A stretch of DNA of 64,000 nucleotides from Sphingomonas sp. 67-36 (GTDB lineage Bacteria; Pseudomonadota; Alphaproteobacteria; Sphingomonadales; Sphingomonadaceae). The DNA lies in assembly GCA_001897375.1 (NCBI GenBank), contig MKSU01000013.1, positions 1 through 64,000 on the forward strand, written 5' to 3'. Of this stretch, positions 1-64,000 are shown one piece after another. The position numbers were made by a program, and so were the translations under genes. Below the pieces are notes generated by a model that was not told the origin of the DNA, searched no databases, and worked only from the letters and a program-made list of their open reading frames with translations. Positions within the stretch are counted from its first letter, which is position 1. Each line of letters opens with the position of its first letter.

Positions 1-66
1 GACAGGTGCCCCAACGCCTTCTTCTCCGCCATCGCCCTCGCTGCCACCGTCATCTTCTGGCTCTGA
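1..66 (+). CDS. C-terminal end of a probable membrane protein (cut by window edge)
   Basis: Reading frame 1 is open from the window edge to a TGA at 64-66 and encodes a hydrophobic tail ending in the residues ATVIFWL. The composition fits the last transmembrane helix of a transporter or other membrane protein, but 21 residues cannot identify the family. It converges on the acyl-CoA dehydrogenase gene on the opposite strand. Confidence 0.4.
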   Translation, partial: DRCPNAFFSAIALAATVIFWL

Positions 67-110
67 TCAGTGAGTCCTGACCCTAATGACACCGCTCGCG
101 GCGACCCCGG

Positions 111-1355
111 TCAGTGCATAGTGAGCTCGTTTCGCCCGACGACCATGTGGTGCACCTCGTCAGGTCCGTCGGCGAAGCGCAGGTGGCGCACGTCAGCGTA
201 GAGATCGGCAAGCGGGGTCCATTGCGAGATGCCGGTTGCCCCGTGGATCTGGATCGCTTGGTCGATTATCTGACAGGTCTTCTCGGGCACCATCGCCTTG
301 ACCATGCTCACCCACACGCGCGCATCGCGATTGCCGAAGACGTCCATCGCCCTGGCCGCCTTCAAAACCATTAGCCGCATCGCCTCGATCTCGATCCGCG
401 CGCGCGAGATGAGCTCCAGGTTCTTGCCCAGCATCGCCAGGGACCGCCCGAACGCCTCGCGCGCGTTTCCACGCTTCACCATCAGATCCAGCGCGACCTC
501 GGCCTTGCCGATCGTGCGCATGCAATGGTGGATGCGCCCCGGCCCAAGCCGCAGCTGCGAGATCTCGAACCCACGCCCGACGCCCAGCAGCACGTTCTCC
601 TTCGGCACGCGCGCGTCGCGGAAGCGGATGTGCATGTGCCCGCGCGGGGCATGATCCTCGCCAAAGACGTGCATCGGGCCGACGATCTCGACGCCGGGCG
701 TGTCGATCGGAACCAGGATTTGCGACTGCTGCTGCGACGAGGGACCATCGTCGCTCGTGCGCACCATCGTGATCATCACCTTGCAGCGCGGATCGCCAGC
801 GCCGGAGATGTAGTATTTCTCGCCGTTGATGACCCATTCGTCACCGACCAGCTCAGCCTTGGTGCGGATGTTCTTGGCGTCCGACGAGGCGACGTCGGGC
901 TCGGTCATCGCGTAGGCGGAGCGGATCTCGCCGGCGAGCAGCGGCTTCAGCCAGCGCTCCTTCTGCTCGGGCGTGCCGACACGCTCCAGCACTTCCATGT
1001 TGCCGGTGTCGGGCGCCGAGCAATTGAGGCTCTCCGACGCGAGTGGCGACTTGCCGAGCTCGGCGGCGATATAGGCGTAGTCGAGGTTGCTGAGCCCCTC
1101 CCCCGTCCCGGCATCGGGGAGGAAGAAGTTCCATAGCCCCGCAGCCTTCGCCTTGGACTTGGCCGTCTCCAGCAGTTCAAGCTGCCCCGGTGCGAAGCTC
1201 CAGCGGTTCTCCCGACCTTCGCCCAAACGCACGTATTCGGGGTAGATCGGGTCGACGGTTTCCCGGATGTGCCGCTTGACCGCCTCGAAGAGCGGGCGGG
1301 CGCTCTCGGACATGCGCAGGTCGTCGAGTTCGGGATTGGTAAATAGATCCGACAT
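111..1355 (-). CDS. acyl-CoA dehydrogenase, ACAD10/11-like
   Basis: This 414-residue flavoprotein should oxidise an acyl-CoA to the 2-enoyl-CoA and pass electrons to ETF. The N-terminal helical domain is followed by the FAD/substrate signature YAMTEPDVASSDAKN near residue 150. The middle strand block contains GAGDPRCK, and the stretch GRGFEISQLRLGPGRIHHCM near 265-285 is typical of the ACAD10/11 branch, which acts on long or branched or hydroxylated acyl-CoAs. The C-terminal GPDEVHHMVVGR matches the flavin-binding end of the family. Length is complete. A LysR gene lies upstream on the same strand across a 98-base gap and may control it. The substrate cannot be deduced from sequence. Confidence 0.93.
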   Translation of the reverse strand: MSDLFTNPELDDLRMSESARPLFEAVKRHIRETVDPIYPEYVRLGEGRENRWSFAPGQLELLETAKSKAKAAGLWNFFLPDAGTGEGLSNLDYAYIAAELGKSPLASESLNCSAPDTGNMEVLERVGTPEQKERWLKPLLAGEIRSAYAMTEPDVASSDAKNIRTKAELVGDEWVINGEKYYISGAGDPRCKVMITMVRTSDDGPSSQQQSQILVPIDTPGVEIVGPMHVFGEDHAPRGHMHIRFRDARVPKENVLLGVGRGFEISQLRLGPGRIHHCMRTIGKAEVALDLMVKRGNAREAFGRSLAMLGKNLELISRARIEIEAMRLMVLKAARAMDVFGNRDARVWVSMVKAMVPEKTCQIIDQAIQIHGATGISQWTPLADLYADVRHLRFADGPDEVHHMVVGRNELTMH

Positions 1356-1453
1356 AAAGCCCTCGTCGTTTGATCCAGTCTTAGAACGAAGCCGCTATGT
1401 GAAGCGAATGGCCATTGGCGATGACGGTCATGAGCAAGATGCATGAACTCTCG

Positions 1454-2356
1454 TCACGAGAGCGCCTCGATCATCACGCCGCGCAGCCAGGCATTCCCTG
1501 GATCCGAGCGCGCCGCCGCATGCCACAGCAGTTGCAGCGGCCGCATCTCAATCCTGAACGGCAGTGGAAGAATCTGGTTTTTGACGACCCGGGAAAGCGA
1601 CGCGGCATGCGATGCCGGAATAGTGAGGAGCATGTCCGTCTCGGCGACGATCGTCCATGCGGACCAACTGTGCTGGCAGCGAACGGCTATTTGGCGCGTG
1701 CTGCCCATCCCCGCAAGCGCCTGATCCTCGAGGCCGACCGCATTCCGGCGCGGCGATACGATCACGTGGTCCTCGGCGAGATATGCGTTGAGATCGATGT
1801 TCCCGCTGATCCGCGGATGGCTGCGCCGCGCCGCGACGACCATTGCGTCTGTTCCGAGCGGTATCGCCTCCAGCTCCATCGTGGCTTCGCTGGCGAGGTC
1901 GAGAGCGAGATCCAGCTCGCCTCGAGCTAGCGCTCGGGCGAGGTAGCCGCGGCGAAAATCCTCGCTCGCCAGCGTCACGCCGGGAGCCGAGGCGGCTACT
2001 TTCTGCACCACCCGATGGAAGTGGTGCATCTCGCTCGATTGCCGCAGGCCGATCCGGAAGGCGCGCGTCGAGGTTCCGGGATCGAAGCTGGTGGCCGTCG
2101 TCACAGCCATCTCTATGCCCCGTAGCGACTCGCGGATCGGATCGATGATCGAACGCGCCAGCGCGGTGGGGACCAGGGTATTCCCCGACCTGACGAACAA
2201 GGGATCGTCGAACGCGCGCCGTAGACGCCCGAGCGCATGACTGAGCGCGGACTGGGAAAGGTTGAGGTGGCGTCCCGCCGCCGTCACGCCACCACGCGTG
2301 TAGATGGCCTCGAAGATGCCGAGCAGATTGAGATCGAGCCTGGGATTGTGATTCAA
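1454..2356 (-). CDS. LysR-family transcriptional regulator
   Basis: A 300-residue LysR-type regulator. The N-terminal winged helix-turn-helix (about residues 8-66) includes TAAGRHLNLSQSALSHALGR and DDPLFVRSG. The rest is the two-lobed effector-binding domain. The start is a TTG whose first bases overlap the TGA of the upstream small gene (TTGA), which suggests translational coupling. The likely target is the neighbouring acyl-CoA dehydrogenase gene or its own transcript. The effector is unknown. Confidence 0.9.
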   Translation of the reverse strand: MNHNPRLDLNLLGIFEAIYTRGGVTAAGRHLNLSQSALSHALGRLRRAFDDPLFVRSGNTLVPTALARSIIDPIRESLRGIEMAVTTATSFDPGTSTRAFRIGLRQSSEMHHFHRVVQKVAASAPGVTLASEDFRRGYLARALARGELDLALDLASEATMELEAIPLGTDAMVVAARRSHPRISGNIDLNAYLAEDHVIVSPRRNAVGLEDQALAGMGSTRQIAVRCQHSWSAWTIVAETDMLLTIPASHAASLSRVVKNQILPLPFRIEMRPLQLLWHAAARSDPGNAWLRGVMIEALS

Positions 2357-2745
2357 CGGAACGGACCTTCAGCGAATGGCCTGTCGTACACGATGTTCTG
2401 CACGAAGCGGATGTTGGCACCGCTCCCGCACGTCCCCTCGCTGATGTTGTCCGGCGCGATCATCCCAACCGGGTTCGCACCCGATGCCGGAACGGGTGAC
2501 GAGATATTCTTCCAGTCACGGCAGCGGTCGCGAAGCGCTTGGATCGGTGCCTCGATGAGTAGTTGGCCACTGAAGAAAATGAAAAAGCCACCCGGCAGTC
2601 CGTTCCATCCCATCGACGCCCGATAGCGCTTCGGCCGCTCGGCTCGGGAGAACTCCTGACTTGCACCCGCACCCATCGGCTCAATGACGCCTGACATATA
2701 TCCTCTGATCACGGACCAAAGCGCAAAGCAGCCAAGCCATACCAT
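2353..2745 (-). CDS. hypothetical small membrane-associated protein
   Basis: An open frame of about 130 codons that ends in a TTGA overlap with the LysR start, a common operon arrangement. The first 20 residues (MVWLGCFALWSVIRGYMSG) and a later GGFFIFFSGQLLI block are hydrophobic, so the product may be membrane-associated. The third codon positions are less G/C-rich than in neighbouring genes and no clear ribosome binding site precedes the ATG, so it may be acquired or not translated. I recognise no family. The start could be the TTG one codon earlier. Confidence 0.42.
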   Translation of the reverse strand: MVWLGCFALWSVIRGYMSGVIEPMGAGASQEFSRAERPKRYRASMGWNGLPGGFFIFFSGQLLIEAPIQALRDRCRDWKNISSPVPASGANPVGMIAPDNISEGTCGSGANIRFVQNIVYDRPFAEGPFR

Positions 2746-2885
2746 CAAGGTGGGGCAGCGCTTGACTCCAAAAGCTGCCGTTCGTTCTTGTCAGTTCTAC
2801 AGCCACTAAAATGGAAGTTGTCAGAAGCTCAAATGATACGAGCGAGCGCCGATCTCACGACTGTACAATAGGAATCCCGCCATCA

Positions 2886-3827
2886 TCAGCGGTGGAGAAA
2901 CCGCCTCAAGGCGGCGTGACTCGCGTTACGTGTCGCTTCGCTTATCCGCGCGTTCGGCACGATGTCATAAGCATGGAAACCGCCTGGATAGATGTGGAAC
3001 TCGGTGGGAACACCAGCACGTAACAGGCGGCGGGCGTATTCCATGTTCTCCTCCAGGAAGAGGTCGAGCGAGCCCGTCGAGATGAACGCAGGCGGCAGGC
3101 CGGCAAGATCGCTAGCGCGGGCGGCGGCGGCATAGGGGGATACGCCGTCGATCCCTGGTTCATGACCGAGCAACGACGACCAGCCGAATCGGTTGTTGGC
3201 GGCGTGCCAGATGAACTCGCCGACATAAGGATTCGGCTCGTTATCAACGCAGGTGCGATCGTCGATCATCGGATAGATCAGGTGTTGAAACGCGAGCGAA
3301 AACTCGCCGCGATCGCGCACAAGCAGCGCCAATGCAGCGGCAAGGCCGCCGCCGGCACTCTCTCCCATCACCCCGATCCGCGTCGCATCCACGCCGAGCG
3401 CGTCAGCCGCGCCGAACAGCCAGCGCAACCCGGCATAGCAATCCTCGATCGCACCAGGAAAAATCGTTTCGGGCGCAAGGCGATAGTCGACGGAGACCAG
3501 TACACAGTCGAGGGCCCCGACCAACCCGCGATGCACCCCTTCCAAATCCTTCGCCGCGCCCAGCACATAGCCGCCGCCGTGAATGTGATAGATTGCCGGA
3601 TACGGTCCCGCACCGCCTTCGGGCCGATAAATATGGAGACCGATTTCGGGCGCGCCCGCCGGCCCCGGGACGTCGCGGCGATCGAGCGTGACGCCGGAGG
3701 TTTCGAACGGCGGCAGCGGAATCGCCCGGCCGCGCGCCAGCGGCAGGATCTCGGCGGTAAGGGTGGTGGTCGGCCAAAGATCGAGGAGCGGCGCAACTTC
3801 GGGATCGACGAGATGACGGGATGACAA
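2886..3827 (-). CDS. HSL-family alpha/beta hydrolase (esterase/lipase)
   Basis: A 313-residue carboxylesterase of the hormone-sensitive-lipase family. The oxyanion-hole motif HIHGGGYVLG lies near residue 85, the nucleophile is the Ser in GESAGGG near 160, and the acid and base are expected in the C-terminal SLDLFLEEN and GGFHAYD segments. I place the start at TTG 3827 because GAGGAG lies 7 bases upstream and the protein then begins at the family's usual SSRHLVDPEVAPLLDLWP stretch. Longer in-frame starts add an Arg-rich tail with no support. It lies downstream of a TonB receptor on the same strand and may hydrolyse the imported ester. Confidence 0.9.
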   Translation of the reverse strand: MSSRHLVDPEVAPLLDLWPTTTLTAEILPLARGRAIPLPPFETSGVTLDRRDVPGPAGAPEIGLHIYRPEGGAGPYPAIYHIHGGGYVLGAAKDLEGVHRGLVGALDCVLVSVDYRLAPETIFPGAIEDCYAGLRWLFGAADALGVDATRIGVMGESAGGGLAAALALLVRDRGEFSLAFQHLIYPMIDDRTCVDNEPNPYVGEFIWHAANNRFGWSSLLGHEPGIDGVSPYAAAARASDLAGLPPAFISTGSLDLFLEENMEYARRLLRAGVPTEFHIYPGGFHAYDIVPNARISEATRNASHAALRRFLHR

Positions 3828-3954
3828 GGTTTCTCTCCTCAAGCGCACTGCGCCGCTGGGTCTTGCGGCAAGTAAGGCCCGTTTCCGCATATGCGATCGC
3901 ACGGACAGGTTCGAACCGCGATGCCCGATGCTAAGCCCATCTGTCGCGGCCCGG

Positions 3955-6912
3955 TCAATATTTCATACCGATCGCAAGGCCGAAGCGGCGCGGCTCAAGC
4001 GTAAAGATGTTGGTGTACAGTCCCGACGAGGCATCCGCGACAAACTCTCCGGTGATCGCATTGTTGTCGAAAAGGTTCTGGACGAACAGCCGGGCGAACC
4101 AGCGGTCGTTCGGGCCGTTGAGTTGCACCTGTGCGTTGACGACGTCGTAAGTCGGCACGCGGTCGATCGGCCTGTTGAAAATGCGGGAATATGCGGTGCC
4201 GGTCAGCGCATAGTCGACCCGCAGAACCGCATTCATCCCGTTCGACCCCAGGTCCGCCGTATATTGCGCGCCCATCGATACCTTGAACTTCGGCGAATTG
4301 GGCAATTGATTGCCCGTCACATCGACAGCGACACCGTCGATCAGCTTCGGCGTTGCGACATTGGGATCAAGCTGGATCGGAAGCGGACCGGCTGGCTGCC
4401 CAAGCAGCGCGAGGAGGGCTGGAGAGGGATTGCTGGCAGCGGCGGCCAGGGCGCTGCACATCGAGAACGCCCCCGTGGTGCTCGTCCCCGGGACTGCGAC
4501 TGGCGCCCTCAATCCCAACCCCGCGTTGACGGCGGTGACGAACGCATTGGTGAGCGCGCCATTGCCGGATGCCCTCGGCGCGACGACGCAATTGGTGCCC
4601 CCCGCGAGATCCTTGATGATCACGGAATCGGAGCGGCCGCCGCTCGGATCGCGTGGGTCGATCAATTGCAGCCTGTCCACCTTGGTATGGAGGTAGCTCG
4701 CGGTTACGTTGAATTGCAGCCTCCGTGTCGGCGCCATTACGAAATCGCCTTCAATACCGTAGATTTTGGCATTGACGTTATCGTTGAACACCGTGCGGTT
4801 GATGAGCCTGCTGATCTGCAATCCTTTATAATCGTAATAGAAAGCAGACAGATTGGCGCGGAAATGGCCTCCCAGAAAGGTATTCTTCGTGCCGATCTCA
4901 AAGGCGTTGAGCTCCTCCGGCTTGTATGTCGCCGAAGCGGTCACGATCGTCGGGTCAAAGGCCGGGTTGATGCCACCCGATTTGTAACCGCGCGAATAAG
5001 ATGCATAGACCAGCGTCTTCTCGGTGAAGGTCGTGACCGGGCTCCAGTCGAGCACCAGCCGGCCGGTCATCCTGCCGAATGCCACCTCGGTTTCGCGAAA
5101 TGGCTGCTTGCCCGGAGTTGCCGCATCGGCGTCGAAATTGGCTGCGTTGGGCGCCGAAAACGCATCTGCCGTGCCATAGGGTATCGTGAAGTTGAACAAC
5201 ATCGCGCGATCACGCACGAACTTGTCGTCGTGCGAATAGCGCAGACCAGCAGTCAGCTTGAGCGTGCTGGCGAGATCGAAATAGGCTTCACCGAAAATGC
5301 CATAGGATTTCAGGCGATAGAGGTTGGTTTCGACATTGGCGAAGGGGGAAGCCATCGCGCCGTTGCCGGCGGTCGACAAGGCGCCGATCACCGCGGTGCC
5401 ATAGTCCAATCCCGTCGACGCGACGAAATAGTCGGTGTCGGCCTTGTTATCGACGTAGATCGCGCCGAGCAGAAAATTGAACGGCCCGCTGAACTTCGAA
5501 TCCAGGTGCGCCTCGATCGAATATTGACGATTGGCGGTGCGGGATTCGTCATATTCCTGACCCTGCGGTGCGCAGCCCAGGATATTGCCGTCGATATAGC
5601 CGGTGTAACTGCGATCGACCTGCGAGACGCAGATGTCGTTGCCCTGAAACAGGTGTGAGACGGCATTGGCGAACAACGGCGTCGGGAAATTGCGGAGCGC
5701 GTATATGCCCGATCCCGGCCCGGTCGAAATCGGATTTTCCACCGCGAGGTTGTAATCGACCCGCGAGTTGACCTTGTTGCGGGCATAGCCGCCCGTCAGG
5801 TTCAGCGTGACCGGGCCGAAATCGTGGATGATCTTGCCCATCAATTGCAGTTCGTCCGCGCGATACGTCGGGTCGAAATCGGTATCGACCTTGCGCACGT
5901 CGGCGGGATTGACCGCGCTCGAGAAGGAATCCGTGCCATAGATGCTGCCGAGACCAACCGCACCGATCGCCGCGCTGCCGCTCACGATGCGGAAGAATTC
6001 CTGCGATGACAGAGTGGTGCCGAGCGTGGAGTTGTTGTTGACTGTCTGGTTGGTCAGATAGTCCGGCAGGCAGCCGAGCACGCCCGTCGGATCGCGATGG
6101 CACAGCTGCTTCTGAATACGCGAGCGGTTCGAATCCTCCTTGAAATAATAACCCATGAGGTCGACCGTGGTATGCGCATCCGGCTGCCAGCGGATCGAGC
6201 CGCGCAGCGCATATTGATCGCGCCCGTCGATGCTGTTCCCGTTGTAGAGATTTTCGGTATAGCCGTCCCGCTTCAAATAGGTGCCCGCAAGGCGGATACC
6301 GAGCGTCGGGGTGAGCGGCAGATTGAACATCCCCTCCGCCCGCCTGGTATCGTAATTGCCATATTGCAGCGTGGCGGACGCATGAATGCCCGACAAATCG
6401 GGTTTCGCCGTCACGAAGCTGATGACCCCGCCGGTTGCGTTGCGACCGAACAGGGTGCCCTGCGGCCCGCGCAGCACCTCGACCCGCTCAAGATCGAAAT
6501 AGTCGGTCTCGAACAGGCGCGTCGTCACCAGTGGCATCTCGTTGATCGCGATCCCCACCGATGTGTCGCCACTGGTGGCGATCGCGGCGTCGCCGATGCC
6601 GCGAATGGTGAAGTTCGAGCTGGCGAACTGGCTCTTGGTGAAGGTCACGCTCGGGATCGACAAATAAAGATCGGATGTCGTCCGGATCTGTTGCCGCTCA
6701 AGCGCCGTCGTATCGAAGGCGGCGATCGCGATCGGCACGTTCTGGAGACTCTCCGAACGTCGCTGCGCCGTAACGACGATATCGCCTACGCCGTCGCTCG
6801 CCCCGACTTGCGCAACTGGCGGCTCCGCCTGTTGCGCTCGTGCGGAATGACAGATGGCGAGCGACGAAACTCCGGCCGCCATGGTGAAGGCGATTCGGGC
6901 GAACTGGCGCAT
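3955..6912 (-). CDS. TonB-dependent outer-membrane receptor
   Basis: A 985-residue outer-membrane receptor. The signal peptide is residues 1-27 (cleavage near ARAQQA). A TonB-box-like segment DIVVTAQRR follows, then the plug domain (about 50-170) with RGIGD and the conserved VEVLRGPQGTLFGRNATGG. The large 22-strand beta-barrel ends in RRFGLAIGMKY with an aromatic last residue. The ATG at 6912 has AGGAGAGGGG just upstream, which excludes the longer in-frame extension. Such Sphingomonas receptors import catabolic substrates or metal chelates. The adjacent esterase and the divergent Crp-type regulator suggest an ester nutrient, but the ligand is unknown. Confidence 0.95.
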   Translation of the reverse strand: MRQFARIAFTMAAGVSSLAICHSARAQQAEPPVAQVGASDGVGDIVVTAQRRSESLQNVPIAIAAFDTTALERQQIRTTSDLYLSIPSVTFTKSQFASSNFTIRGIGDAAIATSGDTSVGIAINEMPLVTTRLFETDYFDLERVEVLRGPQGTLFGRNATGGVISFVTAKPDLSGIHASATLQYGNYDTRRAEGMFNLPLTPTLGIRLAGTYLKRDGYTENLYNGNSIDGRDQYALRGSIRWQPDAHTTVDLMGYYFKEDSNRSRIQKQLCHRDPTGVLGCLPDYLTNQTVNNNSTLGTTLSSQEFFRIVSGSAAIGAVGLGSIYGTDSFSSAVNPADVRKVDTDFDPTYRADELQLMGKIIHDFGPVTLNLTGGYARNKVNSRVDYNLAVENPISTGPGSGIYALRNFPTPLFANAVSHLFQGNDICVSQVDRSYTGYIDGNILGCAPQGQEYDESRTANRQYSIEAHLDSKFSGPFNFLLGAIYVDNKADTDYFVASTGLDYGTAVIGALSTAGNGAMASPFANVETNLYRLKSYGIFGEAYFDLASTLKLTAGLRYSHDDKFVRDRAMLFNFTIPYGTADAFSAPNAANFDADAATPGKQPFRETEVAFGRMTGRLVLDWSPVTTFTEKTLVYASYSRGYKSGGINPAFDPTIVTASATYKPEELNAFEIGTKNTFLGGHFRANLSAFYYDYKGLQISRLINRTVFNDNVNAKIYGIEGDFVMAPTRRLQFNVTASYLHTKVDRLQLIDPRDPSGGRSDSVIIKDLAGGTNCVVAPRASGNGALTNAFVTAVNAGLGLRAPVAVPGTSTTGAFSMCSALAAAASNPSPALLALLGQPAGPLPIQLDPNVATPKLIDGVAVDVTGNQLPNSPKFKVSMGAQYTADLGSNGMNAVLRVDYALTGTAYSRIFNRPIDRVPTYDVVNAQVQLNGPNDRWFARLFVQNLFDNNAITGEFVADASSGLYTNIFTLEPRRFGLAIGMKY

Positions 6913-7053
6913 GCTGTTTCCCCTCTCCTGCGCCGGCGCTCTTCTTGCACTGGCGTCATTGATCCTCCACGCTGATTTCGACTGTAGCGTGTGTTGTTTC
7001 GTGGGTTTCGCACGCCGGTCATCCGATGACTGTTCCCGAGGAGACATTTCGGA

Positions 7054-7752
7054 TTGGATGAGCGAACGGAAATCGACGCGACCTTGGGCGCCGGGGGCTG
7101 GTTCGCCTCGCTGCCGGCGGAAATACGTGCCGAAGTGCTGTCGGCGGGCACGGTCCGCAACCTGACTGCGGGCAAATGCCTGTTTGACGAGGACGGCGCG
7201 CCAACGGGCCTTCATGCCGTCCTGAGCGGGGAACTCCATATCATCGGCCTGTCGGCCGACGGGAATGCCATCACCATGGGCATAATCCGTCCCGGGGACT
7301 GGACCGGATTCCTGACCTGCCTCGATAATCTGCCGCACTTTTATTCAGGGATAGCGCGCGCGGACACACGGACGTTTTCACTTCGCCAGGCGGATGTGAC
7401 GCGGATTTTCGAACGCGATGTCGCTACCTTTCGCCTGTTGCTGATGCCGGAACTCACCGTCAGTCGGAAACTCCGCCGTTTCCTCCTCGACGATTTCGGT
7501 CGGCCGCTGGCACAGCGCGTCGCGGCGCGGCTTAGCGATCTTGGACGCTCACCTTACCAATTCCCTGTTGGTCCGGTGGTGCCGTTGCGGAATTTCAGCC
7601 AGGAGGAACTGGCGATGTCGGTCGTCGCGACACGACCGAGAATCAACAAGATTCTGCGCGACTTCGCGGCGAAAGGAATGATCGAACTCGGCTATGGCCA
7701 GATCACCGTCATCGACCTTCCGGCGCTGGAGCGTTTCGCGCGGGACGACTGA
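7054..7752 (+). CDS. Crp/Fnr-family transcriptional regulator
   Basis: A 232-residue activator or repressor. The N-terminal cupin-like sensor (about 15-130) carries GELHIIGLSADGNAITMGII and PGDWTGF. The C-terminal winged helix (about 160-225) contains the recognition segment FSQEELAMSVVATRPRINKI. There is no Cys set for an Fnr-type iron-sulfur cluster, so a small ligand is more likely. The TTG at 7054 is preceded by GAGGAG at 7039-7044. The gene is divergent from the TonB receptor across about 140 bases and probably controls that shared region and the hydrolase downstream. Confidence 0.88.
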   Translation: MDERTEIDATLGAGGWFASLPAEIRAEVLSAGTVRNLTAGKCLFDEDGAPTGLHAVLSGELHIIGLSADGNAITMGIIRPGDWTGFLTCLDNLPHFYSGIARADTRTFSLRQADVTRIFERDVATFRLLLMPELTVSRKLRRFLLDDFGRPLAQRVAARLSDLGRSPYQFPVGPVVPLRNFSQEELAMSVVATRPRINKILRDFAAKGMIELGYGQITVIDLPALERFARDD

Positions 7753-7826
7753 CGGCAATTGTTCCCCAGATGACAGACTAGTGCGACGCGACTCCTTATC
7801 TCTCACCGGATTCTGCAAGGGGAGCG

Positions 7827-8885
7827 ATGATGATCCGGCCGATGATATGCGGATTGCTGCTGGTGGGAATGGGGGTTCGCGCTTCACCGGCTGTCGCTGA
7901 CACGCAATTGCCGGCCATCAGCAGCGCCAGTTTCGCGACGGTGCCGGTCGTTCTGGCGAACGGCGTGCGTGGCGAACTCGTCAACTTCGATAGCCATTCT
8001 CCTGTCGATTGGGGCCCTGCGTTGCGCGGTAATCTCGGCCCGGCGGTGCGCCTTGATGCCCAATTCTTCAGGCCGCCTGGCGCAATCGGTAAGGTCCCGG
8101 TGACGATCATCGTGCCGGGCAGCGGCAATCTTGGGACGCACCATCTGGCGGAAGCATCGGCGCTGGTTGGCAAAGGGATCGCCGTGCTGGTGATAGACCC
8201 GTTCCACGGCCGGGGCATCGTCGATACGATCGCGGACCAGGGCCGGCTTAGCTGGACGTCGAGTGCGTATGACGTGCTGGCGGCGGTCAAATATCTGCGC
8301 GGCCGGGCGGATGTCGATCCGGCGCGGATCGGCGCGCTCGGCGGGAGCCGCGGCGGCACTGCGGTCATGATGGCGGCGTCCGCGCCCTTTTCCGACGCGA
8401 TCCTTGGACAAGGGCATGGGCTGCTGGCCGTGGTTGCCGGCTATCCCTGGTGCGGGACGCAATTTGAAAGCGCGCGTCTCGCCCGGGGAGCCGCTCTACT
8501 GGTGCTCCAAGGGGATCACGACGACTGGGTTTCGCTGCAACAATGCCAGGACGCTGTGCACGCGATGATCGTCTCCAAGCAGAATGCCGCGATGCATATC
8601 ATCGCCGGCGCATACCATGCGTTCGACCGCGCCGATGTGCCGCCGACACGGATCGCCGACGCAGTGACTTCCACTACTTTTCCGACCGTCTATATGGACG
8701 ACGCCGGCACATATATTGACCTGCGCACCGGCAAGCCGAACCCGGCTCTCCGGCCGGCGCAATTAACCGAATATGCGATATCGGGCGGCTTCGTGCGCAA
8801 AGGCGTCACGATCGGAAGCCGTCCCGGAGATGCTGCCGAATTCATGGGCGAGATGGTGTCCTTTCTAGCTGCGGCGCTGAGTTGA
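7827..8885 (+). CDS. secreted alpha/beta hydrolase (dienelactone-hydrolase-like)
   Basis: A 352-residue hydrolase with an N-terminal export signal (about 24 residues, cleavage near AVADT). The nucleophile Ser sits in GALGGSRGG near residue 170, the acid is expected in LQGDHDDWVS near 235, and the base is the His in GAYHAFDR near 265. The fold order matches the dienelactone hydrolase or prolyl-oligopeptidase-like clan. It follows the Crp-type regulator by 74 bases on the same strand. It may act in the periplasm on material brought in by the nearby TonB receptor. The exact ester or peptide substrate is not apparent. Confidence 0.85.
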   Translation: MMIRPMICGLLLVGMGVRASPAVADTQLPAISSASFATVPVVLANGVRGELVNFDSHSPVDWGPALRGNLGPAVRLDAQFFRPPGAIGKVPVTIIVPGSGNLGTHHLAEASALVGKGIAVLVIDPFHGRGIVDTIADQGRLSWTSSAYDVLAAVKYLRGRADVDPARIGALGGSRGGTAVMMAASAPFSDAILGQGHGLLAVVAGYPWCGTQFESARLARGAALLVLQGDHDDWVSLQQCQDAVHAMIVSKQNAAMHIIAGAYHAFDRADVPPTRIADAVTSTTFPTVYMDDAGTYIDLRTGKPNPALRPAQLTEYAISGGFVRKGVTIGSRPGDAAEFMGEMVSFLAAALS

Positions 8886-9080
8886 TACAGGGACGATCCC
8901 GCATTCAGATGAAAGCCTTTGGAATGCGTTTGATGGTGGGGTCACATAACGCCGGCTATATCGTTGAGCGATAACGTCAGCTCCCGACCCACTTCAGGCT
9001 ATTCCTTGCTGGTGCCGGGAATCCCCATATCGGGTTTGAAGCGTTCTTCAGGAGGCCGTTATGGCCATTGGAGAATGATC

Positions 9081-9711
9081 ATGGAGATGCCTGAAACCGA
9101 AGCCACAGCCACCAAGCGCCCGGCTTGGAATGCTGGCAGAACTGTCGGCGCCAAGCGTGCGCTGAAACCGAAGCAAATCTGGGAGATCCGATTCTACTTC
9201 AATCAGCGGCGCCGTTTGCGAAATCGGGCGCTGTTCGACCTGGCGATCGACAGCAAGCTCCGGGGCTGCGACCTGGAGCAGATGAAGATCGGCGATCTTG
9301 TCACCGGCGGACAGATCCGAACGCGGGCAATCGTCATGCAGCAGAAGACAGGCCGACCTGTTCAGTTCGAGCTACTCCCGGATGCGCGCGCCAGCCTGCT
9401 GGCTTGGCTCGATCGACGGGGCGGCACGGTCGATGACTATTTTCCCCAGTCGGGTTGACTACAACGGTCATCTCAGCACCCGACAGTACGCCAGGCTCGT
9501 CGATGAATGGGTGACAGGTGTCGGTCTGATGCGAAGCGAGTATGGCACGCACTCACTTCGCCGAACGAAGGCATCGATCATCTACAGGGCCACCGGCAAC
9601 CTTCGTGCCGTTCAGATCCTTCTCGGTCATAGCAAGATCGAGAACACGGTGCGCTATCTTGGGATCGACGTGGAAGACGCGCTCGCGCTTGCCGAAAACA
9701 CCGAGATCTAA
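9081..9711 (+). pseudogene. tyrosine recombinase, frame-disrupted (Sphingomonas short-integrase type)
   Basis: The start ATG at 9081 has GGAG upstream. Codons to about 9440 encode the N-terminal half (KLRGCDLEQMKIGDL, TRAIVMQQKTGRPVQFEL), ending in VDDYFPQSG and a TGA at 9456-9458. The second half continues in the +1 frame from FPSRVDYNG to a stop at 9711, with the catalytic region YGTHSLRRTKASIIYRATG, LLGHSKIENTVRYLG and the nucleophile Tyr in VRYLG. The break lies in the TATTTTCCCC run near 9440-9447 and is one base extra or two missing. Both halves are otherwise intact, so the lesion is recent, or a sequencing error or a programmed shift. This family is about 205 residues long and lacks a long arm-binding domain. 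Confidence 0.85.
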
Positions 9712-9712
9712 A

Positions 9713-9761
9713 CCCACAGGCGCCCGTCTCCGGTGGAGAGCCGGATACGGGCGCCTGTGGG
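9713..9761. repeat. perfect 15-bp inverted repeat after the recombinase
   Basis: CCCACAGGCGCCCGT (9713-9727) and ACGGGCGCCTGTGGG (9747-9761) are exact reverse complements around a 19-base loop that has its own CCGG/CCGG pairing. It begins two bases after the recombinase stop codon. It could terminate transcription, though no T-run follows, or be a recombination or REP-like element belonging to the recombinase. Confidence 0.75.
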
Positions 9762-9851
9762 ACAAAGCCGTCATTCGCGACGGTCGACAGGAATAGGAGC
9801 TTCCAGCAGAAGCCGACGTCGTGAAATCGATCGTGTTCGCAGCCCCTAATC

Positions 9852-10580
9852 TTAAATTTTCGCCATTATCATCGTCAGTTCTTGCCGATCGGCGGTGCGT
9901 AGAGTGTCGGACATACCGTAACCGATTTCCACTTCCCCGGCGGCGATCCGTTCGATCACCGCTTCGACAAATATGTCGACGGAAACACCTTCGGCATGGA
10001 TTCCTGTGCCGCCCAATCCGGTATCCACCATTGGTGGGACGATCTCGATCACAGATACAGAGGTGTCCCGCAAGTCGGCGCGTAACGCGATCGTGAAGCT
10101 GTGTAATCCGGCCTTGGTAGCGGCGTAGACCGGCGCGAAAGTCACCGGCAGGAAAGCCAGGCCAGAACTGACATTGACGATTGTAGCCGCGCGTTTCCCG
10201 ATCAATTGGGGTAAGAAGAGAGCGGAGAGATGTATCGGCGCCTCGAAATTGATCGCGATCTCTTGCGTGCGCTCCGCCCAGCCGGCGACATCGTCACGAA
10301 ATTTAACTCGGCGCTGAATGCCCGCATTATTGACCAGCATGTTGAGATCTGGCGCGACGGCCAGCGCGTCTTCCCGTAGCGTATCGCGGCCTGCTGGGGC
10401 GGATATATCGGCATATAGCGGAATCAGCCCAGGTGTTTTGCGCGCCGCTGCCTCAAGTCGTGATCGATCGCGACCGCAGATGACTACCTTATTGCCTCTG
10501 GCATAGAGCGCCTGAGCGAGACCAAGTCCGATGCCACTGCTACCGCCGGTGACCAGAATGCTGTTGCCGGAGATATTCAT
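9852..10580 (-). CDS. short-chain dehydrogenase/reductase, DltE-like
   Basis: A 242-residue classical SDR. The cofactor motif TGGSSGIG is near residue 11, NNAG near 89, the catalytic Ser is in NVSSG, and YAATK supplies Tyr and Lys. The sequence resembles the DltE-like oxidoreductases, which reduce or oxidise a carbonyl or hydroxyl group with NAD(P). It is the last gene of the minus-strand catabolic operon 17480-9852, 133 bases after the ThDP enzyme. It probably handles a hydroxy or keto intermediate of that pathway. Confidence 0.88.
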   Translation of the reverse strand: MNISGNSILVTGGSSGIGLGLAQALYARGNKVVICGRDRSRLEAAARKTPGLIPLYADISAPAGRDTLREDALAVAPDLNMLVNNAGIQRRVKFRDDVAGWAERTQEIAINFEAPIHLSALFLPQLIGKRAATIVNVSSGLAFLPVTFAPVYAATKAGLHSFTIALRADLRDTSVSVIEIVPPMVDTGLGGTGIHAEGVSVDIFVEAVIERIAAGEVEIGYGMSDTLRTADRQELTMIMAKI

Positions 10581-10713
10581 GCGTTCTACTTTCTGAACGA
10601 GGCCGGAGCCTGGGCAGCGGGACTGCGCGATGCATGTTTGATGTCTGCTCTCGTTTCACCGACAATCCGACGCATGGTCTGATCGCGAGAAGCCCGGCCA
10701 TGGCGCGGCGATC

Positions 10714-13050
10714 TCATCCCCAGTCCTCCAGAATCAATTCGGCGGTGGCGTCTACGATGGCTTCGGCATCCAGCCGATAGAGACTGTATAGATCGGGAAG
10801 ATCACCGGTTTGTCCGAAACGATCGACCCCCAATGGGCTGACGCGATTGCCCTTCACCCCGCCGATCCATGAGAGGCTGGCCGGCGAGCCGTCGATAACC
10901 GTAACCAGTCCTGCATCCGGCGCGAGTTCGCCAAGCAACCGTTCGATATGGCTCGGCGTCTGGTTGCCCTCGGTCCAGCGCGCAGCGTGTCGCGCGGACC
11001 AATCGCGATGCAGCAGATCGGGGGACGTAACGTTCAGTAGGCCAAGCCCGGGAAGGTCGTCGATCATCATCTCCCAAGCGGCTTGTGCTTCGGGCGCAAT
11101 CGCTCCGGAAAACAGGATTGCGATTTTCGCATCCACGCCCGGCGCCCGCAGCCAATAGGCGCCTTTTATGGCATCCGTCTGCCAATCGTCGCCCGCGCGC
11201 TCTGGCTGTTCGATCGTCCTTGTCGAAAGGCGTAAATAGGTGGAATTCCCGCCCGGCGCCTGCATCCGCTCGAACGCATGGTGCATCAGCACCGCAATCT
11301 CATCAGCGAAAGCGGGTTCGTAATAGGTGAGGCCCGGCTGCCCCATCCCGATCAGCGGCGTGTTGATCGACTGATGCGCCCCCCCTTCCGGCCCAAGGGA
11401 AACGCCCGAAGGCGTGGCGACAAGCAAGAAGCGCGCATCCTGATAGCAAGCATAGTTGAGGGCATCGAGGCCGCGAGCGATGAAGGGATCATAAACGGTG
11501 CCAATCGGCATCAACCGCGTGCCGAAAACGGGTGCGGCAAGTCCCAGTGCCGCGAGCATCAGGAACAGATTGTTTTCGGCAATGCCCAGTTCGATATGCT
11601 GGCCGGCCTGATGCCCCGCCCAACGCTGCGCGGATGGGATTTTCGCGGCGCGGAAAACGTCGCGCAATTCCTGCCTCCGGAATAACCCGCGCTGGTTGAC
11701 GAAGGCGCCGAGATTTGTCGAGACGGTGACATCCGGCGACGTGGTGACGATCCGGTCAGCCAGCGGATGGCCGGATTTGGCAAGATCGAGCAGGATGCGT
11801 CCGAACGCGGCCTGTGTCGATTGCTCGATCCCTTCCGGCGCGGCGATCGGCGGAATTGGCACCGGCGCGGCTACCGGGGCGGGCTGCAGCGTCGCCAGCG
11901 GCGACGCGGAGATGAAGTCACGCACTGCTGCCGCCCGATTGTCTCCCAGGGCCGCCAGCGGCGCCCATTCCTCACCCTCCGCGATCCCCATCGACGCGCG
12001 CAAAGCGGCAATCTGGCTTGGGTTCATCAGCCCCGCGTGATTGTCCTTGTGCCCGGCGAAAGGCAGGCCGAATCCTTTGATAGTGTATGCGATGAACAGG
12101 GTTGGTACGTCATCGTCGGTCTCCGCGAAGGCATCCATCAGCGTTTCGACGCAATGACCCCCGAGATTGGTCATCACCTCCGCCAGTGAATCGTCGTCGA
12201 AACCATCGACGAAGGCGAGAGCGGGCGTGTCGCCGGCAAGATCGGCAGATAGCCGCTCGCGCCACGCAGCACCGCCCTGATAGGTCAGCGCAGCGAATTC
12301 GGCATTGGGGCAGCGATCGATCCATGCCGCCACCGCCGCGCCACCGGGGCGGGCGAATGCCTCGCGTTGCCGTTTGCCGTGCTTCAGCGTGATCACCCGC
12401 CAGCCGCAGGTGCGGAAGATATCGTCGAACCGTCCAAACATCCGGTCGGCAGTGGTCGCGTCAAGCGACTGACGATTATAATCGACGATCCACCAGCAAT
12501 TGCGGATGTCGTGCTTATAGGCCTCGATCAAGCATTCGTAGATATTGCCCTCGTCCAGCTCGGCATCACCCATCAGCGCCACGATTCTCCCCGCCTCCTC
12601 GGGCGCAAGTTGCCCGTGTGCGACGAGATAGTCCTGAACGAGGCTGGCGAAGGCGGTGATTGCCACACCCAGCCCAACCGAACCGGTAGAGAAATCCACC
12701 GGGATCCGATCCTTGGTGCGGCTAGGATAGCTTTGCGCGCCACCAAGTGCGCGGAACCGCTGGAGCTGATCGAGCTCCTGACGCCCGAACAGGTAATGGA
12801 TCGCGTGCAGTACCGGGCCAGCGTGTGGCTTCACGGCCACTTTGTCCTGCGGACGCAGCGCATGAAAATAAAGCACGGTCATAATCGCCGTGATCGACGC
12901 GCAACTGGCCTGATGCCCACCGACCTTCAGACCGTCGCGGCTTTCCCGAATATTATTGGCGTTGTGGATCGTCCAGGCGGAGAGCCAGCGCAGTCGCCCC
13001 TCGATGACGTTGAGTGCGGCGACCCGTTCGGCTTGCTGAAAATCTGTCAC
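10714..13050 (-). CDS. transketolase / homodimeric 2-oxoacid dehydrogenase E1-like ThDP enzyme
   Basis: A 778-residue thiamine-diphosphate enzyme with the whole transketolase-type order (PP domain, Pyr domain, C-terminal domain) on one chain. The segments KVGGHQASCAS and VDFSTGSVGLG match the AceE/transketolase PP domain. The ThDP/Mg motif is GDAELDEGN running to IVDYNRQSLD, with GDA instead of the usual GDG. Length is between transketolase (about 660) and AceE (about 890). The start is GTG 13050. It sits between an SDR and an alpha/beta hydrolase inside a catabolic operon, so a role in cleaving or transferring a 2-keto fragment is likelier than central metabolism. No lipoyl or E2 partner is nearby. 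Confidence 0.85.
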   Translation of the reverse strand: MTDFQQAERVAALNVIEGRLRWLSAWTIHNANNIRESRDGLKVGGHQASCASITAIMTVLYFHALRPQDKVAVKPHAGPVLHAIHYLFGRQELDQLQRFRALGGAQSYPSRTKDRIPVDFSTGSVGLGVAITAFASLVQDYLVAHGQLAPEEAGRIVALMGDAELDEGNIYECLIEAYKHDIRNCWWIVDYNRQSLDATTADRMFGRFDDIFRTCGWRVITLKHGKRQREAFARPGGAAVAAWIDRCPNAEFAALTYQGGAAWRERLSADLAGDTPALAFVDGFDDDSLAEVMTNLGGHCVETLMDAFAETDDDVPTLFIAYTIKGFGLPFAGHKDNHAGLMNPSQIAALRASMGIAEGEEWAPLAALGDNRAAAVRDFISASPLATLQPAPVAAPVPIPPIAAPEGIEQSTQAAFGRILLDLAKSGHPLADRIVTTSPDVTVSTNLGAFVNQRGLFRRQELRDVFRAAKIPSAQRWAGHQAGQHIELGIAENNLFLMLAALGLAAPVFGTRLMPIGTVYDPFIARGLDALNYACYQDARFLLVATPSGVSLGPEGGAHQSINTPLIGMGQPGLTYYEPAFADEIAVLMHHAFERMQAPGGNSTYLRLSTRTIEQPERAGDDWQTDAIKGAYWLRAPGVDAKIAILFSGAIAPEAQAAWEMMIDDLPGLGLLNVTSPDLLHRDWSARHAARWTEGNQTPSHIERLLGELAPDAGLVTVIDGSPASLSWIGGVKGNRVSPLGVDRFGQTGDLPDLYSLYRLDAEAIVDATAELILEDWG

Positions 13051-13090
13051 AGACAGGATGCTCCCTGACTATGGGTAAAGGCATCGGCTG

Positions 13091-14227
13091 TCAGAGCCGC
13101 GCGGCAACCCAATCGGCGACGAAGCTGCGCACTGGCTCGATATTGTCCGCCCCGGTATGCTCTATCCCGCCCTCGACAGCAGTGAAAATCTTCAGCTCCC
13201 GATCCGGGCTGTTGATTGCCTCCTCATAACTTTCATGGGCATAGGAAACCGGAATCTGGCGGTCGTTCGCGCCGTGAGTCACGAGGAACGGCACGGTCAT
13301 GTTCTTCAGATGGCCGCGCAGCGTGATCCGGTCGCTCATGGCGAGCAACGCTTCGGCGTCCGGCTGCCCCCAGACCCAGCAGACATGCTTCCAGTAATGC
13401 GGCACCGGACGATCGCCCTCGCGCGCCGCGCGGCGATGCTGGAGCGCCCCCCAATCGTGGTTGGCGCCCCAGGCGACGCACAATTTCAGTCTTTTCTCGT
13501 AACAGGCGGCGCGCGGCGCATAATAGCCGCCGAGCGACCAGCCGACGATGCCGATGCGCGAGGCGATCACGTCGGGCCGCGTCTCCAAATAATCCACCGC
13601 CGCGCCGGCCCAGCGCTCGCTTTCCACGACGGCGGTCAGCCCATCGCGCCGCAACGCCCCGCCGACGCCCGGCTGGTCGATTATCAGCAGCGCGATGCCG
13701 CGCCGCGCGAACGCCTCGCGGTTGATGAGGAAGATCATCTCCTTAACGCTGTCCAGCCCGTTGCAGAAGATCATGCAGGGCCACGGGCCGGGGCCGTCGC
13801 CGGGCAGGAACAGCGCCGGCAGCACGGAATCCTTATAGTGGATCTCGACTGCCTCGCACGGAATGCCACCGGTGCGGATCATCGCGTCGCGCATCTCCAG
13901 CATCCGGGCATAAGCCGCCTTGCGCGGGGCGTAGTCGCTGTCCTGCATCCGCTCGGCCGTCATGGCATAGGCCAGCGCGCGGGCATATTTACCGCTCGCG
14001 GTGAGCGGATTCCCGGCGGCCTCGGCCTGCCTGCCCTGTCCGTCGAGCCTGTCCGCCAGCGCCATCCACGCGGTGAAGAAGGCTTCCGTCCCGGCATCGT
14101 CGCCCGCCGTGGCGGCCTCGCGCACCGGCGCATTGGCTTCGTCGATCTCGCCGATCGCCCCGCCCATTGACAGGCAGATGTTGACCGAGAGGTTCCACAC
14201 ATAATTGCCGGGAAATGGCTCGAACAT
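13091..14227 (-). CDS. alpha/beta hydrolase, 2,6-dihydroxypseudooxynicotine-hydrolase-like
   Basis: A 378-residue hydrolase. A helical N-terminal domain of about 130 residues precedes the alpha/beta core, an order known from 2,6-dihydroxypseudooxynicotine hydrolase and related C-C or ester hydrolases. The nucleophile is the Ser of GIVGWSLGGYYAPR near residue 228. The acid is likely the Asp in THGANDRQIP, and the base is the His in GGIEHTGADN. ATG 14227 has AGGAG about 11 bases upstream. In this operon it could hydrolyse the ring-cleavage product formed by the extradiol-type dioxygenase encoded at 17706-18746. Confidence 0.85.
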   Translation of the reverse strand: MFEPFPGNYVWNLSVNICLSMGGAIGEIDEANAPVREAATAGDDAGTEAFFTAWMALADRLDGQGRQAEAAGNPLTASGKYARALAYAMTAERMQDSDYAPRKAAYARMLEMRDAMIRTGGIPCEAVEIHYKDSVLPALFLPGDGPGPWPCMIFCNGLDSVKEMIFLINREAFARRGIALLIIDQPGVGGALRRDGLTAVVESERWAGAAVDYLETRPDVIASRIGIVGWSLGGYYAPRAACYEKRLKLCVAWGANHDWGALQHRRAAREGDRPVPHYWKHVCWVWGQPDAEALLAMSDRITLRGHLKNMTVPFLVTHGANDRQIPVSYAHESYEEAINSPDRELKIFTAVEGGIEHTGADNIEPVRSFVADWVAARL

Positions 14228-14263
14228 AGGTGACGGACTCCTGTTGCGGCGTGGAAGCCGGGG

Positions 14264-15382
14264 TCAGATCGGCTCGCTGACGAGCGCGAACGCCCTGGCG
14301 ACGACGCCGGTGTGATCGGCGTCGGGCGCGCGCTCGATCTCCCAGCGGCAGAGCTGCTCCGACCATTGCTGGATCTTGTTGGCGCGCTCGAACCGGCGGT
14401 CCATCACCCGCTCGAAGGCGGTGGCGACATCAGTGTCGCGGCCGAGTTCCTCGCCGAGCACTACCGCGTCCTCGATCGCCATCGCGCCGCCCTGGCCGAG
14501 ATGCGCGCTGGTCGCATGGGCGGCGTCGCCGATGATGATCACCCGCCCCTTGTACCATGGGCGCGGCAGGCTCACGAGCAGGAACGGTTTCCATACCAGT
14601 TCGTGCGCGGGCGGCAGGTTGTCGCGCAGCCTGCCGATCAGCCCGCCATATCCCGCCAGTTTGGCGCGGAGCACCTCGCGCAGGTCGCCTTGCGGCTCGA
14701 GCGACTTCTCGGTCTTGTCGGTCACGTACATGTACATGACCTTGTCGCTGAGCGGCACCACGCCCGCGCGATCGCCGTCGCCGCCGTCATAGCTTTGCAG
14801 CTCATCGACCTCGCGGGGGAAGTTCACCCGCCACGCGGCCTGCCCGCTGTAGCGCGGCGCGGCGAGATCGCCGAACACCAGCTGGCGGGTGGTGCTGTGG
14901 ATGCCGTCCGCGCCGATCACGATGTCGTAGCGGTCCCGGCGGCCGTCGGAAAAGGTGATGTCCACGCCGCCGGTGTCCTGCGCCAGCTCGGTGATCGTGG
15001 TCTCGGGAAAGATCCGTGTCCCAGCTTTCGTGGCCGCGTCGGTCAGGATGCGGCTGTAGTCCGGGCGGGTGATCCCCATCATCGCCGGATATTCGGGGCC
15101 GGCGGTGAGATCGCCCTTCAGGAAGGTGCGGTTCTCGCCATCGGCGTCGAAGAAAGCGAAGCCGTCATAGGCGAAGCCCACCTCGCGCACCGCCTCCAGC
15201 AGGCCGAGGCTGTTCAGCGCGCGCAGCGCATTGCCCTGGAGGATGATGCCGATCCCCAGCACCGCGTCGGGTCGGTATTTCTCCGCCACATCGACCGCGA
15301 TGCCGTGCCCGCGCAACGCGATCGCCGTTGAAAGCCCGGCGATGCCGCCGCCGACTACAAGAACCTTGCTGACCGCGCTCAA
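14264..15382 (-). CDS. FAD-dependent aromatic monooxygenase (PHBH/salicylate-hydroxylase fold)
   Basis: A 372-residue group A flavoprotein hydroxylase using NAD(P)H and O2. The N-terminal dinucleotide fold is VLVVGGGIAGLS (about 7-18), the DG motif is IGADGIHSTTRQ near 160, and the second FAD motif GDAAHATSAHLGQGGAMAIE lies near 280. I place the start at TTG 15382 because GAGGAG lies 7 bases upstream. The longer frame adds about 30 Arg-rich residues. The sequence is closest in feel to 3-hydroxybenzoate 6-hydroxylase and salicylate hydroxylase relatives. It would add the second hydroxyl needed before ring cleavage. Confidence 0.92.
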   Translation of the reverse strand: MSAVSKVLVVGGGIAGLSTAIALRGHGIAVDVAEKYRPDAVLGIGIILQGNALRALNSLGLLEAVREVGFAYDGFAFFDADGENRTFLKGDLTAGPEYPAMMGITRPDYSRILTDAATKAGTRIFPETTITELAQDTGGVDITFSDGRRDRYDIVIGADGIHSTTRQLVFGDLAAPRYSGQAAWRVNFPREVDELQSYDGGDGDRAGVVPLSDKVMYMYVTDKTEKSLEPQGDLREVLRAKLAGYGGLIGRLRDNLPPAHELVWKPFLLVSLPRPWYKGRVIIIGDAAHATSAHLGQGGAMAIEDAVVLGEELGRDTDVATAFERVMDRRFERANKIQQWSEQLCRWEIERAPDADHTGVVARAFALVSEPI

Positions 15383-15499
15383 CGGGCCTCTCCTCTCGCG
15401 AATGGATATGTTTCTGGAAGGTCGTCTAATGTGGAAAAGGCGTCGGCTGAAATAGCGGCTCGCGATGCCAGCCATAAAGGCGGCGGATGCCCGGGCGCG

Positions 15500-16537
15500 C
15501 TACCAATGCACCATCGGCAGCCCAGCGACCGGAGAGCGGAATGCCGGAATGCGGTTTCCGCGCAGGCTGCCGAGGTAGACCGTGGAAAGATCGGCCCCGC
15601 CGAACGTGACGCTCGCCATCCACGGGGCGAGCGTGCCGCCGCATTTCAGCATCGTGTCGAAGCCGACAATATTGCCACTGGCGAATTCGGCCTCGAAGGC
15701 GGCGGTGCCGACCGGATCGCCGTCGTCGAGCAATTCCAGCACCTCGCCATCGGGGGTGATCGCGATCAGCCGGTCGGCCATGATCATTGTCGCCCAGAGA
15801 TTGCCGTAAGCGTCGAACGCGATGCCGTCGATCACCCCGGTGCCGAGATCGGCCGGGCCGAACACCTCGCGATCCGTCAGCGAACCATCTGGCTGGACGC
15901 GCAGGCGCGACACGCGTTTCCCTGTCGTCTCGGCGACGTAGAGCCATTCCTCCCGCGCATCGAGCCTGATCTCGTTGGTGAAGGCGAAGCCGTCCGCCAC
16001 CACCCGGAAACCCTTGTCGTCGAGCAGGCAGATATAGCCGTCCGCCAGCCCGAGGCGCGTCGCGTCGCTCCATGGATTGACCATGGTGGAGATCGTCACC
16101 CAAATGCGGTCACGGCTGTCGCGCAGCACGAAATTGACCTTGCCGAGCGGCTTGCCGTCGATCGTGTCGGCCAGCACGCGCGTTTCGCCGGCGCGCGTCA
16201 TCACCTCCAGCCGGTCGGTGCCGAAATTGGAGATCAGGATGTCGCCGTTCCGCGCGAAGGCGAGGCCGTTGGGCAAGGTGCCGTGGAGCAGGCTTTGCGC
16301 CGCATCCCCGGCAAGATCGAAATGGTCGTCGCGGCGCTGGGTGATCACCTGTTGCGATCCATCCGGCGCGATGCGCACCACGCCGCCGCGCGCGTCCGCC
16401 AACCATAAGGTGCCGTCCCGCTCCGCGAGGATGCATTCGGGGCGTTGCAGGTCGTGCCCGACGAAGCCGATCGCGGCGCGATCGACCTGGAAGCCCTTGA
16501 GCGGATTGGGGCCGCGCCCTTCGCGGATCAATGTCAC
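15500..16537 (-). CDS. SMP-30/gluconolactonase-family lactonase
   Basis: A 345-residue six-bladed beta-propeller hydrolase of the SMP-30/gluconolactonase/LRE family. Metal-binding positions are suggested by RPECILAERDGTLWLADAR (N-terminal Glu), FTNEIRLDAREEWLYVAET (Asn) and GVIDGIAFDAYGNLWAT (Asp). No export signal is visible, so it acts in the cytoplasm. It lies 10 bases after the beta-keto-acid cleavage enzyme gene in the same operon. It probably opens a lactone intermediate. Confidence 0.9.
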   Translation of the reverse strand: MTLIREGRGPNPLKGFQVDRAAIGFVGHDLQRPECILAERDGTLWLADARGGVVRIAPDGSQQVITQRRDDHFDLAGDAAQSLLHGTLPNGLAFARNGDILISNFGTDRLEVMTRAGETRVLADTIDGKPLGKVNFVLRDSRDRIWVTISTMVNPWSDATRLGLADGYICLLDDKGFRVVADGFAFTNEIRLDAREEWLYVAETTGKRVSRLRVQPDGSLTDREVFGPADLGTGVIDGIAFDAYGNLWATMIMADRLIAITPDGEVLELLDDGDPVGTAAFEAEFASGNIVGFDTMLKCGGTLAPWMASVTFGGADLSTVYLGSLRGNRIPAFRSPVAGLPMVHW

Positions 16538-16547
16538 CTGTCTTTCC

Positions 16548-17480
16548 TCACATCATCGCGCCGACATCGGTCGACCCCTTGAGCTTCAGGAGATCGCGCG
16601 CATCGTCGGGCGTCGCGATCTCGAGCGACAGCGCCTCGAGCACGGTGCGGATGCGCCGTGCCTGCTCGGCATTGCTGCGCGCGAGCTGCCCCGGCTCGCC
16701 CCACAGGGAATCCTCCAGCCCGACGCGGACGTTGCCGCCCAGCGCGGCGGAGATGGTGGCGATCGGCATCTGGTTCCTGCCGCCGCCGAGCACCGACCAG
16801 ACATAATCGTCGGGACCGAACAATCGGTCGGCGGTGCGCTTCATCATCGCGATATCCTCATAATGCGCGCCGATCCCGCCGCGGATGCCGAACACCGTCT
16901 GAAGGAAGATCGGGCCGGTCAGCAGCCCGCGATCGCGGAAATAAGCGGCGGTATAGAGGTGGCTTACATCGTAGCATTCGATCTCGAAGCGCGTGCCCTG
17001 GTCGCCGCAGGTACGCAGGATATGCTCGATATCGCGATAGGTGTTGCGGAAGATGTTCTGATCCGACGCGCGCAGATACGGCTCTTCCCAATCGTATTTG
17101 AATTCCTTGAAGCGGTTGAGCATCTCGTAGAGCACGAAATTCATCGAGCCCATGTTGAGCGAGGCGATCTCGGGCTTGAAGATCGTTGCCGGGCGCAGCC
17201 TTTCCTCGATCGTCATGGTCGGCGCGCCGCCGGTGGTAATATTGATCACCGCCGCGCTTTCCTGCGCGATACGCGGCAGGAAGCGCGCGAAGATCGCCGG
17301 GTCCTGGCTGGGGATGCCGGTTTCGGGATCGCGGGCGTGCAGGTGGACGATCGCGGCGCCGGCCTCCGCCGCATCGATGGCCGCCTGCGCGATTTCGTCG
17401 GGCGTCTTTGGCAGATAGGGCGACATGGACGGCGTATGCACCGCCCCGGTGATCGCGCAGGTGATGATGACTTTGCGCAC
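16548..17480 (-). CDS. beta-keto acid cleavage enzyme (BKACE, DUF849 family)
   Basis: A 310-residue (beta/alpha)8 enzyme. The family condenses a beta-keto acid with acetyl-CoA to give acetoacetate and a new acyl-CoA, using a zinc ion. The zinc ligands are visible as His46 and His48 in VHLHARDPETG and the Glu in FEIECYD. SLNMGSMN and GLEDSLWGEPG are other family motifs. The GTG at 17480 has AAAGGA upstream and gives the usual MRKVIITCAITGA start. It is the first gene of the minus-strand operon and links the pathway to acyl-CoA metabolism. The actual beta-keto acid is unknown. Confidence 0.92.
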   Translation of the reverse strand: MRKVIITCAITGAVHTPSMSPYLPKTPDEIAQAAIDAAEAGAAIVHLHARDPETGIPSQDPAIFARFLPRIAQESAAVINITTGGAPTMTIEERLRPATIFKPEIASLNMGSMNFVLYEMLNRFKEFKYDWEEPYLRASDQNIFRNTYRDIEHILRTCGDQGTRFEIECYDVSHLYTAAYFRDRGLLTGPIFLQTVFGIRGGIGAHYEDIAMMKRTADRLFGPDDYVWSVLGGGRNQMPIATISAALGGNVRVGLEDSLWGEPGQLARSNAEQARRIRTVLEALSLEIATPDDARDLLKLKGSTDVGAMM

Positions 17481-17705
17481 GGGGTTCCTTTCGTCTTCGC
17501 GGCGAATGCCGGCCACCCTGAAGCTGGCACCGGGCGTCCGCGCGGAAAAATCGAGAGATGATATGGCACCTATCGTCCTCGCCTATGCCGCCCGGCGGCG
17601 GGGCATGGCTGATGTTTATGGGTTGAATAAGGACTGGCGATTTTCCGCTGCCTCGCCCGCGCGGCTAGAGCGTGTCCATTGACAGGAGAGCGACTGGACA
17701 CGAAT
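17481..17705. promoter_or_regulatory. divergent control region of the catabolic cluster
   Basis: These 225 bases separate the BKACE-first operon (minus) from the VOC-dioxygenase gene (plus), so both promoters must lie here or nearby. I could not assign convincing -35/-10 pairs or a clear operator palindrome. No regulator gene lies inside the cluster. Confidence 0.4.
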
Positions 17706-18746
17706 ATGACGGTGATAGGCATTGAGCGCGTGCAATATCGCGTGGACGACCTCGACCTGTGCGCCCGCTATTTCGAGGATTACGGACTGCGCCTCTCGGA
17801 GCGGCGCGACGACGAGGTGCGTTTCGAGCTGCCCGACAACTCGCAGGTCGTCCTGCGCCGATCAAGCGATCCCGTTCCCGGCTCGATCCTGGTCGGACAA
17901 GGGATTCACGAGGTCGTCTGGGGCGTCGATACGGAGGCGCACCTCGGGAAACTGATCGAACGCATCGCCCGCGATCGCGACTTGCGGCTTGATGACGAGG
18001 GCGTATACCACTTCGTCGCCGACGGCGGGATCGCGATGGGCCTGCGCCACTGGCACGAGAAGCGCGCCGTCGTCACCTCGACCGATCCGGTCAATTCGCC
18101 CGGCAATATCAACCGGATGAATGCGCATCGTCGCTGGGTGGTGCGTGCGCGCCCGCGCTACATGTCGCATGTCGTCTTCATCATCCCGCAATATGAGGAA
18201 TGTTTCGCCTTCCTCGCCGATCGGCTGGATTTCCGGCTGGCGGATCGTCAGCGCGGGCTTGGTTTCTATGTCCGCGCGCCGGGCACCATGGATCACCACA
18301 ATCTGTTCCTGCTCAACGCCAATTCCGGCTTTCCGGGGATCGACGGCACCGCGAAGTTCCACCACATCAATTTCGCGGTCACCGACCTTGATGAGATCAT
18401 GGTCGGCAAGAACCATATGGAAAGGAAGGGCTGGGCCAGGTCGATCTGGGGTGTCGGCCGCCACCGGATCGCCTCGGCCCTGTTCTGCTACATGCCATTC
18501 CCCGGCGGTGGCGAGGTCGAATATGGCGCGGATTCGGACGCGCTGAACGACGATTGGGTGCCGCGCGATTTCGATCGCCACTTCGGTTTTGCCCAGTGGG
18601 TGCATGACATACCCGAGTTCTGGATCGCCGGGCCGACTTGGGACGTCGCTTTCAATCCGGCGGACGCGCCCGGCAAATATGCGCTTCCACCCGCCGCCGC
18701 GCTCGATGCGCTAGCGCACGACGAAGCGGAGACGATCGCGCCGTGA
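17706..18746 (+). CDS. VOC-fold extradiol-type ring-cleavage dioxygenase
   Basis: A 346-residue protein made of two vicinal-oxygen-chelate modules, the size and layout of type I extradiol dioxygenases. The expected 2-His-1-Glu iron triad is present in the second module as His155 (YMSHVVFI), His219 or His220 (KFHHINFAV) and Glu272 (GEVEYGAD), matching BphC-type His146/His210/Glu260 spacing. This predicts O2-dependent meta-cleavage of a catecholic ring. The ATG at 17706 is preceded by AGGAG at 17684-17688, which is rather distant. A TTG at 17679 is an alternative start. The stop overlaps the next gene (GTGA). Confidence 0.85.
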   Translation: MTVIGIERVQYRVDDLDLCARYFEDYGLRLSERRDDEVRFELPDNSQVVLRRSSDPVPGSILVGQGIHEVVWGVDTEAHLGKLIERIARDRDLRLDDEGVYHFVADGGIAMGLRHWHEKRAVVTSTDPVNSPGNINRMNAHRRWVVRARPRYMSHVVFIIPQYEECFAFLADRLDFRLADRQRGLGFYVRAPGTMDHHNLFLLNANSGFPGIDGTAKFHHINFAVTDLDEIMVGKNHMERKGWARSIWGVGRHRIASALFCYMPFPGGGEVEYGADSDALNDDWVPRDFDRHFGFAQWVHDIPEFWIAGPTWDVAFNPADAPGKYALPPAAALDALAHDEAETIAP

Positions 18747-19525
18747 GCACCGGCGCGCATCGTCTGTTCGATCTGTCGGGCCGGGTGGCGGTCGTGACGG
18801 GGGCCTCGCGCGGGCTTGGCCTCCAGATCGCCGAAGCACTGGGGGAGTTCGGCGCGAGAGTGGCGCTCGTTTCGCGCAAGTCGGGAGATCTCGACGCCGC
18901 CGCCGCGAGACTCGTGGGATCGGGAATCGAGGCGCGATTTTTTGCCACCGATCTCGCCCAGCCAGAGGCTGGAGCGGCGCTGGTGAAGCGGATCAGTGAC
19001 GCATTCGGCCGGATCGATGTGCTGGTCAACAACGCTGGCGCGACCTGGGGAGCACCGGCGGAGGACTATCCCGACGCGGGCTGGGAAAAGGTGTTCGATC
19101 TGAATGTCGGCGCGCTCTTTCGCCTTACCCAGGCTGTCGCGCGCGCGCACTTCTTACCGCGGAGCAAGGGGGCGATCGTCAATATCGCCTCGATCGAGGG
19201 GCTGATGGGACACCATTGGTCGCGCCCTGGCAGTGTCGCCTATAACGCGTCGAAAGGCGCGGTGGTGAACCTGACGCGCGCGCTTGCCGCCGAATGGGGG
19301 CCGCGCGGCATTCGCGTGAACGCGATCGCGCCCGGCTATTTCCCATCGAAAATGGCAAGCGCCGTGATCGATGCGCACGGCGACGACCTGATCGAGCAGA
19401 CTCCGCTCGGCAAACTGGGTTCGGAAAACGACCTCAAGGGCGCAGCACTGCTGTTCGCTTCCGACGCGGGCGGACATATCACCGGCCAGATTCTCGCCGT
19501 CGACGGGGGCTTCACCATCATCTGA
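18743..19525 (+). CDS. short-chain dehydrogenase/reductase (gluconate-5-dehydrogenase-like)
   Basis: A 260-residue SDR starting at GTG 18743, which overlaps the stop of the dioxygenase gene (GTGA), so the two are translationally coupled. TGASRGLG near residue 20 binds NAD(P). NNAG, NIASIEG and YNASK give the catalytic Asn, Ser, Tyr and Lys. The C-terminal GHITGQILAVDGG is typical of FabG and gluconate 5-dehydrogenase relatives. Coupling to the ring-cleavage gene argues that it oxidises or reduces an intermediate of the same pathway. Confidence 0.9.
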   Translation: MSTGAHRLFDLSGRVAVVTGASRGLGLQIAEALGEFGARVALVSRKSGDLDAAAARLVGSGIEARFFATDLAQPEAGAALVKRISDAFGRIDVLVNNAGATWGAPAEDYPDAGWEKVFDLNVGALFRLTQAVARAHFLPRSKGAIVNIASIEGLMGHHWSRPGSVAYNASKGAVVNLTRALAAEWGPRGIRVNAIAPGYFPSKMASAVIDAHGDDLIEQTPLGKLGSENDLKGAALLFASDAGGHITGQILAVDGGFTII

Positions 19526-19598
19526 CGTTGCAGTCATAGGATTCGTGGACGGCGTCTGCGCGCGGAATCCCGCCGGATCGAAAGAGAGAGGATTTGCA

Positions 19599-19763
19599 AT
19601 GATCGGTTGCCCGCAATGTGAGATGTCGCGCCGTGCGGCGCTGCGCGAAGGACTGGCGACATTCGCCGCCGCGGGCGTCGCGGGCGGCGCGCTGCCGGGC
19701 AGCGCCGCCGCCCGCTCCGCGCAGCCGTCCGGTACATGCGACGGCGCCGTCCCGAGAAGGTAG
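19599..19763 (+). pseudogene. truncated start of a Tat-exported protein
   Basis: An ATG with an AGAGAGG ribosome site opens 54 codons that begin MIGCPQCEMSRRAALREGL, followed by an Ala/Gly-rich hydrophobic stretch and an AAA cleavage region. This is a good twin-arginine signal peptide, but the frame stops soon after it, so no mature protein remains. It is probably the 5' end of a deleted gene at the edge of the debris region 19.6-20.5 kb. A free small exported peptide is less likely. Confidence 0.5.
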
Positions 19764-19946
19764 ATAACGCCGGCAAGCGGAAGAGGCCACCGTAGGGCAA
19801 AAAGGAGCGTCGATCTCCTCATGCCTTCCCCAACGGCAGCCGGAAGGGATTGATCCGGGTCGGCACCGGCCGGGAAACCCGCGCGCCGCAAAAACGTTCG
19901 ACCACGCACCAAGCCTCAATGGGAGGAACTGCGCGCACCGAAGGGA

Positions 19947-20117
19947 ATGCGGATGAGTCTGGCGGATCGTCTCAAGCGGCTCAGCCCCGGTCTGGTCACT
20001 GGCGCCGACGACGATGATCCCAGCGGCATCGCCACTTATTCGCAGGCCGGCGCGCAATTCCGCACCGGGCTGATGTGGACCATGACGCTGGCCTATCCCG
20101 CTGATGGTCGCGGTCCA
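19947..20117 (+). pseudogene. N-terminal remnant of an NRAMP-family divalent-metal transporter
   Basis: From ATG 19947 (AAGGGA just upstream) the frame encodes LKRLSPGLVTGADDDDPSGI and ATYSQAGAQFRTGLMWTMTL, which is the start of Mn/Fe NRAMP transporters of the bacterial clade. After AYP the frame is lost. Dropping one C near 20098 restores PLMVAVQ, after which similarity ends. Only about 55 of some 420 residues remain, so this is a truncated and frameshifted relic. Confidence 0.75.
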
Positions 20118-20245
20118 GCGCGCGGTCGGCGCGTCACCGGTAACGGGGCGATCGCATCCTGCGAACGGCCCACGTCCCACGCCCAGACTGGCGCGCCCGT
20201 CAGCTCCACCGTCGCGCTGTAGCGGTCCGGCACGGAGTCGCCCAC

Positions 20246-20439
20246 CTCGCCGTAGCGCAACGCCATGATCGCCAGCGTTTCCGGCGTCGCGAAGAGACGG
20301 GCGTGCCCGCCGCGCGCGTGATCGCCATGCTCGTGCTGACGAGCGCGCGCTCGACCGGCGCGCCGGGATCGATCCAGCAATCGGTCGGCGCGACATACAG
20401 CCCCGCATCGCCTGGCCGTACCCACGATAAATCGCGCAA
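20246..20439 (-). pseudogene. remnant of a ligase-associated DNA exonuclease (metallo-beta-lactamase fold)
   Basis: On the minus strand from TTG 20439 the frame reads RDLSWVRPGDAGLYVAPTD and CWIDPGAPVERALV. It then needs a one-base shift to continue as HEHGDHARGGHARLFATPET and LAIMALRYGE. These are the opening strands and the HxHxDH metal site of the ligase-associated exonuclease family. The remaining 250-plus residues of the family are absent. The frameshift and truncation make it non-functional. Confidence 0.65.
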
Positions 20440-20466
20440 GCGCCTCTAAATCGCGCAAGCGCCTCT
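20429..20466. repeat. 19-bp perfect tandem duplication
   Basis: AAATCGCGCAAGCGCCTCT occurs twice head to tail at 20429-20447 and 20448-20466. It lies at the start of the exonuclease remnant and its length (19) would itself shift a frame. It marks a recent local slippage or repair event. Confidence 0.9.
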
Positions 20467-20650
20467 CCGTCCTTGCCCCCCGGTGCGCAACCGATGGCGG
20501 AGGCGCCGGTTCCGACGACGTCACGTCGTACCCAAGTGAACTTCGAGGACAGCGAGCGGTATCGCGCTCTCGAACAATGTCCAGCAGAGAATGCACAGCC
20601 CCCGGTTCACGGCAGTTCCAGCCGTATGACCGCTTGAGCCGATGACGATT

Positions 20651-22438
20651 TCACAGCCGTTCGCGGATGCCTTCGATCACCTGCCGCGCGGTATCGGCGA
20701 TGACATCCATGGCGTTCCGGTCTTTCCTCATCGAGGACATGAAGGCCTTCGCCTGGGCGAGCGTGACGTGCGGCGGCAGCGGCGCGACATTGGGATCGGT
20801 CTTCACCTCGATCAGCACCGGGCGATCGGCGGCCAATGCATTGTCCCAGGCGGCGCCCAGCGCATCGGGCGTATCCACGAAGACCCCCTCCAGACCAAGC
20901 ATCTCGGCGAACTCCGCATAGGGAACATTGGGCAGGCTCTGTGTGGTCTCGAAACGTGGATCTCCTTCCATGACGCGCTGCTCCCACGTCACTTCGTTCA
21001 GATCCTCATTGTTGAACACGCAGACGACAAAGCGCGGGTCCGCCCAGCGCCGCCAATATTTCTGGACGGTAATCAACTCGGCCAGATTGTTCATCTGCAT
21101 CGCTCCGTCACCAACCAGCGCGATGACGGGCCGCGTCGGATGCGCAAACTTGGCGGCGATGGCATAGGGCACGGCGGCGCCCATCGAGGCGAGCCCGCCC
21201 GAAACCGAACCGCGCTGTCCGCGTTTCACTTGCCAGTCGCGCGCGTACCAATTGGCGCACGAGCCTGAATCCGAGGTGACGATCGCATTGTCCGGCAGGC
21301 GCGGCGACATTTCGTAAACGACGCGCTGTGGATTCACCGGATGCGCTTCAGCGATCGCCCTACCCTCCAGGGTCTCGCGCCATTCGACCATTTGCCGCGC
21401 GATCGCCTCCTCCCATGCGCGATCCGTCTTGCGATGGATCAGCGGCAGCAGGGCACGCAACGTCTCGACCGCATCGCCGTGGAGATTGACCTCGACCGGA
21501 TAGCGCAACCCGAGCATGTCGGGCGCGATATCGATCTGAATCGCCCGGGCCTGACCATCTTTCGGCAGGAACTCGGCCCAGGGGAAGCCCGTGCCGATCA
21601 TCAGCAGGGTATCGCATTCCTCCATCATGTCGGACGATGGCTTGGTGCCTAGCAGCCCGATAGCACCCGTCACGAATGGAAGGTCATCGGGCAATGCATC
21701 CTTGCCGAGCAGGGCCTTCGCGACACCCGCTCCGAGCAAGCCGGCGAGTTCGACGACTTCTTCCGCCGCCTCGCGAGCGCCAGCGCCGATCAGGATCGCG
21801 ACTTTTGCGCCAGCATTGAGTATCTCAGCTGCAAGGCGAAGATCGGCATCCTGCGGAACGATCCTCGGCCGCGAGTAGCCGACACCCGAGCGCGTGAAGC
21901 CGTGCGCGCGTTGCGGTTCTTCCCATGGCGTGTCCTGCACATCCTTGGGCAGCACCAGCACCGTCACGCCATTGCCCGCCTTCGCCACACGCAGCCCGCG
22001 ATCAACGAGATGGTGCAGTTGCGCCGGAGCCTCGGCCTCCTGCACGAACGCCGCCACATCGGCGAACAGTCGATCGAGATTGAGTTCCTGCTGATAGCTC
22101 GCGCCGCGCACGGTCACTTCCGCCTGTCCGGCGATCGCCAGCACGGGCATATGGTCGAGCTTTGCGTCATAAAGGCCTGTTACGAGATGCGTGGCGCCGG
22201 GACCGCCGGTCGAGAGGCACACGCCGAGTTCGCCCGTGAATTTCGCGTGGGCGACCGCCATGAAGGCGGCCATTTCTTCATGGCGCACCTGGATGAACTC
22301 GATTCCCTGCCCGGCTCTCTGCGCCCGTTGCAATGCCCCGAGCACGCCGTTGATGCCGTCGCCGGGATAACCGTAGATGCGCGTGACGCCCCAGGCCCTG
22401 AGGCGGTCGACGAAGAAGTCGCTGGTCAGCCTGGTCAT
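20651..22438 (-). CDS. ThDP-dependent pyruvate oxidase/dehydrogenase-like enzyme (PoxB family)
   Basis: A 595-residue enzyme with the three-domain order of pyruvate oxidase and acetolactate synthase. The ThDP-activating Glu is in QVRHEEMAAFMA near residue 53. GGPGATHLVTGLYDAKLDH lies near 80, and the Mg/ThDP motif GDGAMQMNNLAELITV running to VCVFNN is near 435-470. It lacks the specific features that would mark an acetohydroxyacid synthase. Decarboxylation of pyruvate or another 2-oxoacid with FAD is likely. I chose ATG 22438. A TTG at 22459 would add seven residues and neither has a strong ribosome site. Cytochrome c genes follow upstream on the same strand. Confidence 0.88.
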   Translation of the reverse strand: MTRLTSDFFVDRLRAWGVTRIYGYPGDGINGVLGALQRAQRAGQGIEFIQVRHEEMAAFMAVAHAKFTGELGVCLSTGGPGATHLVTGLYDAKLDHMPVLAIAGQAEVTVRGASYQQELNLDRLFADVAAFVQEAEAPAQLHHLVDRGLRVAKAGNGVTVLVLPKDVQDTPWEEPQRAHGFTRSGVGYSRPRIVPQDADLRLAAEILNAGAKVAILIGAGAREAAEEVVELAGLLGAGVAKALLGKDALPDDLPFVTGAIGLLGTKPSSDMMEECDTLLMIGTGFPWAEFLPKDGQARAIQIDIAPDMLGLRYPVEVNLHGDAVETLRALLPLIHRKTDRAWEEAIARQMVEWRETLEGRAIAEAHPVNPQRVVYEMSPRLPDNAIVTSDSGSCANWYARDWQVKRGQRGSVSGGLASMGAAVPYAIAAKFAHPTRPVIALVGDGAMQMNNLAELITVQKYWRRWADPRFVVCVFNNEDLNEVTWEQRVMEGDPRFETTQSLPNVPYAEFAEMLGLEGVFVDTPDALGAAWDNALAADRPVLIEVKTDPNVAPLPPHVTLAQAKAFMSSMRKDRNAMDVIADTARQVIEGIRERL

Positions 22439-22563
22439 GACGGGAATCCGATTGTACAAGAGATGTACGACAACCGCCCGGCGGTGGCAGTCGTTCCGCG
22501 ATCAGGAAGCAAAAGACGTCAACCAATAGCGAGCGCCGACAGGGCGAGCGATGTGCCCTCAAA

Positions 22564-23112
22564 TCAAGGCGAGCGAGCTGCGGCTTCCCGTCGAAGTGCC
22601 TCGAATTGATCCGGCGTCATTTTCGGCATGGCTTCGACCAGCGCGACGATCTTTGCGATCTCCTCCGGCGAGGAGATTTCGCCCCACGCCGGCATGCCGG
22701 TCATCTTAACGCCGTCATGGACCAGCGTGTAAAGCTCGGCATGGGACCATCGCGCGGAAGCACCGACCAGATAGGGCGGCGTGGGGAGCATGGCGCTCGC
22801 CCATTGCGCCCGCGCGATGCCTGGGCCGCCGTGACAGGCAATGCAGCGCCGCTCGTAAAGCCGCATTCCATCCAGCAGCGTCGAACGATCCGGCTTCAGG
22901 CGGGGAGCATCGGCACGGGCATGGCGGCGCACCGAGTTGAGCATCGTCCGATGGACCGCCCAGGCAAAGAGCTTCGAATGCGGCTGGTTGGCGCCCGTGC
23001 GAAACCCCACCCCCGACAGCAGCAGCCCGAACGCCACTGCGGCGATCAGCACGCAGATCGACAGGCCGAGAATACATCCGGCGATCATCGATCGGATATG
23101 CCGCGGGGGCAT
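22564..23112 (-). CDS. membrane-anchored monohaem cytochrome c
   Basis: A 182-residue protein with an N-terminal membrane anchor (SMIAGCILGLSICVLIAAVAFGLLL, given here only as its position, residues 8-32) and one haem-c site CIACH near residue 87. GMPAWGEI near 145 supplies the likely axial Met. It would carry electrons on the periplasmic face of the inner membrane. Its ATG lies 5 bases after the stop of the upstream cytochrome gene, so the two form an operon. The electron donor is not clear. The ThDP enzyme downstream is 125 bases away. Confidence 0.87.
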   Translation of the reverse strand: MPPRHIRSMIAGCILGLSICVLIAAVAFGLLLSGVGFRTGANQPHSKLFAWAVHRTMLNSVRRHARADAPRLKPDRSTLLDGMRLYERRCIACHGGPGIARAQWASAMLPTPPYLVGASARWSHAELYTLVHDGVKMTGMPAWGEISSPEEIAKIVALVEAMPKMTPDQFEALRREAAARSP

Positions 23113-23117
23113 GGCCG

Positions 23118-23534
23118 CTATTTCTGCCCGTGGAGATAGGCGACGATGCCCCAGATCTGCCGCTCGTCCATTTCCTCGCGCGGCATCATATTGCCCGGCA
23201 CGACCGTTTGCGGCGATTTGAGATAATATGCCAGATTTTCCGGGGTGTTGGGGAGAATGCCTGCGATCATCTGCCGGCGAGCGTAATGCGCGAGCGGCGG
23301 ACCGACCATGCCATCCGCCCCCTCTATACCGGAAATCCGGTGGCATGAGCCGCAGGCGTGCTGCGTGATGGCGATCTCCCCCAGCCGCTTGGCGGATACA
23401 TCCGGGTCCGTCGCGCGCGCGGGATGGCATGCGGCGACCGACGCGAGCAGCGCGATGAGGCACATGATTCTGGCTGCAGGTTCGCGGTCGCCGGATATCG
23501 GTACGGGTTGAAGATTCCTCTGACCTTGCTGCAT
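23118..23534 (-). CDS. small monohaem cytochrome c, probable lipoprotein
   Basis: A 138-residue protein with one haem-c motif CGSCH near residue 65 and a likely axial Met in GNMMPREEMDE. The signal region IALLASVAACHPARA contains a lipobox-like VAAC. The ATG at 23534 has GGAAGG at good spacing. An internal ATG at 23465 lacks a ribosome site but would give a more typical short signal. The Arg/Gly pattern RRQMIAGILPNTPENLAYYL closely resembles that of the cytochromes in the oxidase operon at 29.4 and 32.7 kb, pointing to a shared family. Confidence 0.85.
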   Translation of the reverse strand: MQQGQRNLQPVPISGDREPAARIMCLIALLASVAACHPARATDPDVSAKRLGEIAITQHACGSCHRISGIEGADGMVGPPLAHYARRQMIAGILPNTPENLAYYLKSPQTVVPGNMMPREEMDERQIWGIVAYLHGQK

Positions 23535-23649
23535 GGCGACCTTCCCGCCCCATTCAACGCCGCAGGTTTTGCGCGGTTTCGTCCGGGACGACGCGGGATA
23601 AAGCCGCGTTCCCGATCGTTCGACTGCAATAGACGAACGGGAGAAGTGA

Positions 23650-24252
23650 ATGGCCACGAACGCCCCCATCGCGCCGGTCCGCGATCAGCGCGGTGAGCGG
23701 ACGGCGATGCTCGTCATCGACATGATCAATCCGTTCGATTTCGAGGGAGGCGCGGCCGCGCGGCGAGCGGCGGAGCGAGTCAGCGAGACGATCATCCGGC
23801 TACGGAGTGACGCGGACGCGCACGATGTGCCGACGATCTACGTCAACGACAATTTCGGCGAATGGCATTCCGATCGGGACCGCCTGATCGAAGCCGCACG
23901 ACCGAACCTCTCGGGCGGCGCGATCGAACCGCGAGCGGCAGATTTCTTCGTGATAAAGCCGCAATTTTCCGGCTTCTATTCGACCAATCTTGCCGTGCTC
24001 CTGCCGAAGCTCGGCGTGCGGCGCCTGATCCTGACGGGCATCGCGACCGAGATATGCGTCCTGATCACCGCCGCCGACGCGCATATGCGCGATTATGCGC
24101 TGTGGGTGCCGGCCGACGCCGTGGTCCCGCTGGACGACGACCACGCCGCCGCCGCGCTGGATATCATGCGCAAGAGCATGGGCGCGGAAACGGCGCCCGC
24201 GGCCGAACTCGCGCTTTCGACATGGATTCAACGGCGAGCGGACCCGGAATAG
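23650..24252 (+). CDS. isochorismatase-family cysteine hydrolase
   Basis: A 200-residue hydrolase. The catalytic triad of the family is visible: Asp in MLVIDMINPF (about 24), Lys in FFVIKPQFSGFYSTNL (about 102) and Cys in GIATEICVLITAADAHMRDY (about 137). Such enzymes cut amides, imides or isochorismate. It is divergent from the cytochrome c pair and not in an obvious operon. The substrate cannot be told. Confidence 0.9.
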   Translation: MATNAPIAPVRDQRGERTAMLVIDMINPFDFEGGAAARRAAERVSETIIRLRSDADAHDVPTIYVNDNFGEWHSDRDRLIEAARPNLSGGAIEPRAADFFVIKPQFSGFYSTNLAVLLPKLGVRRLILTGIATEICVLITAADAHMRDYALWVPADAVVPLDDDHAAAALDIMRKSMGAETAPAAELALSTWIQRRADPE

Positions 24253-24273
24253 GATTTTCGCAATTCCGCACGG

Positions 24274-24405
24274 TCACTTCCCGCGCACCAGATAATATAC
24301 GTTGAACCCCACGAAAATCACCAGCGCCAACGCGGCGATGATAACAAAAATCGAGGCAAGCCCCTTGCCTATCCTGCGTCTTCCGGGATCGCGATGCTGA
24401 TTCAT
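24274..24405 (-). CDS. 43-residue single-pass membrane protein
   Basis: A short gene with an AGGCG ribosome site ahead of ATG 24405. The product starts with a basic hydrophilic stretch (MNQHRDPGRRRIGKG), then one strong transmembrane helix (residues 17-37, rich in Ile, Ala, Val, Phe) and ends YYLVRGK. Length and pattern are those of a small inner-membrane protein. No function is apparent. Confidence 0.65.
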   Translation of the reverse strand: MNQHRDPGRRRIGKGLASIFVIIAALALVIFVGFNVYYLVRGK

Positions 24406-24557
24406 TGAAACGCCTCGTGCGAAACACAATGCATGGGACGCCGGTTTTCTCCCAAAGGATTTATTTTGAAACATAGATTTGTTTACGCTGGCGACGCCGG
24501 AACGGAATGAACGTCGCAGCGGTTGCAAACCATCGAGGCAATCGGAGTCCGCACGCC

Positions 24558-25157
24558 ATGCGCAGTTATTTCCTGGGCCTTGTTGGCATCGGTATCGCTC
24601 TTTCCTCCTGCAATCGCGCGAACGACAACGATCGCACGCAGGAGATTTCGGGGCCGGGCAATCAGGCCGGCATGTCGACCATCGGCGACAACAAGGCGGC
24701 GGAGGCGGCAAACGCGAGCTCGATCGCGGCACCGGCAGATCAGGAGTTCGCGAACAAGGCGGCGGCAAGCGACAATTTCGAGATCACCTCATCCCGTCTC
24801 GCAGACAGTAACGCGAGTTCGGCGGCGGTGAAGGATTTCGCGCGCGAGATGATCGACGCCCATACGAAATCGACAGCGGAGCTGAAGCGTATCGCGTCGG
24901 CGCTGCCCGCGCCGATAACGCCGGATCCGAGCCAGTCGGCTGATCAGCAGGGCGTCATCGACCAGTTGAGCGGCAAGAAGGGCGCGGACTTCGACCGGGC
25001 CTATGCCGCCGCGCAGGTCGATGCGCATGAAAAGACGCTCGGCGCGCTTCAGAGCTATGGCTCAGGCGACCGGAACGCGGCGTTCCACGGCTTCGTGGCG
25101 GATATCGAGCCGGTGGTGAAGAAGCATCTCGCGATGGCCCGCCATCTTCCGCATTGA
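24558..25157 (+). CDS. DUF4142-family lipoprotein
   Basis: A 199-residue envelope protein. The signal ends in the lipobox LSSC near residue 18. The mature part is a helical ferritin-like DUF4142 domain. It includes ADQEFANKAAASDNFEITSS, the central KDFAREMIDAHTKSTAELKR and the closing EPVVKKHLAMARHL, with the characteristic His residues. Members are exported proteins of unknown role, often stress-linked. I start at ATG 24558 because it gives the signal peptide at once. It converges on the electron-transfer operon, with 3 bases between the stops. Confidence 0.85.
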   Translation: MRSYFLGLVGIGIALSSCNRANDNDRTQEISGPGNQAGMSTIGDNKAAEAANASSIAAPADQEFANKAAASDNFEITSSRLADSNASSAAVKDFAREMIDAHTKSTAELKRIASALPAPITPDPSQSADQQGVIDQLSGKKGADFDRAYAAAQVDAHEKTLGALQSYGSGDRNAAFHGFVADIEPVVKKHLAMARHLPH

Positions 25158-25160
25158 GCC

Positions 25161-25955
25161 TCATCCGGCCGCTGGCACCCCGTATCGATCGAGCAGTTGC
25201 GCGATCGCGGACCGCCGGCGGGCGAGGATCGTCTCGACCTGTTGCTTGAGGCCGGGATCGTCCTTCCGCACGCCCATCGAGATGTCATAGACCATCGGCC
25301 AGCGCGCATCGTCGAGCCACGGCGTCACCGGCTCCAGCCTAAGCGGCACAGGGGATTTCCTCGCGAAATAGCCCGCCAGCGGCCCCCAGACGATCGCGAC
25401 ATCGACCCGCCGGTCACCGACCGCCCGCACGATCTCGGCCGGCGGATCGGGATGGGCATAATCGCCGTAGAGCATGAAGCCGCGCACATTGTCGGTCATC
25501 CCGCGCGCCGCCATCGCGTGCGCGGGCGGCGTGTTCATCGCATCGTCGCCGACCATCTGCACGCCGACCCTCAACTTCCTGAGGCGCGGATCATCCAGCG
25601 TCAGGCGATCGAGCGGGCGATCGGCGCGGGTGACGAATACATAAGTGGAGCGGTAATAGGGGCGCGTCGTCGCCACCATCTCCACTCCGCTGGCTACGCC
25701 GGGCCAGATATCGCATTTCTTCTCGCCCAGCGTGTTGCGGACATAGCCGCGCCGCTGCGCCCACCAGACATAGCGCACCTGCCGCCCCAGATCGTGCGCG
25801 ATCATCGCGGCGAGGCGGTTCTCGAACCCCTCGCCCGCGCGGTTCGAGAACGGCAGATTGTTGGGATCGGCACACACCGTCAGCACCGGCGGCGCGGCGC
25901 GGACCGAGCAGCCGGCGAGCGCCAGCGCGGTGACGAGGAGCGCGCACCGCCTCAC
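25161..25955 (-). CDS. XoxJ/MoxJ-like periplasmic binding protein (quinoprotein-associated), lipoprotein
   Basis: A 264-residue solute-binding-type protein of the quinoprotein-dehydrogenase-associated family. The GTG start (25955) overlaps the previous stop as GTGA. The signal ends in LALAGC, a lipobox. The mature chain opens with LTVCADPNNLPFSNRAGEGF and continues with GYVRNTLGEKKCDIWPGVAS, both family hallmarks. XoxJ is thought to help mature or activate lanthanide methanol dehydrogenases. Its position as last gene of the operon that encodes a lanthanide-type dehydrogenase fits that role. Confidence 0.9.
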   Translation of the reverse strand: MRRCALLVTALALAGCSVRAAPPVLTVCADPNNLPFSNRAGEGFENRLAAMIAHDLGRQVRYVWWAQRRGYVRNTLGEKKCDIWPGVASGVEMVATTRPYYRSTYVFVTRADRPLDRLTLDDPRLRKLRVGVQMVGDDAMNTPPAHAMAARGMTDNVRGFMLYGDYAHPDPPAEIVRAVGDRRVDVAIVWGPLAGYFARKSPVPLRLEPVTPWLDDARWPMVYDISMGVRKDDPGLKQQVETILARRRSAIAQLLDRYGVPAAG

Positions 25956-26926
25956 GGCACCGCCACCGCGCCCCACGGCTGGCCGCCGAGCTTCACCGTG
26001 CGCGCCACCCGGTTCGCGTTCAGGTCGATGATCGTCACGTCGCCGGAAAGCCCGCCGACCGCGTAGAGCCGGCTTTCGTCCGGCGATAACGCAATGCCCC
26101 AGTTGCGCTCGCCGACCTTGAAGGTGCGCACCACCTTGCGCGTCGCGGGATCGATCTCTGCGACGTGATTACCGCGCCCGAGTGCGACGAACACCCGCCG
26201 CTCGCCGCGCGTCGCCACCATCTCCACCGCCTGCACCGGATCAATCTGTGGCAGCGCCGCGACGAGATCGATCGTCGCAACGATCCGGCGCGTCGACGGA
26301 TCGAAGATCGAAATCGTGCCGCGCTGCTCCGACGATACCCACGCCTCGCGCCCGCCCTTCAGGAACAGTACGGCGCGCGGGCGGTTGCCGACCATCACGC
26401 TGTCCAGCAGCCTGCACGTCGCCGGATCGATGAAATGCGCCGTGCTGGCGGTTTCGGACGTGACGATCAGCGTGCGCCCGTCCGGGCTGATCCCCACCCC
26501 TTCCGGCTCCGCGCCGACCGGCACCTCGCACACCGCCTTGTTCGCGGCGATATCGATGATGCTGGCGGTGGCGTGATCCTCATTGGCGACAAACAGGCGC
26601 CTGCCGTCCGGGCTGACCGCGAACCGTTCCGGATCGGTGCCCGAATCGAGCGAGCGCGTCACCTTGCGCGTCGCGAGATCGATCACATCGATGCGATTGG
26701 CGTTGCCGGCGGCGACGTAGAGCGACTTGCCGTCCGGCGACACGACCATGCCGCGCGGCCGCGCGCCCGTGCGGATCGTGCCCTTGTCCTCCCCGGTCGC
26801 GCCGTCGATGACGTGGAGCAGGTTGAGCTTCTCGTCGGAAACGAACACCGTGTCGTGCGGCCCGACCGGCGCCCGACCACACGCCGCGAGCGCAAGCGTC
26901 GCGCCGAGGAGCAGTGCCTGCCTCAT
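25952..26926 (-). CDS. YVTN beta-propeller lipoprotein, PQQ-catabolism-associated
   Basis: A 324-residue beta-propeller with a lipobox (LALAAC near residue 16). It contains six or seven YVTN-type blades, each with a ViDlat...V...G..P.g...SPDG pattern, for example PRGMVVSPDGKSLYVAAGN and GISPDGRTLIVTSE. This matches the beta-propeller proteins encoded with PQQ-dependent dehydrogenases. It overlaps both neighbours by 4 bases (ATGA and GTGA). It may dock or scaffold the dehydrogenase and cytochromes in the periplasm. No catalytic residues are evident. Confidence 0.9.
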   Translation of the reverse strand: MRQALLLGATLALAACGRAPVGPHDTVFVSDEKLNLLHVIDGATGEDKGTIRTGARPRGMVVSPDGKSLYVAAGNANRIDVIDLATRKVTRSLDSGTDPERFAVSPDGRRLFVANEDHATASIIDIAANKAVCEVPVGAEPEGVGISPDGRTLIVTSETASTAHFIDPATCRLLDSVMVGNRPRAVLFLKGGREAWVSSEQRGTISIFDPSTRRIVATIDLVAALPQIDPVQAVEMVATRGERRVFVALGRGNHVAEIDPATRKVVRTFKVGERNWGIALSPDESRLYAVGGLSGDVTIIDLNANRVARTVKLGGQPWGAVAVP

Positions 26927-27498
26927 CGCGCTCCCTCGGTCGTGCTGCCGAAATCGTTGGTGGTCTTGGGTGGCGGCGACCAGCCGTTATGGTCGTCGGC
27001 CGATTTCGGCACCGGGGCGGGATGCTGACCCGGCGTCTCGCCCGTATTCGCCGCGATCGTCGCGGGGAGCGAGAGCGAGCGGACATAGGCAGCGATCTCC
27101 CAGAGCTGGTCGTCGGGCACCTTGCCGCCCCAGCTCGGCATCCCGTTCGGCCGCCCCTCGACGAGCGTCTGGTGGATCTGGGCCAGCCTGCCGCCGTAGA
27201 TCCATTCCTTGTCCATCAGGCTCGGCCCCATTCCGCCGCCGCCGGCCGAATGACAACCGTTGCAATTATACGCCTTGTAGAGCCGCATCCCCTCGTTCAC
27301 CGCGGCGGCATTGTCGTAATAGGCGTCGGCGCGGCGATCGTTCGTGACGAGGCTGGCCAGTTCGCCCGGCAGCAGCGCGCTGGCGATCACGCCGGGCCGG
27401 TCGGGCGCGGCACGCGGCTGCTCCCGCGCCTGGCGATGACAGCCACCGAGCGCCAGCAATGCGAGCGCGGCAAGCTCAATGCGGGAGCGTGAAGACAT
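26923..27498 (-). CDS. monohaem cytochrome c lipoprotein, partner of the PQQ dehydrogenase
   Basis: A 191-residue cytochrome c. ATG 27498 has a strong AGGAGG site. The signal ends in the lipobox LGGC (residue 20). The haem site is CNGCHSAGGGGMGPSLMDKE near residue 80, and the axial Met is likely in GMPSWGGKVPDDQLWEIAAY. The Pro-rich C-terminal tail after residue 160 is probably flexible. The gene starts inside the 3' end of the dehydrogenase gene (23-base overlap), so its product is the prime candidate for first electron acceptor. Confidence 0.92.
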   Translation of the reverse strand: MSSRSRIELAALALLALGGCHRQAREQPRAAPDRPGVIASALLPGELASLVTNDRRADAYYDNAAAVNEGMRLYKAYNCNGCHSAGGGGMGPSLMDKEWIYGGRLAQIHQTLVEGRPNGMPSWGGKVPDDQLWEIAAYVRSLSLPATIAANTGETPGQHPAPVPKSADDHNGWSPPPKTTNDFGSTTEGAR

Positions 27499-29383
27499 AG
27501 AGCGTCCCTCCTGCATTGGTGTATCTGGGCAGGTCGGACATGGCGTTGACCATGCCGAGCGCCGCCGATCCGTCGCGCGGATCGACCGGGCCGGAGACGA
27601 CCGCGCCGGACCAGCCGCCGACCCCGGTGAGGATCGCGACATACTGGTGCCCGTCCGGCCCGCGATAGCTGACCGGCTGGCCGATGATCCCGCTGTCCAG
27701 TTTCTGCTGCCACAGGAGCTTGCCCGTGCTGGCGGCGACCGCTTTGAACCAGCCGTCCATCGTCCCATAGAAGACGAGGTTGCCGGCGGTCGTCACAGTG
27801 CCGGACCAGACCGGGAAGCGTTCCGGTATCTCCCACGCCGGCTTGCGCAGGATCGGGTCCCACGCAGTCAGCACACCGCGATGGCCGTCGCCCGGCCCCG
27901 CCTTCATATGCACCTCCGCCCCGACATAGGGCGTGCCGGAGATGTAGTTCACCTCCAGGTTCATCCAGTCCATGCACATATTCTCGTGCGGGATATAGAG
28001 CAGGCCGGTGCCGGGGTTGAACGAGCTGGGATTCCAGTCCTTCGCGCCGCTCGCCGTGGGGCAGATGTCGCGCGTCACCTGTCCGAGCTTGCCGACCTTG
28101 GCGGGGTTGACGATCAGCGCGCCGGTCCTGAGGTCCACGCCCCGTGATGAATTGATCGGGCCGAACGGATCGGCCGACAGCACCTGCCCGCTCCGCCGGT
28201 CGATGACATAGACATAGCCGTTGCGCTCCGGCCGGACGAGGACGTGGCGGATTCTTCCGGCAAACGGCATGTCGAGCAGGATCTGCTCGTTGATCCCGTC
28301 ATAATCGTCGGTGTCGTGCGGGCTGAATTGGTAGAACCATTTCGCCTCCCCGCTCGCCGGATCGCGCGCGAAGATGCCGGCGGTCCATTTGTTGTCGCCG
28401 GGGCGTTGCTCCGAATTCCACGGGCCGGGGTTGCCGGTGCCGTGGATCACCTGATGCAGGTCCGGGTCGTAGGTGAACCAGCCCCACATGCTGCCGCCGC
28501 CGATCTTCCACGCATCGGCCGGCCAGCTTCTGACGCCAAGGTCGCGCCCGCGATCGGCGGCGTAGAATGGCTTGAATTCCGCGCCGATCCGCACGTCCGC
28601 GTCGGGGCCGGTGTTATAGGCCTTCCACAGCAATTTGCCGCTCTGCTCGTCGAGCGCCACCACCCAGCCGCGCACCCCCATCTCGCCGCCGGAATTGCCG
28701 ACATAGACGCGCCCGTCCGCCACCAGCGGCGCCATCGTCATTGTCTCGCCGCGGTTGATGTTGCCGAGCTGCACCTTCCACAACGGCTTGCCGGTGGCGG
28801 CGTCGAGCGCGATCGTCTGCCCGTCCAGGGTGTTGAAGATATATTTGCCCGCGTCATAGCTGCCGCCGCGATTGACCACATCGCAGCACGCCACTCCCTG
28901 CGCGGCGGGCGCGGGGCGCGGCATGTATTTCCATTTCATCGGCGCGCCGGGCTTCGTCAGGTCCAGCGCATAGACGATGTTGGGGAAGGCGGTGACAACA
29001 TACATCGTCCCGCCCGCGACGATCGGCGCGGCCTCCTGCCCCTTGTTGACGCCGAGCGAGAAGGTGAAGGCGGTGGCGAGATGGCGGACGTTGCCCGCGT
29101 TGATCTCGGTGAGCGTCGAATAGCGGGTGGAAGCGTAGTTCTTCGACGGCATCGTCCATTGCCCGTCGTCCGGCGGCGAGCCGCCCGGCGCGGGCCGCGC
29201 CTTGCCCATGTCGGTGGTCGGCGGCGCGAGCGCGTGGCCGATCTGCTCGCGGGTGAACACCGCCGATGCCGGGACGGGCGCAGGGAGCTTCGGCGCGGGG
29301 CCGGTATAGCCTTCCTCCGCCGGCGCTTGCCCGCAACCGGCGAGGATCGTGGCGAGCAGCAGGACGTGCGGATTCCGGGTCAT
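27476..29383 (-). CDS. PQQ-dependent alcohol dehydrogenase, lanthanide-type, lipoprotein
   Basis: A 635-residue eight-bladed quinoprotein of the methanol/ethanol dehydrogenase family. The adjacent-cysteine disulfide is in GVACCDVVNRGG near residue 155. GGEMGVRGWVVALDEQSGKL and GTGNPGPWNSEQRPGDNKW are PQQ/metal-site blocks. The catalytic Asp (about 360) sits in DDYDGINE and is followed two residues later by a second Asp (about 362, codon 28298-28300), the residue that marks lanthanide-dependent XoxF/ExaF/PedH enzymes, where calcium MxaF has Ala. The signal ends in the lipobox LAGC, unusual for a family that is normally soluble. It overlaps both neighbours. The alcohol substrate is unknown. Confidence 0.93.
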   Translation of the reverse strand: MTRNPHVLLLATILAGCGQAPAEEGYTGPAPKLPAPVPASAVFTREQIGHALAPPTTDMGKARPAPGGSPPDDGQWTMPSKNYASTRYSTLTEINAGNVRHLATAFTFSLGVNKGQEAAPIVAGGTMYVVTAFPNIVYALDLTKPGAPMKWKYMPRPAPAAQGVACCDVVNRGGSYDAGKYIFNTLDGQTIALDAATGKPLWKVQLGNINRGETMTMAPLVADGRVYVGNSGGEMGVRGWVVALDEQSGKLLWKAYNTGPDADVRIGAEFKPFYAADRGRDLGVRSWPADAWKIGGGSMWGWFTYDPDLHQVIHGTGNPGPWNSEQRPGDNKWTAGIFARDPASGEAKWFYQFSPHDTDDYDGINEQILLDMPFAGRIRHVLVRPERNGYVYVIDRRSGQVLSADPFGPINSSRGVDLRTGALIVNPAKVGKLGQVTRDICPTASGAKDWNPSSFNPGTGLLYIPHENMCMDWMNLEVNYISGTPYVGAEVHMKAGPGDGHRGVLTAWDPILRKPAWEIPERFPVWSGTVTTAGNLVFYGTMDGWFKAVAASTGKLLWQQKLDSGIIGQPVSYRGPDGHQYVAILTGVGGWSGAVVSGPVDPRDGSAALGMVNAMSDLPRYTNAGGTLYVFTLPH

Positions 29384-29718
29384 GGCTTGTCCAGAGTGTA
29401 GAGATAGTCCGCCAGCATCGCGGCCTGCGCGGGGCTGAGGCCGAGTTCGGGCATCGCCCCGCCGGGCTGGACCGACTGCGGGTGAATGAGGAAGGCGCGC
29501 AGGTTGGCGGGCGTGTTGGGTAGCCTGCCCGCGATCGTCTGACGCCGCGCGAAGCCGGCAAGCGGCGGCCCGACCAGCCCGCGCGCCGTCGCCACGCCCG
29601 GAACGACATGGCAGGTCGCGCATTGCGCGGCGATCAACGCCTTCGCCCCGGCATGGGGGTCGGTGCGGCTGCACGCCGGGAGCGCCGCCAGCAGCAGGAT
29701 AAGGCTCAGCCGAGGCAT
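29380..29718 (-). CDS. small monohaem cytochrome c lipoprotein
   Basis: A 112-residue protein: signal with lipobox LPAC (residue 16), haem site CATCHVVPGV near residue 33 and axial Met candidate in GGAMPELGLS. The middle segment RRQTIAGRLPNTPANLRAFL resembles the fused haem domain of the CoxB encoded upstream. It overlaps the dehydrogenase start by 4 bases (ATGA) and the membrane-protein gene by 13 bases. It probably shuttles electrons between dehydrogenase and oxidase. Confidence 0.9.
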   Translation of the reverse strand: MPRLSLILLLAALPACSRTDPHAGAKALIAAQCATCHVVPGVATARGLVGPPLAGFARRQTIAGRLPNTPANLRAFLIHPQSVQPGGAMPELGLSPAQAAMLADYLYTLDKP

Positions 29719-30140
29719 CGCGGCACCAGCAGGAAGGCGACGAGCGTCACCAGCGTGGTGAGCGCGAAGCCGCCGCCGAGATAGACGCCCCACAAGGCGA
29801 CGAAGCGCGTGCGGCCGTGGCCGACCTCGACCAGTTCGTCGTGGTCGCCCTCCACCTCCTCGCGCACCTCGACGAACTTGCGCCACGAGAGGAAGCCCGC
29901 GACCGCCGCCGCCAGCGCGCACAGCAACAGCACCGCGATCGCGCCGACGTGGGTCCAGCCATAGCCGGCGAGCGGCGCGTCGAGCCGGTCGATCGCCGGA
30001 AAGCACGGCCAGCTCGTCATCATCTCGCCGACGCAGAGCTGCACCAGCCACGCGACCGGACCGGTGTAGAGCAGCAGCGACGCGCCGAGGCCGCTCAGCC
30101 GATCGCGATGCGGCGCGGGATGATGGCGCTCGCCGATCAT
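29706..30140 (-). CDS. small multi-pass membrane protein of the oxidase operon
   Basis: A 144-residue protein with three predicted transmembrane helices: about 18-38 (LGASLLLYTGPVAWLVQLCV), 66-88 and 118-140. A charged cytoplasmic or periplasmic loop rich in Glu, Asp and His (EVREEVEGDHDELVEVGHGR) lies between helices 2 and 3. It sits between CoxC and the cytochrome c with overlaps at both ends, so it is probably an accessory or fourth subunit of this oxidase. No sequence family is recognised and it does not look like a classical CtaF. Confidence 0.8.
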   Translation of the reverse strand: MIGERHHPAPHRDRLSGLGASLLLYTGPVAWLVQLCVGEMMTSWPCFPAIDRLDAPLAGYGWTHVGAIAVLLLCALAAAVAGFLSWRKFVEVREEVEGDHDELVEVGHGRTRFVALWGVYLGGGFALTTLVTLVAFLLVPRCLG

Positions 30141-30748
30141 CGCGCGAACCCCAGATAGGGCGTGAGGTAATAGGTCGCGAACACGAACAGCCACACCGCG
30201 TCCACGAAATGCCAGTAGAGCACCCCGGCCGACACGACGATGCGGCGGCGCGGCGAGAAGAAGTCCAGCGCCACCCACAGGGCCAGCATCGCGAGGATGA
30301 TGAGACCCGCGACGACATGCGCCATGTGGAAGCCGGTGGTCGCGAAGTAGAGCGAGGCGTAGCTCGACGTCCCAATGCGATAGGGCTTCTCCGCCCATTC
30401 ATAGACCTGCACGCCCGCGAACACCGCGCCCATCGCGAACGCGCTGAGCAGGCCGACCAGCGCCTGTGCCCGGTTGCCGCGCTCGACGCCTTTCTCCCCT
30501 AACCAGGCGACGACGCTGGAGGCGAGCAACAGCAAGGTATTGGGCAGCGCCGGCCACATCTTCGGCGTCGGCTCCAGCAACCAGCCGGGCAGCGCGCTCG
30601 CGCCGGTATAGTAATAAGAGAACAGCAGATAGGCGAACAGCGCCGCCTCGCTGGCGATCAGCGCGCCGACGCCCCATTGGCCGACGCCGTGCCGCCCGAC
30701 CGGGCCGACCGGCAGCTTCCCGGGTCGGGCAAGGACAAGCTCAGCCAT
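30137..30748 (-). CDS. ctaE: cytochrome c oxidase subunit III-like protein
   Basis: A 203-residue heme-copper oxidase subunit III with five predicted helices. The start region GQWGVGALIASEAALFAYLL and the family signature GTSSYASLYFATTGFHMAHV, followed by VVAGLIILAML, are clear. GVLYWHFVDAVWLFVFATYY closes the protein as in all subunits III. It overlaps CoxA by 8 bases and the next gene by 4 (ATGA). Confidence 0.93.
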   Translation of the reverse strand: MAELVLARPGKLPVGPVGRHGVGQWGVGALIASEAALFAYLLFSYYYTGASALPGWLLEPTPKMWPALPNTLLLLASSVVAWLGEKGVERGNRAQALVGLLSAFAMGAVFAGVQVYEWAEKPYRIGTSSYASLYFATTGFHMAHVVAGLIILAMLALWVALDFFSPRRRIVVSAGVLYWHFVDAVWLFVFATYYLTPYLGFAR

Positions 30749-32681
30749 GCGCCGGTTCCCGTTCGAGCAATCTGCGCTGCGGCCATAGCCACATCACCAG
30801 CGCGGCGAGCACCAGCAGCGCGCCGAGCGCGATCGCCGCCCATGCCTTGAGCAGCAGCGCGAAGAACAGCACGCCGAGCGCCGCCGCGAGCAGGAACGGC
30901 GCCCAGCTATCTTCCGGCATCTCGACGATCCGGTCCGGCTCGGCATCGAGCGGGGTGGTGGTGACTGTCTCCTTGCCGTGATCGAGCATCATGCCGCGCG
31001 CGATCGAGCTGCGCCCCCGGCTCTCGTCCAGCGCCTCCTCCCAAAGAGGGTGGCGCGAGGCGATCGTCGGGATCACCGTGAAATTATAGGGCGCGGGCGG
31101 CGACGGCACCGCCCATTCCAGCGTCGGCCCGCCCCACGGATCGGCGGGGGCCTTCGCACCCGAGCGCAGGCTCCTCGCGACATTGACGAAGAACAGCAGT
31201 ACGCCGATCGCGAACACGAAGCTGCCGATGGTCGTGATCATGTTGAGCGTCGACCAGCCCATCCCCGCCGGATAGGTCCACACCCGGCGCGGCATCCCGA
31301 ACAGACCGGTCAGGTGCATCGGCAGGAAGCCGAGGTTGAAGCCCAGGAACATCGTCCAGAAGTTCCAGCGCCCGAGCCGCTCGTCCATCATCCGGCCGAA
31401 CATCTTGGGGAACCAGAAGTATGTCGCGCCGACCACCGGGAAGACGTTGATCCCGACCAGCACGTAATGGAGGTGCGCGACGACGAAATAAGTGTCGGTG
31501 AGCTGCCAGTCGACCGGCACGCTGGCGGTCATGAAGCCCGATACGCCGCCGATCACGAACAGCAGGATCATCGAGGCGAAGAACAGGAAGGCGGTGGTCA
31601 TCACCGGCCTCCCGGTCCAGATCGTCGCCAGCCACGCGAAGATCGCCACCGCGCTCGGCACGGTGATGACGATCGACGCACCGGAGAAGAAGCTCAACGA
31701 CAGCCCCGGCAGGCCGGTCGCGAACATGTGATGCACCCACACGCCGAAGCCGAGGATCATCGTCGCGACGGTGGACAGCGCGACCAGCGAATAACCCACC
31801 AGCGGCCGGCGGCAGAACACCGGCAGCCCGTCCGACGCCATGCCCATCGCGGGGAGGACGATTGCATAGACCCAGGGGTGGCCGAAGATCCAGAACAGGT
31901 GCTGCCACAGGAGCGGCTGGCCGCCGCCCGAAGTCTGGAAGAAGCTGGTGCCGAACTGCCGGTCCAGCCACAGGAGGAAGAAGGCGAGGCTGACGGCGGG
32001 CACCACGACGAGGTTGGCGACGCTGGCGGTGAGCGTGCCCCAGATCAGGATCGGCATCCGGTTGATCGACATGCCGGGCGCGCGCATCTTGAAGGCGGTG
32101 ACGATGAAATTCGCCGCGCCGACCGTGGTGGAGATGCCGAGCAGCACCATGCCCAGCGCGTAGAAATCCTGGTTCAGCCCCGGATTATATTGCCGCTCGG
32201 CATAAGGGACGTAGTTGAACCAGCCGTCGTTCGCACCATTGCCGGTGAGGAAGCCGGCGTAGAGGAACAGGGCGGCGGCGAGATACACCCAATAACTGAA
32301 CGCGTTGAGGCGCGGGAACGCCATGTCGCGCGAGCCGAGCAGCAGCGGCCACAGGTAATTGGAGAAGCCCGACAGGACCGGCGACGCATAGAGGAAGATC
32401 ATCGTCATCCCGTGCGTCGAGAAGAATTCGTTATATTGCTCCGGCGTCAGCAGGTTGAGGTCCGGCCCGGCGAGCTGGAGCCGGATCACCAGCGCCTCGA
32501 TCCCGCCCAGGGCGAGCAGGACGAACGCGGTGATGATGTAGCGGATGCCGATCTCCTTGTGATCGACAGTGGTGAACCACCCCTTCCACCCCGGCTCGGT
32601 CGCCCAGATCGCGTGGAGGCGCGCGCGCAGTTCGGGGGTGTCCTCGCCGATTTCCGGGGTGCGGAAGGCGGCGGGCGTCAT
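30741..32681 (-). CDS. ctaD: heme-copper oxidase subunit I lacking canonical D- and K-channel residues
   Basis: A 646-residue oxygen-reducing subunit of the inner membrane. Haem and copper ligands are all present: the His in STHGMTMIFLYASP, the cross-linked His/Tyr pair in FGHPWVYAIVLP, the two His in WVHHMFATG and the two in VVAHLHYVLVG. The D-channel entrance Asp (GSRDMAFPRLN) is kept. However, the Glu of the usual HPEVY is Trp (residue 270, codon 31872-31874) and the Lys of the usual PTGIK is Ala (residue 346, codon 31644-31646, in VPSAVAIFAW). The C-terminal 60 residues add two helices, as in CoxA fused to a CtaF-like part. It overlaps its neighbours at both ends. Confidence 0.95.
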   Translation of the reverse strand: MTPAAFRTPEIGEDTPELRARLHAIWATEPGWKGWFTTVDHKEIGIRYIITAFVLLALGGIEALVIRLQLAGPDLNLLTPEQYNEFFSTHGMTMIFLYASPVLSGFSNYLWPLLLGSRDMAFPRLNAFSYWVYLAAALFLYAGFLTGNGANDGWFNYVPYAERQYNPGLNQDFYALGMVLLGISTTVGAANFIVTAFKMRAPGMSINRMPILIWGTLTASVANLVVVPAVSLAFFLLWLDRQFGTSFFQTSGGGQPLLWQHLFWIFGHPWVYAIVLPAMGMASDGLPVFCRRPLVGYSLVALSTVATMILGFGVWVHHMFATGLPGLSLSFFSGASIVITVPSAVAIFAWLATIWTGRPVMTTAFLFFASMILLFVIGGVSGFMTASVPVDWQLTDTYFVVAHLHYVLVGINVFPVVGATYFWFPKMFGRMMDERLGRWNFWTMFLGFNLGFLPMHLTGLFGMPRRVWTYPAGMGWSTLNMITTIGSFVFAIGVLLFFVNVARSLRSGAKAPADPWGGPTLEWAVPSPPAPYNFTVIPTIASRHPLWEEALDESRGRSSIARGMMLDHGKETVTTTPLDAEPDRIVEMPEDSWAPFLLAAALGVLFFALLLKAWAAIALGALLVLAALVMWLWPQRRLLEREPAHG

Positions 32682-33640
32682 TGCAGCGTCTCCAGATAGG
32701 CGAGCACGTCGTTGAGCTGCTGCCCGGTGAGCTTCTGGTCCGGCATCAGCGCGCCGGGCTTGGCGGCCTGCGGCGACTGCACCCAGCCCGCGAGGCTGCC
32801 GCGGGTGTTGGGGAGCATCCCGGCTGCGATCAGACGGCGGCTCATCAGATGGGTGAGATCGGGGCCGTAGAAGGAGGAGGCGTCGGTGCCGCGCACGGCG
32901 TGACACAGGGCGCAGCGATACTGGAAATATTGCTGTCCGCGCTGCGCGGCGGCGGTGGCGGGCGGCGGCGCGGTTTGAAGCTGGGCGCGGCGCCACCGCT
33001 CGAAGGCGGCGGGCATGTCCGCCACCACCTCGAACGCCATCTTGGCGTGCTCCAGCCCGCAGAACTCGGCGCATTGCCCACGATAGCGGCCCGGTGCATC
33101 GGCCTGCATCCAGGTGAGGTTGGTCTGGCCGGGGATGGCGTCGGTCTTGCCGGAAAGCTGTGGCACCCAGAAGCTGTGGATCACGTCCGCGCCGTGCAGG
33201 CGGACCAGCACGCGCCGGCCGGTGGGGATGTGCAGTTCATTCGCGGTGAGGAAGGTGCCGTCCGGCTCGTCGCCGTTGTAGCGCACCTCCCACCACCATT
33301 GGCGCGGCGTGACGTCCAGCACGAGGGCCGGGCGGCGCGGCGGCCCGACGACGCGGCCGAGCGCGGCCATCGTCCATACCAAAGTGACGAGCAGCGGCAG
33401 CGCGCTCGCGATCAGGCCCCAGCGGATCCAGCCCAGCCCATGGCCGCCGCGCTCGACCGCCACCGCGCGCGGCTCGACGCGCGGGCCGTGGCGGCGGGTG
33501 CGCCATACGCCTAGCCCCAGCAGGCCGCCGATCACGACGCACACCGCCACCGACACCGCCAGCACGAACCATGTCAGCGGCACGATCGCCCCGGCGCGCT
33601 CGCCGGAACTGGTGAGATAGCCGAGCGGCAATCCGCTCAT
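32678..33640 (-). CDS. ctaC: cytochrome c oxidase subunit II with fused haem c domain (caa3 type)
   Basis: A 320-residue subunit II. Two transmembrane helices (about 20-45 and 72-95) precede the CuA cupredoxin domain. The dinuclear copper ligands are visible: His155 (DVIHSFWVPQ), Cys190, Cys194, His198 and Met201 (CAEFCGLEHAKM). An Ala/Pro linker (222-233) leads to a C-terminal cytochrome c domain with CALCHAVRG (243-251) and an axial Met in GALMPDQKL. The fused haem makes external cytochrome docking optional, as in caa3 oxidases. ATGA overlaps connect it to CtaG and CoxA. Confidence 0.94.
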   Translation of the reverse strand: MSGLPLGYLTSSGERAGAIVPLTWFVLAVSVAVCVVIGGLLGLGVWRTRRHGPRVEPRAVAVERGGHGLGWIRWGLIASALPLLVTLVWTMAALGRVVGPPRRPALVLDVTPRQWWWEVRYNGDEPDGTFLTANELHIPTGRRVLVRLHGADVIHSFWVPQLSGKTDAIPGQTNLTWMQADAPGRYRGQCAEFCGLEHAKMAFEVVADMPAAFERWRRAQLQTAPPPATAAAQRGQQYFQYRCALCHAVRGTDASSFYGPDLTHLMSRRLIAAGMLPNTRGSLAGWVQSPQAAKPGALMPDQKLTGQQLNDVLAYLETLQ

Positions 33641-34359
33641 GCCGCCGCCTCGTCCATCGCGCGCCACATCGCCGCGAGCGAGCGCAGCGCGACCCACAGG
33701 AACAGCAGGCATCCAGGCACCCACATCAGCACCCCGCCGAGTTGCTGGTCGGCGAGCGGCGTCAGGCCCCATGCCTCGGTGGTGGCGTAATGCGGGCGGT
33801 ACATCGGCCATGACGCGAGCGCGATCACCGCGCCGAGCAGCCCCATCTGCACCGACGCCACCACGCCCGCCGCCAGCGCCTGCGGCCCATGCTGGCGCAG
33901 CAGCACGGCCCACAGCCAGATGCCGCTGCCGAACAGAGAGAGGTGCATCAGCCAGTAGAGCGCGGCGGACCGGAACGTCGCCTCATAAGGTGCGGGCATG
34001 TGCCAGAACCACAAGGCGATCAGGAAGGCGACGCTCGCGCCCCACAGCGCCGCCGGCCGCCGCATCGCCGGCCGGTCCGGCAAGGCGATCGCGATCAGCG
34101 GCGCGGCGAGCAGCAGCAGGATCATATGCTGCGCGATCCGTGCGGCGAACAGCGACACCGACAGCGCGCAGAGCGGCGAGACGAAAGCGACGGCGGCGAT
34201 CGCCCAGCCGGTCGCGGCCGATGCGACGCGTCGGGTGCGGACGATATGGAGCGCGCCGATCGCAAGGAGCGCGGTGATCAATATCGGATCGAGATTGAAC
34301 CGCGCGGCAAGTTCGCCGGGCAGCGGCGGCGTGCCGCAATATGCCGTCGCCTGCGCCAT
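33637..34359 (-). CDS. ctaG: caa3-type oxidase assembly protein CtaG
   Basis: A 240-residue membrane protein with six to seven helices and no soluble domain. This is the caa3_CtaG type, distinct from the Cox11-like CtaG. Conserved His residues lie in RIAQHMILLLLAAPL, FWHMPAPYEA and YWLMHLSLFGSGIWLW. It is proposed to assist copper insertion into CoxA. It is one base away from the DUF336 gene and overlaps CoxB by 4 bases. Confidence 0.9.
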   Translation of the reverse strand: MAQATAYCGTPPLPGELAARFNLDPILITALLAIGALHIVRTRRVASAATGWAIAAVAFVSPLCALSVSLFAARIAQHMILLLLAAPLIAIALPDRPAMRRPAALWGASVAFLIALWFWHMPAPYEATFRSAALYWLMHLSLFGSGIWLWAVLLRQHGPQALAAGVVASVQMGLLGAVIALASWPMYRPHYATTEAWGLTPLADQQLGGVLMWVPGCLLFLWVALRSLAAMWRAMDEAAA

Positions 34360-34360
34360 C

Positions 34361-34813
34361 TCACGCCGGAACGCGATCGGCGTGGCGCGACCTTTCCTCC
34401 TCGAACGCGGCGAGCGCGGCCTCGACCACCGACTGATCCTGATCGACCGTGCCGCCGCTCGATCCGATCGCGCCGATCACCGCGCCGTCCACCTTCACCG
34501 GCGCACCGCCGCCGAAGATCACGATACGGTCATGGTTGGTGTTCTGGATGCCGAACAGCGGCTTGCCCGGCGCTGCCATGCGCGCGAGGTCCTCGGTCGG
34601 CATGTCGAAGGCACGGGCGGTGAACGCCTTGTGGATCGCGATGTCGATCGAGCCGAGCCACGCCCCGTCCATCCGCGCGAAGGCGAGCAGGTTGCCGCCG
34701 GCATCGACCACCGCGATGTTCGAGGGCACCTCGATCTGCGCCGCCCTGGCCTCCGCCGCCATGAGCAGCCGGCGCGCGTCGCCGAGCGAAAGCGTTTCGA
34801 TGGTCATCACCAT
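34361..34813 (-). CDS. GlcG/HbpS-like DUF336 protein
   Basis: A 150-residue single-domain protein of the DUF336 family (GlcG, HbpS, and the corrinoid-enzyme-associated relatives). Hallmarks are NIAVVDAGGNLLAFARMDGA, the PTEDLARMA segment and GGGAPVKVDGAVIGAIGSSGGT. Some members bind haem or cobalamin-like ligands. No export signal is seen, so it should be cytoplasmic. ATG 34813 has GAGGAG 7 bases upstream. It is the first gene of the eleven-gene electron-transfer operon, which may indicate a haem-handling or small-molecule role there. Confidence 0.88.
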   Translation of the reverse strand: MVMTIETLSLGDARRLLMAAEARAAQIEVPSNIAVVDAGGNLLAFARMDGAWLGSIDIAIHKAFTARAFDMPTEDLARMAAPGKPLFGIQNTNHDRIVIFGGGAPVKVDGAVIGAIGSSGGTVDQDQSVVEAALAAFEEERSRHADRVPA

Positions 34814-34971
34814 GCGGCCTCTCCTCGTTGCGCCATCAACGCCCCGTCGCGCGCCGCCGATCCGGGAAACCCCCATCCTTCTAACGTATGTTAGCGAAAG
34901 GACTTCGGCCGGAACGAAAGCCGCGCCACCCGCTTTTCGTGACGATCCGGCAACGAAACAGGGGAAGCCAT
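34814..34971. promoter_or_regulatory. divergent promoter region of electron-transfer operon and TonB receptor
   Basis: The 158 bases between the two start codons must drive the eleven-gene minus-strand operon and the plus-strand receptor gene. I see no convincing -35/-10 pair or palindrome. The shared region suggests common control, for example by lanthanide or alcohol availability. Confidence 0.4.
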
Positions 34972-37245
34972 TTGGCGCGTTCGATCCGTATGACGGTCGC
35001 GCTGATGCTCGGCAGCGCCCTTCCCTCGCTCGCGCAGGCGAAAGATGTCGTCGTCACCGCGCAACTGCCGGGGCCGGTGGTCGACGCGGACCGCCTGCCG
35101 GTCGCGACGCAGGCGCTGAACGCCGGCACGATCGCCCGCGATGGTGCGCCGGACTTGCTCCGCGCCACGCTCAGCGACCTGCCCGGCGTCAGCTTCGCCG
35201 AGGCGCAGGACAATCCCTATCAGCCGGACCTGTTCTATCGCGGCTATGAGGCCAGCCCGCTCGGTGGCGATGCGCAGGGGCTGGCGGTCTATGTCGACGG
35301 CGCACGGTTCAACCAGCCGTTCGGCGATACGGTCAATTGGGACGCGATCCCCGACATCGCGGTGAAGCGGCTGACGCTGGAAAGCGCCAATCCCGCGTTC
35401 GGCCTGAACGCGCTGGGCGGCGCGATCGCGGTGAACATGAAATCGGGCCGCGATATGACGGGCGTGTCCGGCTGGCTCTCCGCCGGGCGCTTCGGCAAGC
35501 GCGGCGCTTCGGCGGAGGTCGGCGCGCGGGCGGGTCGCTGGTCCTTCTACCTCGCGGGACAGGTGGAGCATGACGACGGCTGGCGCGATTTCTCGCCCTC
35601 CATCGTGCACCAGCTTTACGGCGACATCGGGCTGGACGGCGACTGGGGCACGCTCGACCTGAAGCTGATCGGCGCGGAGACGAACCTCACCGGCAACGGC
35701 GCCTCCCCGGTCGAACTGCTCGCCGCGCGGCGGCAGGCGGTGTTCACCTGGCCCGACAACAGCCGTAATCTTTACGGCCGCGCGCAGTTATCGGCGGCGC
35801 TGGCGCTGGGCGGCGGGCTGACCTTGCGGCCGCAGGCTTATGTCGCCGGCTATCGCCAGCGCACCGCGAACGGCGACCTTTCCGACGCGGAGCCGTGCGC
35901 TGGCAATGGCAGCCTGCTCTGCCTGGAGGGCGAGGACGACGCGCCGCTGACCGGCGGTACAGGGGCGCAATTCCCATCCTTCGCGGGCGGCGACACCTAT
36001 GCCCAGCTCAACCGCACGCGCACCCGTACCACCAGCTTCGGCGCGTCGGTGCAGCTCGACGGCAGGGCCGGTAGCCACAGCTTCGCGGTCGGTGCGAGTT
36101 GGGACGGCAGCAACTCCCGCTTCGACGCGCAATCGCTGATCGGCGTGCTGACCGACGATCGCGGCTTCGGCGATCCCCAAGGCGCGATCGACATGCCGGA
36201 CGGGTCGATCCGCCCGGTCGACGTGAAGAGCCGCCGCGACGATATCGGCATCTACGCCGGCGACGTGATCGCACTGACCCCACGCTTCGACCTGTCGCTG
36301 TCGGCACGCTACAACGACAGCCGCGTGCGCCTGTCGGACCAGCTCGGCACGGCACTCGACGGTCGCCACCGCTTCGCGCGGTTCAACACCGCGATCGGCG
36401 TGGTGTGGCGGACGAGCGACGGCGTGGCGCTCTACGCCGGCTATGCCGAATCCAATCGCGCACCGACGCCGGCCGAACTCTCCTGCGCGGACCCGGAAGC
36501 GCCCTGCTCACTCGCCGCCTTCTTCGTCGGCGATCCGCCGCTGAAGCAGGTCGTGGCGCGAACGTGGGAGGCAGGGCTACGCGGACGGAGCAAGGTGGGC
36601 GGCATGACGCTGAGCTGGCGGCTCGGCGGGTGGCGGGCGACCAATAGCGACGACATCATCTTCGCCGCCAGCGGCACCCGTGGTCGCGCTTATTTCCGCA
36701 ATGTCGGGCGCACCCGCCGCCAGGGGATCGAGGCGTCCGCCAGCGCGGAGCGCGGCGCGTGGACGATGAGCGCCAGCTACACGCTGACCGACGCGACCTA
36801 TCGCACCGGCTTCGTCGTCGCCTCGCCCGACAATCCCGCCGCCGACGAGGATGGCACGATCACCGTGCGCCCCGGCGACCGCCTGCCCGGCATCCCGCGC
36901 CATCTCGGCAAGCTGGTGGTGACGCGGCGCTTCGGCGAGGTCACGCAGCTTTCCGCCACCGGGCAATGCGCGAGCGGACGCTGGCTGCTCGGCGACGAGG
37001 CGAACCTGACGCGGCCGACCGGCGGCTATTGCATCGCCAATCTCTCCGGTTCGGTGAAGGTGGTGAAGGGCGTCGCCCTGTTCGCGGAGGTGCGCAACCT
37101 GTTCGACCGCCACTACGCGACATTCGGCACCTTCTCCGAGGTCTCGGAGGTCAATCTCGCCGAAGCGCCAGGCGCAAGCGACCCGCGCTCGCTCAGCCCC
37201 GCCGCCCCGCGCACCTGGTGGATCGGCGCGCGCTTTCGCTTCTGA
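34972..37245 (+). CDS. TonB-dependent outer-membrane receptor
   Basis: A 757-residue receptor. The TTG start has AGGGGA upstream and gives a signal peptide ending PSLAQAKD. The TonB-box-like VVVTAQLP follows directly. The plug domain contains LPGVSFAEAQDNPYQPDLFY and LTLESANPAFGLNALGGAIA. The barrel closes with PRTWWIGARFRF, ending in Phe. The plug resembles receptors for metal complexes more than those for sugars, though this is a weak impression. Divergence from the lanthanide-type dehydrogenase operon makes it a candidate for uptake of a lanthanide chelate or of the alcohol substrate. Confidence 0.92.
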   Translation: MARSIRMTVALMLGSALPSLAQAKDVVVTAQLPGPVVDADRLPVATQALNAGTIARDGAPDLLRATLSDLPGVSFAEAQDNPYQPDLFYRGYEASPLGGDAQGLAVYVDGARFNQPFGDTVNWDAIPDIAVKRLTLESANPAFGLNALGGAIAVNMKSGRDMTGVSGWLSAGRFGKRGASAEVGARAGRWSFYLAGQVEHDDGWRDFSPSIVHQLYGDIGLDGDWGTLDLKLIGAETNLTGNGASPVELLAARRQAVFTWPDNSRNLYGRAQLSAALALGGGLTLRPQAYVAGYRQRTANGDLSDAEPCAGNGSLLCLEGEDDAPLTGGTGAQFPSFAGGDTYAQLNRTRTRTTSFGASVQLDGRAGSHSFAVGASWDGSNSRFDAQSLIGVLTDDRGFGDPQGAIDMPDGSIRPVDVKSRRDDIGIYAGDVIALTPRFDLSLSARYNDSRVRLSDQLGTALDGRHRFARFNTAIGVVWRTSDGVALYAGYAESNRAPTPAELSCADPEAPCSLAAFFVGDPPLKQVVARTWEAGLRGRSKVGGMTLSWRLGGWRATNSDDIIFAASGTRGRAYFRNVGRTRRQGIEASASAERGAWTMSASYTLTDATYRTGFVVASPDNPAADEDGTITVRPGDRLPGIPRHLGKLVVTRRFGEVTQLSATGQCASGRWLLGDEANLTRPTGGYCIANLSGSVKVVKGVALFAEVRNLFDRHYATFGTFSEVSEVNLAEAPGASDPRSLSPAAPRTWWIGARFRF

Positions 37246-37261
37246 CGCGCTCGCTGGCGCT

Positions 37262-37429
37262 TTAATTGTCGCGGGTGAGCGAGCTTTTCCTGCCGCCATC
37301 CGGTTCCGGCGGCGCCTGTTTCCGGTCGAGTTGATCGAACGGACGCCGCGCGTCACCCTCCTTCTGATGCCCGGTCGAGAGGTTCGGCTGCCGCGTTTCG
37401 GTGGTGGGCTTGATCGGCTTGTCGGTCAT
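37262..37429 (-). CDS. 55-residue hydrophilic protein
   Basis: A small gene whose ATG overlaps the SDR stop (ATGA). The product is highly charged with many Lys, Arg, Asp, Pro and Gln residues (TDKPIKPTTETRQPNLSTGH, RRPFDQLDRKQAPPEPDGG) and likely disordered. The overlap with an evident operon supports expression. I recognise no family. It is the last of four minus-strand genes starting at 39956. Confidence 0.55.
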   Translation of the reverse strand: MTDKPIKPTTETRQPNLSTGHQKEGDARRPFDQLDRKQAPPEPDGGRKSSLTRDN

Positions 37430-38181
37430 TGCCGGCCCGATCCCGGCTCGGCCATGCCGCGATGCATCTCGGCGGTGACCTTTTCTGGCAGCACATGGCT
37501 GGCGGCCGCCTGCAACTTGTTCCTGAAGCCGTGGACCACATCGGCCTTGCCCGACATCACCGCATCCCACCCGGTCCTCGCGACATCGGCGGGATCGTCC
37601 TTCTCCTGCTGGCCCACCCTGGTGTCGTCCATCCTCGCGCGGTGGAAGAATTCGGTCTCCGTCGCGCCGGGCATCAGCGTGGTGATGGTGATGCCGTCCT
37701 TCTCCTTCATCTCGTTGCGGACAGCATCGACGAAGCTGTCGATGAACGCCTTGGTGCCGTTATAGACCGCCTGGAAACTGCCGGGCATGAAGCCGGCGAT
37801 CGAGCCGGTGACCAGCACCTTGCCCCTGTTGCGCGCCGCCATCTGCCTCAGCACCTCCTGGAGCAGGTAGAGCGTGCCGGTGACATTGGTGTCGATCACA
37901 TGTCGCCATTCGGCGACCTCCTGATCGAGGAAGGCATGGCCCAGCCCGTGCCCGGCATTGGCGCAGAGCAGGTCGATCTGCCGCCCGCCTACCGCATCGA
38001 GCAATTGGTCGACGCCCTCGAAGGTCGAAAGGTCCACCTCCAGCGTCTTGGCATTGCCGGACACGTCGGTGAAGGGCGTATCGGCGGCGAGCAGCAGGTC
38101 GTAGCCGTCGGCGGCCGCAAGCTGGGCGAGCTCGCGTCCGATCCCTGTCGACGCGCCGGTGATGATCGCAAATCTGGCCAT
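37426..38181 (-). CDS. short-chain dehydrogenase/reductase
   Basis: A 251-residue SDR. TGASTGIG (near 8) is the nucleotide-binding motif, CANAGHG replaces the usual NNAG, VTGSIAGF carries the catalytic Ser and YNGTK the Tyr/Lys pair. The downstream segment TTLMPGATETEFFHRARMDD is typical of the YqjQ/DltE-like reductases. It is third in the SRPBCC/ADH/SDR operon, 12 bases after the alcohol dehydrogenase. Such sets are common in stress-linked loci of this group, but the substrate is unknown. Confidence 0.9.
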   Translation of the reverse strand: MARFAIITGASTGIGRELAQLAAADGYDLLLAADTPFTDVSGNAKTLEVDLSTFEGVDQLLDAVGGRQIDLLCANAGHGLGHAFLDQEVAEWRHVIDTNVTGTLYLLQEVLRQMAARNRGKVLVTGSIAGFMPGSFQAVYNGTKAFIDSFVDAVRNEMKEKDGITITTLMPGATETEFFHRARMDDTRVGQQEKDDPADVARTGWDAVMSGKADVVHGFRNKLQAAASHVLPEKVTAEMHRGMAEPGSGRQ

Positions 38182-38193
38182 GTTTCTCTCTCC

Positions 38194-39378
38194 TCAGGCA
38201 GCGGCGAGGCCGGGTTTCAGCACCACCTTGGTCACCTCGTTCTGTCGATCGTGGAACATCCTGTAGCCCTCGGGCGCCTCCTCGAGCGGGAGGCGGTGGG
38301 AGATCAGGAAGGTGGTGTCGATCTTCCCGTCGAGGATCGCCTGGAGCAGGCCCGGCATGTAATGCTGGACATGCGTCTGGCCGGTCTTGAGCGTCAGCCC
38401 CTTCTCCATGAAGGCGCCGAGCGGGAACTTGTCGATGAACCCGCCATAGACCGCCGGCATCGAGACCCGCCCGCCCTTGCGGCAGGCGATGATCGCCTGG
38501 CGGATCGAGTGCGCGCGATCGGTGCCGAGGAAGGTCGACGCCTTGATCTGGTCCCACACGTTGTCGACGAAGAAGCCGTGCGCCTCCAGCCCCACCGCGT
38601 CGATGCACGCGTCCGGGCCGATTCCGCCGGTCATCTCCATCAGCGCGTCATAGGTCTTGCTCTCCTCGAAATTGATCGTCTCCGCGCCGAACTTCCTCGC
38701 CAACTCCAGCCGGTGCGGGAAGTGGTCGATCGCGATCACCCGGTCCGCACCCATCAGGAAGGCGGACTGCACCGCGAACAACCCGACCGGGCCACAGCCC
38801 CACACCGCGACGATATCGCCCGGCTCGATCCCGGCATTCTCGGCGGCCATCCAGCCGGTCGGCAGGATATCGGAGAGGAACAGCACCTCCTCGTCGTCCA
38901 CGCCATCGGGGATGACGATGGGGCCGACATCGCTGAATGGCACACGGACATATTCCGCCTGCCCGCCCGAATAGCCGCCGGTCATGTGGCTGTAGCCGAA
39001 CAGGCCGCTCATCGGCTGGCCGTAGAGCGTTTGCGCGATATCCTGATTGTCGGCCGGCAAGCCGTTGTCGCAGGCCGAATATTGATGCTTGCCGCAATGA
39101 TAGCAATTGCCGCACGCGATCGTGAAGGGCACCACCACGCGCTCGCCCTTGCGGAGCGTCGAGGCGGGGCCGGTCTCCACCACTTCGCCCATGAATTCGT
39201 GGCCGAGGATATCACCCTTCTGCATCGTCGGGATGAAGCCGTCGTAGAGGTGCAGGTCTGAGCCGCAGATCGCCGTCGCCGTCACCTTGATGATCGCGTC
39301 GCGCGGATTGATGATCTCCGGGTCGTCGACCGTCTCGATGCGGACATCGTGCTTGCCGTGCCAGGTGAGCGCACGCAT
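38194..39378 (-). CDS. zinc-dependent alcohol dehydrogenase (formaldehyde-dehydrogenase-like MDR)
   Basis: A 394-residue medium-chain dehydrogenase. The catalytic zinc site is built from Cys in [13 protein letters not shown] and His-Glu in GHEFMGEV. The structural zinc cysteines lie in [19 protein letters not shown] binding is at [13 protein letters not shown] followed by [10 protein letters not shown]. The insertion after the structural zinc ([20 protein letters not shown]) is like that in glutathione-independent formaldehyde dehydrogenase relatives. It overlaps the SRPBCC gene by one base (TGATG). It may oxidise a small aldehyde or alcohol. Confidence 0.92.
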
Positions 39379-39956
39379 CAGCCTTTCTCCTCGTCACGTT
39401 GTTTCCTCGTGCGGGCGGCGGAGGCGACCTCGCCGGTCTCCATGAGTTGCTTGAAGCGGCGCAGGTCGCGGCGCGCCTGGATCGCTGGCTCGCGCTGGAA
39501 GATCTTCGCCACCAGCCGGCCGATCGCACCCGCCGGTGGATCGTAGAGGATCGTCGCCGTCACCACCGTGCCGCGATCGCCGGCGGGGCGGAAATCGATC
39601 CGGCCGCTGTTGGGGACGTCCGCCCCCTTCTCCGACGCCCAGGCGATCAGCCTGTCCGGCACCTCGTCGGTTATGCCGGACGTCCATTCGACCGTCTTTC
39701 CGCCGGGCGCCTTCACCGCCCAGCGCGAGCGCTCCGCGTCCAGCACCTCGACTCGCTCGACATTCTCCATGAACGAGGGAAGGTTGGCGAAGTCGCGGAA
39801 GAACGAGAACAACTCGGATGCTGGCCGGTTGATGGTCACCGCCTGACCGACCAGCGTATCACCGACCGCATCATCAACACCGTCGGCGGGCCACTCCTTC
39901 GCTTGTCTTTGCCTTGCCGTCGCGGGCGGCGCGCTATCGGGTAATTGTCCGCTCAT
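39378..39956 (-). CDS. SRPBCC-family protein (polyketide cyclase/dehydrase-like)
   Basis: A 192-residue protein with a START-like SRPBCC domain between about residues 35 and 160 ([20 protein letters not shown], then [19 protein letters not shown]) and charged tails. Related proteins are often encoded with the same dehydrogenases in Sphingomonas. It has a GGAGG ribosome site and is the first gene of the operon that includes the zinc ADH, the SDR and the 55-residue protein. A lipid or hydrophobic ligand is likely but not identified. Confidence 0.85.
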
Positions 39957-40001
39957 GGCGCATTCCTCCGGTTTCCGTTGCCGGCGGTTCAGCTAACTTT
40001 T

Positions 40002-40019
40002 TCGTGTCCGTAGACACGA
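40002..40019. promoter_or_regulatory. 7-bp palindrome, candidate repressor operator
   Basis: TCGTGTC and GACACGA form a perfect inverted repeat around CGTA, 46 bases upstream of the SRPBCC start. The spacing and core resemble TetR-type operators, so it may control the operon 39956-37262. No cognate regulator lies next to it. Confidence 0.5.
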
Positions 40020-40216
40020 CATGCTAAACGCACCACGCAATAATGAAGCGCAACGAAGGCCGTTCCCGTTCGAGTTTAACATTCTTCTATTTTTAGAGAT
40101 TCAAACCCGGTCAGAAATTTAATTCTATTAAAGCATGTTATTTTTTGACATCTGAAACAGAGCATAAATCAATCAGACTCGAAGCATTTTACCTAACCTG
40201 AATTAGCGATAGCGAT
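40020..40216. other. AT-rich intergenic island
   Basis: About 200 bases are far richer in A/T than the surroundings, with runs such as TTATTTTTTGACATC and TCTATTTTTAGAG. It contains several possible -35-like TTGACA words (for example near 40146) but no open frame. It lies between the ligase stop and the SRPBCC operon and probably holds that operon's promoter region. Confidence 0.55.
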
Positions 40217-41212
40217 TCACGAATCCAGTTGCTCCATCCTGCACTGTCCGGGTGCCTTGTCGGGGCGCCAGCGCAGGAAGCGCGTGCCGTGGCGGAATCT
40301 TTGCCCAGTGACCTGATCGAAGCCGACCTCGACGACCAGTTCGGGCCGCAGCGGCTGCCATTCCCCCGAACGGTCGGTGGCCCAACGGCTCGGTCCGCCC
40401 GGCGCGCGTCCGGTGAAACCCGGCGGCTCGATCATCGCCTCCAGCCTTGGCGTCAGTTCGGCGCGTTCCGCCCTGCCGAGACCGGAGGTGAAGCCGACGT
40501 GATCAAGGCGCCCCGCGTCGTCGTACAGCCCGAGCAGCAGCGAGCCGACCAGATGCTCGCCGCTCGCATAGCGGAAGCCGCCGACCACGCAATCGGCGGT
40601 GCGGCGGCGCTTGACCTTCACCATCGCGCGCTCGCCGGGGTGATAGCCATCATCGCGCCGCTTGGCGATCACACCGTCAGTCGCCTCGCCGCTGTCGGCG
40701 AGCCACCTACGGGCCTGCGCAATGTCGAACGTCGCGTCGGAAAGGAACAATGCCGGCTCGGCAAAAGCGGCAACCAGACGGGCGAGCGCGGCTCGCCTCG
40801 CGTCGAGCGGCGCATCGATCAGACGCTCAGCGCCGGACTGAAGGCAATCGAACAGGACGTAATGCGCCGGCGTCTCACGGGAGAGCCGCGCGATCCGGCT
40901 CTCCGCCGGGTGTAGGCGTGCCTGCAATGCGTCGAACGCCGCGCGACCATCGACCATGACGACAAGTTCGCCATCGAGAACGCAAGGCTCGGCTGAATGC
41001 CGCGCCAGCAATTCGACGATTTCCGGGAAGAAGCGCGCGAGCGATTTGCCGGATTTCGAATAGAGGCGCACCTCATCCGGCGCGACATAGGCGAGGCAGC
41101 GGAAGCCATCCCACTTGGGTTCGTATTGCCACCCTTCATCGACCGGCAGGCTTGCCGTGGAACGCGCCTCCATCGGCAACAGCTGCGGAATCAGGAAAGC
41201 GCGCCCCGGCAT
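40217..41212 (-). CDS. ATP-dependent DNA ligase (LigC/LigD-ligase-domain type)
   Basis: A 331-residue ligase with adenylation and OB domains only. Motif I with the adenylated Lys is EPKWDGFRCLAY (about 31). Motif III is YVLFDCLQ, motif IV EATDGVIAKRRDDGYHPG, and motif V AMVKVKRRRTADCVVGG. The C-terminal OB part contains VGFTSGLGRAERAEL and ELVVEVGFDQVTGQRFRHG. It lacks polymerase and phosphoesterase parts, so it is a stand-alone LigC-like enzyme for repair or end-joining. A two-domain LigD is encoded at 51.7 kb. No Ku gene is visible in the window. Confidence 0.92.
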   Translation of the reverse strand: MPGRAFLIPQLLPMEARSTASLPVDEGWQYEPKWDGFRCLAYVAPDEVRLYSKSGKSLARFFPEIVELLARHSAEPCVLDGELVVMVDGRAAFDALQARLHPAESRIARLSRETPAHYVLFDCLQSGAERLIDAPLDARRAALARLVAAFAEPALFLSDATFDIAQARRWLADSGEATDGVIAKRRDDGYHPGERAMVKVKRRRTADCVVGGFRYASGEHLVGSLLLGLYDDAGRLDHVGFTSGLGRAERAELTPRLEAMIEPPGFTGRAPGGPSRWATDRSGEWQPLRPELVVEVGFDQVTGQRFRHGTRFLRWRPDKAPGQCRMEQLDS

Positions 41213-41364
41213 CCCGGAACAACGCGCCGGAGATCAATTCGCTTCGCGCGCTCTTGTTCGCCACGAAACGGAGCCCCTGCCCGATCGTTCCAACGAGGAC
41301 GCGTCGCAACGGAGGGCCTGATGAGCGAAAAGAGACGGTCGGGCGCCCGAGCCGACAAGCCATC

Positions 41365-43590
41365 ATGACGGGCGCGGCACTCGAAGCCGACCTGCCCGGC
41401 GTGAGCGGCTTCGTCCTTGCGCTGCGGGAGGAATTGCGCGCGGGGATGAAGCGGCTCGGCAGCTTCGAGCTTGGCGACCTTGCCGTGGAGGTGTGTGCGG
41501 GATCGGATTCCGTCTGGGCGCTGATCCGTCGCCCAGGCAGTGGAGGACTGGCGCTGCGGGCGGCCTATGTCGCCGCCGGCGATCCGGCGTGTCGCAAGGT
41601 GGCCGCCGGTGAGGGCGAGGCGCTGCGGCTGGAGGTGGAAAGCCCGGTCGGGCGGCATGTGATCTCCTTCCGTGGAAGCGGCGCGGACATCCACCGGCTG
41701 CGGATGACGGTGCGGCTGACACCGGCCGCCGCGTTGCTGGTGCCGTTCGCGCCGCGCGATCTCTACCCGCTCGATCGCGACGACGATCCGCTGCACGCGC
41801 ACGGCAAGGTGGAGGCGGCGCAACGCGGGGTGAACAGCGGGCTGATCTACTTGCGGTTCGAGGAGCCCGCCTTCGGCAGCGTGCTCTATTTCCAGAACCT
41901 GACCGCGATGAACGATTATTATCGCGCCACCGACACCAAACCCGACGGCGCGGTCGGCGGCGAATGGCCGGAGCTTGGCTATCTGCCGCCGACGCCGCCG
42001 CAAAGCGGCACACCGCCCACCTCCCCGTTGCCCGCCGGCGAGGAGATCGTGATCTCCGACGCGATCCTCATCTTCCGCGACTGGGCGGCCGACGACGAGG
42101 TGGAGATGGCGCGCCAGTTCCTCCAGATGCTCGGCGTCGCCTATCAGGAACTGGACCCGCCCCCGCTCGCCTATCGCGACTGGGTGTGGCGCGCGGAGCG
42201 CACGCTCGCCGATCTGGAAAAAGGCGCGCCGGCCACCGTCCGCCACTACGGCGACCTTTATGTGATGCCCTATGTCGATGCCGAATATCCCGATTTCATG
42301 GTGCAGATGTCGGTGGTCGCGGCGCTGCACGATTACGGCAAATGGCGCGGCGAGCCGCTGCCGCTGGAGGCGGCGCTGAAGCGCGGGCTGGAGAAATTCC
42401 ACGATCCGGCGATCGGCACCACCCGCCGCTATCTGCCCAATGTCGGCAAGGACAAGGATGCCGACGCGGTGGATTCCTGGTATTTCTATCACCCCCTGCT
42501 CAATCTCGGACGACTGGCGCTCGACGGAGACGATCAGGCAAAGGCGCTGCTGCTCAAGTCGGTCGATCACGGCATCCGCGCGGCGCGGCATTTCCGCTAT
42601 GTCTGGCCGATAACCTACGACATCAGGGACTTCTCGATAAAGACCCGCACGCGCGGCGACGACGGGCGCTTCGGCCAGACCGACGTGAACGGCATCTACG
42701 CCTATCTCATGGTCCAGCTATACGAGCTGACCGGCGGCGGGGAGGAATATCTGCGCGAAGCGCGCGCGGCGATCGACGCCGCGCTCGGCAAGCGTTTCAA
42801 CCTCATGTATCAGGCCAATCTCACCGCCTGGGGCGCGGCGGCGTGCATCCGGCTGTGGCGGATCACCACGGAGCGGAAATATCTCGCGCAGAGCTATGCC
42901 TATCTCGCGAGCTTCTTCCACAATTGCGAAATCTGGGAATCCCGCGTCGGCAACGCGATCCATTATCGCACGTTCCTCGGCCCGACCTGCCTGCACGACG
43001 CGCCTTACATGGCGATCTACGAATGCTTCGACGCCTTCACCGCGTTCGAGCAATATCTCGCCAGCACCGGCCCGGACGTCGATCCGGCGGTGCGGATGCT
43101 GGTCAGCGAATATTGCAAATATTCGCTCGACCGGACGTGGTGCTATTATCCCGACGTCCTGCCGGCCGACATCCTGTGCGAGAAGCCGCGTAGCGGACGC
43201 ATCGACCGCCACCTGTCCTTCCCGCTGGAGGACCTATACGGCGACGGCCAGCCCGCCGGGCAGGTGGGGCAGGAAATCTACGGCTGCGGGGCGGCGTTCA
43301 TCTACGCGACGCGCTCGCAGCATCATGTTGCCGACGCGCCGTTCCAGCTGTTCTGCAACATCTTCATCCGCGCGAGCGAACGCACCGGCGAGCGCGCGCT
43401 GAGCGTGCAACTCGACGGCGGAGAGACGTGCACGGCCGACCTCAGCCTCGTGCGGCTGAAGCGGCTGAAGCTTCCCTCTCTCACGCTCGTCACCGCCGCA
43501 GGCGAGACGCTTCAGCCGCATGCGCGCCATCGCGACCGGATCGACTTCCGCGTCCCGGCGAACGGCCGCCTGATCCTCACCTGGCAATGA
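41365..43590 (+). CDS. uncharacterised 741-residue protein, predicted helical-barrel enzyme
   Basis: A large soluble protein without signal peptide. The N-terminal 300 residues look beta-rich (VFAL..., VGRHVISFRGSGADIHRLR). From about 330 on there are repeated helix pairs with aromatic-rich turns, for example MQMSVVAALHDYGKWRGEPL, GIYAYLMVQLYELTGGGEEY and TAWGAAACIRLWRITTERKY. That is the layout of an (alpha/alpha)6 barrel glycosidase or lyase with an N-terminal sandwich domain and a C-terminal beta cap. No known family signature is recognised, so no reaction can be assigned. The ribosome site before ATG 41365 is weak and the start could differ. It is isolated between the ligase and a two-component locus. 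Confidence 0.75.
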   Translation: MTGAALEADLPGVSGFVLALREELRAGMKRLGSFELGDLAVEVCAGSDSVWALIRRPGSGGLALRAAYVAAGDPACRKVAAGEGEALRLEVESPVGRHVISFRGSGADIHRLRMTVRLTPAAALLVPFAPRDLYPLDRDDDPLHAHGKVEAAQRGVNSGLIYLRFEEPAFGSVLYFQNLTAMNDYYRATDTKPDGAVGGEWPELGYLPPTPPQSGTPPTSPLPAGEEIVISDAILIFRDWAADDEVEMARQFLQMLGVAYQELDPPPLAYRDWVWRAERTLADLEKGAPATVRHYGDLYVMPYVDAEYPDFMVQMSVVAALHDYGKWRGEPLPLEAALKRGLEKFHDPAIGTTRRYLPNVGKDKDADAVDSWYFYHPLLNLGRLALDGDDQAKALLLKSVDHGIRAARHFRYVWPITYDIRDFSIKTRTRGDDGRFGQTDVNGIYAYLMVQLYELTGGGEEYLREARAAIDAALGKRFNLMYQANLTAWGAAACIRLWRITTERKYLAQSYAYLASFFHNCEIWESRVGNAIHYRTFLGPTCLHDAPYMAIYECFDAFTAFEQYLASTGPDVDPAVRMLVSEYCKYSLDRTWCYYPDVLPADILCEKPRSGRIDRHLSFPLEDLYGDGQPAGQVGQEIYGCGAAFIYATRSQHHVADAPFQLFCNIFIRASERTGERALSVQLDGGETCTADLSLVRLKRLKLPSLTLVTAAGETLQPHARHRDRIDFRVPANGRLILTWQ

Positions 43591-43667
43591 ACCGACGGAC
43601 CCGGTGATTTTAAGCGGGGAATCGGTAAAGTACGGCGCCGATTACGTCCGATGGTGAAGGGAAGCGT

Positions 43668-44039
43668 TCACTCGTGCAGCGCCAGTCCGATCGCTTCCAC
43701 GACGCGTTTCATGTTGATCGGCTTCTCGCATCGCGCCACGTCACGGAAGCGATCGGGAATGATCGAGGCATCATAGCCGGTCGTGAACACGATCGGCACG
43801 CGTCGCAGCATCAACAGATCCGCCACGGGAAAAACCATCTCGCCGCCGAGATTGGCGTCGAGGATCGCGCCGTCGATACGCGGCTCCGCCTCGGCCAGCT
43901 CGGACGCATCGGCGAGCGTTGCGACCGGCCCGAGGACGACCGCACCTTCATCCTCCAGCGATGTCTGAAGCTCGACGGCGATCAGATATTCGTCTTCCAC
44001 GACGAGAACGCGACAGTTTCGTAGCGTGTGGTCACCCAT
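43668..44039 (-). CDS. single-domain response regulator (receiver protein)
   Basis: A 123-residue receiver domain with no output domain. The acidic pair is in VLVVEDEYLIA, the phospho-acceptor Asp is in GAILDANLGG near 57, the switch Thr is in VFTTGYDA and the Lys is in RCEKPINM. Its start overlaps the end of the HWE kinase gene by 8 bases. It is the evident phosphate acceptor of that kinase. Small receivers of this kind control partner proteins or general-stress signalling in alphaproteobacteria. Confidence 0.9.
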   Translation of the reverse strand: MGDHTLRNCRVLVVEDEYLIAVELQTSLEDEGAVVLGPVATLADASELAEAEPRIDGAILDANLGGEMVFPVADLLMLRRVPIVFTTGYDASIIPDRFRDVARCEKPINMKRVVEAIGLALHE

Positions 44040-46320
44040 GCGGCGCCTCCTGTAGCGTGGAACCGGCCGAGACCGGCATCGAGATCGTGCAACGGACACC
44101 GTCCGGCCCGAGCGTGAAGCTGGTCCTGGCCTTGAGCTGATAGGGCAACGCGCGCTCGATCAGCTCGCGTCCCTGTCCGCCGCCGGCCGGCTTCGACCCG
44201 GCGGGAGGCATCCTGACATTGCTCTCGCACCAGTCGATGTGGAGCCAGGGGCGGTCGCCCGGGCCGTCCGGCTCCAGCCGCCAATCCACCGTCAGCCTGC
44301 CCTGCGGCTGACCGAGCGCGCCATATTTGACCGCGTTCGTCGCAAGCTCGTGGATGACCATCGCCAGCGTCTGCACCGTCGAGGAGCGGAGGCGCACGCC
44401 GTCCGGCCCGTTGAGGCTGACCCGGTCGGCGGCCCCGTCCAGCGCCGCCAGCTCGGCGTGGATCAGCTCGTCGAAGGTCACCCGGTCATGCTCGTTCAGG
44501 CGCGACAGCAGCCCCTGCACGCGCCCCAATGCTTCGAGCTGGTCGCGGAAGCGGGCGCGGAAGTCGGACAGGTCGGTGCTGGCGCGCGCCGTCTTGTCGG
44601 CCATCGAGCGCACCACCCCCAACAGGTTGCGGGTGCGGTGCTGAAGCTCCCCGACGAGCACGCGCTGGCGCTCCTGCAACTCCCGCACGTCATGGATGTC
44701 GGTCGAGGTGCCGAGCCACTCGGTGATCGCGCCGAACCCGTTGCGCACCGGCAGGGCGCGGGTCTGGAACCAGCGATATTCGCGCGCCGACGCGTGGCAG
44801 ATGCGGGCCTCCAGATCGAGCCGCCCCTGCCGCGCCGCGTCTTCCCACGCGCGCCGCGCCTTGTCGCGGTCGTCGGGGTGAAAGGCATCCAGCCAGCCGA
44901 ACCCCGTGCTCTCCGCCGGGGACAGCCCGGTATGCTCGCTCCATTGCGGGCTCGACCAGGTCCACTTGCCCGCATCGACCGCGCGCCAGACGAGCTGGGG
45001 AATGCCTTCCATCAGCACCTGGAGGCGGCGCTCGGTTTCACGCAGCTCGGTCAGGTCGTGGCCGACCCCACCGATGAGCGTGACCTTGCTGTCGGCGTCG
45101 GCGATCGGAAAGTCGGTGTTGCGCAGCCAGCGGATCGAACCGTCCAACGGCCGCCGGATGCGATAATCGAAGGTGACGTGCTCGCCCCCGCGAACCCGTC
45201 TCACCGCATCGATGGCGCAGGCGCGATCCTCGGGAACGATCAGCTTCAGCCAATTACGGAAATTATCGCCTTTCAACGCCTCGTCCCGGCCGAGGCCGTA
45301 GATCGTATCGAATGCCGGGGTCAGATATTGCCATTGCAAAGTCGCGGCATCACGAATCCACAGGACGTCCTGCGATGCCTCTCCGAACTGGCGAAGGCGA
45401 TCCTCGCTTTCGCGCAAGGCTATCTCCGCGCGTTTCTGTTCGGTGACGTCCTGGCCGATCTTCAGATAGCCGCGCAGCTTGCCCCCGCGGTCCTTGAGCG
45501 CGATCGTCTGCCCGTCGAGGAACACCGGTGCGCCGTCCTGCCGCCGATGCCATCGCACGTTGGCCGCCGTTCCGTTCTCCCGCGCGCCCGAAAGTTCCCG
45601 CGAAGGCACGCCCTCGGCCCGGTCCTGCTCGGTGAAGATCATGTCGGTCGTCTTCCCGATCGCCTCGGACGGCGACCAGCCGAGAATGTCCTCCGAGCCG
45701 CCGAGCCAGTCGGTGATGCGATCATCGGCGTCGCTGACCACCATCACATAGCCCCGCGCATTCTCCACGATCAGCCGCAGGCGCTCGTCCGTTTCGCGGA
45801 GCGCGGCGGAGGTCTTCAGGCGATCGATGACGGGCCCGAGCACCATCGAATAGGTCTTGAGGAACTCGATATCCTGCTGATCGAACTCGCGCGCCTCGCA
45901 CGCATCCACCTGCAGGATGCCATAGGGCTTGCGGCCGGGCAGCAGGATCGGCACGTTCACCAGCGCGACCACGCCATGATCGCGGAGGAAGGCGGGGAAT
46001 TCGAAGCGCTCCTCACGCGCCAGGTCATTGGTGATGACTGGCTCCGTTATTTCGATCGCGAACGCCTCGGACGAGCGCTCGGAAAGGCTGACGCGCTCGT
46101 GGCCGACGATGCCCGGTCGCCATCCCACGCCGGCGCGGACCAGCCCGGTGTCGGTCCGACGATCGATCTCGATCACCTTCGCGAAGTCGGCATCCAGCGC
46201 CTCGGCGATCAACCGGCATGCCTCGTTGAGGATCTCGTCGAGATCATCATGATCGAGGACGAAATCGCCGAATTCGGAGAGGACGCGCTGGCGTCTGGCA
46301 AATTCCTGTTGACCGGCCAT
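44032..46320 (-). CDS. HWE-family sensor histidine kinase with GAF and three PAS domains
   Basis: A 762-residue soluble sensor kinase with no transmembrane segment. Residues about 20-165 form a GAF domain (EALDADFAKVIEIDRRTDTG). Three PAS domains follow at about 180-305, 310-430 and 435-555 (the second and third contain RYRIRRPLDGS-like PAC segments and WFQTRALPVRNGFGAITEW). The HWE module starts with VGELQHRTRNLLGVVRSMAD, the phospho-His in QHR. The ATP lid region contains VIHELATNAVKYGALG and ends in HIDWCES. This type senses intracellular cues such as redox or light through PAS cofactors. It is coupled to the receiver gene downstream. Confidence 0.93.
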   Translation of the reverse strand: MAGQQEFARRQRVLSEFGDFVLDHDDLDEILNEACRLIAEALDADFAKVIEIDRRTDTGLVRAGVGWRPGIVGHERVSLSERSSEAFAIEITEPVITNDLAREERFEFPAFLRDHGVVALVNVPILLPGRKPYGILQVDACEAREFDQQDIEFLKTYSMVLGPVIDRLKTSAALRETDERLRLIVENARGYVMVVSDADDRITDWLGGSEDILGWSPSEAIGKTTDMIFTEQDRAEGVPSRELSGARENGTAANVRWHRRQDGAPVFLDGQTIALKDRGGKLRGYLKIGQDVTEQKRAEIALRESEDRLRQFGEASQDVLWIRDAATLQWQYLTPAFDTIYGLGRDEALKGDNFRNWLKLIVPEDRACAIDAVRRVRGGEHVTFDYRIRRPLDGSIRWLRNTDFPIADADSKVTLIGGVGHDLTELRETERRLQVLMEGIPQLVWRAVDAGKWTWSSPQWSEHTGLSPAESTGFGWLDAFHPDDRDKARRAWEDAARQGRLDLEARICHASAREYRWFQTRALPVRNGFGAITEWLGTSTDIHDVRELQERQRVLVGELQHRTRNLLGVVRSMADKTARASTDLSDFRARFRDQLEALGRVQGLLSRLNEHDRVTFDELIHAELAALDGAADRVSLNGPDGVRLRSSTVQTLAMVIHELATNAVKYGALGQPQGRLTVDWRLEPDGPGDRPWLHIDWCESNVRMPPAGSKPAGGGQGRELIERALPYQLKARTSFTLGPDGVRCTISMPVSAGSTLQEAPHG

Positions 46321-46445
46321 TCACGGTCAACGCTTTTCAAGCCGTTCTGTCTCCTCAAATAGGCGTGATCATTTTGTCGGAATCCGGCGCGAGGCTGCGG
46401 CATCTCTCGCTGACATCATGCGTTGGAGTGGTGAAAGGATCGACG

Positions 46446-46709
46446 ATGGCCAACGGCTGGGCACATGACGGCGCGGTACAGGAGCAGATCGAAGACACCG
46501 TGACCGACGCTGTCAAGAACGCGCGGGCCCGGCTCGCTTCGGGCGAAGGCACGCGCTTCTGCGAGGATTGCGGCGAGGAGATACCGGCGGCGCGGCGCAA
46601 GGCCCAGCCTTCGAGCCGCACCTGCGTCAAGTGTCAGGCGGACCGCGATGCCGCGATCCGACCGAGCGGTTTCAACCGGCGAGGAAGCAAGGATAGCCAG
46701 TTGCGCTAG
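46446..46709 (+). CDS. YbiI-like DksA/TraR-type zinc-finger protein
   Basis: An 87-residue protein. It begins MANGWAHDGAVQEQIEDTV and ends GFNRRGSKDSQLR, both close to E. coli YbiI. The C4 zinc finger is CEDCGEEIPAARR running to TCVKCQ. This small DksA/TraR family binds zinc, and some members bind RNA polymerase. YbiI itself has an uncertain role. ATG 46446 has AAAGGAT upstream. The gene lies alone between the kinase and an SDR gene. Confidence 0.88.
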   Translation: MANGWAHDGAVQEQIEDTVTDAVKNARARLASGEGTRFCEDCGEEIPAARRKAQPSSRTCVKCQADRDAAIRPSGFNRRGSKDSQLR

Positions 46710-46746
46710 TGCCGATTTCGCCTCAGCTTCCGAGCGGGGATTGGGA

Positions 46747-47607
46747 ATGTCATTGAAGCGTCTGGGAGGTAAGGTCGCCATCGTCACGGGCGCGGCCCGG
46801 GGCATCGGGCGTGCGACCGCGATCGCCTTCGCACGCGAAGGCGCGACGGTGGTTGGGGTCGACATCGCGGGCCCGGTCAGCAGCACGCTGGAAGTGGTCC
46901 CCGCCACACCCGCCGAACTGGACGAAACCGGGCGGCTGGTCCAAGCGGAAGGCGCGACCTGGGCGGCGCGGCAGCTCGACCAACGCGACATCGCCGCTTT
47001 GCGCGACGCGGCCGCGTGGATCGCCGACACCTTCGGCAAGATCGATATCCTCTTCGCCAATGCCGGCATCCAGGCGTTCAGGCCGATCCTCGATATGGAG
47101 GACGCCGACTGGCACGACCAGATCGACGTCAACCTCTCCGGCACCTGCAACGCCATTCGCGCCGTCGCACCGTATCTCGTCAAGAATGGCGGCGGGCGGA
47201 TCATCGTCACTTCCTCGACGCAGGGGCAGCATGGCACCAAGTACGGCGCGGCCTATTCGGCGTCGAAATGGGGGATCATCGGCCTGATGAAATCCGCCGC
47301 GCTGGAGCTGGGGCAATATGGCATCACGGTCAACGCAATCGTCCCGGGCCTGATCGACACGCCGCTTACGCGCCACCGGCAGCGCTATGCGCAGGCGATC
47401 GACGATCTCGATAACGCCGAACCGTTGGGGAAGCTGGAAGCCGAGGCGAAGCAGAAGCTCGCCGCCAAATCGCCGCTCGGCGTGCCGTGGCTCCCACCCG
47501 AATCCATTGCGCCCGCCGTCGTTTTTCTCGCCAGCGACGAAGCTTCGATGGTTTCGGGCGCGACATATGACGTCACCGGCGGAGACAGCGCCAATATCAC
47601 CGCATGA
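46747..47607 (+). CDS. SDR family mycofactocin-like/carveol-dehydrogenase-type oxidoreductase
   Basis: A 286-residue SDR starting at ATG 46747 with a GGGGA site. TGAARGIG near 16 binds NAD. An insertion of about 15 residues after the second strand (DIAGPVSSTLEVVPATPAEL) is the mark of the extended SDR type related to carveol dehydrogenase. Catalysis uses the Ser of TSSTQGQ and YSASK. The C-terminal MVSGATYDVTGG is standard. It follows the zinc-finger gene by 37 bases and converges on the DUF1810 gene with a 3-base gap. The alcohol or ketone substrate is unknown. Confidence 0.88.
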   Translation: MSLKRLGGKVAIVTGAARGIGRATAIAFAREGATVVGVDIAGPVSSTLEVVPATPAELDETGRLVQAEGATWAARQLDQRDIAALRDAAAWIADTFGKIDILFANAGIQAFRPILDMEDADWHDQIDVNLSGTCNAIRAVAPYLVKNGGGRIIVTSSTQGQHGTKYGAAYSASKWGIIGLMKSAALELGQYGITVNAIVPGLIDTPLTRHRQRYAQAIDDLDNAEPLGKLEAEAKQKLAAKSPLGVPWLPPESIAPAVVFLASDEASMVSGATYDVTGGDSANITA

Positions 47608-47610
47608 CGG

Positions 47611-48051
47611 TCACCCAGGCGGAGAATCCCGGCTCAGAAGGTGTAGCGTCGCCGGATCACGCTCCCCATCGAACCAGCGGTCGAGCGTCGCTGCAATTAG
47701 CTTCTGCGGCCTTACCGCCTCGAACAAAGTCAGCGATGAACGCAGCTTCATCGCGTCGATATCGCCAAACACCGCTATTGGATCACTGGTAGTCAGATCC
47801 TGCAATGCCGCCAAACATTCGAGATACCGCGGCCCGAGCACCGGATGATCGAAATAGGCCCTCGCTTCATCGAGCGAGCGGATCGCAAAATGGCGCGCTG
47901 TCGGGCTGCGGCCAAGGCCGGCAATCTGCGGAAAGACAAACCACATCCAATGCGAGTGGTCTGCGCCACGACGGATTTCAGCCAGCGCGGCCGGATAGAT
48001 CAGCATCTGCGCCTCGACAAAACGATCAAGCGACTCCGCGTCGGGCATCAC
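47611..48051 (-). CDS. DUF1810-family protein
   Basis: A 146-residue protein of the DUF1810 family. The conserved opening LDRFVEAQMLIYPAALAEIR and HSHWMWFVFPQIAGLGRSPT, followed by EARAYFDHPVLGPRYLECL, are clear. Family members have no established activity, although this domain is linked to NAD-related hydrolysis by fold. Length is typical. It is convergent with the SDR gene. Confidence 0.88.
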   Translation of the reverse strand: MMPDAESLDRFVEAQMLIYPAALAEIRRGADHSHWMWFVFPQIAGLGRSPTARHFAIRSLDEARAYFDHPVLGPRYLECLAALQDLTTSDPIAVFGDIDAMKLRSSLTLFEAVRPQKLIAATLDRWFDGERDPATLHLLSRDSPPG

Positions 48052-48328
48052 ACCAATTCCTCATAGCCCGAACAGAACTGCGTCGGGATGTCGGCGATCG
48101 AGGTGATATCCACCTCAGCCGATGGTCATGGAACATGCTTGTCGGCCTCCTTGCGACTCTTGATTGTTCGCATTATGTTCTCAATATGGACCCGGGCCAC
48201 CCCTTTCGACTTTGGCGACCGTGCCGGCGGTCGACCTGTTAGCATCTTTGCCCAGGCCCACGTTCACCGTCGAGGAACTGACGGATCCATCGCGGCAGCG
48301 TTGCTCGCGCTATGAGGAAGACGAAGCA

Positions 48329-48643
48329 GTGAGCCGATTGTGGGACACTCCCGAATTCTCGGCGCGCAGCGAGGCCGACGATATTCTCCGCGAAATGTCC
48401 GATGCCGATCCCGCAGCGCTCGCGGATTCGCTGGAATGCAATATCGGGTCCTATGATCCCGAACTGGCGATGGGGGTCGTGGGCGAGTTGCACCGCTGCG
48501 CTGCCGCGGGCGTCCGCTTCTGGTCGCTGCCCTATTCGCAAGGCGCGGAGCCAAAGGACGACTGCGCACAAAAGCCGATGCCGGCGTGGTTCTCGCAGAC
48601 CGATGAGCGGAACGACGTCACCGCCGACGATATCCCGTGGTGA
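48329..48643 (+). CDS. hypothetical protein next to the AlkB-like gene
   Basis: A 104-residue acidic protein beginning at GTG 48329 (GAGGAAG upstream). It starts with SRLWDTPEFSARSEADDILR and ends NDVTADDIPW, with a Cys in LECNIGSYD. It overlaps the start of the AlkB-like dioxygenase gene, which argues for a real coupled gene. I recognise no domain. An upstream extension of the frame to about 48164 is possible but less well supported. Confidence 0.6.
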   Translation: MSRLWDTPEFSARSEADDILREMSDADPAALADSLECNIGSYDPELAMGVVGELHRCAAAGVRFWSLPYSQGAEPKDDCAQKPMPAWFSQTDERNDVTADDIPW

Positions 48644-49239
48644 AGACTGCGGTTCGCGATCTTTTCAACGCGCCCGTGCTACCTGGCCTCGATTATCGCG
48701 ACGGCTTCATCGGCACCGACGAGGAACTGGCGTTGATCGCGCAGATCGACGGCACGGGTCTGAGTCCGTTTCAGTTTCAGCAATGGACCGGGAAGCGGCT
48801 CACGCGCAGCTTCGGGTGGAGCTATGATTTCACGAGCGGCGCCTTCGCCCGAACCGACCCGATCCCCGCATGGCTCCAGCCGCTCAAGGCGCGCGCGGCG
48901 GCCTTTGCCGGACTGGTCCCCGACGATCTCGTCCAGGCGCTCCTGATCCGCTACGATCCGGGCGCCGGCATCGGCTGGCACAAGGATCGCCCCGTTTTCG
49001 AGCATGTCGTTGGCATTTCGCTCGGTGCGCCGGCGGCGATGCGCTTCCGCCGACGGGCAGGCACGAAATTCGAGCGCGCTTCGGCCGATCTCGCACCCCG
49101 GTCGATCTATCACCTCACCGGCGAGGCCCGGCATGGCTGGGAGCACAGCATTGCCCCGATCGACACGCCGCGCTGGTCGATTACCTTCCGGTCACTCGCA
49201 CGACCCACTGCCTTGCCGCGCCCTGCCGTCGCTTCGTAA
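48637..49239 (+). CDS. alkB: AlkB-like 2-oxoglutarate/iron-dependent dioxygenase
   Basis: A 200-residue Fe(II)/2-oxoglutarate dioxygenase. The metal triad His-x-Asp...His appears as GWHKDRP near residue 108 and HGWEHS near 167. The 2-oxoglutarate Arg is in RWSITFR, and LLIRYDPGAGIGWHKD is the family core. Relatives demethylate 1-methyladenine and 3-methylcytosine in DNA or RNA. The shorter AlkB2/ABH-like pattern suggests a DNA repair role. Start GTG 48637 or GTG 48640, both overlapping the hypothetical gene. It belongs to the repair island 48.3-53.8 kb. Confidence 0.9.
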   Translation: MVKTAVRDLFNAPVLPGLDYRDGFIGTDEELALIAQIDGTGLSPFQFQQWTGKRLTRSFGWSYDFTSGAFARTDPIPAWLQPLKARAAAFAGLVPDDLVQALLIRYDPGAGIGWHKDRPVFEHVVGISLGAPAAMRFRRRAGTKFERASADLAPRSIYHLTGEARHGWEHSIAPIDTPRWSITFRSLARPTALPRPAVAS

Positions 49240-49249
49240 GTGCGAGGGG

Positions 49250-49708
49250 ATGACGACGACCCACAAAGCTTCCCGAGCGATTCTCGCCACGCCGCGCGCG
49301 ATCTTTCGCGTCCTGCTCGATGGCGAGGCGATGGCGAGCTGGCGTCCGCCAGCCGGCATGACTGCGCGGGTCGAGGGCTTCGATCCACGCCCCGGCGGCG
49401 GCTATCGTATGACGCTGATCTATCCTAACGATGGCGCGGCGCGCGGCAAGACGAGCGCGCGCGAGGACGTGGTCGAGGGTCGCTTCGTCGAGATCCTGCC
49501 CGACGAGCGGCTGGTCGAGCAAGTCCGGTTCGTCAGTGACGATACCAGTTTCGAGGGTGTGATGACGATCACCACCACGCTCGCCCCGGTCAGTGACGGC
49601 ACCCGCGTCACCTTCACCGCCACCGACGTTCCGTCGGGAATCAGCGAGACCGATCACCGCACCGGCATGGAGTCGACGCTGCGCAACCTCGCCAATTTCG
49701 TCGAATAG
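49250..49708 (+). CDS. SRPBCC/AHSA1-family protein
   Basis: A 152-residue AHSA1-type START-fold protein. It opens with KASRAILATPRAIFRVLLDG and EAMASWRPPAGMTARVEGFD and ends SETDHRTGMESTLRNLANFV, as is typical of Activator-of-Hsp90-ATPase-like proteins. The predicted ATG has GAGGGG very close, so the true start could differ by a few codons. It follows AlkB by 10 bases. The ligand is unknown. Confidence 0.85.
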   Translation: MTTTHKASRAILATPRAIFRVLLDGEAMASWRPPAGMTARVEGFDPRPGGGYRMTLIYPNDGAARGKTSAREDVVEGRFVEILPDERLVEQVRFVSDDTSFEGVMTITTTLAPVSDGTRVTFTATDVPSGISETDHRTGMESTLRNLANFVE

Positions 49709-49731
49709 GCTGGCCCGGCTACTCGACAGGA

Positions 49732-50310
49732 TCAGTCGGCGCGCCACGCCCGCATTGCTTTCTCATATTTCCCGCGCGCCGCATCGATCCGGCGTTCGAT
49801 GGCGTCGCGCTCCCGCGCCTGCCGCTCCTCGAGTTCTCGGCGTTCGCGGTCGAGGTCGGCCTGCTTGCAGGCAAAAGCATCACTGGCCTCGCGGTGGCGT
49901 GCTTCGATCGTGGCGAGCGCCGCCTCCGCGCGGTCGAGCGCCGTACGGCTCGGTCTGGGTTTCGGTTTGGCCTTGGGTTTCGCTCGTGTCGCGATCCGGG
50001 CGTGCGACGATGGCCTTTGCTCCGGTTGGTCCTCCGCCTTCCTTTTCGGCTTCGATCGCGGTGCATCCTTGGGCAGCGCCGCCATATGCTCGGCAGCCGT
50101 GCCCCGAACGCACCGGATGACCTTGCCCGGATTGGCGAGCGGCCCGGCCATCAGCCCCGGATCATCGACCTGTTCGGCCGCACCGGCGGCAAAAAGGTTC
50201 TTGTCGCTGCCCCACGCTTCGAGCGCGGCTTTCTGGCTCGGCGCGGCGACATAGGCGTCGTGGAAACCGATCGGCGTGCGGAACACCTTGAGCTTCTGCT
50301 TGCGCGCCAT
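49732..50310 (-). CDS. hypothetical basic coiled-coil protein
   Basis: A 192-residue protein. The first 70 residues form a compact domain (KLKVFRTPIGFHDAYVAAPS, then QKAALEAWGSDKNLFAAGAAE). The middle is rich in Lys, Pro and Arg. The last 65 residues form a long charged helix, probably a coiled coil, with repeats of Glu, Arg and Gln. Related proteins are common in Sphingomonas next to ligase D genes, so a DNA-repair accessory role is possible. No catalytic motif is visible. Confidence 0.75.
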   Translation of the reverse strand: MARKQKLKVFRTPIGFHDAYVAAPSQKAALEAWGSDKNLFAAGAAEQVDDPGLMAGPLANPGKVIRCVRGTAAEHMAALPKDAPRSKPKRKAEDQPEQRPSSHARIATRAKPKAKPKPRPSRTALDRAEAALATIEARHREASDAFACKQADLDRERRELEERQARERDAIERRIDAARGKYEKAMRAWRAD

Positions 50311-50339
50311 CGCTGATCAAGCCTTGGGCCAGCGCATGG

Positions 50340-50846
50340 TTACGCCTTCCAGAGATCGCGGAGCGGTCCCGATGTTCCGGTAACCGGATCCTGCTCCGGC
50401 ACGGGAAGCGCGCGCATGCGCCTGCGCGCCGCATCGTCCGGCGCCTCACGACAGATGTCCCAATCCTCTCCTCGCGGATACGCGCCAACCACAAGGAAAT
50501 CGTCGCTGACCTCAAGCCGGCAATGGCCGGTGCCAACCGGCAACACCAGCGCATCACCGGCGCTGACCCCGATCTCGCGCCCGCCCGGTCCGCCGAGAAG
50601 CAGCGTGCCGTATCCGCTCGCCACGCCGAGCGCCTCATGCGCGGTCGAATGATAATGGTGATAGTCATAGACGCCATCGCGCCATTGCGGCGGCCAGTCA
50701 TGATCGGCGAACATCCGCTCGAAGCGCTCGGCGGCGTCCTTGCCCTCGGCCTTCACCGCGCCGCGATAGAGCAGCACCGGCAGCCGCGCGTTGTTCGGCA
50801 CCCAGTCATTCTCCTGCAGGATGAACTGCTCCGTCTCCATCGTCAT
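50340..50846 (-). CDS. cupin-domain protein (YjlB-like)
   Basis: A 168-residue single-cupin protein. The metal-binding block is YHHYHSTAHEALGVASG near residue 55 and the second cupin motif contains GDALVLPVGTGHCRLE near 100. The C-terminal PYPRGEDWDICREAP-like stretch, with GAYPRGEDWD, matches the YjlB family of putative oxygen-sensing or metal proteins. It overlaps the exonuclease III gene by ATGA. A second in-frame ATG at 50840 has better ribosome-site spacing. Confidence 0.85.
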   Translation of the reverse strand: MTMETEQFILQENDWVPNNARLPVLLYRGAVKAEGKDAAERFERMFADHDWPPQWRDGVYDYHHYHSTAHEALGVASGYGTLLLGGPGGREIGVSAGDALVLPVGTGHCRLEVSDDFLVVGAYPRGEDWDICREAPDDAARRRMRALPVPEQDPVTGTSGPLRDLWKA

Positions 50847-51655
50847 GCCTTTCCCGGTGACGGCGATCGGGACCGCCGGGCTTTGTCGGCCAGCTCGACC
50901 CATACCGGCGCATGATCGCTGGTCTTCTCCCAGCCGCGCGGGCGGGTATCGACCTCGGCGGCGACGAGCCGGGAGGCCGCAGCCGGATTGAGCAGGACAT
51001 GATCGATACGCAGGCCGGCGTTCCGCTCGAACGCGCCGCGCCAGTATTTCCAGAAGGTGTAGATCGTGTCGTGCGGGTGGAGATGGCGGATGGCGTCGGT
51101 CCAGCCCTGATCGAGCAAGCGCTGGTATTCCGCCTTCACTTCCAAGGCGAACAGCGCGTCGTCGCGCCATCGATCGGGCGCATAGACATCGATGTCGGTC
51201 GGCATGACGTTGAAATCACCCGCCACGATGACCGGTGCGTCGAGATCGATCAACGTGCCGAGATGCGCGCGGAGACGGTCAAACCAGCGCAGCTTGAAGT
51301 CGAACTTCGCGCCGGGACGCGGATTGCCGTTCGGTAGATAGAGGCCGGCGACGAGCACGCCATTGACCGCCGCCTCGATATAGCGGCTCTGCACATCGTC
51401 GGGATCGCCCGGCAGACCGCGCCGGGTTTCATGGATCGCGCCGACGCGGCTGAGGATGGCGACGCCGTTCCACCGGCTCTGCCCATGCCAGATCGCCTCA
51501 TAGCCGGCTTCCCGGATTGCCCGTTCGGGGAAGTTCTCCTGCGGCGCCTTCAATTCCTGCAAGGCGACGATATCGGGCTCGGCGAGGTCGAGCCAACGCA
51601 GCAGCACCGGCAGGCGACCATTGACCCCATTCACGTTATAGGTCGCGATCTTCAT
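50843..51655 (-). CDS. xthA: exodeoxyribonuclease III
   Basis: A 270-residue AP endonuclease of the endonuclease/exonuclease/phosphatase superfamily. The conserved catalytic Glu is in LQELKAPQ, the Asp/Asn pair in VIVAGDFNVMPTDIDVY, and SDHAPVWVEL holds the final Asp-His. KIATYNVNGVNGRL is the standard start. It incises at abasic sites in base excision repair. It overlaps the cupin gene and lies 10 bases after ligase D on the same strand, so all may share a transcript. Confidence 0.95.
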   Translation of the reverse strand: MKIATYNVNGVNGRLPVLLRWLDLAEPDIVALQELKAPQENFPERAIREAGYEAIWHGQSRWNGVAILSRVGAIHETRRGLPGDPDDVQSRYIEAAVNGVLVAGLYLPNGNPRPGAKFDFKLRWFDRLRAHLGTLIDLDAPVIVAGDFNVMPTDIDVYAPDRWRDDALFALEVKAEYQRLLDQGWTDAIRHLHPHDTIYTFWKYWRGAFERNAGLRIDHVLLNPAAASRLVAAEVDTRPRGWEKTSDHAPVWVELADKARRSRSPSPGKA

Positions 51656-51665
51656 GCCGCCGCCG

Positions 51666-53546
51666 TCATAAGTCGGGCAGTTCCTGGCTGGCGCGGCCCC
51701 AGCCAGTCAGCGCTTTCGAGCCGGCGCGCTTGAGCAATTCCACCTGGTCGCCGACGTGGAAATGCGATGGCGTGTCGATCGTCTCCATCTCCTTCCAGGT
51801 GACCGGGGCGGCGACCGGCGCGCCTTCGCGCGACCGGGCACTGTATGGCATTACCGCTGTCGCGCCGCGCTGGTTGCGCAGATAGTCGACGAAGATCCGC
51901 CCCTTGCGCTGGGCCTTGGGCAAGGCGGCGGTGAAATGCTTCGGATCTGATTGCGCGACCGCCTGCGCCAACCGGTGCGTGAAATCCTTGACCTCGGGCC
52001 ATTCCGCGCGCGGCGTGATCGGGGCGATGACATGGACGCCCTTGCCGCCGGTCGGCATCGGGAAGGTTTCGAGGCCGATCGACTGCAATATCTCGCGGAA
52101 ATGGAAGGCGGCGCTCCGCACCGCCTCGAAATCGAGCCCCACGTCAGGATCAAGGTCGAACACCAGCCGGTCGGCCTTCTCGACGTCCTCGATTCGTGCG
52201 CCCCAGCCGTGGAACTCGATCGTCCCCATCTGGACGCAGGTCAGCAGACCTTCCGGCGTATCGATATAGAGATAGGGTTCCTCGTGGCCGTCCTTCTCGG
52301 CGATGCCGACATGGTGGACCGTGTCGCCGAACGACCCGGCGTCATGTTTCTGGAAGAAGCATTTCTTCGCCCGGCCCTGCGGGCAGCGGACGAGGCTGAT
52401 CGGGCGGCTGCCCACCCACGGCAGCATGATCGGCGCGACCGCGGCATAATAGTCCGCGAGCTGTCCCTTGGTCAGACGGCTCTCGGGGTAGATGACGCGC
52501 TCGCGGTTGCTGATCTTGACCAGCGTGATCGCGGACGCCGCGATCGTCTCGACCGGCGCTTCGGCTTCGAGCACCACGGCTTCGGGCTTCTTGTCCTCGC
52601 GCAGGCCGAGATAGCTCGGATGGCGCAGCGTCCCTTCATTGGTCATCTCGGTATAGGCGATCTCCGCCACCAGCCGGGGTTTGAGCCAATGCGCCCCGCG
52701 CACCTCGGCGCGCGGCGCCTTCACCGTCGGCGTTTTCTGTTCGAGCGGCTTCATCACCTCCATCAGCCGCAGCAACTCGGCGGTATCGAACCCGGTGCCG
52801 ACCTTGCCGGCATAGCGCAGCACGCCATCCTCACGGACGCCAAGCATCAGCGAGCGGAACGTTCGCGACTTGTCCGACGGCGTCCAGCCGACGATCACGA
52901 ACTCCTGCCGCCTGATGCACTTGGTCTTGACCCAGCCGCCGTTACGCGAGCCGACATAGCGGCCATCGACCTCCTTGGAGATCACGCCTTCCAGCCCGGC
53001 GTCGCAAAACTCGTGCAGCAGCTTCTCGCCGTTGCCGATGATGTGATCGGAATAATGCAGGCGGCTTTTCGTAGCCGGCAAGATCGCCTTCAGCCGGTTC
53101 TTGCGCTCGACCAGCGGCAGGTTCGTCAGATCCTCGCCATCGAGTTCGAGCAGGTCGAAGGCGTAATAGTCGATCGTGCCGGGCGCGCCCTTGAGCGCGT
53201 TCTGCAATGCCTGGAAGCTCGACTTGCCCGACGCATCGAGCACCACCGCCTCGCCGTCGATCAGCGCCGAGCCGACCTTGAGCGCATCGGCGAGGAGGGC
53301 GCTAAACCGGTCCGACCAGTCGAGCCCCGATCGGGTATAGGCGCGGGCCTCGCCACCGCCGACCGCGATCAGCGTGCGATAGCCGTCATATTTCATCTCG
53401 TGCAGCCAGCGGTTGCCGGTCGGCACCGCATCGACGAGCCGCGCGAGCTGGACCGGCCGGAACGCGGGCGGGCCAGCGGACGGGCGGCCAGCGCTGGCGG
53501 GCTTACGCTTCCCGGTCGGCTGAAGCATGGATCGCGATCGTGCCAT
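51666..53546 (-). CDS. ligD: DNA ligase D, ligase plus polymerase domains, no phosphoesterase domain
   Basis: A 626-residue bifunctional protein for non-homologous end joining. The N-terminal ligase domain (about 30-330) has motif I MKYDGYRTLI, motif IV AGLEGVISKEVDGRYVGS and the OB segment GWTPSDKSRTFRSLMLGVRE. The polymerase/primase domain (about 350-620) contains YPESRLTKGQLADYYAAVAP, the metal motif RLVFDLDPDVGLDF and PTGGKGVHVIAP. The 3'-phosphoesterase domain seen in many LigD proteins is absent. I start at ATG 53546 with an AGAGA site. No Ku gene is in the window. Confidence 0.93.
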   Translation of the reverse strand: MARSRSMLQPTGKRKPASAGRPSAGPPAFRPVQLARLVDAVPTGNRWLHEMKYDGYRTLIAVGGGEARAYTRSGLDWSDRFSALLADALKVGSALIDGEAVVLDASGKSSFQALQNALKGAPGTIDYYAFDLLELDGEDLTNLPLVERKNRLKAILPATKSRLHYSDHIIGNGEKLLHEFCDAGLEGVISKEVDGRYVGSRNGGWVKTKCIRRQEFVIVGWTPSDKSRTFRSLMLGVREDGVLRYAGKVGTGFDTAELLRLMEVMKPLEQKTPTVKAPRAEVRGAHWLKPRLVAEIAYTEMTNEGTLRHPSYLGLREDKKPEAVVLEAEAPVETIAASAITLVKISNRERVIYPESRLTKGQLADYYAAVAPIMLPWVGSRPISLVRCPQGRAKKCFFQKHDAGSFGDTVHHVGIAEKDGHEEPYLYIDTPEGLLTCVQMGTIEFHGWGARIEDVEKADRLVFDLDPDVGLDFEAVRSAAFHFREILQSIGLETFPMPTGGKGVHVIAPITPRAEWPEVKDFTHRLAQAVAQSDPKHFTAALPKAQRKGRIFVDYLRNQRGATAVMPYSARSREGAPVAAPVTWKEMETIDTPSHFHVGDQVELLKRAGSKALTGWGRASQELPDL

Positions 53547-53650
53547 TCTCTCAAGACTCGCTTCGGCGGCCGATCGTTCCGCCTCGCCGTGTATCGCGGA
53601 AACGGCGCGGCATCGTCGGCGTTGACGCGGACCAGATGAAGGAGGCTGCC

Positions 53651-53827
53651 ATGGCAGACGACAAGACACTTCGCGGTCCGCGCGACAGCAGCCGGATCGC
53701 GATGGGCGAGGATTATGAGGTCGCTTACTGGACCGACAAGTTCGGCGTCAGCCGTGAGCGACTCCAGGCGGCGGTCGATGCCGTCGGCAACAGCGCCGGC
53801 GCCGTCGAGCATTATTTGCGAAGCTGA
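53651..53827 (+). CDS. DUF3606-family small protein
   Basis: A 58-residue protein starting MADDKTLRGPRDSSRIAMGE and continuing DYEVAYWTDKFGVSRERLQA, which matches the DUF3606 family of short acidic proteins. ATG 53651 has AAGGAGG upstream. Function unknown. These are frequent near repair or stress genes in sphingomonads. The 156 bases after it hold no further gene. Confidence 0.8.
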   Translation: MADDKTLRGPRDSSRIAMGEDYEVAYWTDKFGVSRERLQAAVDAVGNSAGAVEHYLRS

Positions 53828-53983
53828 CGGCGGCGGGTCACGGCGACTATTGCTGATCTCAAGTAAGATCGCACGCGATATCTTTCAGCCCCCCGGCCCA
53901 AGAGGTCACGGTTATTCGCCAGTAATTAACCGCGGTATGCGCTGGGCCGGGGTCGCAAGCTGAAGCAAGCCACCTCGTGCAAC

Positions 53984-55576
53984 TCAGTTTTTCCGCCCAG
54001 TAAGAACCTGGAAGCGGACCCCTCCAAGACGGTTGCCGGCGATCCAGAAGCCCCCGCCATCAGCATCAAAAGTCAATATCCCGGCGATCGCCGCAAAGGC
54101 GCCGGTGTACGACGCGCGCCATATCAGGTCGGTAATCGGCTCAAGCCGAAAGCGGGCGCCGCCATGCTCATCACGGAAGGAAAGTTGGGCGCCGTCCCCG
54201 TTCTCGGTAAGAGTTGCCAGGGCTCCCACGGCACCAGCGTCATAGACGCCGACGCGATTGCCCAACCTGGCATCAGGATCCGGCTCGATCTCGACCATCT
54301 CGTCGGCATTCCCGAACTCGTTGAGCGTGCCGCGCCCTGCTCCCGCCGTGAACCGCATCTGCAGGTAGCTCAATACGGATGGCGGTTGCAGGCCCCCGTC
54401 ACCGTCATCGTCCACCGGCATGGGGGGCGTGCCGTCGTACGACAGCAGTTGCGCGCCATCATGCTCGGACAAGCGCACGACACGGCGGCTTGCGGACGAG
54501 ACATAGGTAGCACGCCTTCCGTCCCCTGCCCTTGCAGGCTTGTCGTTCAGTCCCTCGACCAGAGCGTCGATGATCTGGTTAGCCAGGTCGACGGCGCTAG
54601 CGTCCGATCGGTTGACAGCAACGGAGATGTCCAGCCCGACATCGGGCAGCTTGATCATCTGGGAGTTGCCGGCCGCCACGCTGCCGCCATGCATGAGAGT
54701 GCGTGCGCCGCGATAATCGCCGGTAATCAATCCGAGGCCGTAACCGGTGCTGGTGCCATTCGCGAGACGTTGTGGCTCCCGCATCAACTGCCAGGTCAGG
54801 TTCGAGCCGATCACCGGGGCATCGAGATGCTTCAACCAGATGAGCATGTCGTCCATGCTCGAGACCAAGCCACCGGCGCCGCTGATTTCCATCCCAAGAC
54901 CGTCACGGACGTATCGGCCATCCTTGCCCAGCATGTGCAGGGCCGCACTGTTCGGGACGAACTGGTTGTCCCACCGACGCATCAGCGTGTCCTTCATGCC
55001 GAGCGGTCTGAATATCCGGCGTTCCAGGACGCTATCGAGCGTCTCGCCCGTGAGCCGCTCGATCGCCGCCGTGAGCAGGATATAGCCGCCATTGTTGTAG
55101 CTCCAGGCCGTCCCGGCCGGAAAGTCCAGATCGTCGATCACCTCGTAATAGGCCACGAGGTCGCGCTCCGCGATCGGCGTGCCGTTCCCGTGCAGCAAGA
55201 GGCTCAGCGACATGGAGTCGCGCAGTCCACCGATATGTCCCATCAACTGCCGCATGGTGATCCCGTGCGCGACCTTGTTTATCTCCGGGATGTGCCGTTC
55301 GACGGGATCGTCGATCCCCGCACGGCCTTCCTCGCACAGGAGCATATAGGCCAGGCTGGTGAAGTGTTTTGTCGTGGATCCAATGCGCATCCGCATCGCC
55401 GGGCTGAGCAGGACCGGCAAATCCATGTTCGCCAGTCCGAACCCCTTGCGGTAGATCGGCGTCCCTCCGACAGCGACGGCGACCGCCGTACCCGGCTTCT
55501 CGCATTGGTCATAAGGCGCGAAGATGCGATCGAGTTCCTTTTCGACGGCGGCATCGCGAACGAGCGTCATTGCCAT
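53984..55576 (-). CDS. serine hydrolase, D-aminopeptidase (DAP)-like
   Basis: A 530-residue penicillin-recognising enzyme. The catalytic Ser-x-x-Lys is STTK near residue 67, the second motif is YNN (WSYNNGGYI, about 161) and the third is the HGG of LMHGGSVAAGN near 295. About 180 further residues form the two beta-barrel domains seen in Ochrobactrum D-aminopeptidase, which gates exopeptidase activity. No signal peptide is visible, as in DAP. An amidase gene follows upstream (6 bases apart), and a dipeptide-epimerase-like gene lies in the same region. Cleavage of D-residue peptides or amides is likely. An esterase is a possible alternative. Confidence 0.85.
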   Translation of the reverse strand: MAMTLVRDAAVEKELDRIFAPYDQCEKPGTAVAVAVGGTPIYRKGFGLANMDLPVLLSPAMRMRIGSTTKHFTSLAYMLLCEEGRAGIDDPVERHIPEINKVAHGITMRQLMGHIGGLRDSMSLSLLLHGNGTPIAERDLVAYYEVIDDLDFPAGTAWSYNNGGYILLTAAIERLTGETLDSVLERRIFRPLGMKDTLMRRWDNQFVPNSAALHMLGKDGRYVRDGLGMEISGAGGLVSSMDDMLIWLKHLDAPVIGSNLTWQLMREPQRLANGTSTGYGLGLITGDYRGARTLMHGGSVAAGNSQMIKLPDVGLDISVAVNRSDASAVDLANQIIDALVEGLNDKPARAGDGRRATYVSSASRRVVRLSEHDGAQLLSYDGTPPMPVDDDGDGGLQPPSVLSYLQMRFTAGAGRGTLNEFGNADEMVEIEPDPDARLGNRVGVYDAGAVGALATLTENGDGAQLSFRDEHGGARFRLEPITDLIWRASYTGAFAAIAGILTFDADGGGFWIAGNRLGGVRFQVLTGRKN

Positions 55577-55582
55577 TTCGCG

Positions 55583-57013
55583 TCAATCCCGATTTGAAGC
55601 ATCACCAACCCAGATCGGCGGCGTGCGTCGCCACCACTGGACGACCGCCTCGATCTGAAGAGCCAGCGCGAGGAGAAGGCCTTCGCCACCCGGTTTCGTG
55701 GCGAACTGGACGCCCACCGGCAGTCCTCGGTCGCTGAGCCCTATCGGTAAGGTGATTGCGGTGCTGCCGGCAAAATTATCGATCCAGCAGAAGCCGGCAT
55801 AGTCCGCAATCTCATGTGCGGTATCGTCCCAGGAGGTTGTGGGACCCAGCACCTCCACCTTTGGGATCTCGGTTCCATGCGTAGGCGTCATCCAAATGTC
55901 GATCTCGTCGAACATGCGCAGATAGGCGGCCGCATCGACCTCCATCCGTTTGAGCAGGTCGGCAAGTTGCGCATCGTCGACGCGCCGGCCCGCCTCCACC
56001 AGCGTTTGCGACCGATACTCCAGGTCGTCGAACAAGATGGGGTGGCCGAACTCTATCGGTATCGCCTCAAAGGACCGCGCGAAGCGTCCGGCGGCAACAT
56101 TGGTCAGGTTCTCGATCGCCTGCGGCCCGTCGAACGGCAAGGCTCCATCGCTGACGCTGTGCCCCAGCCGATCGAGCAGGCTTATCGTTTCAGCGAAAAC
56201 CCGTCCGACACTGGCCTCCACGGAACCGCCAGTCCGCATCAACGATCCGTAAGCCCGTATCCGAAGCTTTCGGCTTAGCGGTTCGGTCACCGGAGCGATC
56301 GGTGCGTGAGCGGCGCCCGGATCGCGGGATTGGGTGATCTGAAGCCAGGCATCGGTGTCCCGCACCGTGCGGCTGACGCAACCACTCACCACAAGGTCGG
56401 AGATGCTGCGCATCGCCTCATCACCTACGTTGCGGCCGCGTGACGGTTTCAACCCAACCAACCCACATGGACCGGCACCGTGACGGATCGACCCCAGCCC
56501 ATCGGAAGCATGTGCCACCGGCACGGCGCCGGCCGCAACCGCCGCGGCCCCGCCCCCGGAAGACCCGCCCGAGGTATAGTCCGGGTTCCAGGGATTGCGC
56601 GTGATGCCGAACCAGGGAGATTCGGTCACGACGTTGAGGCCAAGCTCCGGCAACGTCGAACGGGCGATCGAAACCAATCCTCCCTGTTCGATCGCCTGAA
56701 TGTAAGGGGCGTCTTCAGTGGGGACGTAGTTGCGCAATGCGGGACATCCGAACGTCAGCGGAAGCCCCTTCTGAGCCACATGGTCCTTGATGAGTGTCGG
56801 CACACCGCTGAACGGGCCTGAGGGCGGACGCGCCGCCTGGGCGCGGGCCTGGTCGTAGTTGCGCGTCAGGATGAAGTTGAGTTGACCGTTGACTGCCTCG
56901 ACGCGCTCTATCGCCCTTTCGACCAGAGCAAGCGGCGTCGTGGCGCCTTCCTCGACCGCCCGGCCCATCGCGACCATATCTTCAAAACTTATGTCGGTCG
57001 GCATAGTCACCAT
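55583..57013 (-). CDS. amidase-signature hydrolase
   Basis: A 476-residue enzyme of the amidase signature family. The Ser-cisSer-Lys triad is recognisable: Lys in TLIKDHVAQ near 80, cis-Ser in the Gly/Ser-rich loop YTSGGSSGGGAAAVA near 150, and nucleophile Ser in ASDGLGSIRHGAG near 178. The usual DGGGS is DGLGS here. The C-terminal GFCWIDNFAGSTAITLPIGL fits. Start ATG 57013 has GAGGAA at good spacing. It is adjacent to the DAP-like gene and shares a duplicated upstream region with the serine hydrolase at 57256. Confidence 0.92.
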   Translation of the reverse strand: MVTMPTDISFEDMVAMGRAVEEGATTPLALVERAIERVEAVNGQLNFILTRNYDQARAQAARPPSGPFSGVPTLIKDHVAQKGLPLTFGCPALRNYVPTEDAPYIQAIEQGGLVSIARSTLPELGLNVVTESPWFGITRNPWNPDYTSGGSSGGGAAAVAAGAVPVAHASDGLGSIRHGAGPCGLVGLKPSRGRNVGDEAMRSISDLVVSGCVSRTVRDTDAWLQITQSRDPGAAHAPIAPVTEPLSRKLRIRAYGSLMRTGGSVEASVGRVFAETISLLDRLGHSVSDGALPFDGPQAIENLTNVAAGRFARSFEAIPIEFGHPILFDDLEYRSQTLVEAGRRVDDAQLADLLKRMEVDAAAYLRMFDEIDIWMTPTHGTEIPKVEVLGPTTSWDDTAHEIADYAGFCWIDNFAGSTAITLPIGLSDRGLPVGVQFATKPGGEGLLLALALQIEAVVQWWRRTPPIWVGDASNRD

Positions 57014-57137
57014 CTTTCATTCCTCATCCCAAACCGGCCGCAGACGGGGAATTCACGCCGCGGTCTGCGGCATCGCGTCCTTGCAGCAGTTAGATGTAAG
57101 TTGGATTTATTGTTAATTGTTGTCAACGTGGTTGGCA
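57014..57137 (-). promoter_or_regulatory. upstream control region of the amidase gene (copy A of a duplicated element)
   Basis: The 38-base core at 57090-57127 (starting TTAGATG, ending TTGTCAAC) is matched at 34 of 38 positions by 58781-58818. It holds a TTGACA -35-like hexamer on the minus strand. The GGGATGAGGAATGA segment at the ribosome-site end is also shared. Downstream of the core no clear -10 could be assigned. It probably drives the amidase and DAP-like genes. Confidence 0.7.
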
Positions 57138-57255
57138 CTCAACGGATCAGGCCAAATCGATGCGGCCAGCTCAAACACGTGCCGATCTCAACGCCAACGT
57201 CCTTGCGCTCCTTCCATCTGGCACTTCAGGATCAGGTGGAGGTCATGGACTCGGT

Positions 57256-58638
57256 TCAGCAAGAACCGGACGCGCAAGACTCGGCATAGGCTCGGCTATA
57301 GGCGCACAGGCCGGTGACCGCGGTCGTGGCCCGGCCGGAAGTGTCGGCGCCGAAAAGGGCGACCTCCATATAGGTTTCGGGCAGGTTGGTCGGGCCTCCT
57401 TTCCCGTCCACGTTCAGCCAGAAGCGCCCCGGCCCGATCGGATCGAGATAGCCACCGAACTCCATCACGTTACCAGGCAGCCGCATCACGTTTCTCATGA
57501 AGAGGCGGTCGTCGCGCTGCTCGACATGAAGCTCACCCATTAGCGCTGCATAGGTTCCAAGGAACCTGCTCTGCTCCGCGAGCGGAAGGTTGACGACCTC
57601 GGGGCGTGGCGGCGGCGATATGCCGAACACCTTCGGGAAGATGTTCCCGGTCATTTGCGCGTTGAGCAGACCACCCATATTCGGCGTGTTGCCGGTGCAC
57701 GCGAGCACGGCGTTCTGCGACGGGATGATGAACAGCATGGACACCCCGCGGTTGTTGCCGCCCGGATGCCACCACATCCTGGTCCCCTGCCATTCCAGCG
57801 TGCCAGGCCCGAGGCACCATTCGAGACTGAGGGTCTTTACCGGCACGTCGGCCTGAGGCGTGAACACGCCCTGGATGGTTCCCCGCGCATAAATCGACTT
57901 CGGCGCGTCGAGATAACCGTCCAGCAACGCCTTGCCGAAATTCGCGAGGTCCGCGGCATTGGATGTGAGGGTCGATCCGGCAGGGGCCGATCCGAGCGAA
58001 AAATGATCCTTTTCAACATAATGATAGGTCTTGGTCGCGGGATCAAGGACGTGACCGCGCCCCATCCGGTCGCCCTGCTCCGCGTCCCTGGTCGTCGTGT
58101 GCGAAAGCTTTGCCGGATCGAGAACGAACTCCCGCAGGAGGTCGTCCCATGACCGGCCCATCGTCCGTTCGACAACATAGCCCGAGAGGTCGGTTGCCGC
58201 GTTCGAATAACCGTAACCCTCGCCCGGAGCATGGTGCTGCGGGAGGTCCCTGAGATTCTCGATACGCTCCCGCAGGCTGTCGTAATAATGGTAATCGCCG
58301 TTATCGATGCCGGCGGACATGGAAACCAGATGGCGCAGCGTGATCTTCGACGCCGCATCGGCATCGCCGAGTTTCAGCTCAGGTATTTTCCGAATGATCG
58401 GCTCGTCGAGGTCCAGCTTGCCGCGCGCCACCAGTTCGAGCACCAAGACGGCATTGAACACCTTCGTCACCGATCCGACCTGCCCCGTCGTCTCGACCGT
58501 CATCGGCTCGCCCTGCCCGACGTCGCGAAGCTCTGCAGCGAGATCGATCCTCTCGCCACCCTTGATGATTGAGAGCTGGGCGCCGGCCATGCCGCTGGCC
58601 TCCACCACATCCTCGAAAATCGCGGCGAGATCCTGCAT
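57256..58638 (-). CDS. beta-lactamase-fold serine hydrolase
   Basis: A 460-residue penicillin-binding/beta-lactamase class C type hydrolase. The catalytic SVTK is near residue 57, the second motif is YSN (GYGYSNAATD, about 146), and the third is the HPGG of WWHPGGNNRG near 307. The C-terminal 120 residues form an extra beta domain. There is no export signal, so it should act in the cytoplasm on a peptide, amide or ester. ATG 58638 has an AGGAG site 8 bases upstream. An earlier ATG (58713) lacks that. Its upstream region is a duplicate of the amidase control region. Confidence 0.88.
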   Translation of the reverse strand: MQDLAAIFEDVVEASGMAGAQLSIIKGGERIDLAAELRDVGQGEPMTVETTGQVGSVTKVFNAVLVLELVARGKLDLDEPIIRKIPELKLGDADAASKITLRHLVSMSAGIDNGDYHYYDSLRERIENLRDLPQHHAPGEGYGYSNAATDLSGYVVERTMGRSWDDLLREFVLDPAKLSHTTTRDAEQGDRMGRGHVLDPATKTYHYVEKDHFSLGSAPAGSTLTSNAADLANFGKALLDGYLDAPKSIYARGTIQGVFTPQADVPVKTLSLEWCLGPGTLEWQGTRMWWHPGGNNRGVSMLFIIPSQNAVLACTGNTPNMGGLLNAQMTGNIFPKVFGISPPPRPEVVNLPLAEQSRFLGTYAALMGELHVEQRDDRLFMRNVMRLPGNVMEFGGYLDPIGPGRFWLNVDGKGGPTNLPETYMEVALFGADTSGRATTAVTGLCAYSRAYAESCASGSC

Positions 58639-58664
58639 TTCAGACTCCTCTCTTTGGCGACCCT

Positions 58665-58709
58665 TCACCGAACGGATTGATCGATGCAGGCCATCACAGT
58701 GAGGACCAT
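58665..58709 (-). CDS. 14-codon leader-like open frame upstream of the serine hydrolase
   Basis: ATG 58709 lies behind the same GAGGAATGA site that precedes the amidase start in the duplicated region. It opens MVLTVMACIDQSVR and a TGA. The first codons resemble those of the amidase (ATGGT...ACT...ATG). It may be a relic of the ancestral start after duplication, or a short upstream frame that influences the serine hydrolase. Evidence is weak. Confidence 0.3.
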   Translation of the reverse strand: MVLTVMACIDQSVR

Positions 58710-58830
58710 TCATTCCTCACCCCGAGCCAGCCTGCAGTTGTGGCGTCCAGACGCGGCCTACGGTGTCATATTCGTCTATCTTAGATGCAAGTTGACTTTA
58801 TTGTTAATTCTTGTCAACACGATTAGGTGT
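58703..58830 (-). promoter_or_regulatory. upstream control region of the serine hydrolase gene (copy B of the duplicated element)
   Basis: Core at 58781-58818, with TTGACA on the minus strand and the inverted arms GTTGAC/GTCAAC 16 bases apart, which may be an operator. The rest of the region aligns loosely with copy A down to GTGAGGAATGA. Between this core and the esterase start at 58983 I see no gene. The TetR-type regulator at 59852 is a plausible binder. Confidence 0.65.
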
Positions 58831-58982
58831 TCAATCGATCGTCGTCGCTTGAGCGCGGGCCGTCGAAGTAGCTGAGCCTGCACTATGCGGCAGCGTCGAA
58901 ACCCGGATCGGCCGGATTCGGGCGCGGACCATGGAGAGACTGCGCGCCGGGAAAAGTCCGGCGCCCTGAAGGAGAATAACGC

Positions 58983-59855
58983 ATGACGGTTTCGGTTCGG
59001 GCATCTCTGGATCAGTTCGATCTTGCGCATCCAAATGGTCGCGGGCGTCTGGAGATTAGCGTCGCGGCGCCAGCGCGGATCGACCCCGGCAGCAGGGTTC
59101 CGGTATTATACGTGCTCGACGGCGACCTTCTTTTCGGCATGGCCTCCGAGATTTCGCGTGCGATCATGAACGCGGAAGCGATGCCGCCCCATTATGTGGT
59201 CGGTATCGGCTATGGCGCCGAATATGACGAGGTCCTGAAGCTGCGCACAGCAGACCTGTCGCCTCCACTCGATCAGGTCGACGCGAGTGACCTCGGGGCG
59301 CTCGGGGCGATGATCGGCGCCGACGTGAACGGAGGAGCCGACTTCTTCCTGAGCTTCATCGTCGAGACGCTGAAGCGCGAGATCGGATCACGCTATCCGC
59401 ACACCAACGGCGCCGAAAGCTTCCTGTTCGGCCACTCGCTCGGGGGACTCTTCACGGCTCACGCCCTGTTGACTAGGCCCGACGCGTTCGACGCTTTCCT
59501 CGCAAGCAGCCCATCCCTGTGGTGGAATGGCTTCGCCATCCTCAAACGGCTTCCGGACTTCGAGCAACACCTGAAGGCGTTGGAACGAAAGCCCCGCGTG
59601 TTTATCGATGTCGGTAGCACCGAGCAGGATCTTGCCGATTCCGTGCCACCCGGCGTCGATATCTCGCTGGAGGCGCTACACGCGGTTATCAGCAATGCCC
59701 GGACGGTGGACGCGGCGCGCGAGTTCGCGGAGGCGCTCGGACGGGCTGGAATCGAGGAACTGCGGCACGTGGCATTTGCTGGGGAGGACCATGTTTCGGT
59801 CACCGCCCCGGCGCTTCTGCATGCCACCCGCTTCGCCATGCGTCACAAATCATGA
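58983..59855 (+). CDS. alpha/beta hydrolase, esterase-D/enterochelin-esterase-like
   Basis: A 290-residue putative esterase of the Fes/esterase D type. DGDLLFGMASEISRAIM near residue 47 is the family start, and the nucleophile Ser is in FLFGHSLGGLFTAHAL near 148. The acid is likely in DVGSTEQDLAD, and the base is the His of AGEDHVSV near 270. AAGGAGAATAACGC precedes ATG 58983. It overlaps the TetR gene by 4 bases (ATGA). Divergent from the serine hydrolase, it probably acts on the same compound. A siderophore-ester role is possible because of the nearby TonB receptor. Confidence 0.85.
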   Translation: MTVSVRASLDQFDLAHPNGRGRLEISVAAPARIDPGSRVPVLYVLDGDLLFGMASEISRAIMNAEAMPPHYVVGIGYGAEYDEVLKLRTADLSPPLDQVDASDLGALGAMIGADVNGGADFFLSFIVETLKREIGSRYPHTNGAESFLFGHSLGGLFTAHALLTRPDAFDAFLASSPSLWWNGFAILKRLPDFEQHLKALERKPRVFIDVGSTEQDLADSVPPGVDISLEALHAVISNARTVDAAREFAEALGRAGIEELRHVAFAGEDHVSVTAPALLHATRFAMRHKS

Positions 59856-60580
59856 TGCTCGACACGCTTTCTCTGGAAAAGACGCCGTCAACGGAGTTAG
59901 AACCGAGCGTCAATGATGGATCCAGGGTGGAAAAACTGAACGGGGGGAAGCGTCGAAGCCAGGCGGACCGCAGCGCTGCGACGCGCGCCAAGGTGATTTC
60001 CGCGGCGCGGGATATCCTCTTCGCGCAAGGCTATTCCGGCGCGACGATGCACGCGATCCGCGATGCGGCCGGCATAAGCCTTGGCGCGATCCAGCATCAA
60101 TTCCCCACCAAGGCGAAGATCATGGCCGCCGTCGTCGAGGAGGTCTCGTCGAAGCAGGCAAAGGCCTATGCGGAAGCAATTCGGCGGGGCGGCACTCCCC
60201 GCGAATCGCTGGAGAACCTGCTCGACGTGAACTTCGACGGCATCAACCGTCCTGAAAGGGCGGCGCTGCTGGAGATCCACCTTGCCCGGCGAAACGATCC
60301 TGATCTCGACAGGGAAGTCGAACCGAGTGCCCGCCGCTTCGGTCGGCGCGTGCGTCTGTGGACCTACTTCATCCTGCGCGCGGCGGGCGTGAATGACACC
60401 AGGCTTCTCGTCAGCCTGCAGCTCCTCAACAATGCGATGACCGAGGGGCTGACGGTGGAATTTATCCGCCATCAGGACGCCGCGATTATCAAACAGGCGA
60501 TACAGATCTGGCGGCGTCAACTGCTCGCGCTAGCATTCGACGTGAGCGCAGCAGACTCTCTGGAGCAGGCCGCCTCCTAG
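59852..60580 (+). CDS. TetR-family transcriptional regulator
   Basis: A 242-residue repressor. About 40 extra residues precede the DNA-binding domain, whose recognition helix region is GYSGATMHAIRDAAGISLGA and IQHQFPTKAKIMAAVVEE. The remaining helices form the ligand-binding part. ATGA overlap with the esterase gene shows cotranscription, an arrangement for pathway-specific control. It is the only regulator gene in the 54-64 kb cluster. Confidence 0.88.
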   Translation: MMLDTLSLEKTPSTELEPSVNDGSRVEKLNGGKRRSQADRSAATRAKVISAARDILFAQGYSGATMHAIRDAAGISLGAIQHQFPTKAKIMAAVVEEVSSKQAKAYAEAIRRGGTPRESLENLLDVNFDGINRPERAALLEIHLARRNDPDLDREVEPSARRFGRRVRLWTYFILRAAGVNDTRLLVSLQLLNNAMTEGLTVEFIRHQDAAIIKQAIQIWRRQLLALAFDVSAADSLEQAAS

Positions 60581-60680
60581 GTCCTCGGTCGCCCCGCATC
60601 CGGGAACGACGACGCGTGGGCTCGCGGCAAGGCCGAAGCCCGCACTTCCCGACAGAACCCAACAAGGTCGCAAAGCAAAG

Positions 60681-61679
60681 ATGATCACTCTCGATGTCGC
60701 GCCGCATGAGATCCAGCTCGCGATCCCGCTCCGGATCACTGGCCACGAGTTCAGGAGCTTTGGTGTCATCGTCGTGACGCTCGGCGATGGTGAATACCGA
60801 GGAAGGGGAGAAGCTGCCGGGGTCTACTTCCTTGACGACGGCGTAGATCACATGATCGGCGCGATCGAGGGCGTTCGTCGCGAGATCGAACAAGGCGCCG
60901 ATCGCCAAGCGCTCAGAACGCTGCTCCCACCTGGCGGAGCGAGGAATGCGCTCGACTGCGCGCTTTGGGACCTGGAGGCGGCACGCACCGGCAAGCCGGT
61001 CTGGCAGCTCGCCGGCCTGCCGCAGCCAAAGCCGCTCCTCACCACGTTCACGCTCAGCGCGGACTTTCCTGAAGCCATGGCGCGCCGGGCCGGCCAACTC
61101 GATCAGGCGCGGTCAATCAAGATCAAGCTCACCGGCGAGGTCGAGCTCGACATCGAGCGGGTGCGCGCGATCCGCTCGGCGCGAGCAGATGCATGGCTTG
61201 GCGTGGATGGTAACCAGGGCTTCGCTCCCGACGACTTGCCAACGCTCATCCCCGCGCTGGTCGAACAACGGATCTCGCTCCTCGAGCAGCCGCTGCCGCG
61301 CGGTCTGGAAGCCGCCCTTTCAGGGCTCGACTCTCCGATACCCATCGCGGGAGACGAAAGCATCCTCTCCCTGCCCGACGTCACCGCGGCTCCAGGGCGA
61401 TTCCAGGTGGTGAACATCAAGCTGGACAAGTGCGGTGGCCTCACCGAGGGCCTGCTGATGGCCGCCGAGGCGCGAAGGCTGGGCCTCGGCGTCATGGTCG
61501 GCACGATGCCGGCGACCAGCCTGGGAACCGCGCCAGGTTTCGTTCTCGGCCAGATTTGCGACCTCGTCGATCTCGACGGGCCGACCTTCAACGGCGAGGA
61601 ACTCCAGCCGTCGGTCGTATACGAGAACGGTACGGTCTTTGCCGGCCCTGCCGTCTGGGGGTCTGGGTTGAATGGATGA
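60681..61679 (+). CDS. enolase-superfamily enzyme, dipeptide-epimerase-like
   Basis: A 332-residue MLE-subgroup enzyme. The N-terminal capping domain is followed by the barrel with SIKIKLTG (KxK acid/base pair, near 150), metal ligands Asp in LGVDGNQG (near 178), Glu in LLEQPLPRG and Asp in IAGDESI, and the opposite Lys in NIKLDKCGG (near 250). This is the residue set of L-Ala-D/L-Glu and related dipeptide epimerases. It has a short EAAGVYFLDD capping loop. It lies between the regulator and the transporter, next to a D-aminopeptidase-like gene, so epimerisation of a dipeptide is a reasonable guess. Confidence 0.87.
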   Translation: MITLDVAPHEIQLAIPLRITGHEFRSFGVIVVTLGDGEYRGRGEAAGVYFLDDGVDHMIGAIEGVRREIEQGADRQALRTLLPPGGARNALDCALWDLEAARTGKPVWQLAGLPQPKPLLTTFTLSADFPEAMARRAGQLDQARSIKIKLTGEVELDIERVRAIRSARADAWLGVDGNQGFAPDDLPTLIPALVEQRISLLEQPLPRGLEAALSGLDSPIPIAGDESILSLPDVTAAPGRFQVVNIKLDKCGGLTEGLLMAAEARRLGLGVMVGTMPATSLGTAPGFVLGQICDLVDLDGPTFNGEELQPSVVYENGTVFAGPAVWGSGLNG

Positions 61680-61763
61680 ACAGGTCGTGCGCCGGCCGAT
61701 CTTGGATCACGGCGCGAACGACGTTGGCAAGCTCCGACGTCAATCCGAAACGGCGTGATTACG

Positions 61764-63197
61764 TTACCGCCGCGCGTCTGCGGAAGGCGGGATCGTCCCG
61801 CGCTCACTTGGCAAGAATGTCTTCAAAATCTCCACCGTCTGCCCCGGTTGCAGATGCAGCGACGCAACGCTTTCCGCATATGGTTTTTTGGCGAGCGCCA
61901 GGAGTAGGCCAGCACAGAAAAGCACGGGCACGTTGACGATTGATATCGAGTAGAGAAGCCCTCGGGAGCCATGAAGCACACTCGAGATCGCTCCTACCGT
62001 GAGAGGCGACACGGCGTAAGCCAAACCCGTCACGATGCCGTAGAGCGCAAGGACCCTCGTACGCATGTGAGACGGTGCGATGTCTTGCAGCAGACTGGGC
62101 ATCAGAGCACCGGAAGCGATGATGAACACGCCGGTCAGCGCGGCACAGGCATAAGCGTGAAACGGCGTCGCCGCGAACGGCAGGAACAACATCGGAAGAG
62201 GTGTGAGCCAAACGATCAGGCTTGCAGCGCCTATTGTCGAGACGTCCCCACGCCGCCGAAAGAGTCCGAACACCGCGCCAGGAAGCAACAAACCCAGCAA
62301 TGTCGCGCCGGTCACCGCAGCGCCCAGACCGACGCCTACGGTCGTGGGATCGACGCCGAACGCGCGCGGCAGGGCGAGCGGATACCAGGATGTGGTCGTG
62401 GTGCTTGCCACCGCCTTCCCGAAGATCGCCCCGAAAATCAGAAAGAGCGTCCGCCAATGCCGCTTGGCGTAGGGCCAGATCTGCATCAGATCATCAGGCG
62501 CCGGGTTTTCAACCAACGTCACCGTTCTCCCGCGGCGGCGGCGGGGCACGCTCATGATGAGCAGGATCAAAACCGGCCCGGGTGCGGCAAGGACGATCAA
62601 CGCCGTGCGCCACATGGCTAGATCGGCGAAAAACGCGGGTAAGGTCGAGGCGGAGTTGCTGAGCCATTTGAGCATCGCGCCGCTCAGGGCAATTCCAATG
62701 CCGGCGCCGAGCGTCGCACCGCCATAGAGGATAACGTTGGCGATGTGGCGTCTGCGTTCCGGAAACAGGTCGGGTATCATCGCGAAGACGATGGGAATGA
62801 GACCCGCCTCGCCGACCGCGATGCCGACCGAACCGACGAACAGGCCTCCGAAGGTGTTTTGGAACGCGCAGAACAAGGTTCCGCACGACCAGATCCCCAC
62901 CCCGAGCGCGAGCAAGAGTCGCCGCCCGAACCGATCGGCCAGCCCACCCATCGGGTAGCTGGCGAAACACGCGAAGATGGCAATGCCGAGACCCTGGAGC
63001 ATGCCGATCTGGAAATCGGAAAAGCCGAAGGACGCCTGCAACATCGGCGCGATCAGGCTCAGCATCTGACGCACGACCAGCGCGGTCAGGATCGTCAGAA
63101 TGAGAACGCTCAGGCCGTACCAGGCGAGCGCCTCGCGAAACGGCTTATCCGGTGCCAGGATATCATCGCCAGGCAATCGGCGGGGCTGATCCGTCAT
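61764..63197 (-). CDS. MFS transporter
   Basis: A 477-residue major-facilitator protein with 12 predicted helices. The signature loop 2-3 motif is MGGLADRFGRRLLLALG near residue 85, and the second half has a related ARG-rich loop (FGLFRRRGDVSTIG). The sequence resembles the sphingomonad transporters of the spinster/hexuronate group. It imports or exports a small organic compound across the inner membrane. ATG 63197 lacks a clear ribosome site. A TTG at 63260 would add 21 residues. It sits with the TonB receptor upstream, so the pair may take up the peptide-like substrate of this cluster. Confidence 0.9.
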   Translation of the reverse strand: MTDQPRRLPGDDILAPDKPFREALAWYGLSVLILTILTALVVRQMLSLIAPMLQASFGFSDFQIGMLQGLGIAIFACFASYPMGGLADRFGRRLLLALGVGIWSCGTLFCAFQNTFGGLFVGSVGIAVGEAGLIPIVFAMIPDLFPERRRHIANVILYGGATLGAGIGIALSGAMLKWLSNSASTLPAFFADLAMWRTALIVLAAPGPVLILLIMSVPRRRRGRTVTLVENPAPDDLMQIWPYAKRHWRTLFLIFGAIFGKAVASTTTTSWYPLALPRAFGVDPTTVGVGLGAAVTGATLLGLLLPGAVFGLFRRRGDVSTIGAASLIVWLTPLPMLFLPFAATPFHAYACAALTGVFIIASGALMPSLLQDIAPSHMRTRVLALYGIVTGLAYAVSPLTVGAISSVLHGSRGLLYSISIVNVPVLFCAGLLLALAKKPYAESVASLHLQPGQTVEILKTFLPSERGTIPPSADARR

Positions 63198-63289
63198 TCC
63201 GGGCGACAAGGACACATCCGATACCTTTTGCACGTGCACGCGATCTTCGGGAGAGAGCAACCACCGTCGATCCAGACAGTCGGAGCATA

Positions 63290-63317
63290 GGCGGCCCGCC
63301 CCCGCGAGCGGGCCGCC
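63290..63317 (-). terminator. GC-rich hairpin after the TonB receptor gene
   Basis: GGCGGCCCGC (63290-63299) and GCGGGCCGCC (63308-63317) are perfect reverse complements around an eight-base loop, 8 bases past the receptor stop. No T-run follows on the minus strand, so termination is only probable. Confidence 0.6.
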
Positions 63318-63324
63318 GGAGGCA

Positions 63325-64000
63325 TCACCGGTCCTCGCTGCCGAAACGCGCGCGCAACGTCAGGCCGACCGTGCGAGGCCGCGTGCGGAACGCCAGGCGC
63401 GGTATCGCTACATATGGTCCGAAGGTCGTGGCATCCGACGCGCTTCGCTTGCCCTGACTGTCGAACGCATTGTCGACGAACGCCGCAACCTCAAATGTTC
63501 CGAGGTTCACACCCGCGCGGAAGTCAACGGTCGCAAACTCACCAAACTTCGTCCCCTGCTTGCCGAAGTCCGTATATTCGTCACCGATATATTGCACGGT
63601 GCCGCGAAGATATGCGTCGTGACCGCCTGGGTGGAATGACAGTTCGGCGTATCCATTGGCCTGCGTTTCGGGCGATGCGGGCAAGCGCTCGCCAGACGTG
63701 ACACCGATCTGACCGGTAACACGCACGATATTTGGCGAATTCGATGTAAGCTTGTTGCTGGATTGAGTGAAATTACCTCCCAGCTCCAAGAAGTCGGTCG
63801 GGCGGATCGCGCCTTCCAGCTCCAGCCCGTAAATACGCGCGGATCCGGCATTTCCGGTGTAGTTGACGCTATTCTGCTTCAGCGCGATCTGGATGTCGGA
63901 CCAGTCGATGTAGAAGAACGCACCGCTCAGACGGACCCTGCCGCCCGCAAACCGAGCCTTGACGCCGCCCTCGTAGTTCCAGAGGCTATCCGACTTGTAC
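63325..64000 (-). CDS. TonB-dependent receptor, C-terminal beta-barrel part (5' end beyond the window)
   Basis: The frame is open from the window edge to a TGA at 63325 and encodes 224 residues of a TonB-receptor barrel. Strand patterns such as LSGAFFYIDWSDIQIALKQN, NAGSARIYGLELEGAIRP and VDFRAGVNLGTFEVAAFVDN are typical of sphingomonad receptors. The chain ends in LRARFGSEDR, not in the usual aromatic residue, with Phe 5 residues from the end. It heads towards the MFS gene across about 130 bases and probably imports the substrate of this cluster. The plug and signal lie outside the window. Confidence 0.92.
   Translation of the reverse strand, partial: YKSDSLWNYEGGVKARFAGGRVRLSGAFFYIDWSDIQIALKQNSVNYTGNAGSARIYGLELEGAIRPTDFLELGGNFTQSSNKLTSNSPNIVRVTGQIGVTSGERLPASPETQANGYAELSFHPGGHDAYLRGTVQYIGDEYTDFGKQGTKFGEFATVDFRAGVNLGTFEVAAFVDNAFDSQGKRSASDATTFGPYVAIPRLAFRTRPRTVGLTLRARFGSEDR

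Follow-up and report, generated by a model that had tools for sequence, protein, structure and literature searches.

An operon that probably combines an XoxF3-type quinoprotein alcohol dehydrogenase module with a caa3-like haem-copper oxidase of type a-II was found in the window (i.e., the whole 64,000-nucleotide stretch of Sphingomonas DNA that was analysed). This dehydrogenase-oxidase module is of a known kind. Two points go beyond the original prediction made for this DNA, namely the missing proton-channel residues of the oxidase and the apparent lack of PQQ synthesis in the host.

Eleven minus-strand genes, extending from 34813 to 25161, form by layout one tightly packed operon, whose gene content and order had been correctly predicted, as judged from the sequence and from family matches. 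From 5' to 3' the genes are as follows, with the junction to the next gene given last.

34361..34813, minus strand: first gene, HbpS-like (DUF336) haem-binding protein, 150 aa (Pfam PF03928, 149.3 bits); 1-base gap to ctaG
33637..34359, minus strand: Caa3_CtaG copper-insertion factor, 240 aa (Pfam PF09678, 105.3 bits); 4-base overlap with coxB
32678..33640, minus strand: CoxB, CuA domain and C-terminal haem c (CALCH), 320 aa (TIGR02866, PF00116, PF00034); 4-base overlap with coxA
30741..32681, minus strand: CoxA, COX1 with a C-terminal two-helix (COX4-like) extension, 646 aa (TIGR02891); 8-base overlap with coxC
30137..30748, minus strand: CoxC, 203 aa (PF00510, 90.4 bits); 4-base overlap with the small membrane protein gene
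29706..30140, minus strand: small membrane protein, 144 aa, a regular partner of oxidases of this type; 13-base overlap with cyc1
29380..29718, minus strand: cyc1, cytochrome c (CATCH), 112 aa (PF00034, 31.3 bits); 4-base overlap with the dehydrogenase gene
27476..29383, minus strand: PQQ dehydrogenase, putatively XoxF3-type, 635 aa, lipobox LAGC (TIGR03075, 600.7 bits); 23-base overlap with cyc2
26923..27498, minus strand: cyc2, cytochrome c (CNGCH), 191 aa, lipobox LGGC (PF13442, 59.2 bits); 4-base overlap with the YVTN gene
25952..26926, minus strand: YVTN beta-propeller, 324 aa, lipobox LAAC; 4-base overlap with the XoxJ gene
25161..25955, minus strand: XoxJ-like periplasmic binding protein, 264 aa, GTG start, lipobox LAGC (TIGR03871)

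The operon is bounded at its 3' end by a convergent DUF4142 gene (end at 25157) and at its 5' end by a divergent gene:

34888..37245, plus strand: TonB-dependent receptor (Pfam TonB barrel, 150.2 bits)

Nearly every junction had been read as an overlap, and nine of the ten are, the tenth being the 1-base gap. In seven related loci, in which gene starts were extrapolated from homology, the coxA-coxC overlap was always 8 bases and the dehydrogenase-cyc2 overlap always 23 bases, while the remaining junctions were looser (coxB-coxA up to +44, cyc1-dehydrogenase up to +22, and DUF336-ctaG from +10 to +125 bases). As far as gene layout goes, the proposal of a single expression unit is thus upheld, and we infer that the eleven genes are co-transcribed. 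Scans for sigma-70-like promoters (0 versus 1.0 in shuffles) and terminator-like sites (3 versus 3.4) had little discriminating power here. The sequence CTAACATACGTTAG, 81 bases upstream of the DUF336 start, was rejected as a conserved operator: among 10 upstream regions (the window's included), a similar TAACCTACGTTA is listed in L067 only.

Scores above the curated cut-offs were obtained for CtaD_CoxA (676.3 bits; cut-off 670.75), PQQ_enz_alc_DH (600.7), CoxB (161.7; cut-off 147.7), PQQ_ABC_repeats (336.4) and ABC_peri_MoxJ_2 (289.3), the last of these in the XoxJ-like protein, whose top PDB match is XoxJ (6ONP). The cyc2 product scores 30.8 bits against TIGR03872 (MoxG), far below the cut-off of 147.8, and is XoxG-like by position. 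The signal of cyc1 is lipoprotein-like (LPAC), but not a strict lipobox. The small membrane protein has no match among the curated family profiles and Pfam; its homologues occur at all 23 loci of this oxidase type that were searched (19 by ORF search, 4 by tblastn).

In the proposed mechanism, the PQQ/lanthanide dehydrogenase would oxidise a primary alcohol in the periplasm and hand the electrons to the membrane-tethered cyc2 (in the XoxG role), perhaps with cyc1 as the next carrier. From there they would enter CoxB at its haem c and CuA, and CoxA at its haem and haem-CuB centres, to end on O2. CtaG would load copper, and XoxJ would aid maturation of the dehydrogenase; accessory functions may fall to the YVTN, DUF336 and small membrane proteins. 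Both PQQ and lanthanide would be taken up, the divergent TonB receptor being a candidate importer for one or the other. The XoxF3 and XoxJ proteins of Methylosinus trichosporium are reported to rise with cerium (PMC12482762); in Methylocella silvestris, XoxF3 is reported as barely expressed and not La-regulated (PMC9291206), so that a major role of XoxF3 is not a given.

The linkage of the two halves was surveyed starting from the dehydrogenase. All 33 distinct matches were inspected, and 29 of them were XoxF3-type; COX1 was nearby, within the stretch inspected, at 27 of these 29 loci. The adjacency is therefore not confined to one strain; such confinement had been named as fatal to the original prediction. 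The identical 11-gene order occurs in L067/L151, L153 and L154, and L152 follows it up to the contig end, the DUF336 gene being in the same place in each; L155, L156 and L051 have the same order with 10 genes, lacking DUF336.

The suggestion that such a locus is unusual for XoxF did not stand, since the pattern has already been published both for XoxF3 systems and for type a-II operons. The XoxF3 clusters described for Acidobacteria, Gemmatimonadetes and Verrucomicrobia contain XoxF3 with CoxI-III, CtaG, XoxG, XoxJ and YncE (PMC10875860, BMC Biol 2024); compared with that description, the window operon has the oxidase half first, DUF336 leading, and no NRAMP gene inside. Type a-II operons are described as having a COX1-COX4 fusion of 630-670 aa, a short COX3 and often a PQQ dehydrogenase (PMC4013037, PLoS One 2014); they are placed among the A1 oxidases, subtype a, in PMC6431628, and Caa3_CtaG is said to accompany subtype a operons often (PMC4013037 / PMC6431628). 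XoxF5/MxaF systems share the quinoprotein, cytochrome c and XoxJ/MxaJ with the window module, but one XoxF5-like and three unplaced loci (L167, L178-L180) contained no match to the window oxidase.

The oxidase is modular, in that its relatives pair with other dehydrogenases and two of the 29 XoxF3-type loci lack it. Genome G140 (L157) carries a 73% identical dehydrogenase cluster without a linked oxidase, as does G287 (L171) a second XoxF3-type gene. Conversely, the 83% identical oxidase of G123 (L050) adjoins an FMN-dependent dehydrogenase, the 19 kb inspected there containing nothing that matches a PQQ dehydrogenase, and Burkholderiales relatives adjoin GMC/gluconate-dehydrogenase-type genes. 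The view that the dehydrogenase has "its own" oxidase is sustained insofar as one unit holds every part of a path from alcohol to oxygen, while "own" is too strong a word in light of G123, the Burkholderiales relatives and G140. These observations also feed a plausible, if somewhat less than likely, alternative, that of a general high-affinity or stress oxidase travelling with many periplasmic dehydrogenases, XoxF3 being one donor that normally feeds the cytochrome c pool and the main aa3 oxidase. The host genome has four further COX1-family genes, no XoxF3 match was found at 10 of 27 Trp-type loci in the stretch inspected (some stretches were short), and FMN_dh, TPP and GMC enzymes, as well as GMC/gluconate 2-dehydrogenase subunit 3, are among the neighbours at other loci; against this stand the linked COX1 at nearly all XoxF3-type loci of the survey and the overlapping genes.

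The enzyme was borne out, at the residue level, as a dehydrogenase with a lanthanide site. In the alignment it has Glu, Asn, Asp and Asp at the positions of Glu172, Asn256, Asp299 and Asp301 of 4MAE, as do all 13 related cox-linked proteins aligned, whereas two MxaF sequences have Ala at the last position; the vicinal Cys-Cys is aligned in all 19 rows. In the larger tree, a single clade of 38 rows (94/89) stands apart from XoxF1, XoxF2, XoxF5 and MxaF, in the smaller tree the dehydrogenase clade comprises 14 rows (100/100), and in both the enzyme groups with acidobacterial cox-linked enzymes. The clade is best read as XoxF3, because XoxF1, XoxF2 and XoxF5 are excluded and the cox neighbourhood is shared, in trees with labelled references for XoxF1, XoxF2, XoxF5 and MxaF. 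Methylocella tundrae provides a 63% match, and XoxF3 is reported in strains of the same genus (PMC6778391). The substrate is probably a primary alcohol, methanol. It is rather unlikely that the enzyme uses calcium, or another alcohol (ethanol, a polyol or a polymer end group), in place of lanthanide and methanol, given that all 14 cox-linked enzymes aligned carry Asp at the Asp301 position and that the two best PDB matches are both XoxF enzymes. Lipidation of the dehydrogenase was discarded as a general tether, since, outside the window, a lipobox was scored for just 5 of 35 oxidase-linked dehydrogenases; among the cyc2 cytochromes of those loci, 24 of 34 have one.

The oxidase is distinguished by the loss of two residues, located by alignment.

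31872..31874, minus strand: codon of CoxA Trp270, in place of the D-channel Glu (Glu278 in P. denitrificans)
31644..31646, minus strand: codon of CoxA Ala346, in place of the K-channel Lys (Lys354)

These positions, which we take to be Glu286 and Lys362 in R. sphaeroides, are essential in canonical A-type enzymes, as known from mutant studies. The Thermus A1-type caa3 oxidase (2YEV) is otherwise similar: its CuA-haem c subunit II, the top PDB match of CoxB (2YEV_B), aligns nearly end to end, and its subunit I matches CoxA at 430.6 bits, but the Glu and Lys that 2YEV itself presumably keeps are Trp and Ala in the window. The tryptophan replaces the glutamate, and the lysine is gone, throughout a clade of 26 oxidases spanning alpha-, beta- and gammaproteobacteria; in contrast, two acidobacterial relatives (L089, L094) have Glu and Gln. 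The lysine is absent from all 36 XoxF3-linked COX1 proteins examined. All 27 Trp-type oxidases, however, retain the six His ligands of haem and CuB and the active-site Tyr.

In A2-type oxidases the Glu is replaced by a Tyr within a YS motif, whereas all 27 Trp-type enzymes have FG or FA before HPW and no YS. A1-type channels have Glu278 and, as defined in PMC3084760, the K-channel set Lys354, Thr351, Ser291 and Tyr280, in place of which CoxA has Trp270 and Ala, Ser, Ser and Tyr. The enzyme resembles type a-II in its fusion length (646 aa, with predicted helices at 594-611 and 614-632), its short COX3 and the PQQ dehydrogenase inside the operon, yet lacks the A1 channel signature; in the main text of PMC4013037 the terms "K-channel" and "proton" do not occur. 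The structure model (mean pLDDT 73.1) falls below 50 around the haem pocket, too weak for a judgement on the channels, and served for the C-terminal helices alone. When the Trp clade was screened for replacement buried carboxylates or lysines, no Glu or Lys was among the columns that passed; these comprised one Asp (Asp284, where Lys-type enzymes mostly have Glu), one Arg (Arg47, frequent in Glu/Gln-type enzymes too), and Ser, Thr, Asn, Tyr and Trp.

Relatives in Nitrosospira (L099, 65%) and Methylobacter (L068, 67%), together with the lost channel residues, recall sNOR, a nitric oxide reductase known from ammonia oxidisers (PMC6967387), in which case the module would not be an oxygen chain. 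This is very improbable: sNOR is described as B-family (PMC6967387, PMC11388526), so that an sNOR/NorSY identity was rejected for CoxA, an A-family COX1 above cut-off that ba3 chains match at only ~32-41 bits, and the active-site Tyr found in all Trp-type oxidases is reported as a mark of O2 reducers (PMC3475470). Least credible of all is a degenerate, inactive CoxA, which the two losses might suggest but which hardly fits the retained ligands, the open frames, the conserved partners and the breadth of the clade.

Since the ligands and Tyr are kept while the Glu and Lys are lost, the Trp-type oxidase is probably an O2 reducer whose proton pumping is altered and possibly diminished. More tentatively, it could be an A-family O2 reductase without either canonical proton-uptake route, pumping little or not at all, or drawing the protons for its chemistry along a different path, even from the periplasm. 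In that case the module would serve as an O2-burning sink for the electrons of periplasmic alcohol oxidation, one that runs on scavenged PQQ and lanthanide and need not oppose the proton-motive force; the loss of the lysine in all XoxF3-linked COX1 examined suggests that relaxed proton coupling could be general in XoxF3 respiration. The absence of two amino acids normally needed for proton movement makes the oxidase worth testing, and turnover without them would provide a natural test of their importance for catalysis versus pumping. XoxF3 is described as abundant in soil and weathered rock, with no biochemistry (PMC10875860), and a single operon with XoxF3, cytochromes and a probable oxidase offers a tractable unit for tests of substrate and electron fate.

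In the host genome (99.99% complete), no match to pqqC was found and none to pqqE above the cut-off; there were three weak pqqE matches (best 51.8 versus 381 bits), and sub-cut-off matches of this kind also occur in all 14 control genomes. As pqqC is absent from 16 of 18 Sphingomonadaceae carriers as well, PQQ probably comes from outside the cell. If most module-bearing sphingomonads cannot make PQQ, alcohol oxidation would depend on neighbours and thus be a community trait.

The TonB receptor, which adjoins a xoxF locus in five of the eight genomes with a match, is a candidate importer of lanthanide or PQQ. Its score of 72.4 bits against NF041535 (PqqU) compares with the at least 1200 required, and its top PDB matches are YncD/PqqU 6V81 and 9C4O (45.9 and 42.7 bits). 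Import of PQQ is made less probable by the presence of the receptor in both pqqC-positive carriers, G140 and G562. The real start of the receptor gene may lie further in, near 34990.

The eleven genes of the module lie on the minus strand, running from 34813 to 25161, and are arranged as the original prediction gave them; family searches agree. The upstream genes matched HbpS-like (DUF336), Caa3_CtaG, CoxB with a C-terminal cytochrome c, CoxA and CoxC, while the downstream half comprised a small cytochrome c (cyc1), a PQQ alcohol dehydrogenase, a second cytochrome c (cyc2), a PQQ-catabolism beta-propeller and a binding protein of the MoxJ/XoxJ type. The 144-residue membrane protein encoded between CoxC and cyc1 had no family match in these searches. 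The neighboring features are:

20651–23553, minus strand: TPP-dependent enzyme (PRK08273, 990.5 bits) and a cytochrome c, just past the operon
34881–34894: imperfect palindrome CTAACATACGTTAG, located 81 bases upstream of the start of DUF336
34888–37245, plus strand: TonB receptor, divergent from the operon

Within the operon, nine of the ten junctions are overlaps of 4 to 23 bases, the other being a 1-base gap. The 8-base overlap of coxA with coxC and the 23-base overlap of the dehydrogenase gene with cyc2 each recurred in 7 of 7 related loci measured; the remaining junctions were wider in these seven loci, with gaps of up to 44 bases, and between DUF336 and ctaG, measured in three loci, the gap was 10 to 125 bases. 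On its 3' side the operon stops 3 bases short of a convergent DUF4142 gene; on its 5' side it is bounded by the divergent TonB receptor gene. From this layout we infer that the eleven genes are co-transcribed. A scan for promoters and terminators returned counts at or below the shuffled background. A site similar to the palindrome CTAACATACGTTAG was listed only in the sphingomonad locus L067 among 10 regions compared.

The pairing of dehydrogenase and oxidase was surveyed by dehydrogenase-first searches, which (counting the window's own genome) gave matches in 8 of 385 genomes at the class level (E 1e-160), 18 of 397 at the family level (1e-150) and 8 of 398 at the phylum level (1e-170). With at most three candidates scored per genome, the three overlapping lists yielded 33 distinct dehydrogenase matches, and all 33 neighborhoods were read (the window, L051, L052, 27 stretches and three more), some of them ending at contig ends. 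Four were left out of the XoxF3-type count, namely L167, which groups with XoxF5 on the tree, and L178–L180, which are 46–48% identical and off the tree; none of the four had a COX1 (CoxA family) match. Among the 29 XoxF3-type loci, 27 had COX1 within the stretch examined, the exceptions being L157 (genome G140) and L171 (genome G287). The two halves are thus joined well beyond a single strain, and the original prediction withstands the refuting condition it set itself, adjacency in this strain alone. The dehydrogenase of locus L157 is 73% identical and has cyc2, XoxJ and DUF336 beside it; no oxidase match lies nearby, and the genome has pqqC.

Within the Sphingomonadaceae, all eleven genes occur in the conserved order in L067/L151, L153 and L154, and as far as the contig end in L152. 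Ten genes without DUF336 keep the order in L155, L156 and L051, and L158 keeps it except that DUF336 is flipped and cyc1 undetected; others (e.g., L052 and L159–L164) carry the same kinds of genes in a different order. An oxidase-first scan of named genomes (best 80 loci) also revealed the pairing in Mesorhizobium, Microvirga, Bradyrhizobium, Rhodanobacter, Terriglobia, ‘Candidatus Sulfotelmatobacter’ and other Sphingomonas, and plasmid records with the pairing came from Methylocella tundrae, Methylocystis iwaonis and Mesorhizobium.

Among solved structures, the dehydrogenase is closest to 4MAE (614.3 bits), an enzyme of Methylacidiphilum that PMC11845868 gives as XoxF2. Aligned with the four metal-site residues of that structure, the window enzyme has Glu, Asn, Asp and Asp, and it keeps the Cys-Cys pair; two MxaF proteins in the same alignment have Ala at the last metal-site position. 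In a 46-row tree, 38 rows including the window formed one clade (94/89), apart from XoxF1, XoxF2, XoxF5 and MxaF. As this clade includes the acidobacterial rows L089 and L094, and published acidobacterial XoxF3 clusters have the same neighbor genes (PMC10875860), the evidence that the dehydrogenase is of the XoxF3 type is strong but indirect, in a tree that carries no labelled XoxF3 or XoxF4 reference.

The association of XoxF3 with an oxidase is known. XoxF3 is reported with CoxI-III, CtaG, CytC, XoxG, XoxJ, YncE and a TonB receptor (PMC10875860, which credits cox and ctaG in xoxF3 operons to an earlier mini-review), and a gene-cluster figure legend names cox and CtaG (PMC11845868). In COX operon type a-II, COX1 is fused to COX4 to give 630–670 residues, and a PQQ dehydrogenase is often present (PMC4013037); this type has been placed among the A1 oxidases, subtype a (PMC6431628). 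The window CoxA resembles type a-II, and fits it, in its length of 646 residues and in the two confident C-terminal helices of its structure model. The gene arrangement noted in the original prediction is confirmed and its interpretation partly supported, the pairing itself having already been described (PMC4013037 and PMC10875860). The interest of the module lies chiefly in the oxidase variant and in the probable dependence on outside PQQ.

The COX1 alignment took one sequence per locus from 118 loci and the window, with the repeats L054 (= L113), L151 (= L067) and L173 (= L107) already omitted. Four loci gave no row, three of them (L157, L167 and L171) for want of a COX1 and L042 because its alignment was too short, which left 115 rows. 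The rows were chosen mostly by similarity to the window, such that the following proportions are no census. At the D-channel glutamate site there were 86 Glu, 2 Asp and 27 Trp (Trp270 in the window), and at the K-channel lysine site 29 Lys and 86 other residues. None of the 27 Trp rows had the lysine (21 Ala, 3 Ser, 1 Thr, 1 Gly and 1 Gln). All 27 keep the six heme/CuB histidines and the active-site Tyr, as well as Ser, Asp and Asn at the Ser291, Asp124 and Asn131 sites; Asn at the Asn113 site is shared by 25 of them. The mouth of the D-channel is thus retained, but the channel stops at Trp. One clade with full FastTree support held 26 of the Trp rows; the other, L076 (an actinobacterial metagenome COX1, 6308–8197, with Gln at the lysine site), fell outside it in a weakly supported region of the tree. 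In two Micromonosporaceae sequences, L078 and L079, the glutamate and lysine sites are occupied by Asp and Gln, respectively.

By the definitions in PMC3084760, the window oxidase is, judged from its residues, neither A1 nor A2; a B-type identity was excluded by sequence. The same source mentions four sequences without the B-type channel residues, so that channel-poor oxidases as such have been noted before. The module is of a known kind, with an oxidase variant for which a partial search of the open literature found no description.

The K-channel lysine was absent in 36 of 36 XoxF3-linked COX1 rows (17 Trp-type and 19 Glu/Gln-type), and none of the 29 Lys-type rows had an XoxF3-type gene within the stretches examined. 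On the dehydrogenase tree, oxidase type required 5 changes (4–5 across bootstraps, of which well-supported branches impose at least 2), versus 12 for shuffled labels, and is thus still clustered. These changes indicate that the two oxidase types, both lacking the lysine, have probably replaced each other beside the same dehydrogenase clade. An XoxF3-type gene was found in the examined stretch of 17 of the 27 Trp-type loci and in none of the other 10. Relatives of the window oxidase adjoin an FMN-dependent dehydrogenase with TPP and GMC enzymes in genome G123, GMC oxidoreductase and gluconate 2-dehydrogenase subunit 3 genes on Paraburkholderia, Burkholderia and Caballeronia plasmids, and SDR and GH15 genes in Paraburkholderia acidisoli; in all 4 of these plasmids checked, Trp was present and Lys absent. 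Among the flanking proteins scanned in Nitrosospira (four) and Methylobacter (three), a cytochrome c but no dehydrogenase was recognized. Given these varied neighbors, the oxidase looks like a module fed by various kinds of periplasmic dehydrogenase, of which XoxF3 was the most frequent in the sample.

From the observed gene set and residues we infer each electron-transfer step of the window's chain: electrons from alcohol would enter the PQQ/lanthanide center of the dehydrogenase, pass to the lipid-anchored cyc2, then to heme c and CuA of CoxB, and through CoxA to O2, with CtaG and XoxJ as putative maturation factors. The altered proton channels suggest that coupling may be weak or unusual; a non-pumping or otherwise uncoupled chain seems plausible, though less likely than not.

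The host assembly (99.99% complete) had no pqqE over the cut-off and no pqqC match. Among Sphingomonadaceae genomes with the dehydrogenase, pqqC was absent in 16 of 18 (14 of 16 at ≥90% completeness) and present in G140 and G562; outside the family, 6 of 9 carriers had it. The sphingomonad version of the module thus seems mostly reliant on outside PQQ. In Mesorhizobium sp. INR15, pqqABCDE lies directly upstream of the module on two different plasmids (L150 and L184), in one run with the dehydrogenase, cytochrome and Trp-type oxidase, and the pqq and dehydrogenase protein accessions are identical between the two.

Searches of 17 genomes (E 1e-60) gave one match apiece to the TonB receptor in 8 of them. 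Five of these eight adjoin a xoxF locus, among them the one beside the XoxF5-like locus of G140, which has no oxidase match; the receptor thus goes with XoxF and not with the oxidase. In structure it is most closely related to YncD/PqqU. Since both pqqC-positive Sphingomonadaceae genomes also carry this candidate importer, lanthanide uptake is at least as likely a role for it as PQQ uptake. The best PqqU-like receptor of the window's genome is encoded elsewhere on this contig, beyond the window (G000:C13:127200-129068), and scored 132.1 bits over nearly the whole PqqU profile, below the cut-off of 1200.

TPP-requiring enzymes, as found just past the operon, also occur near the same oxidase type in L050, L147, L149, L181 and L182, hinting at a wider shared pathway.
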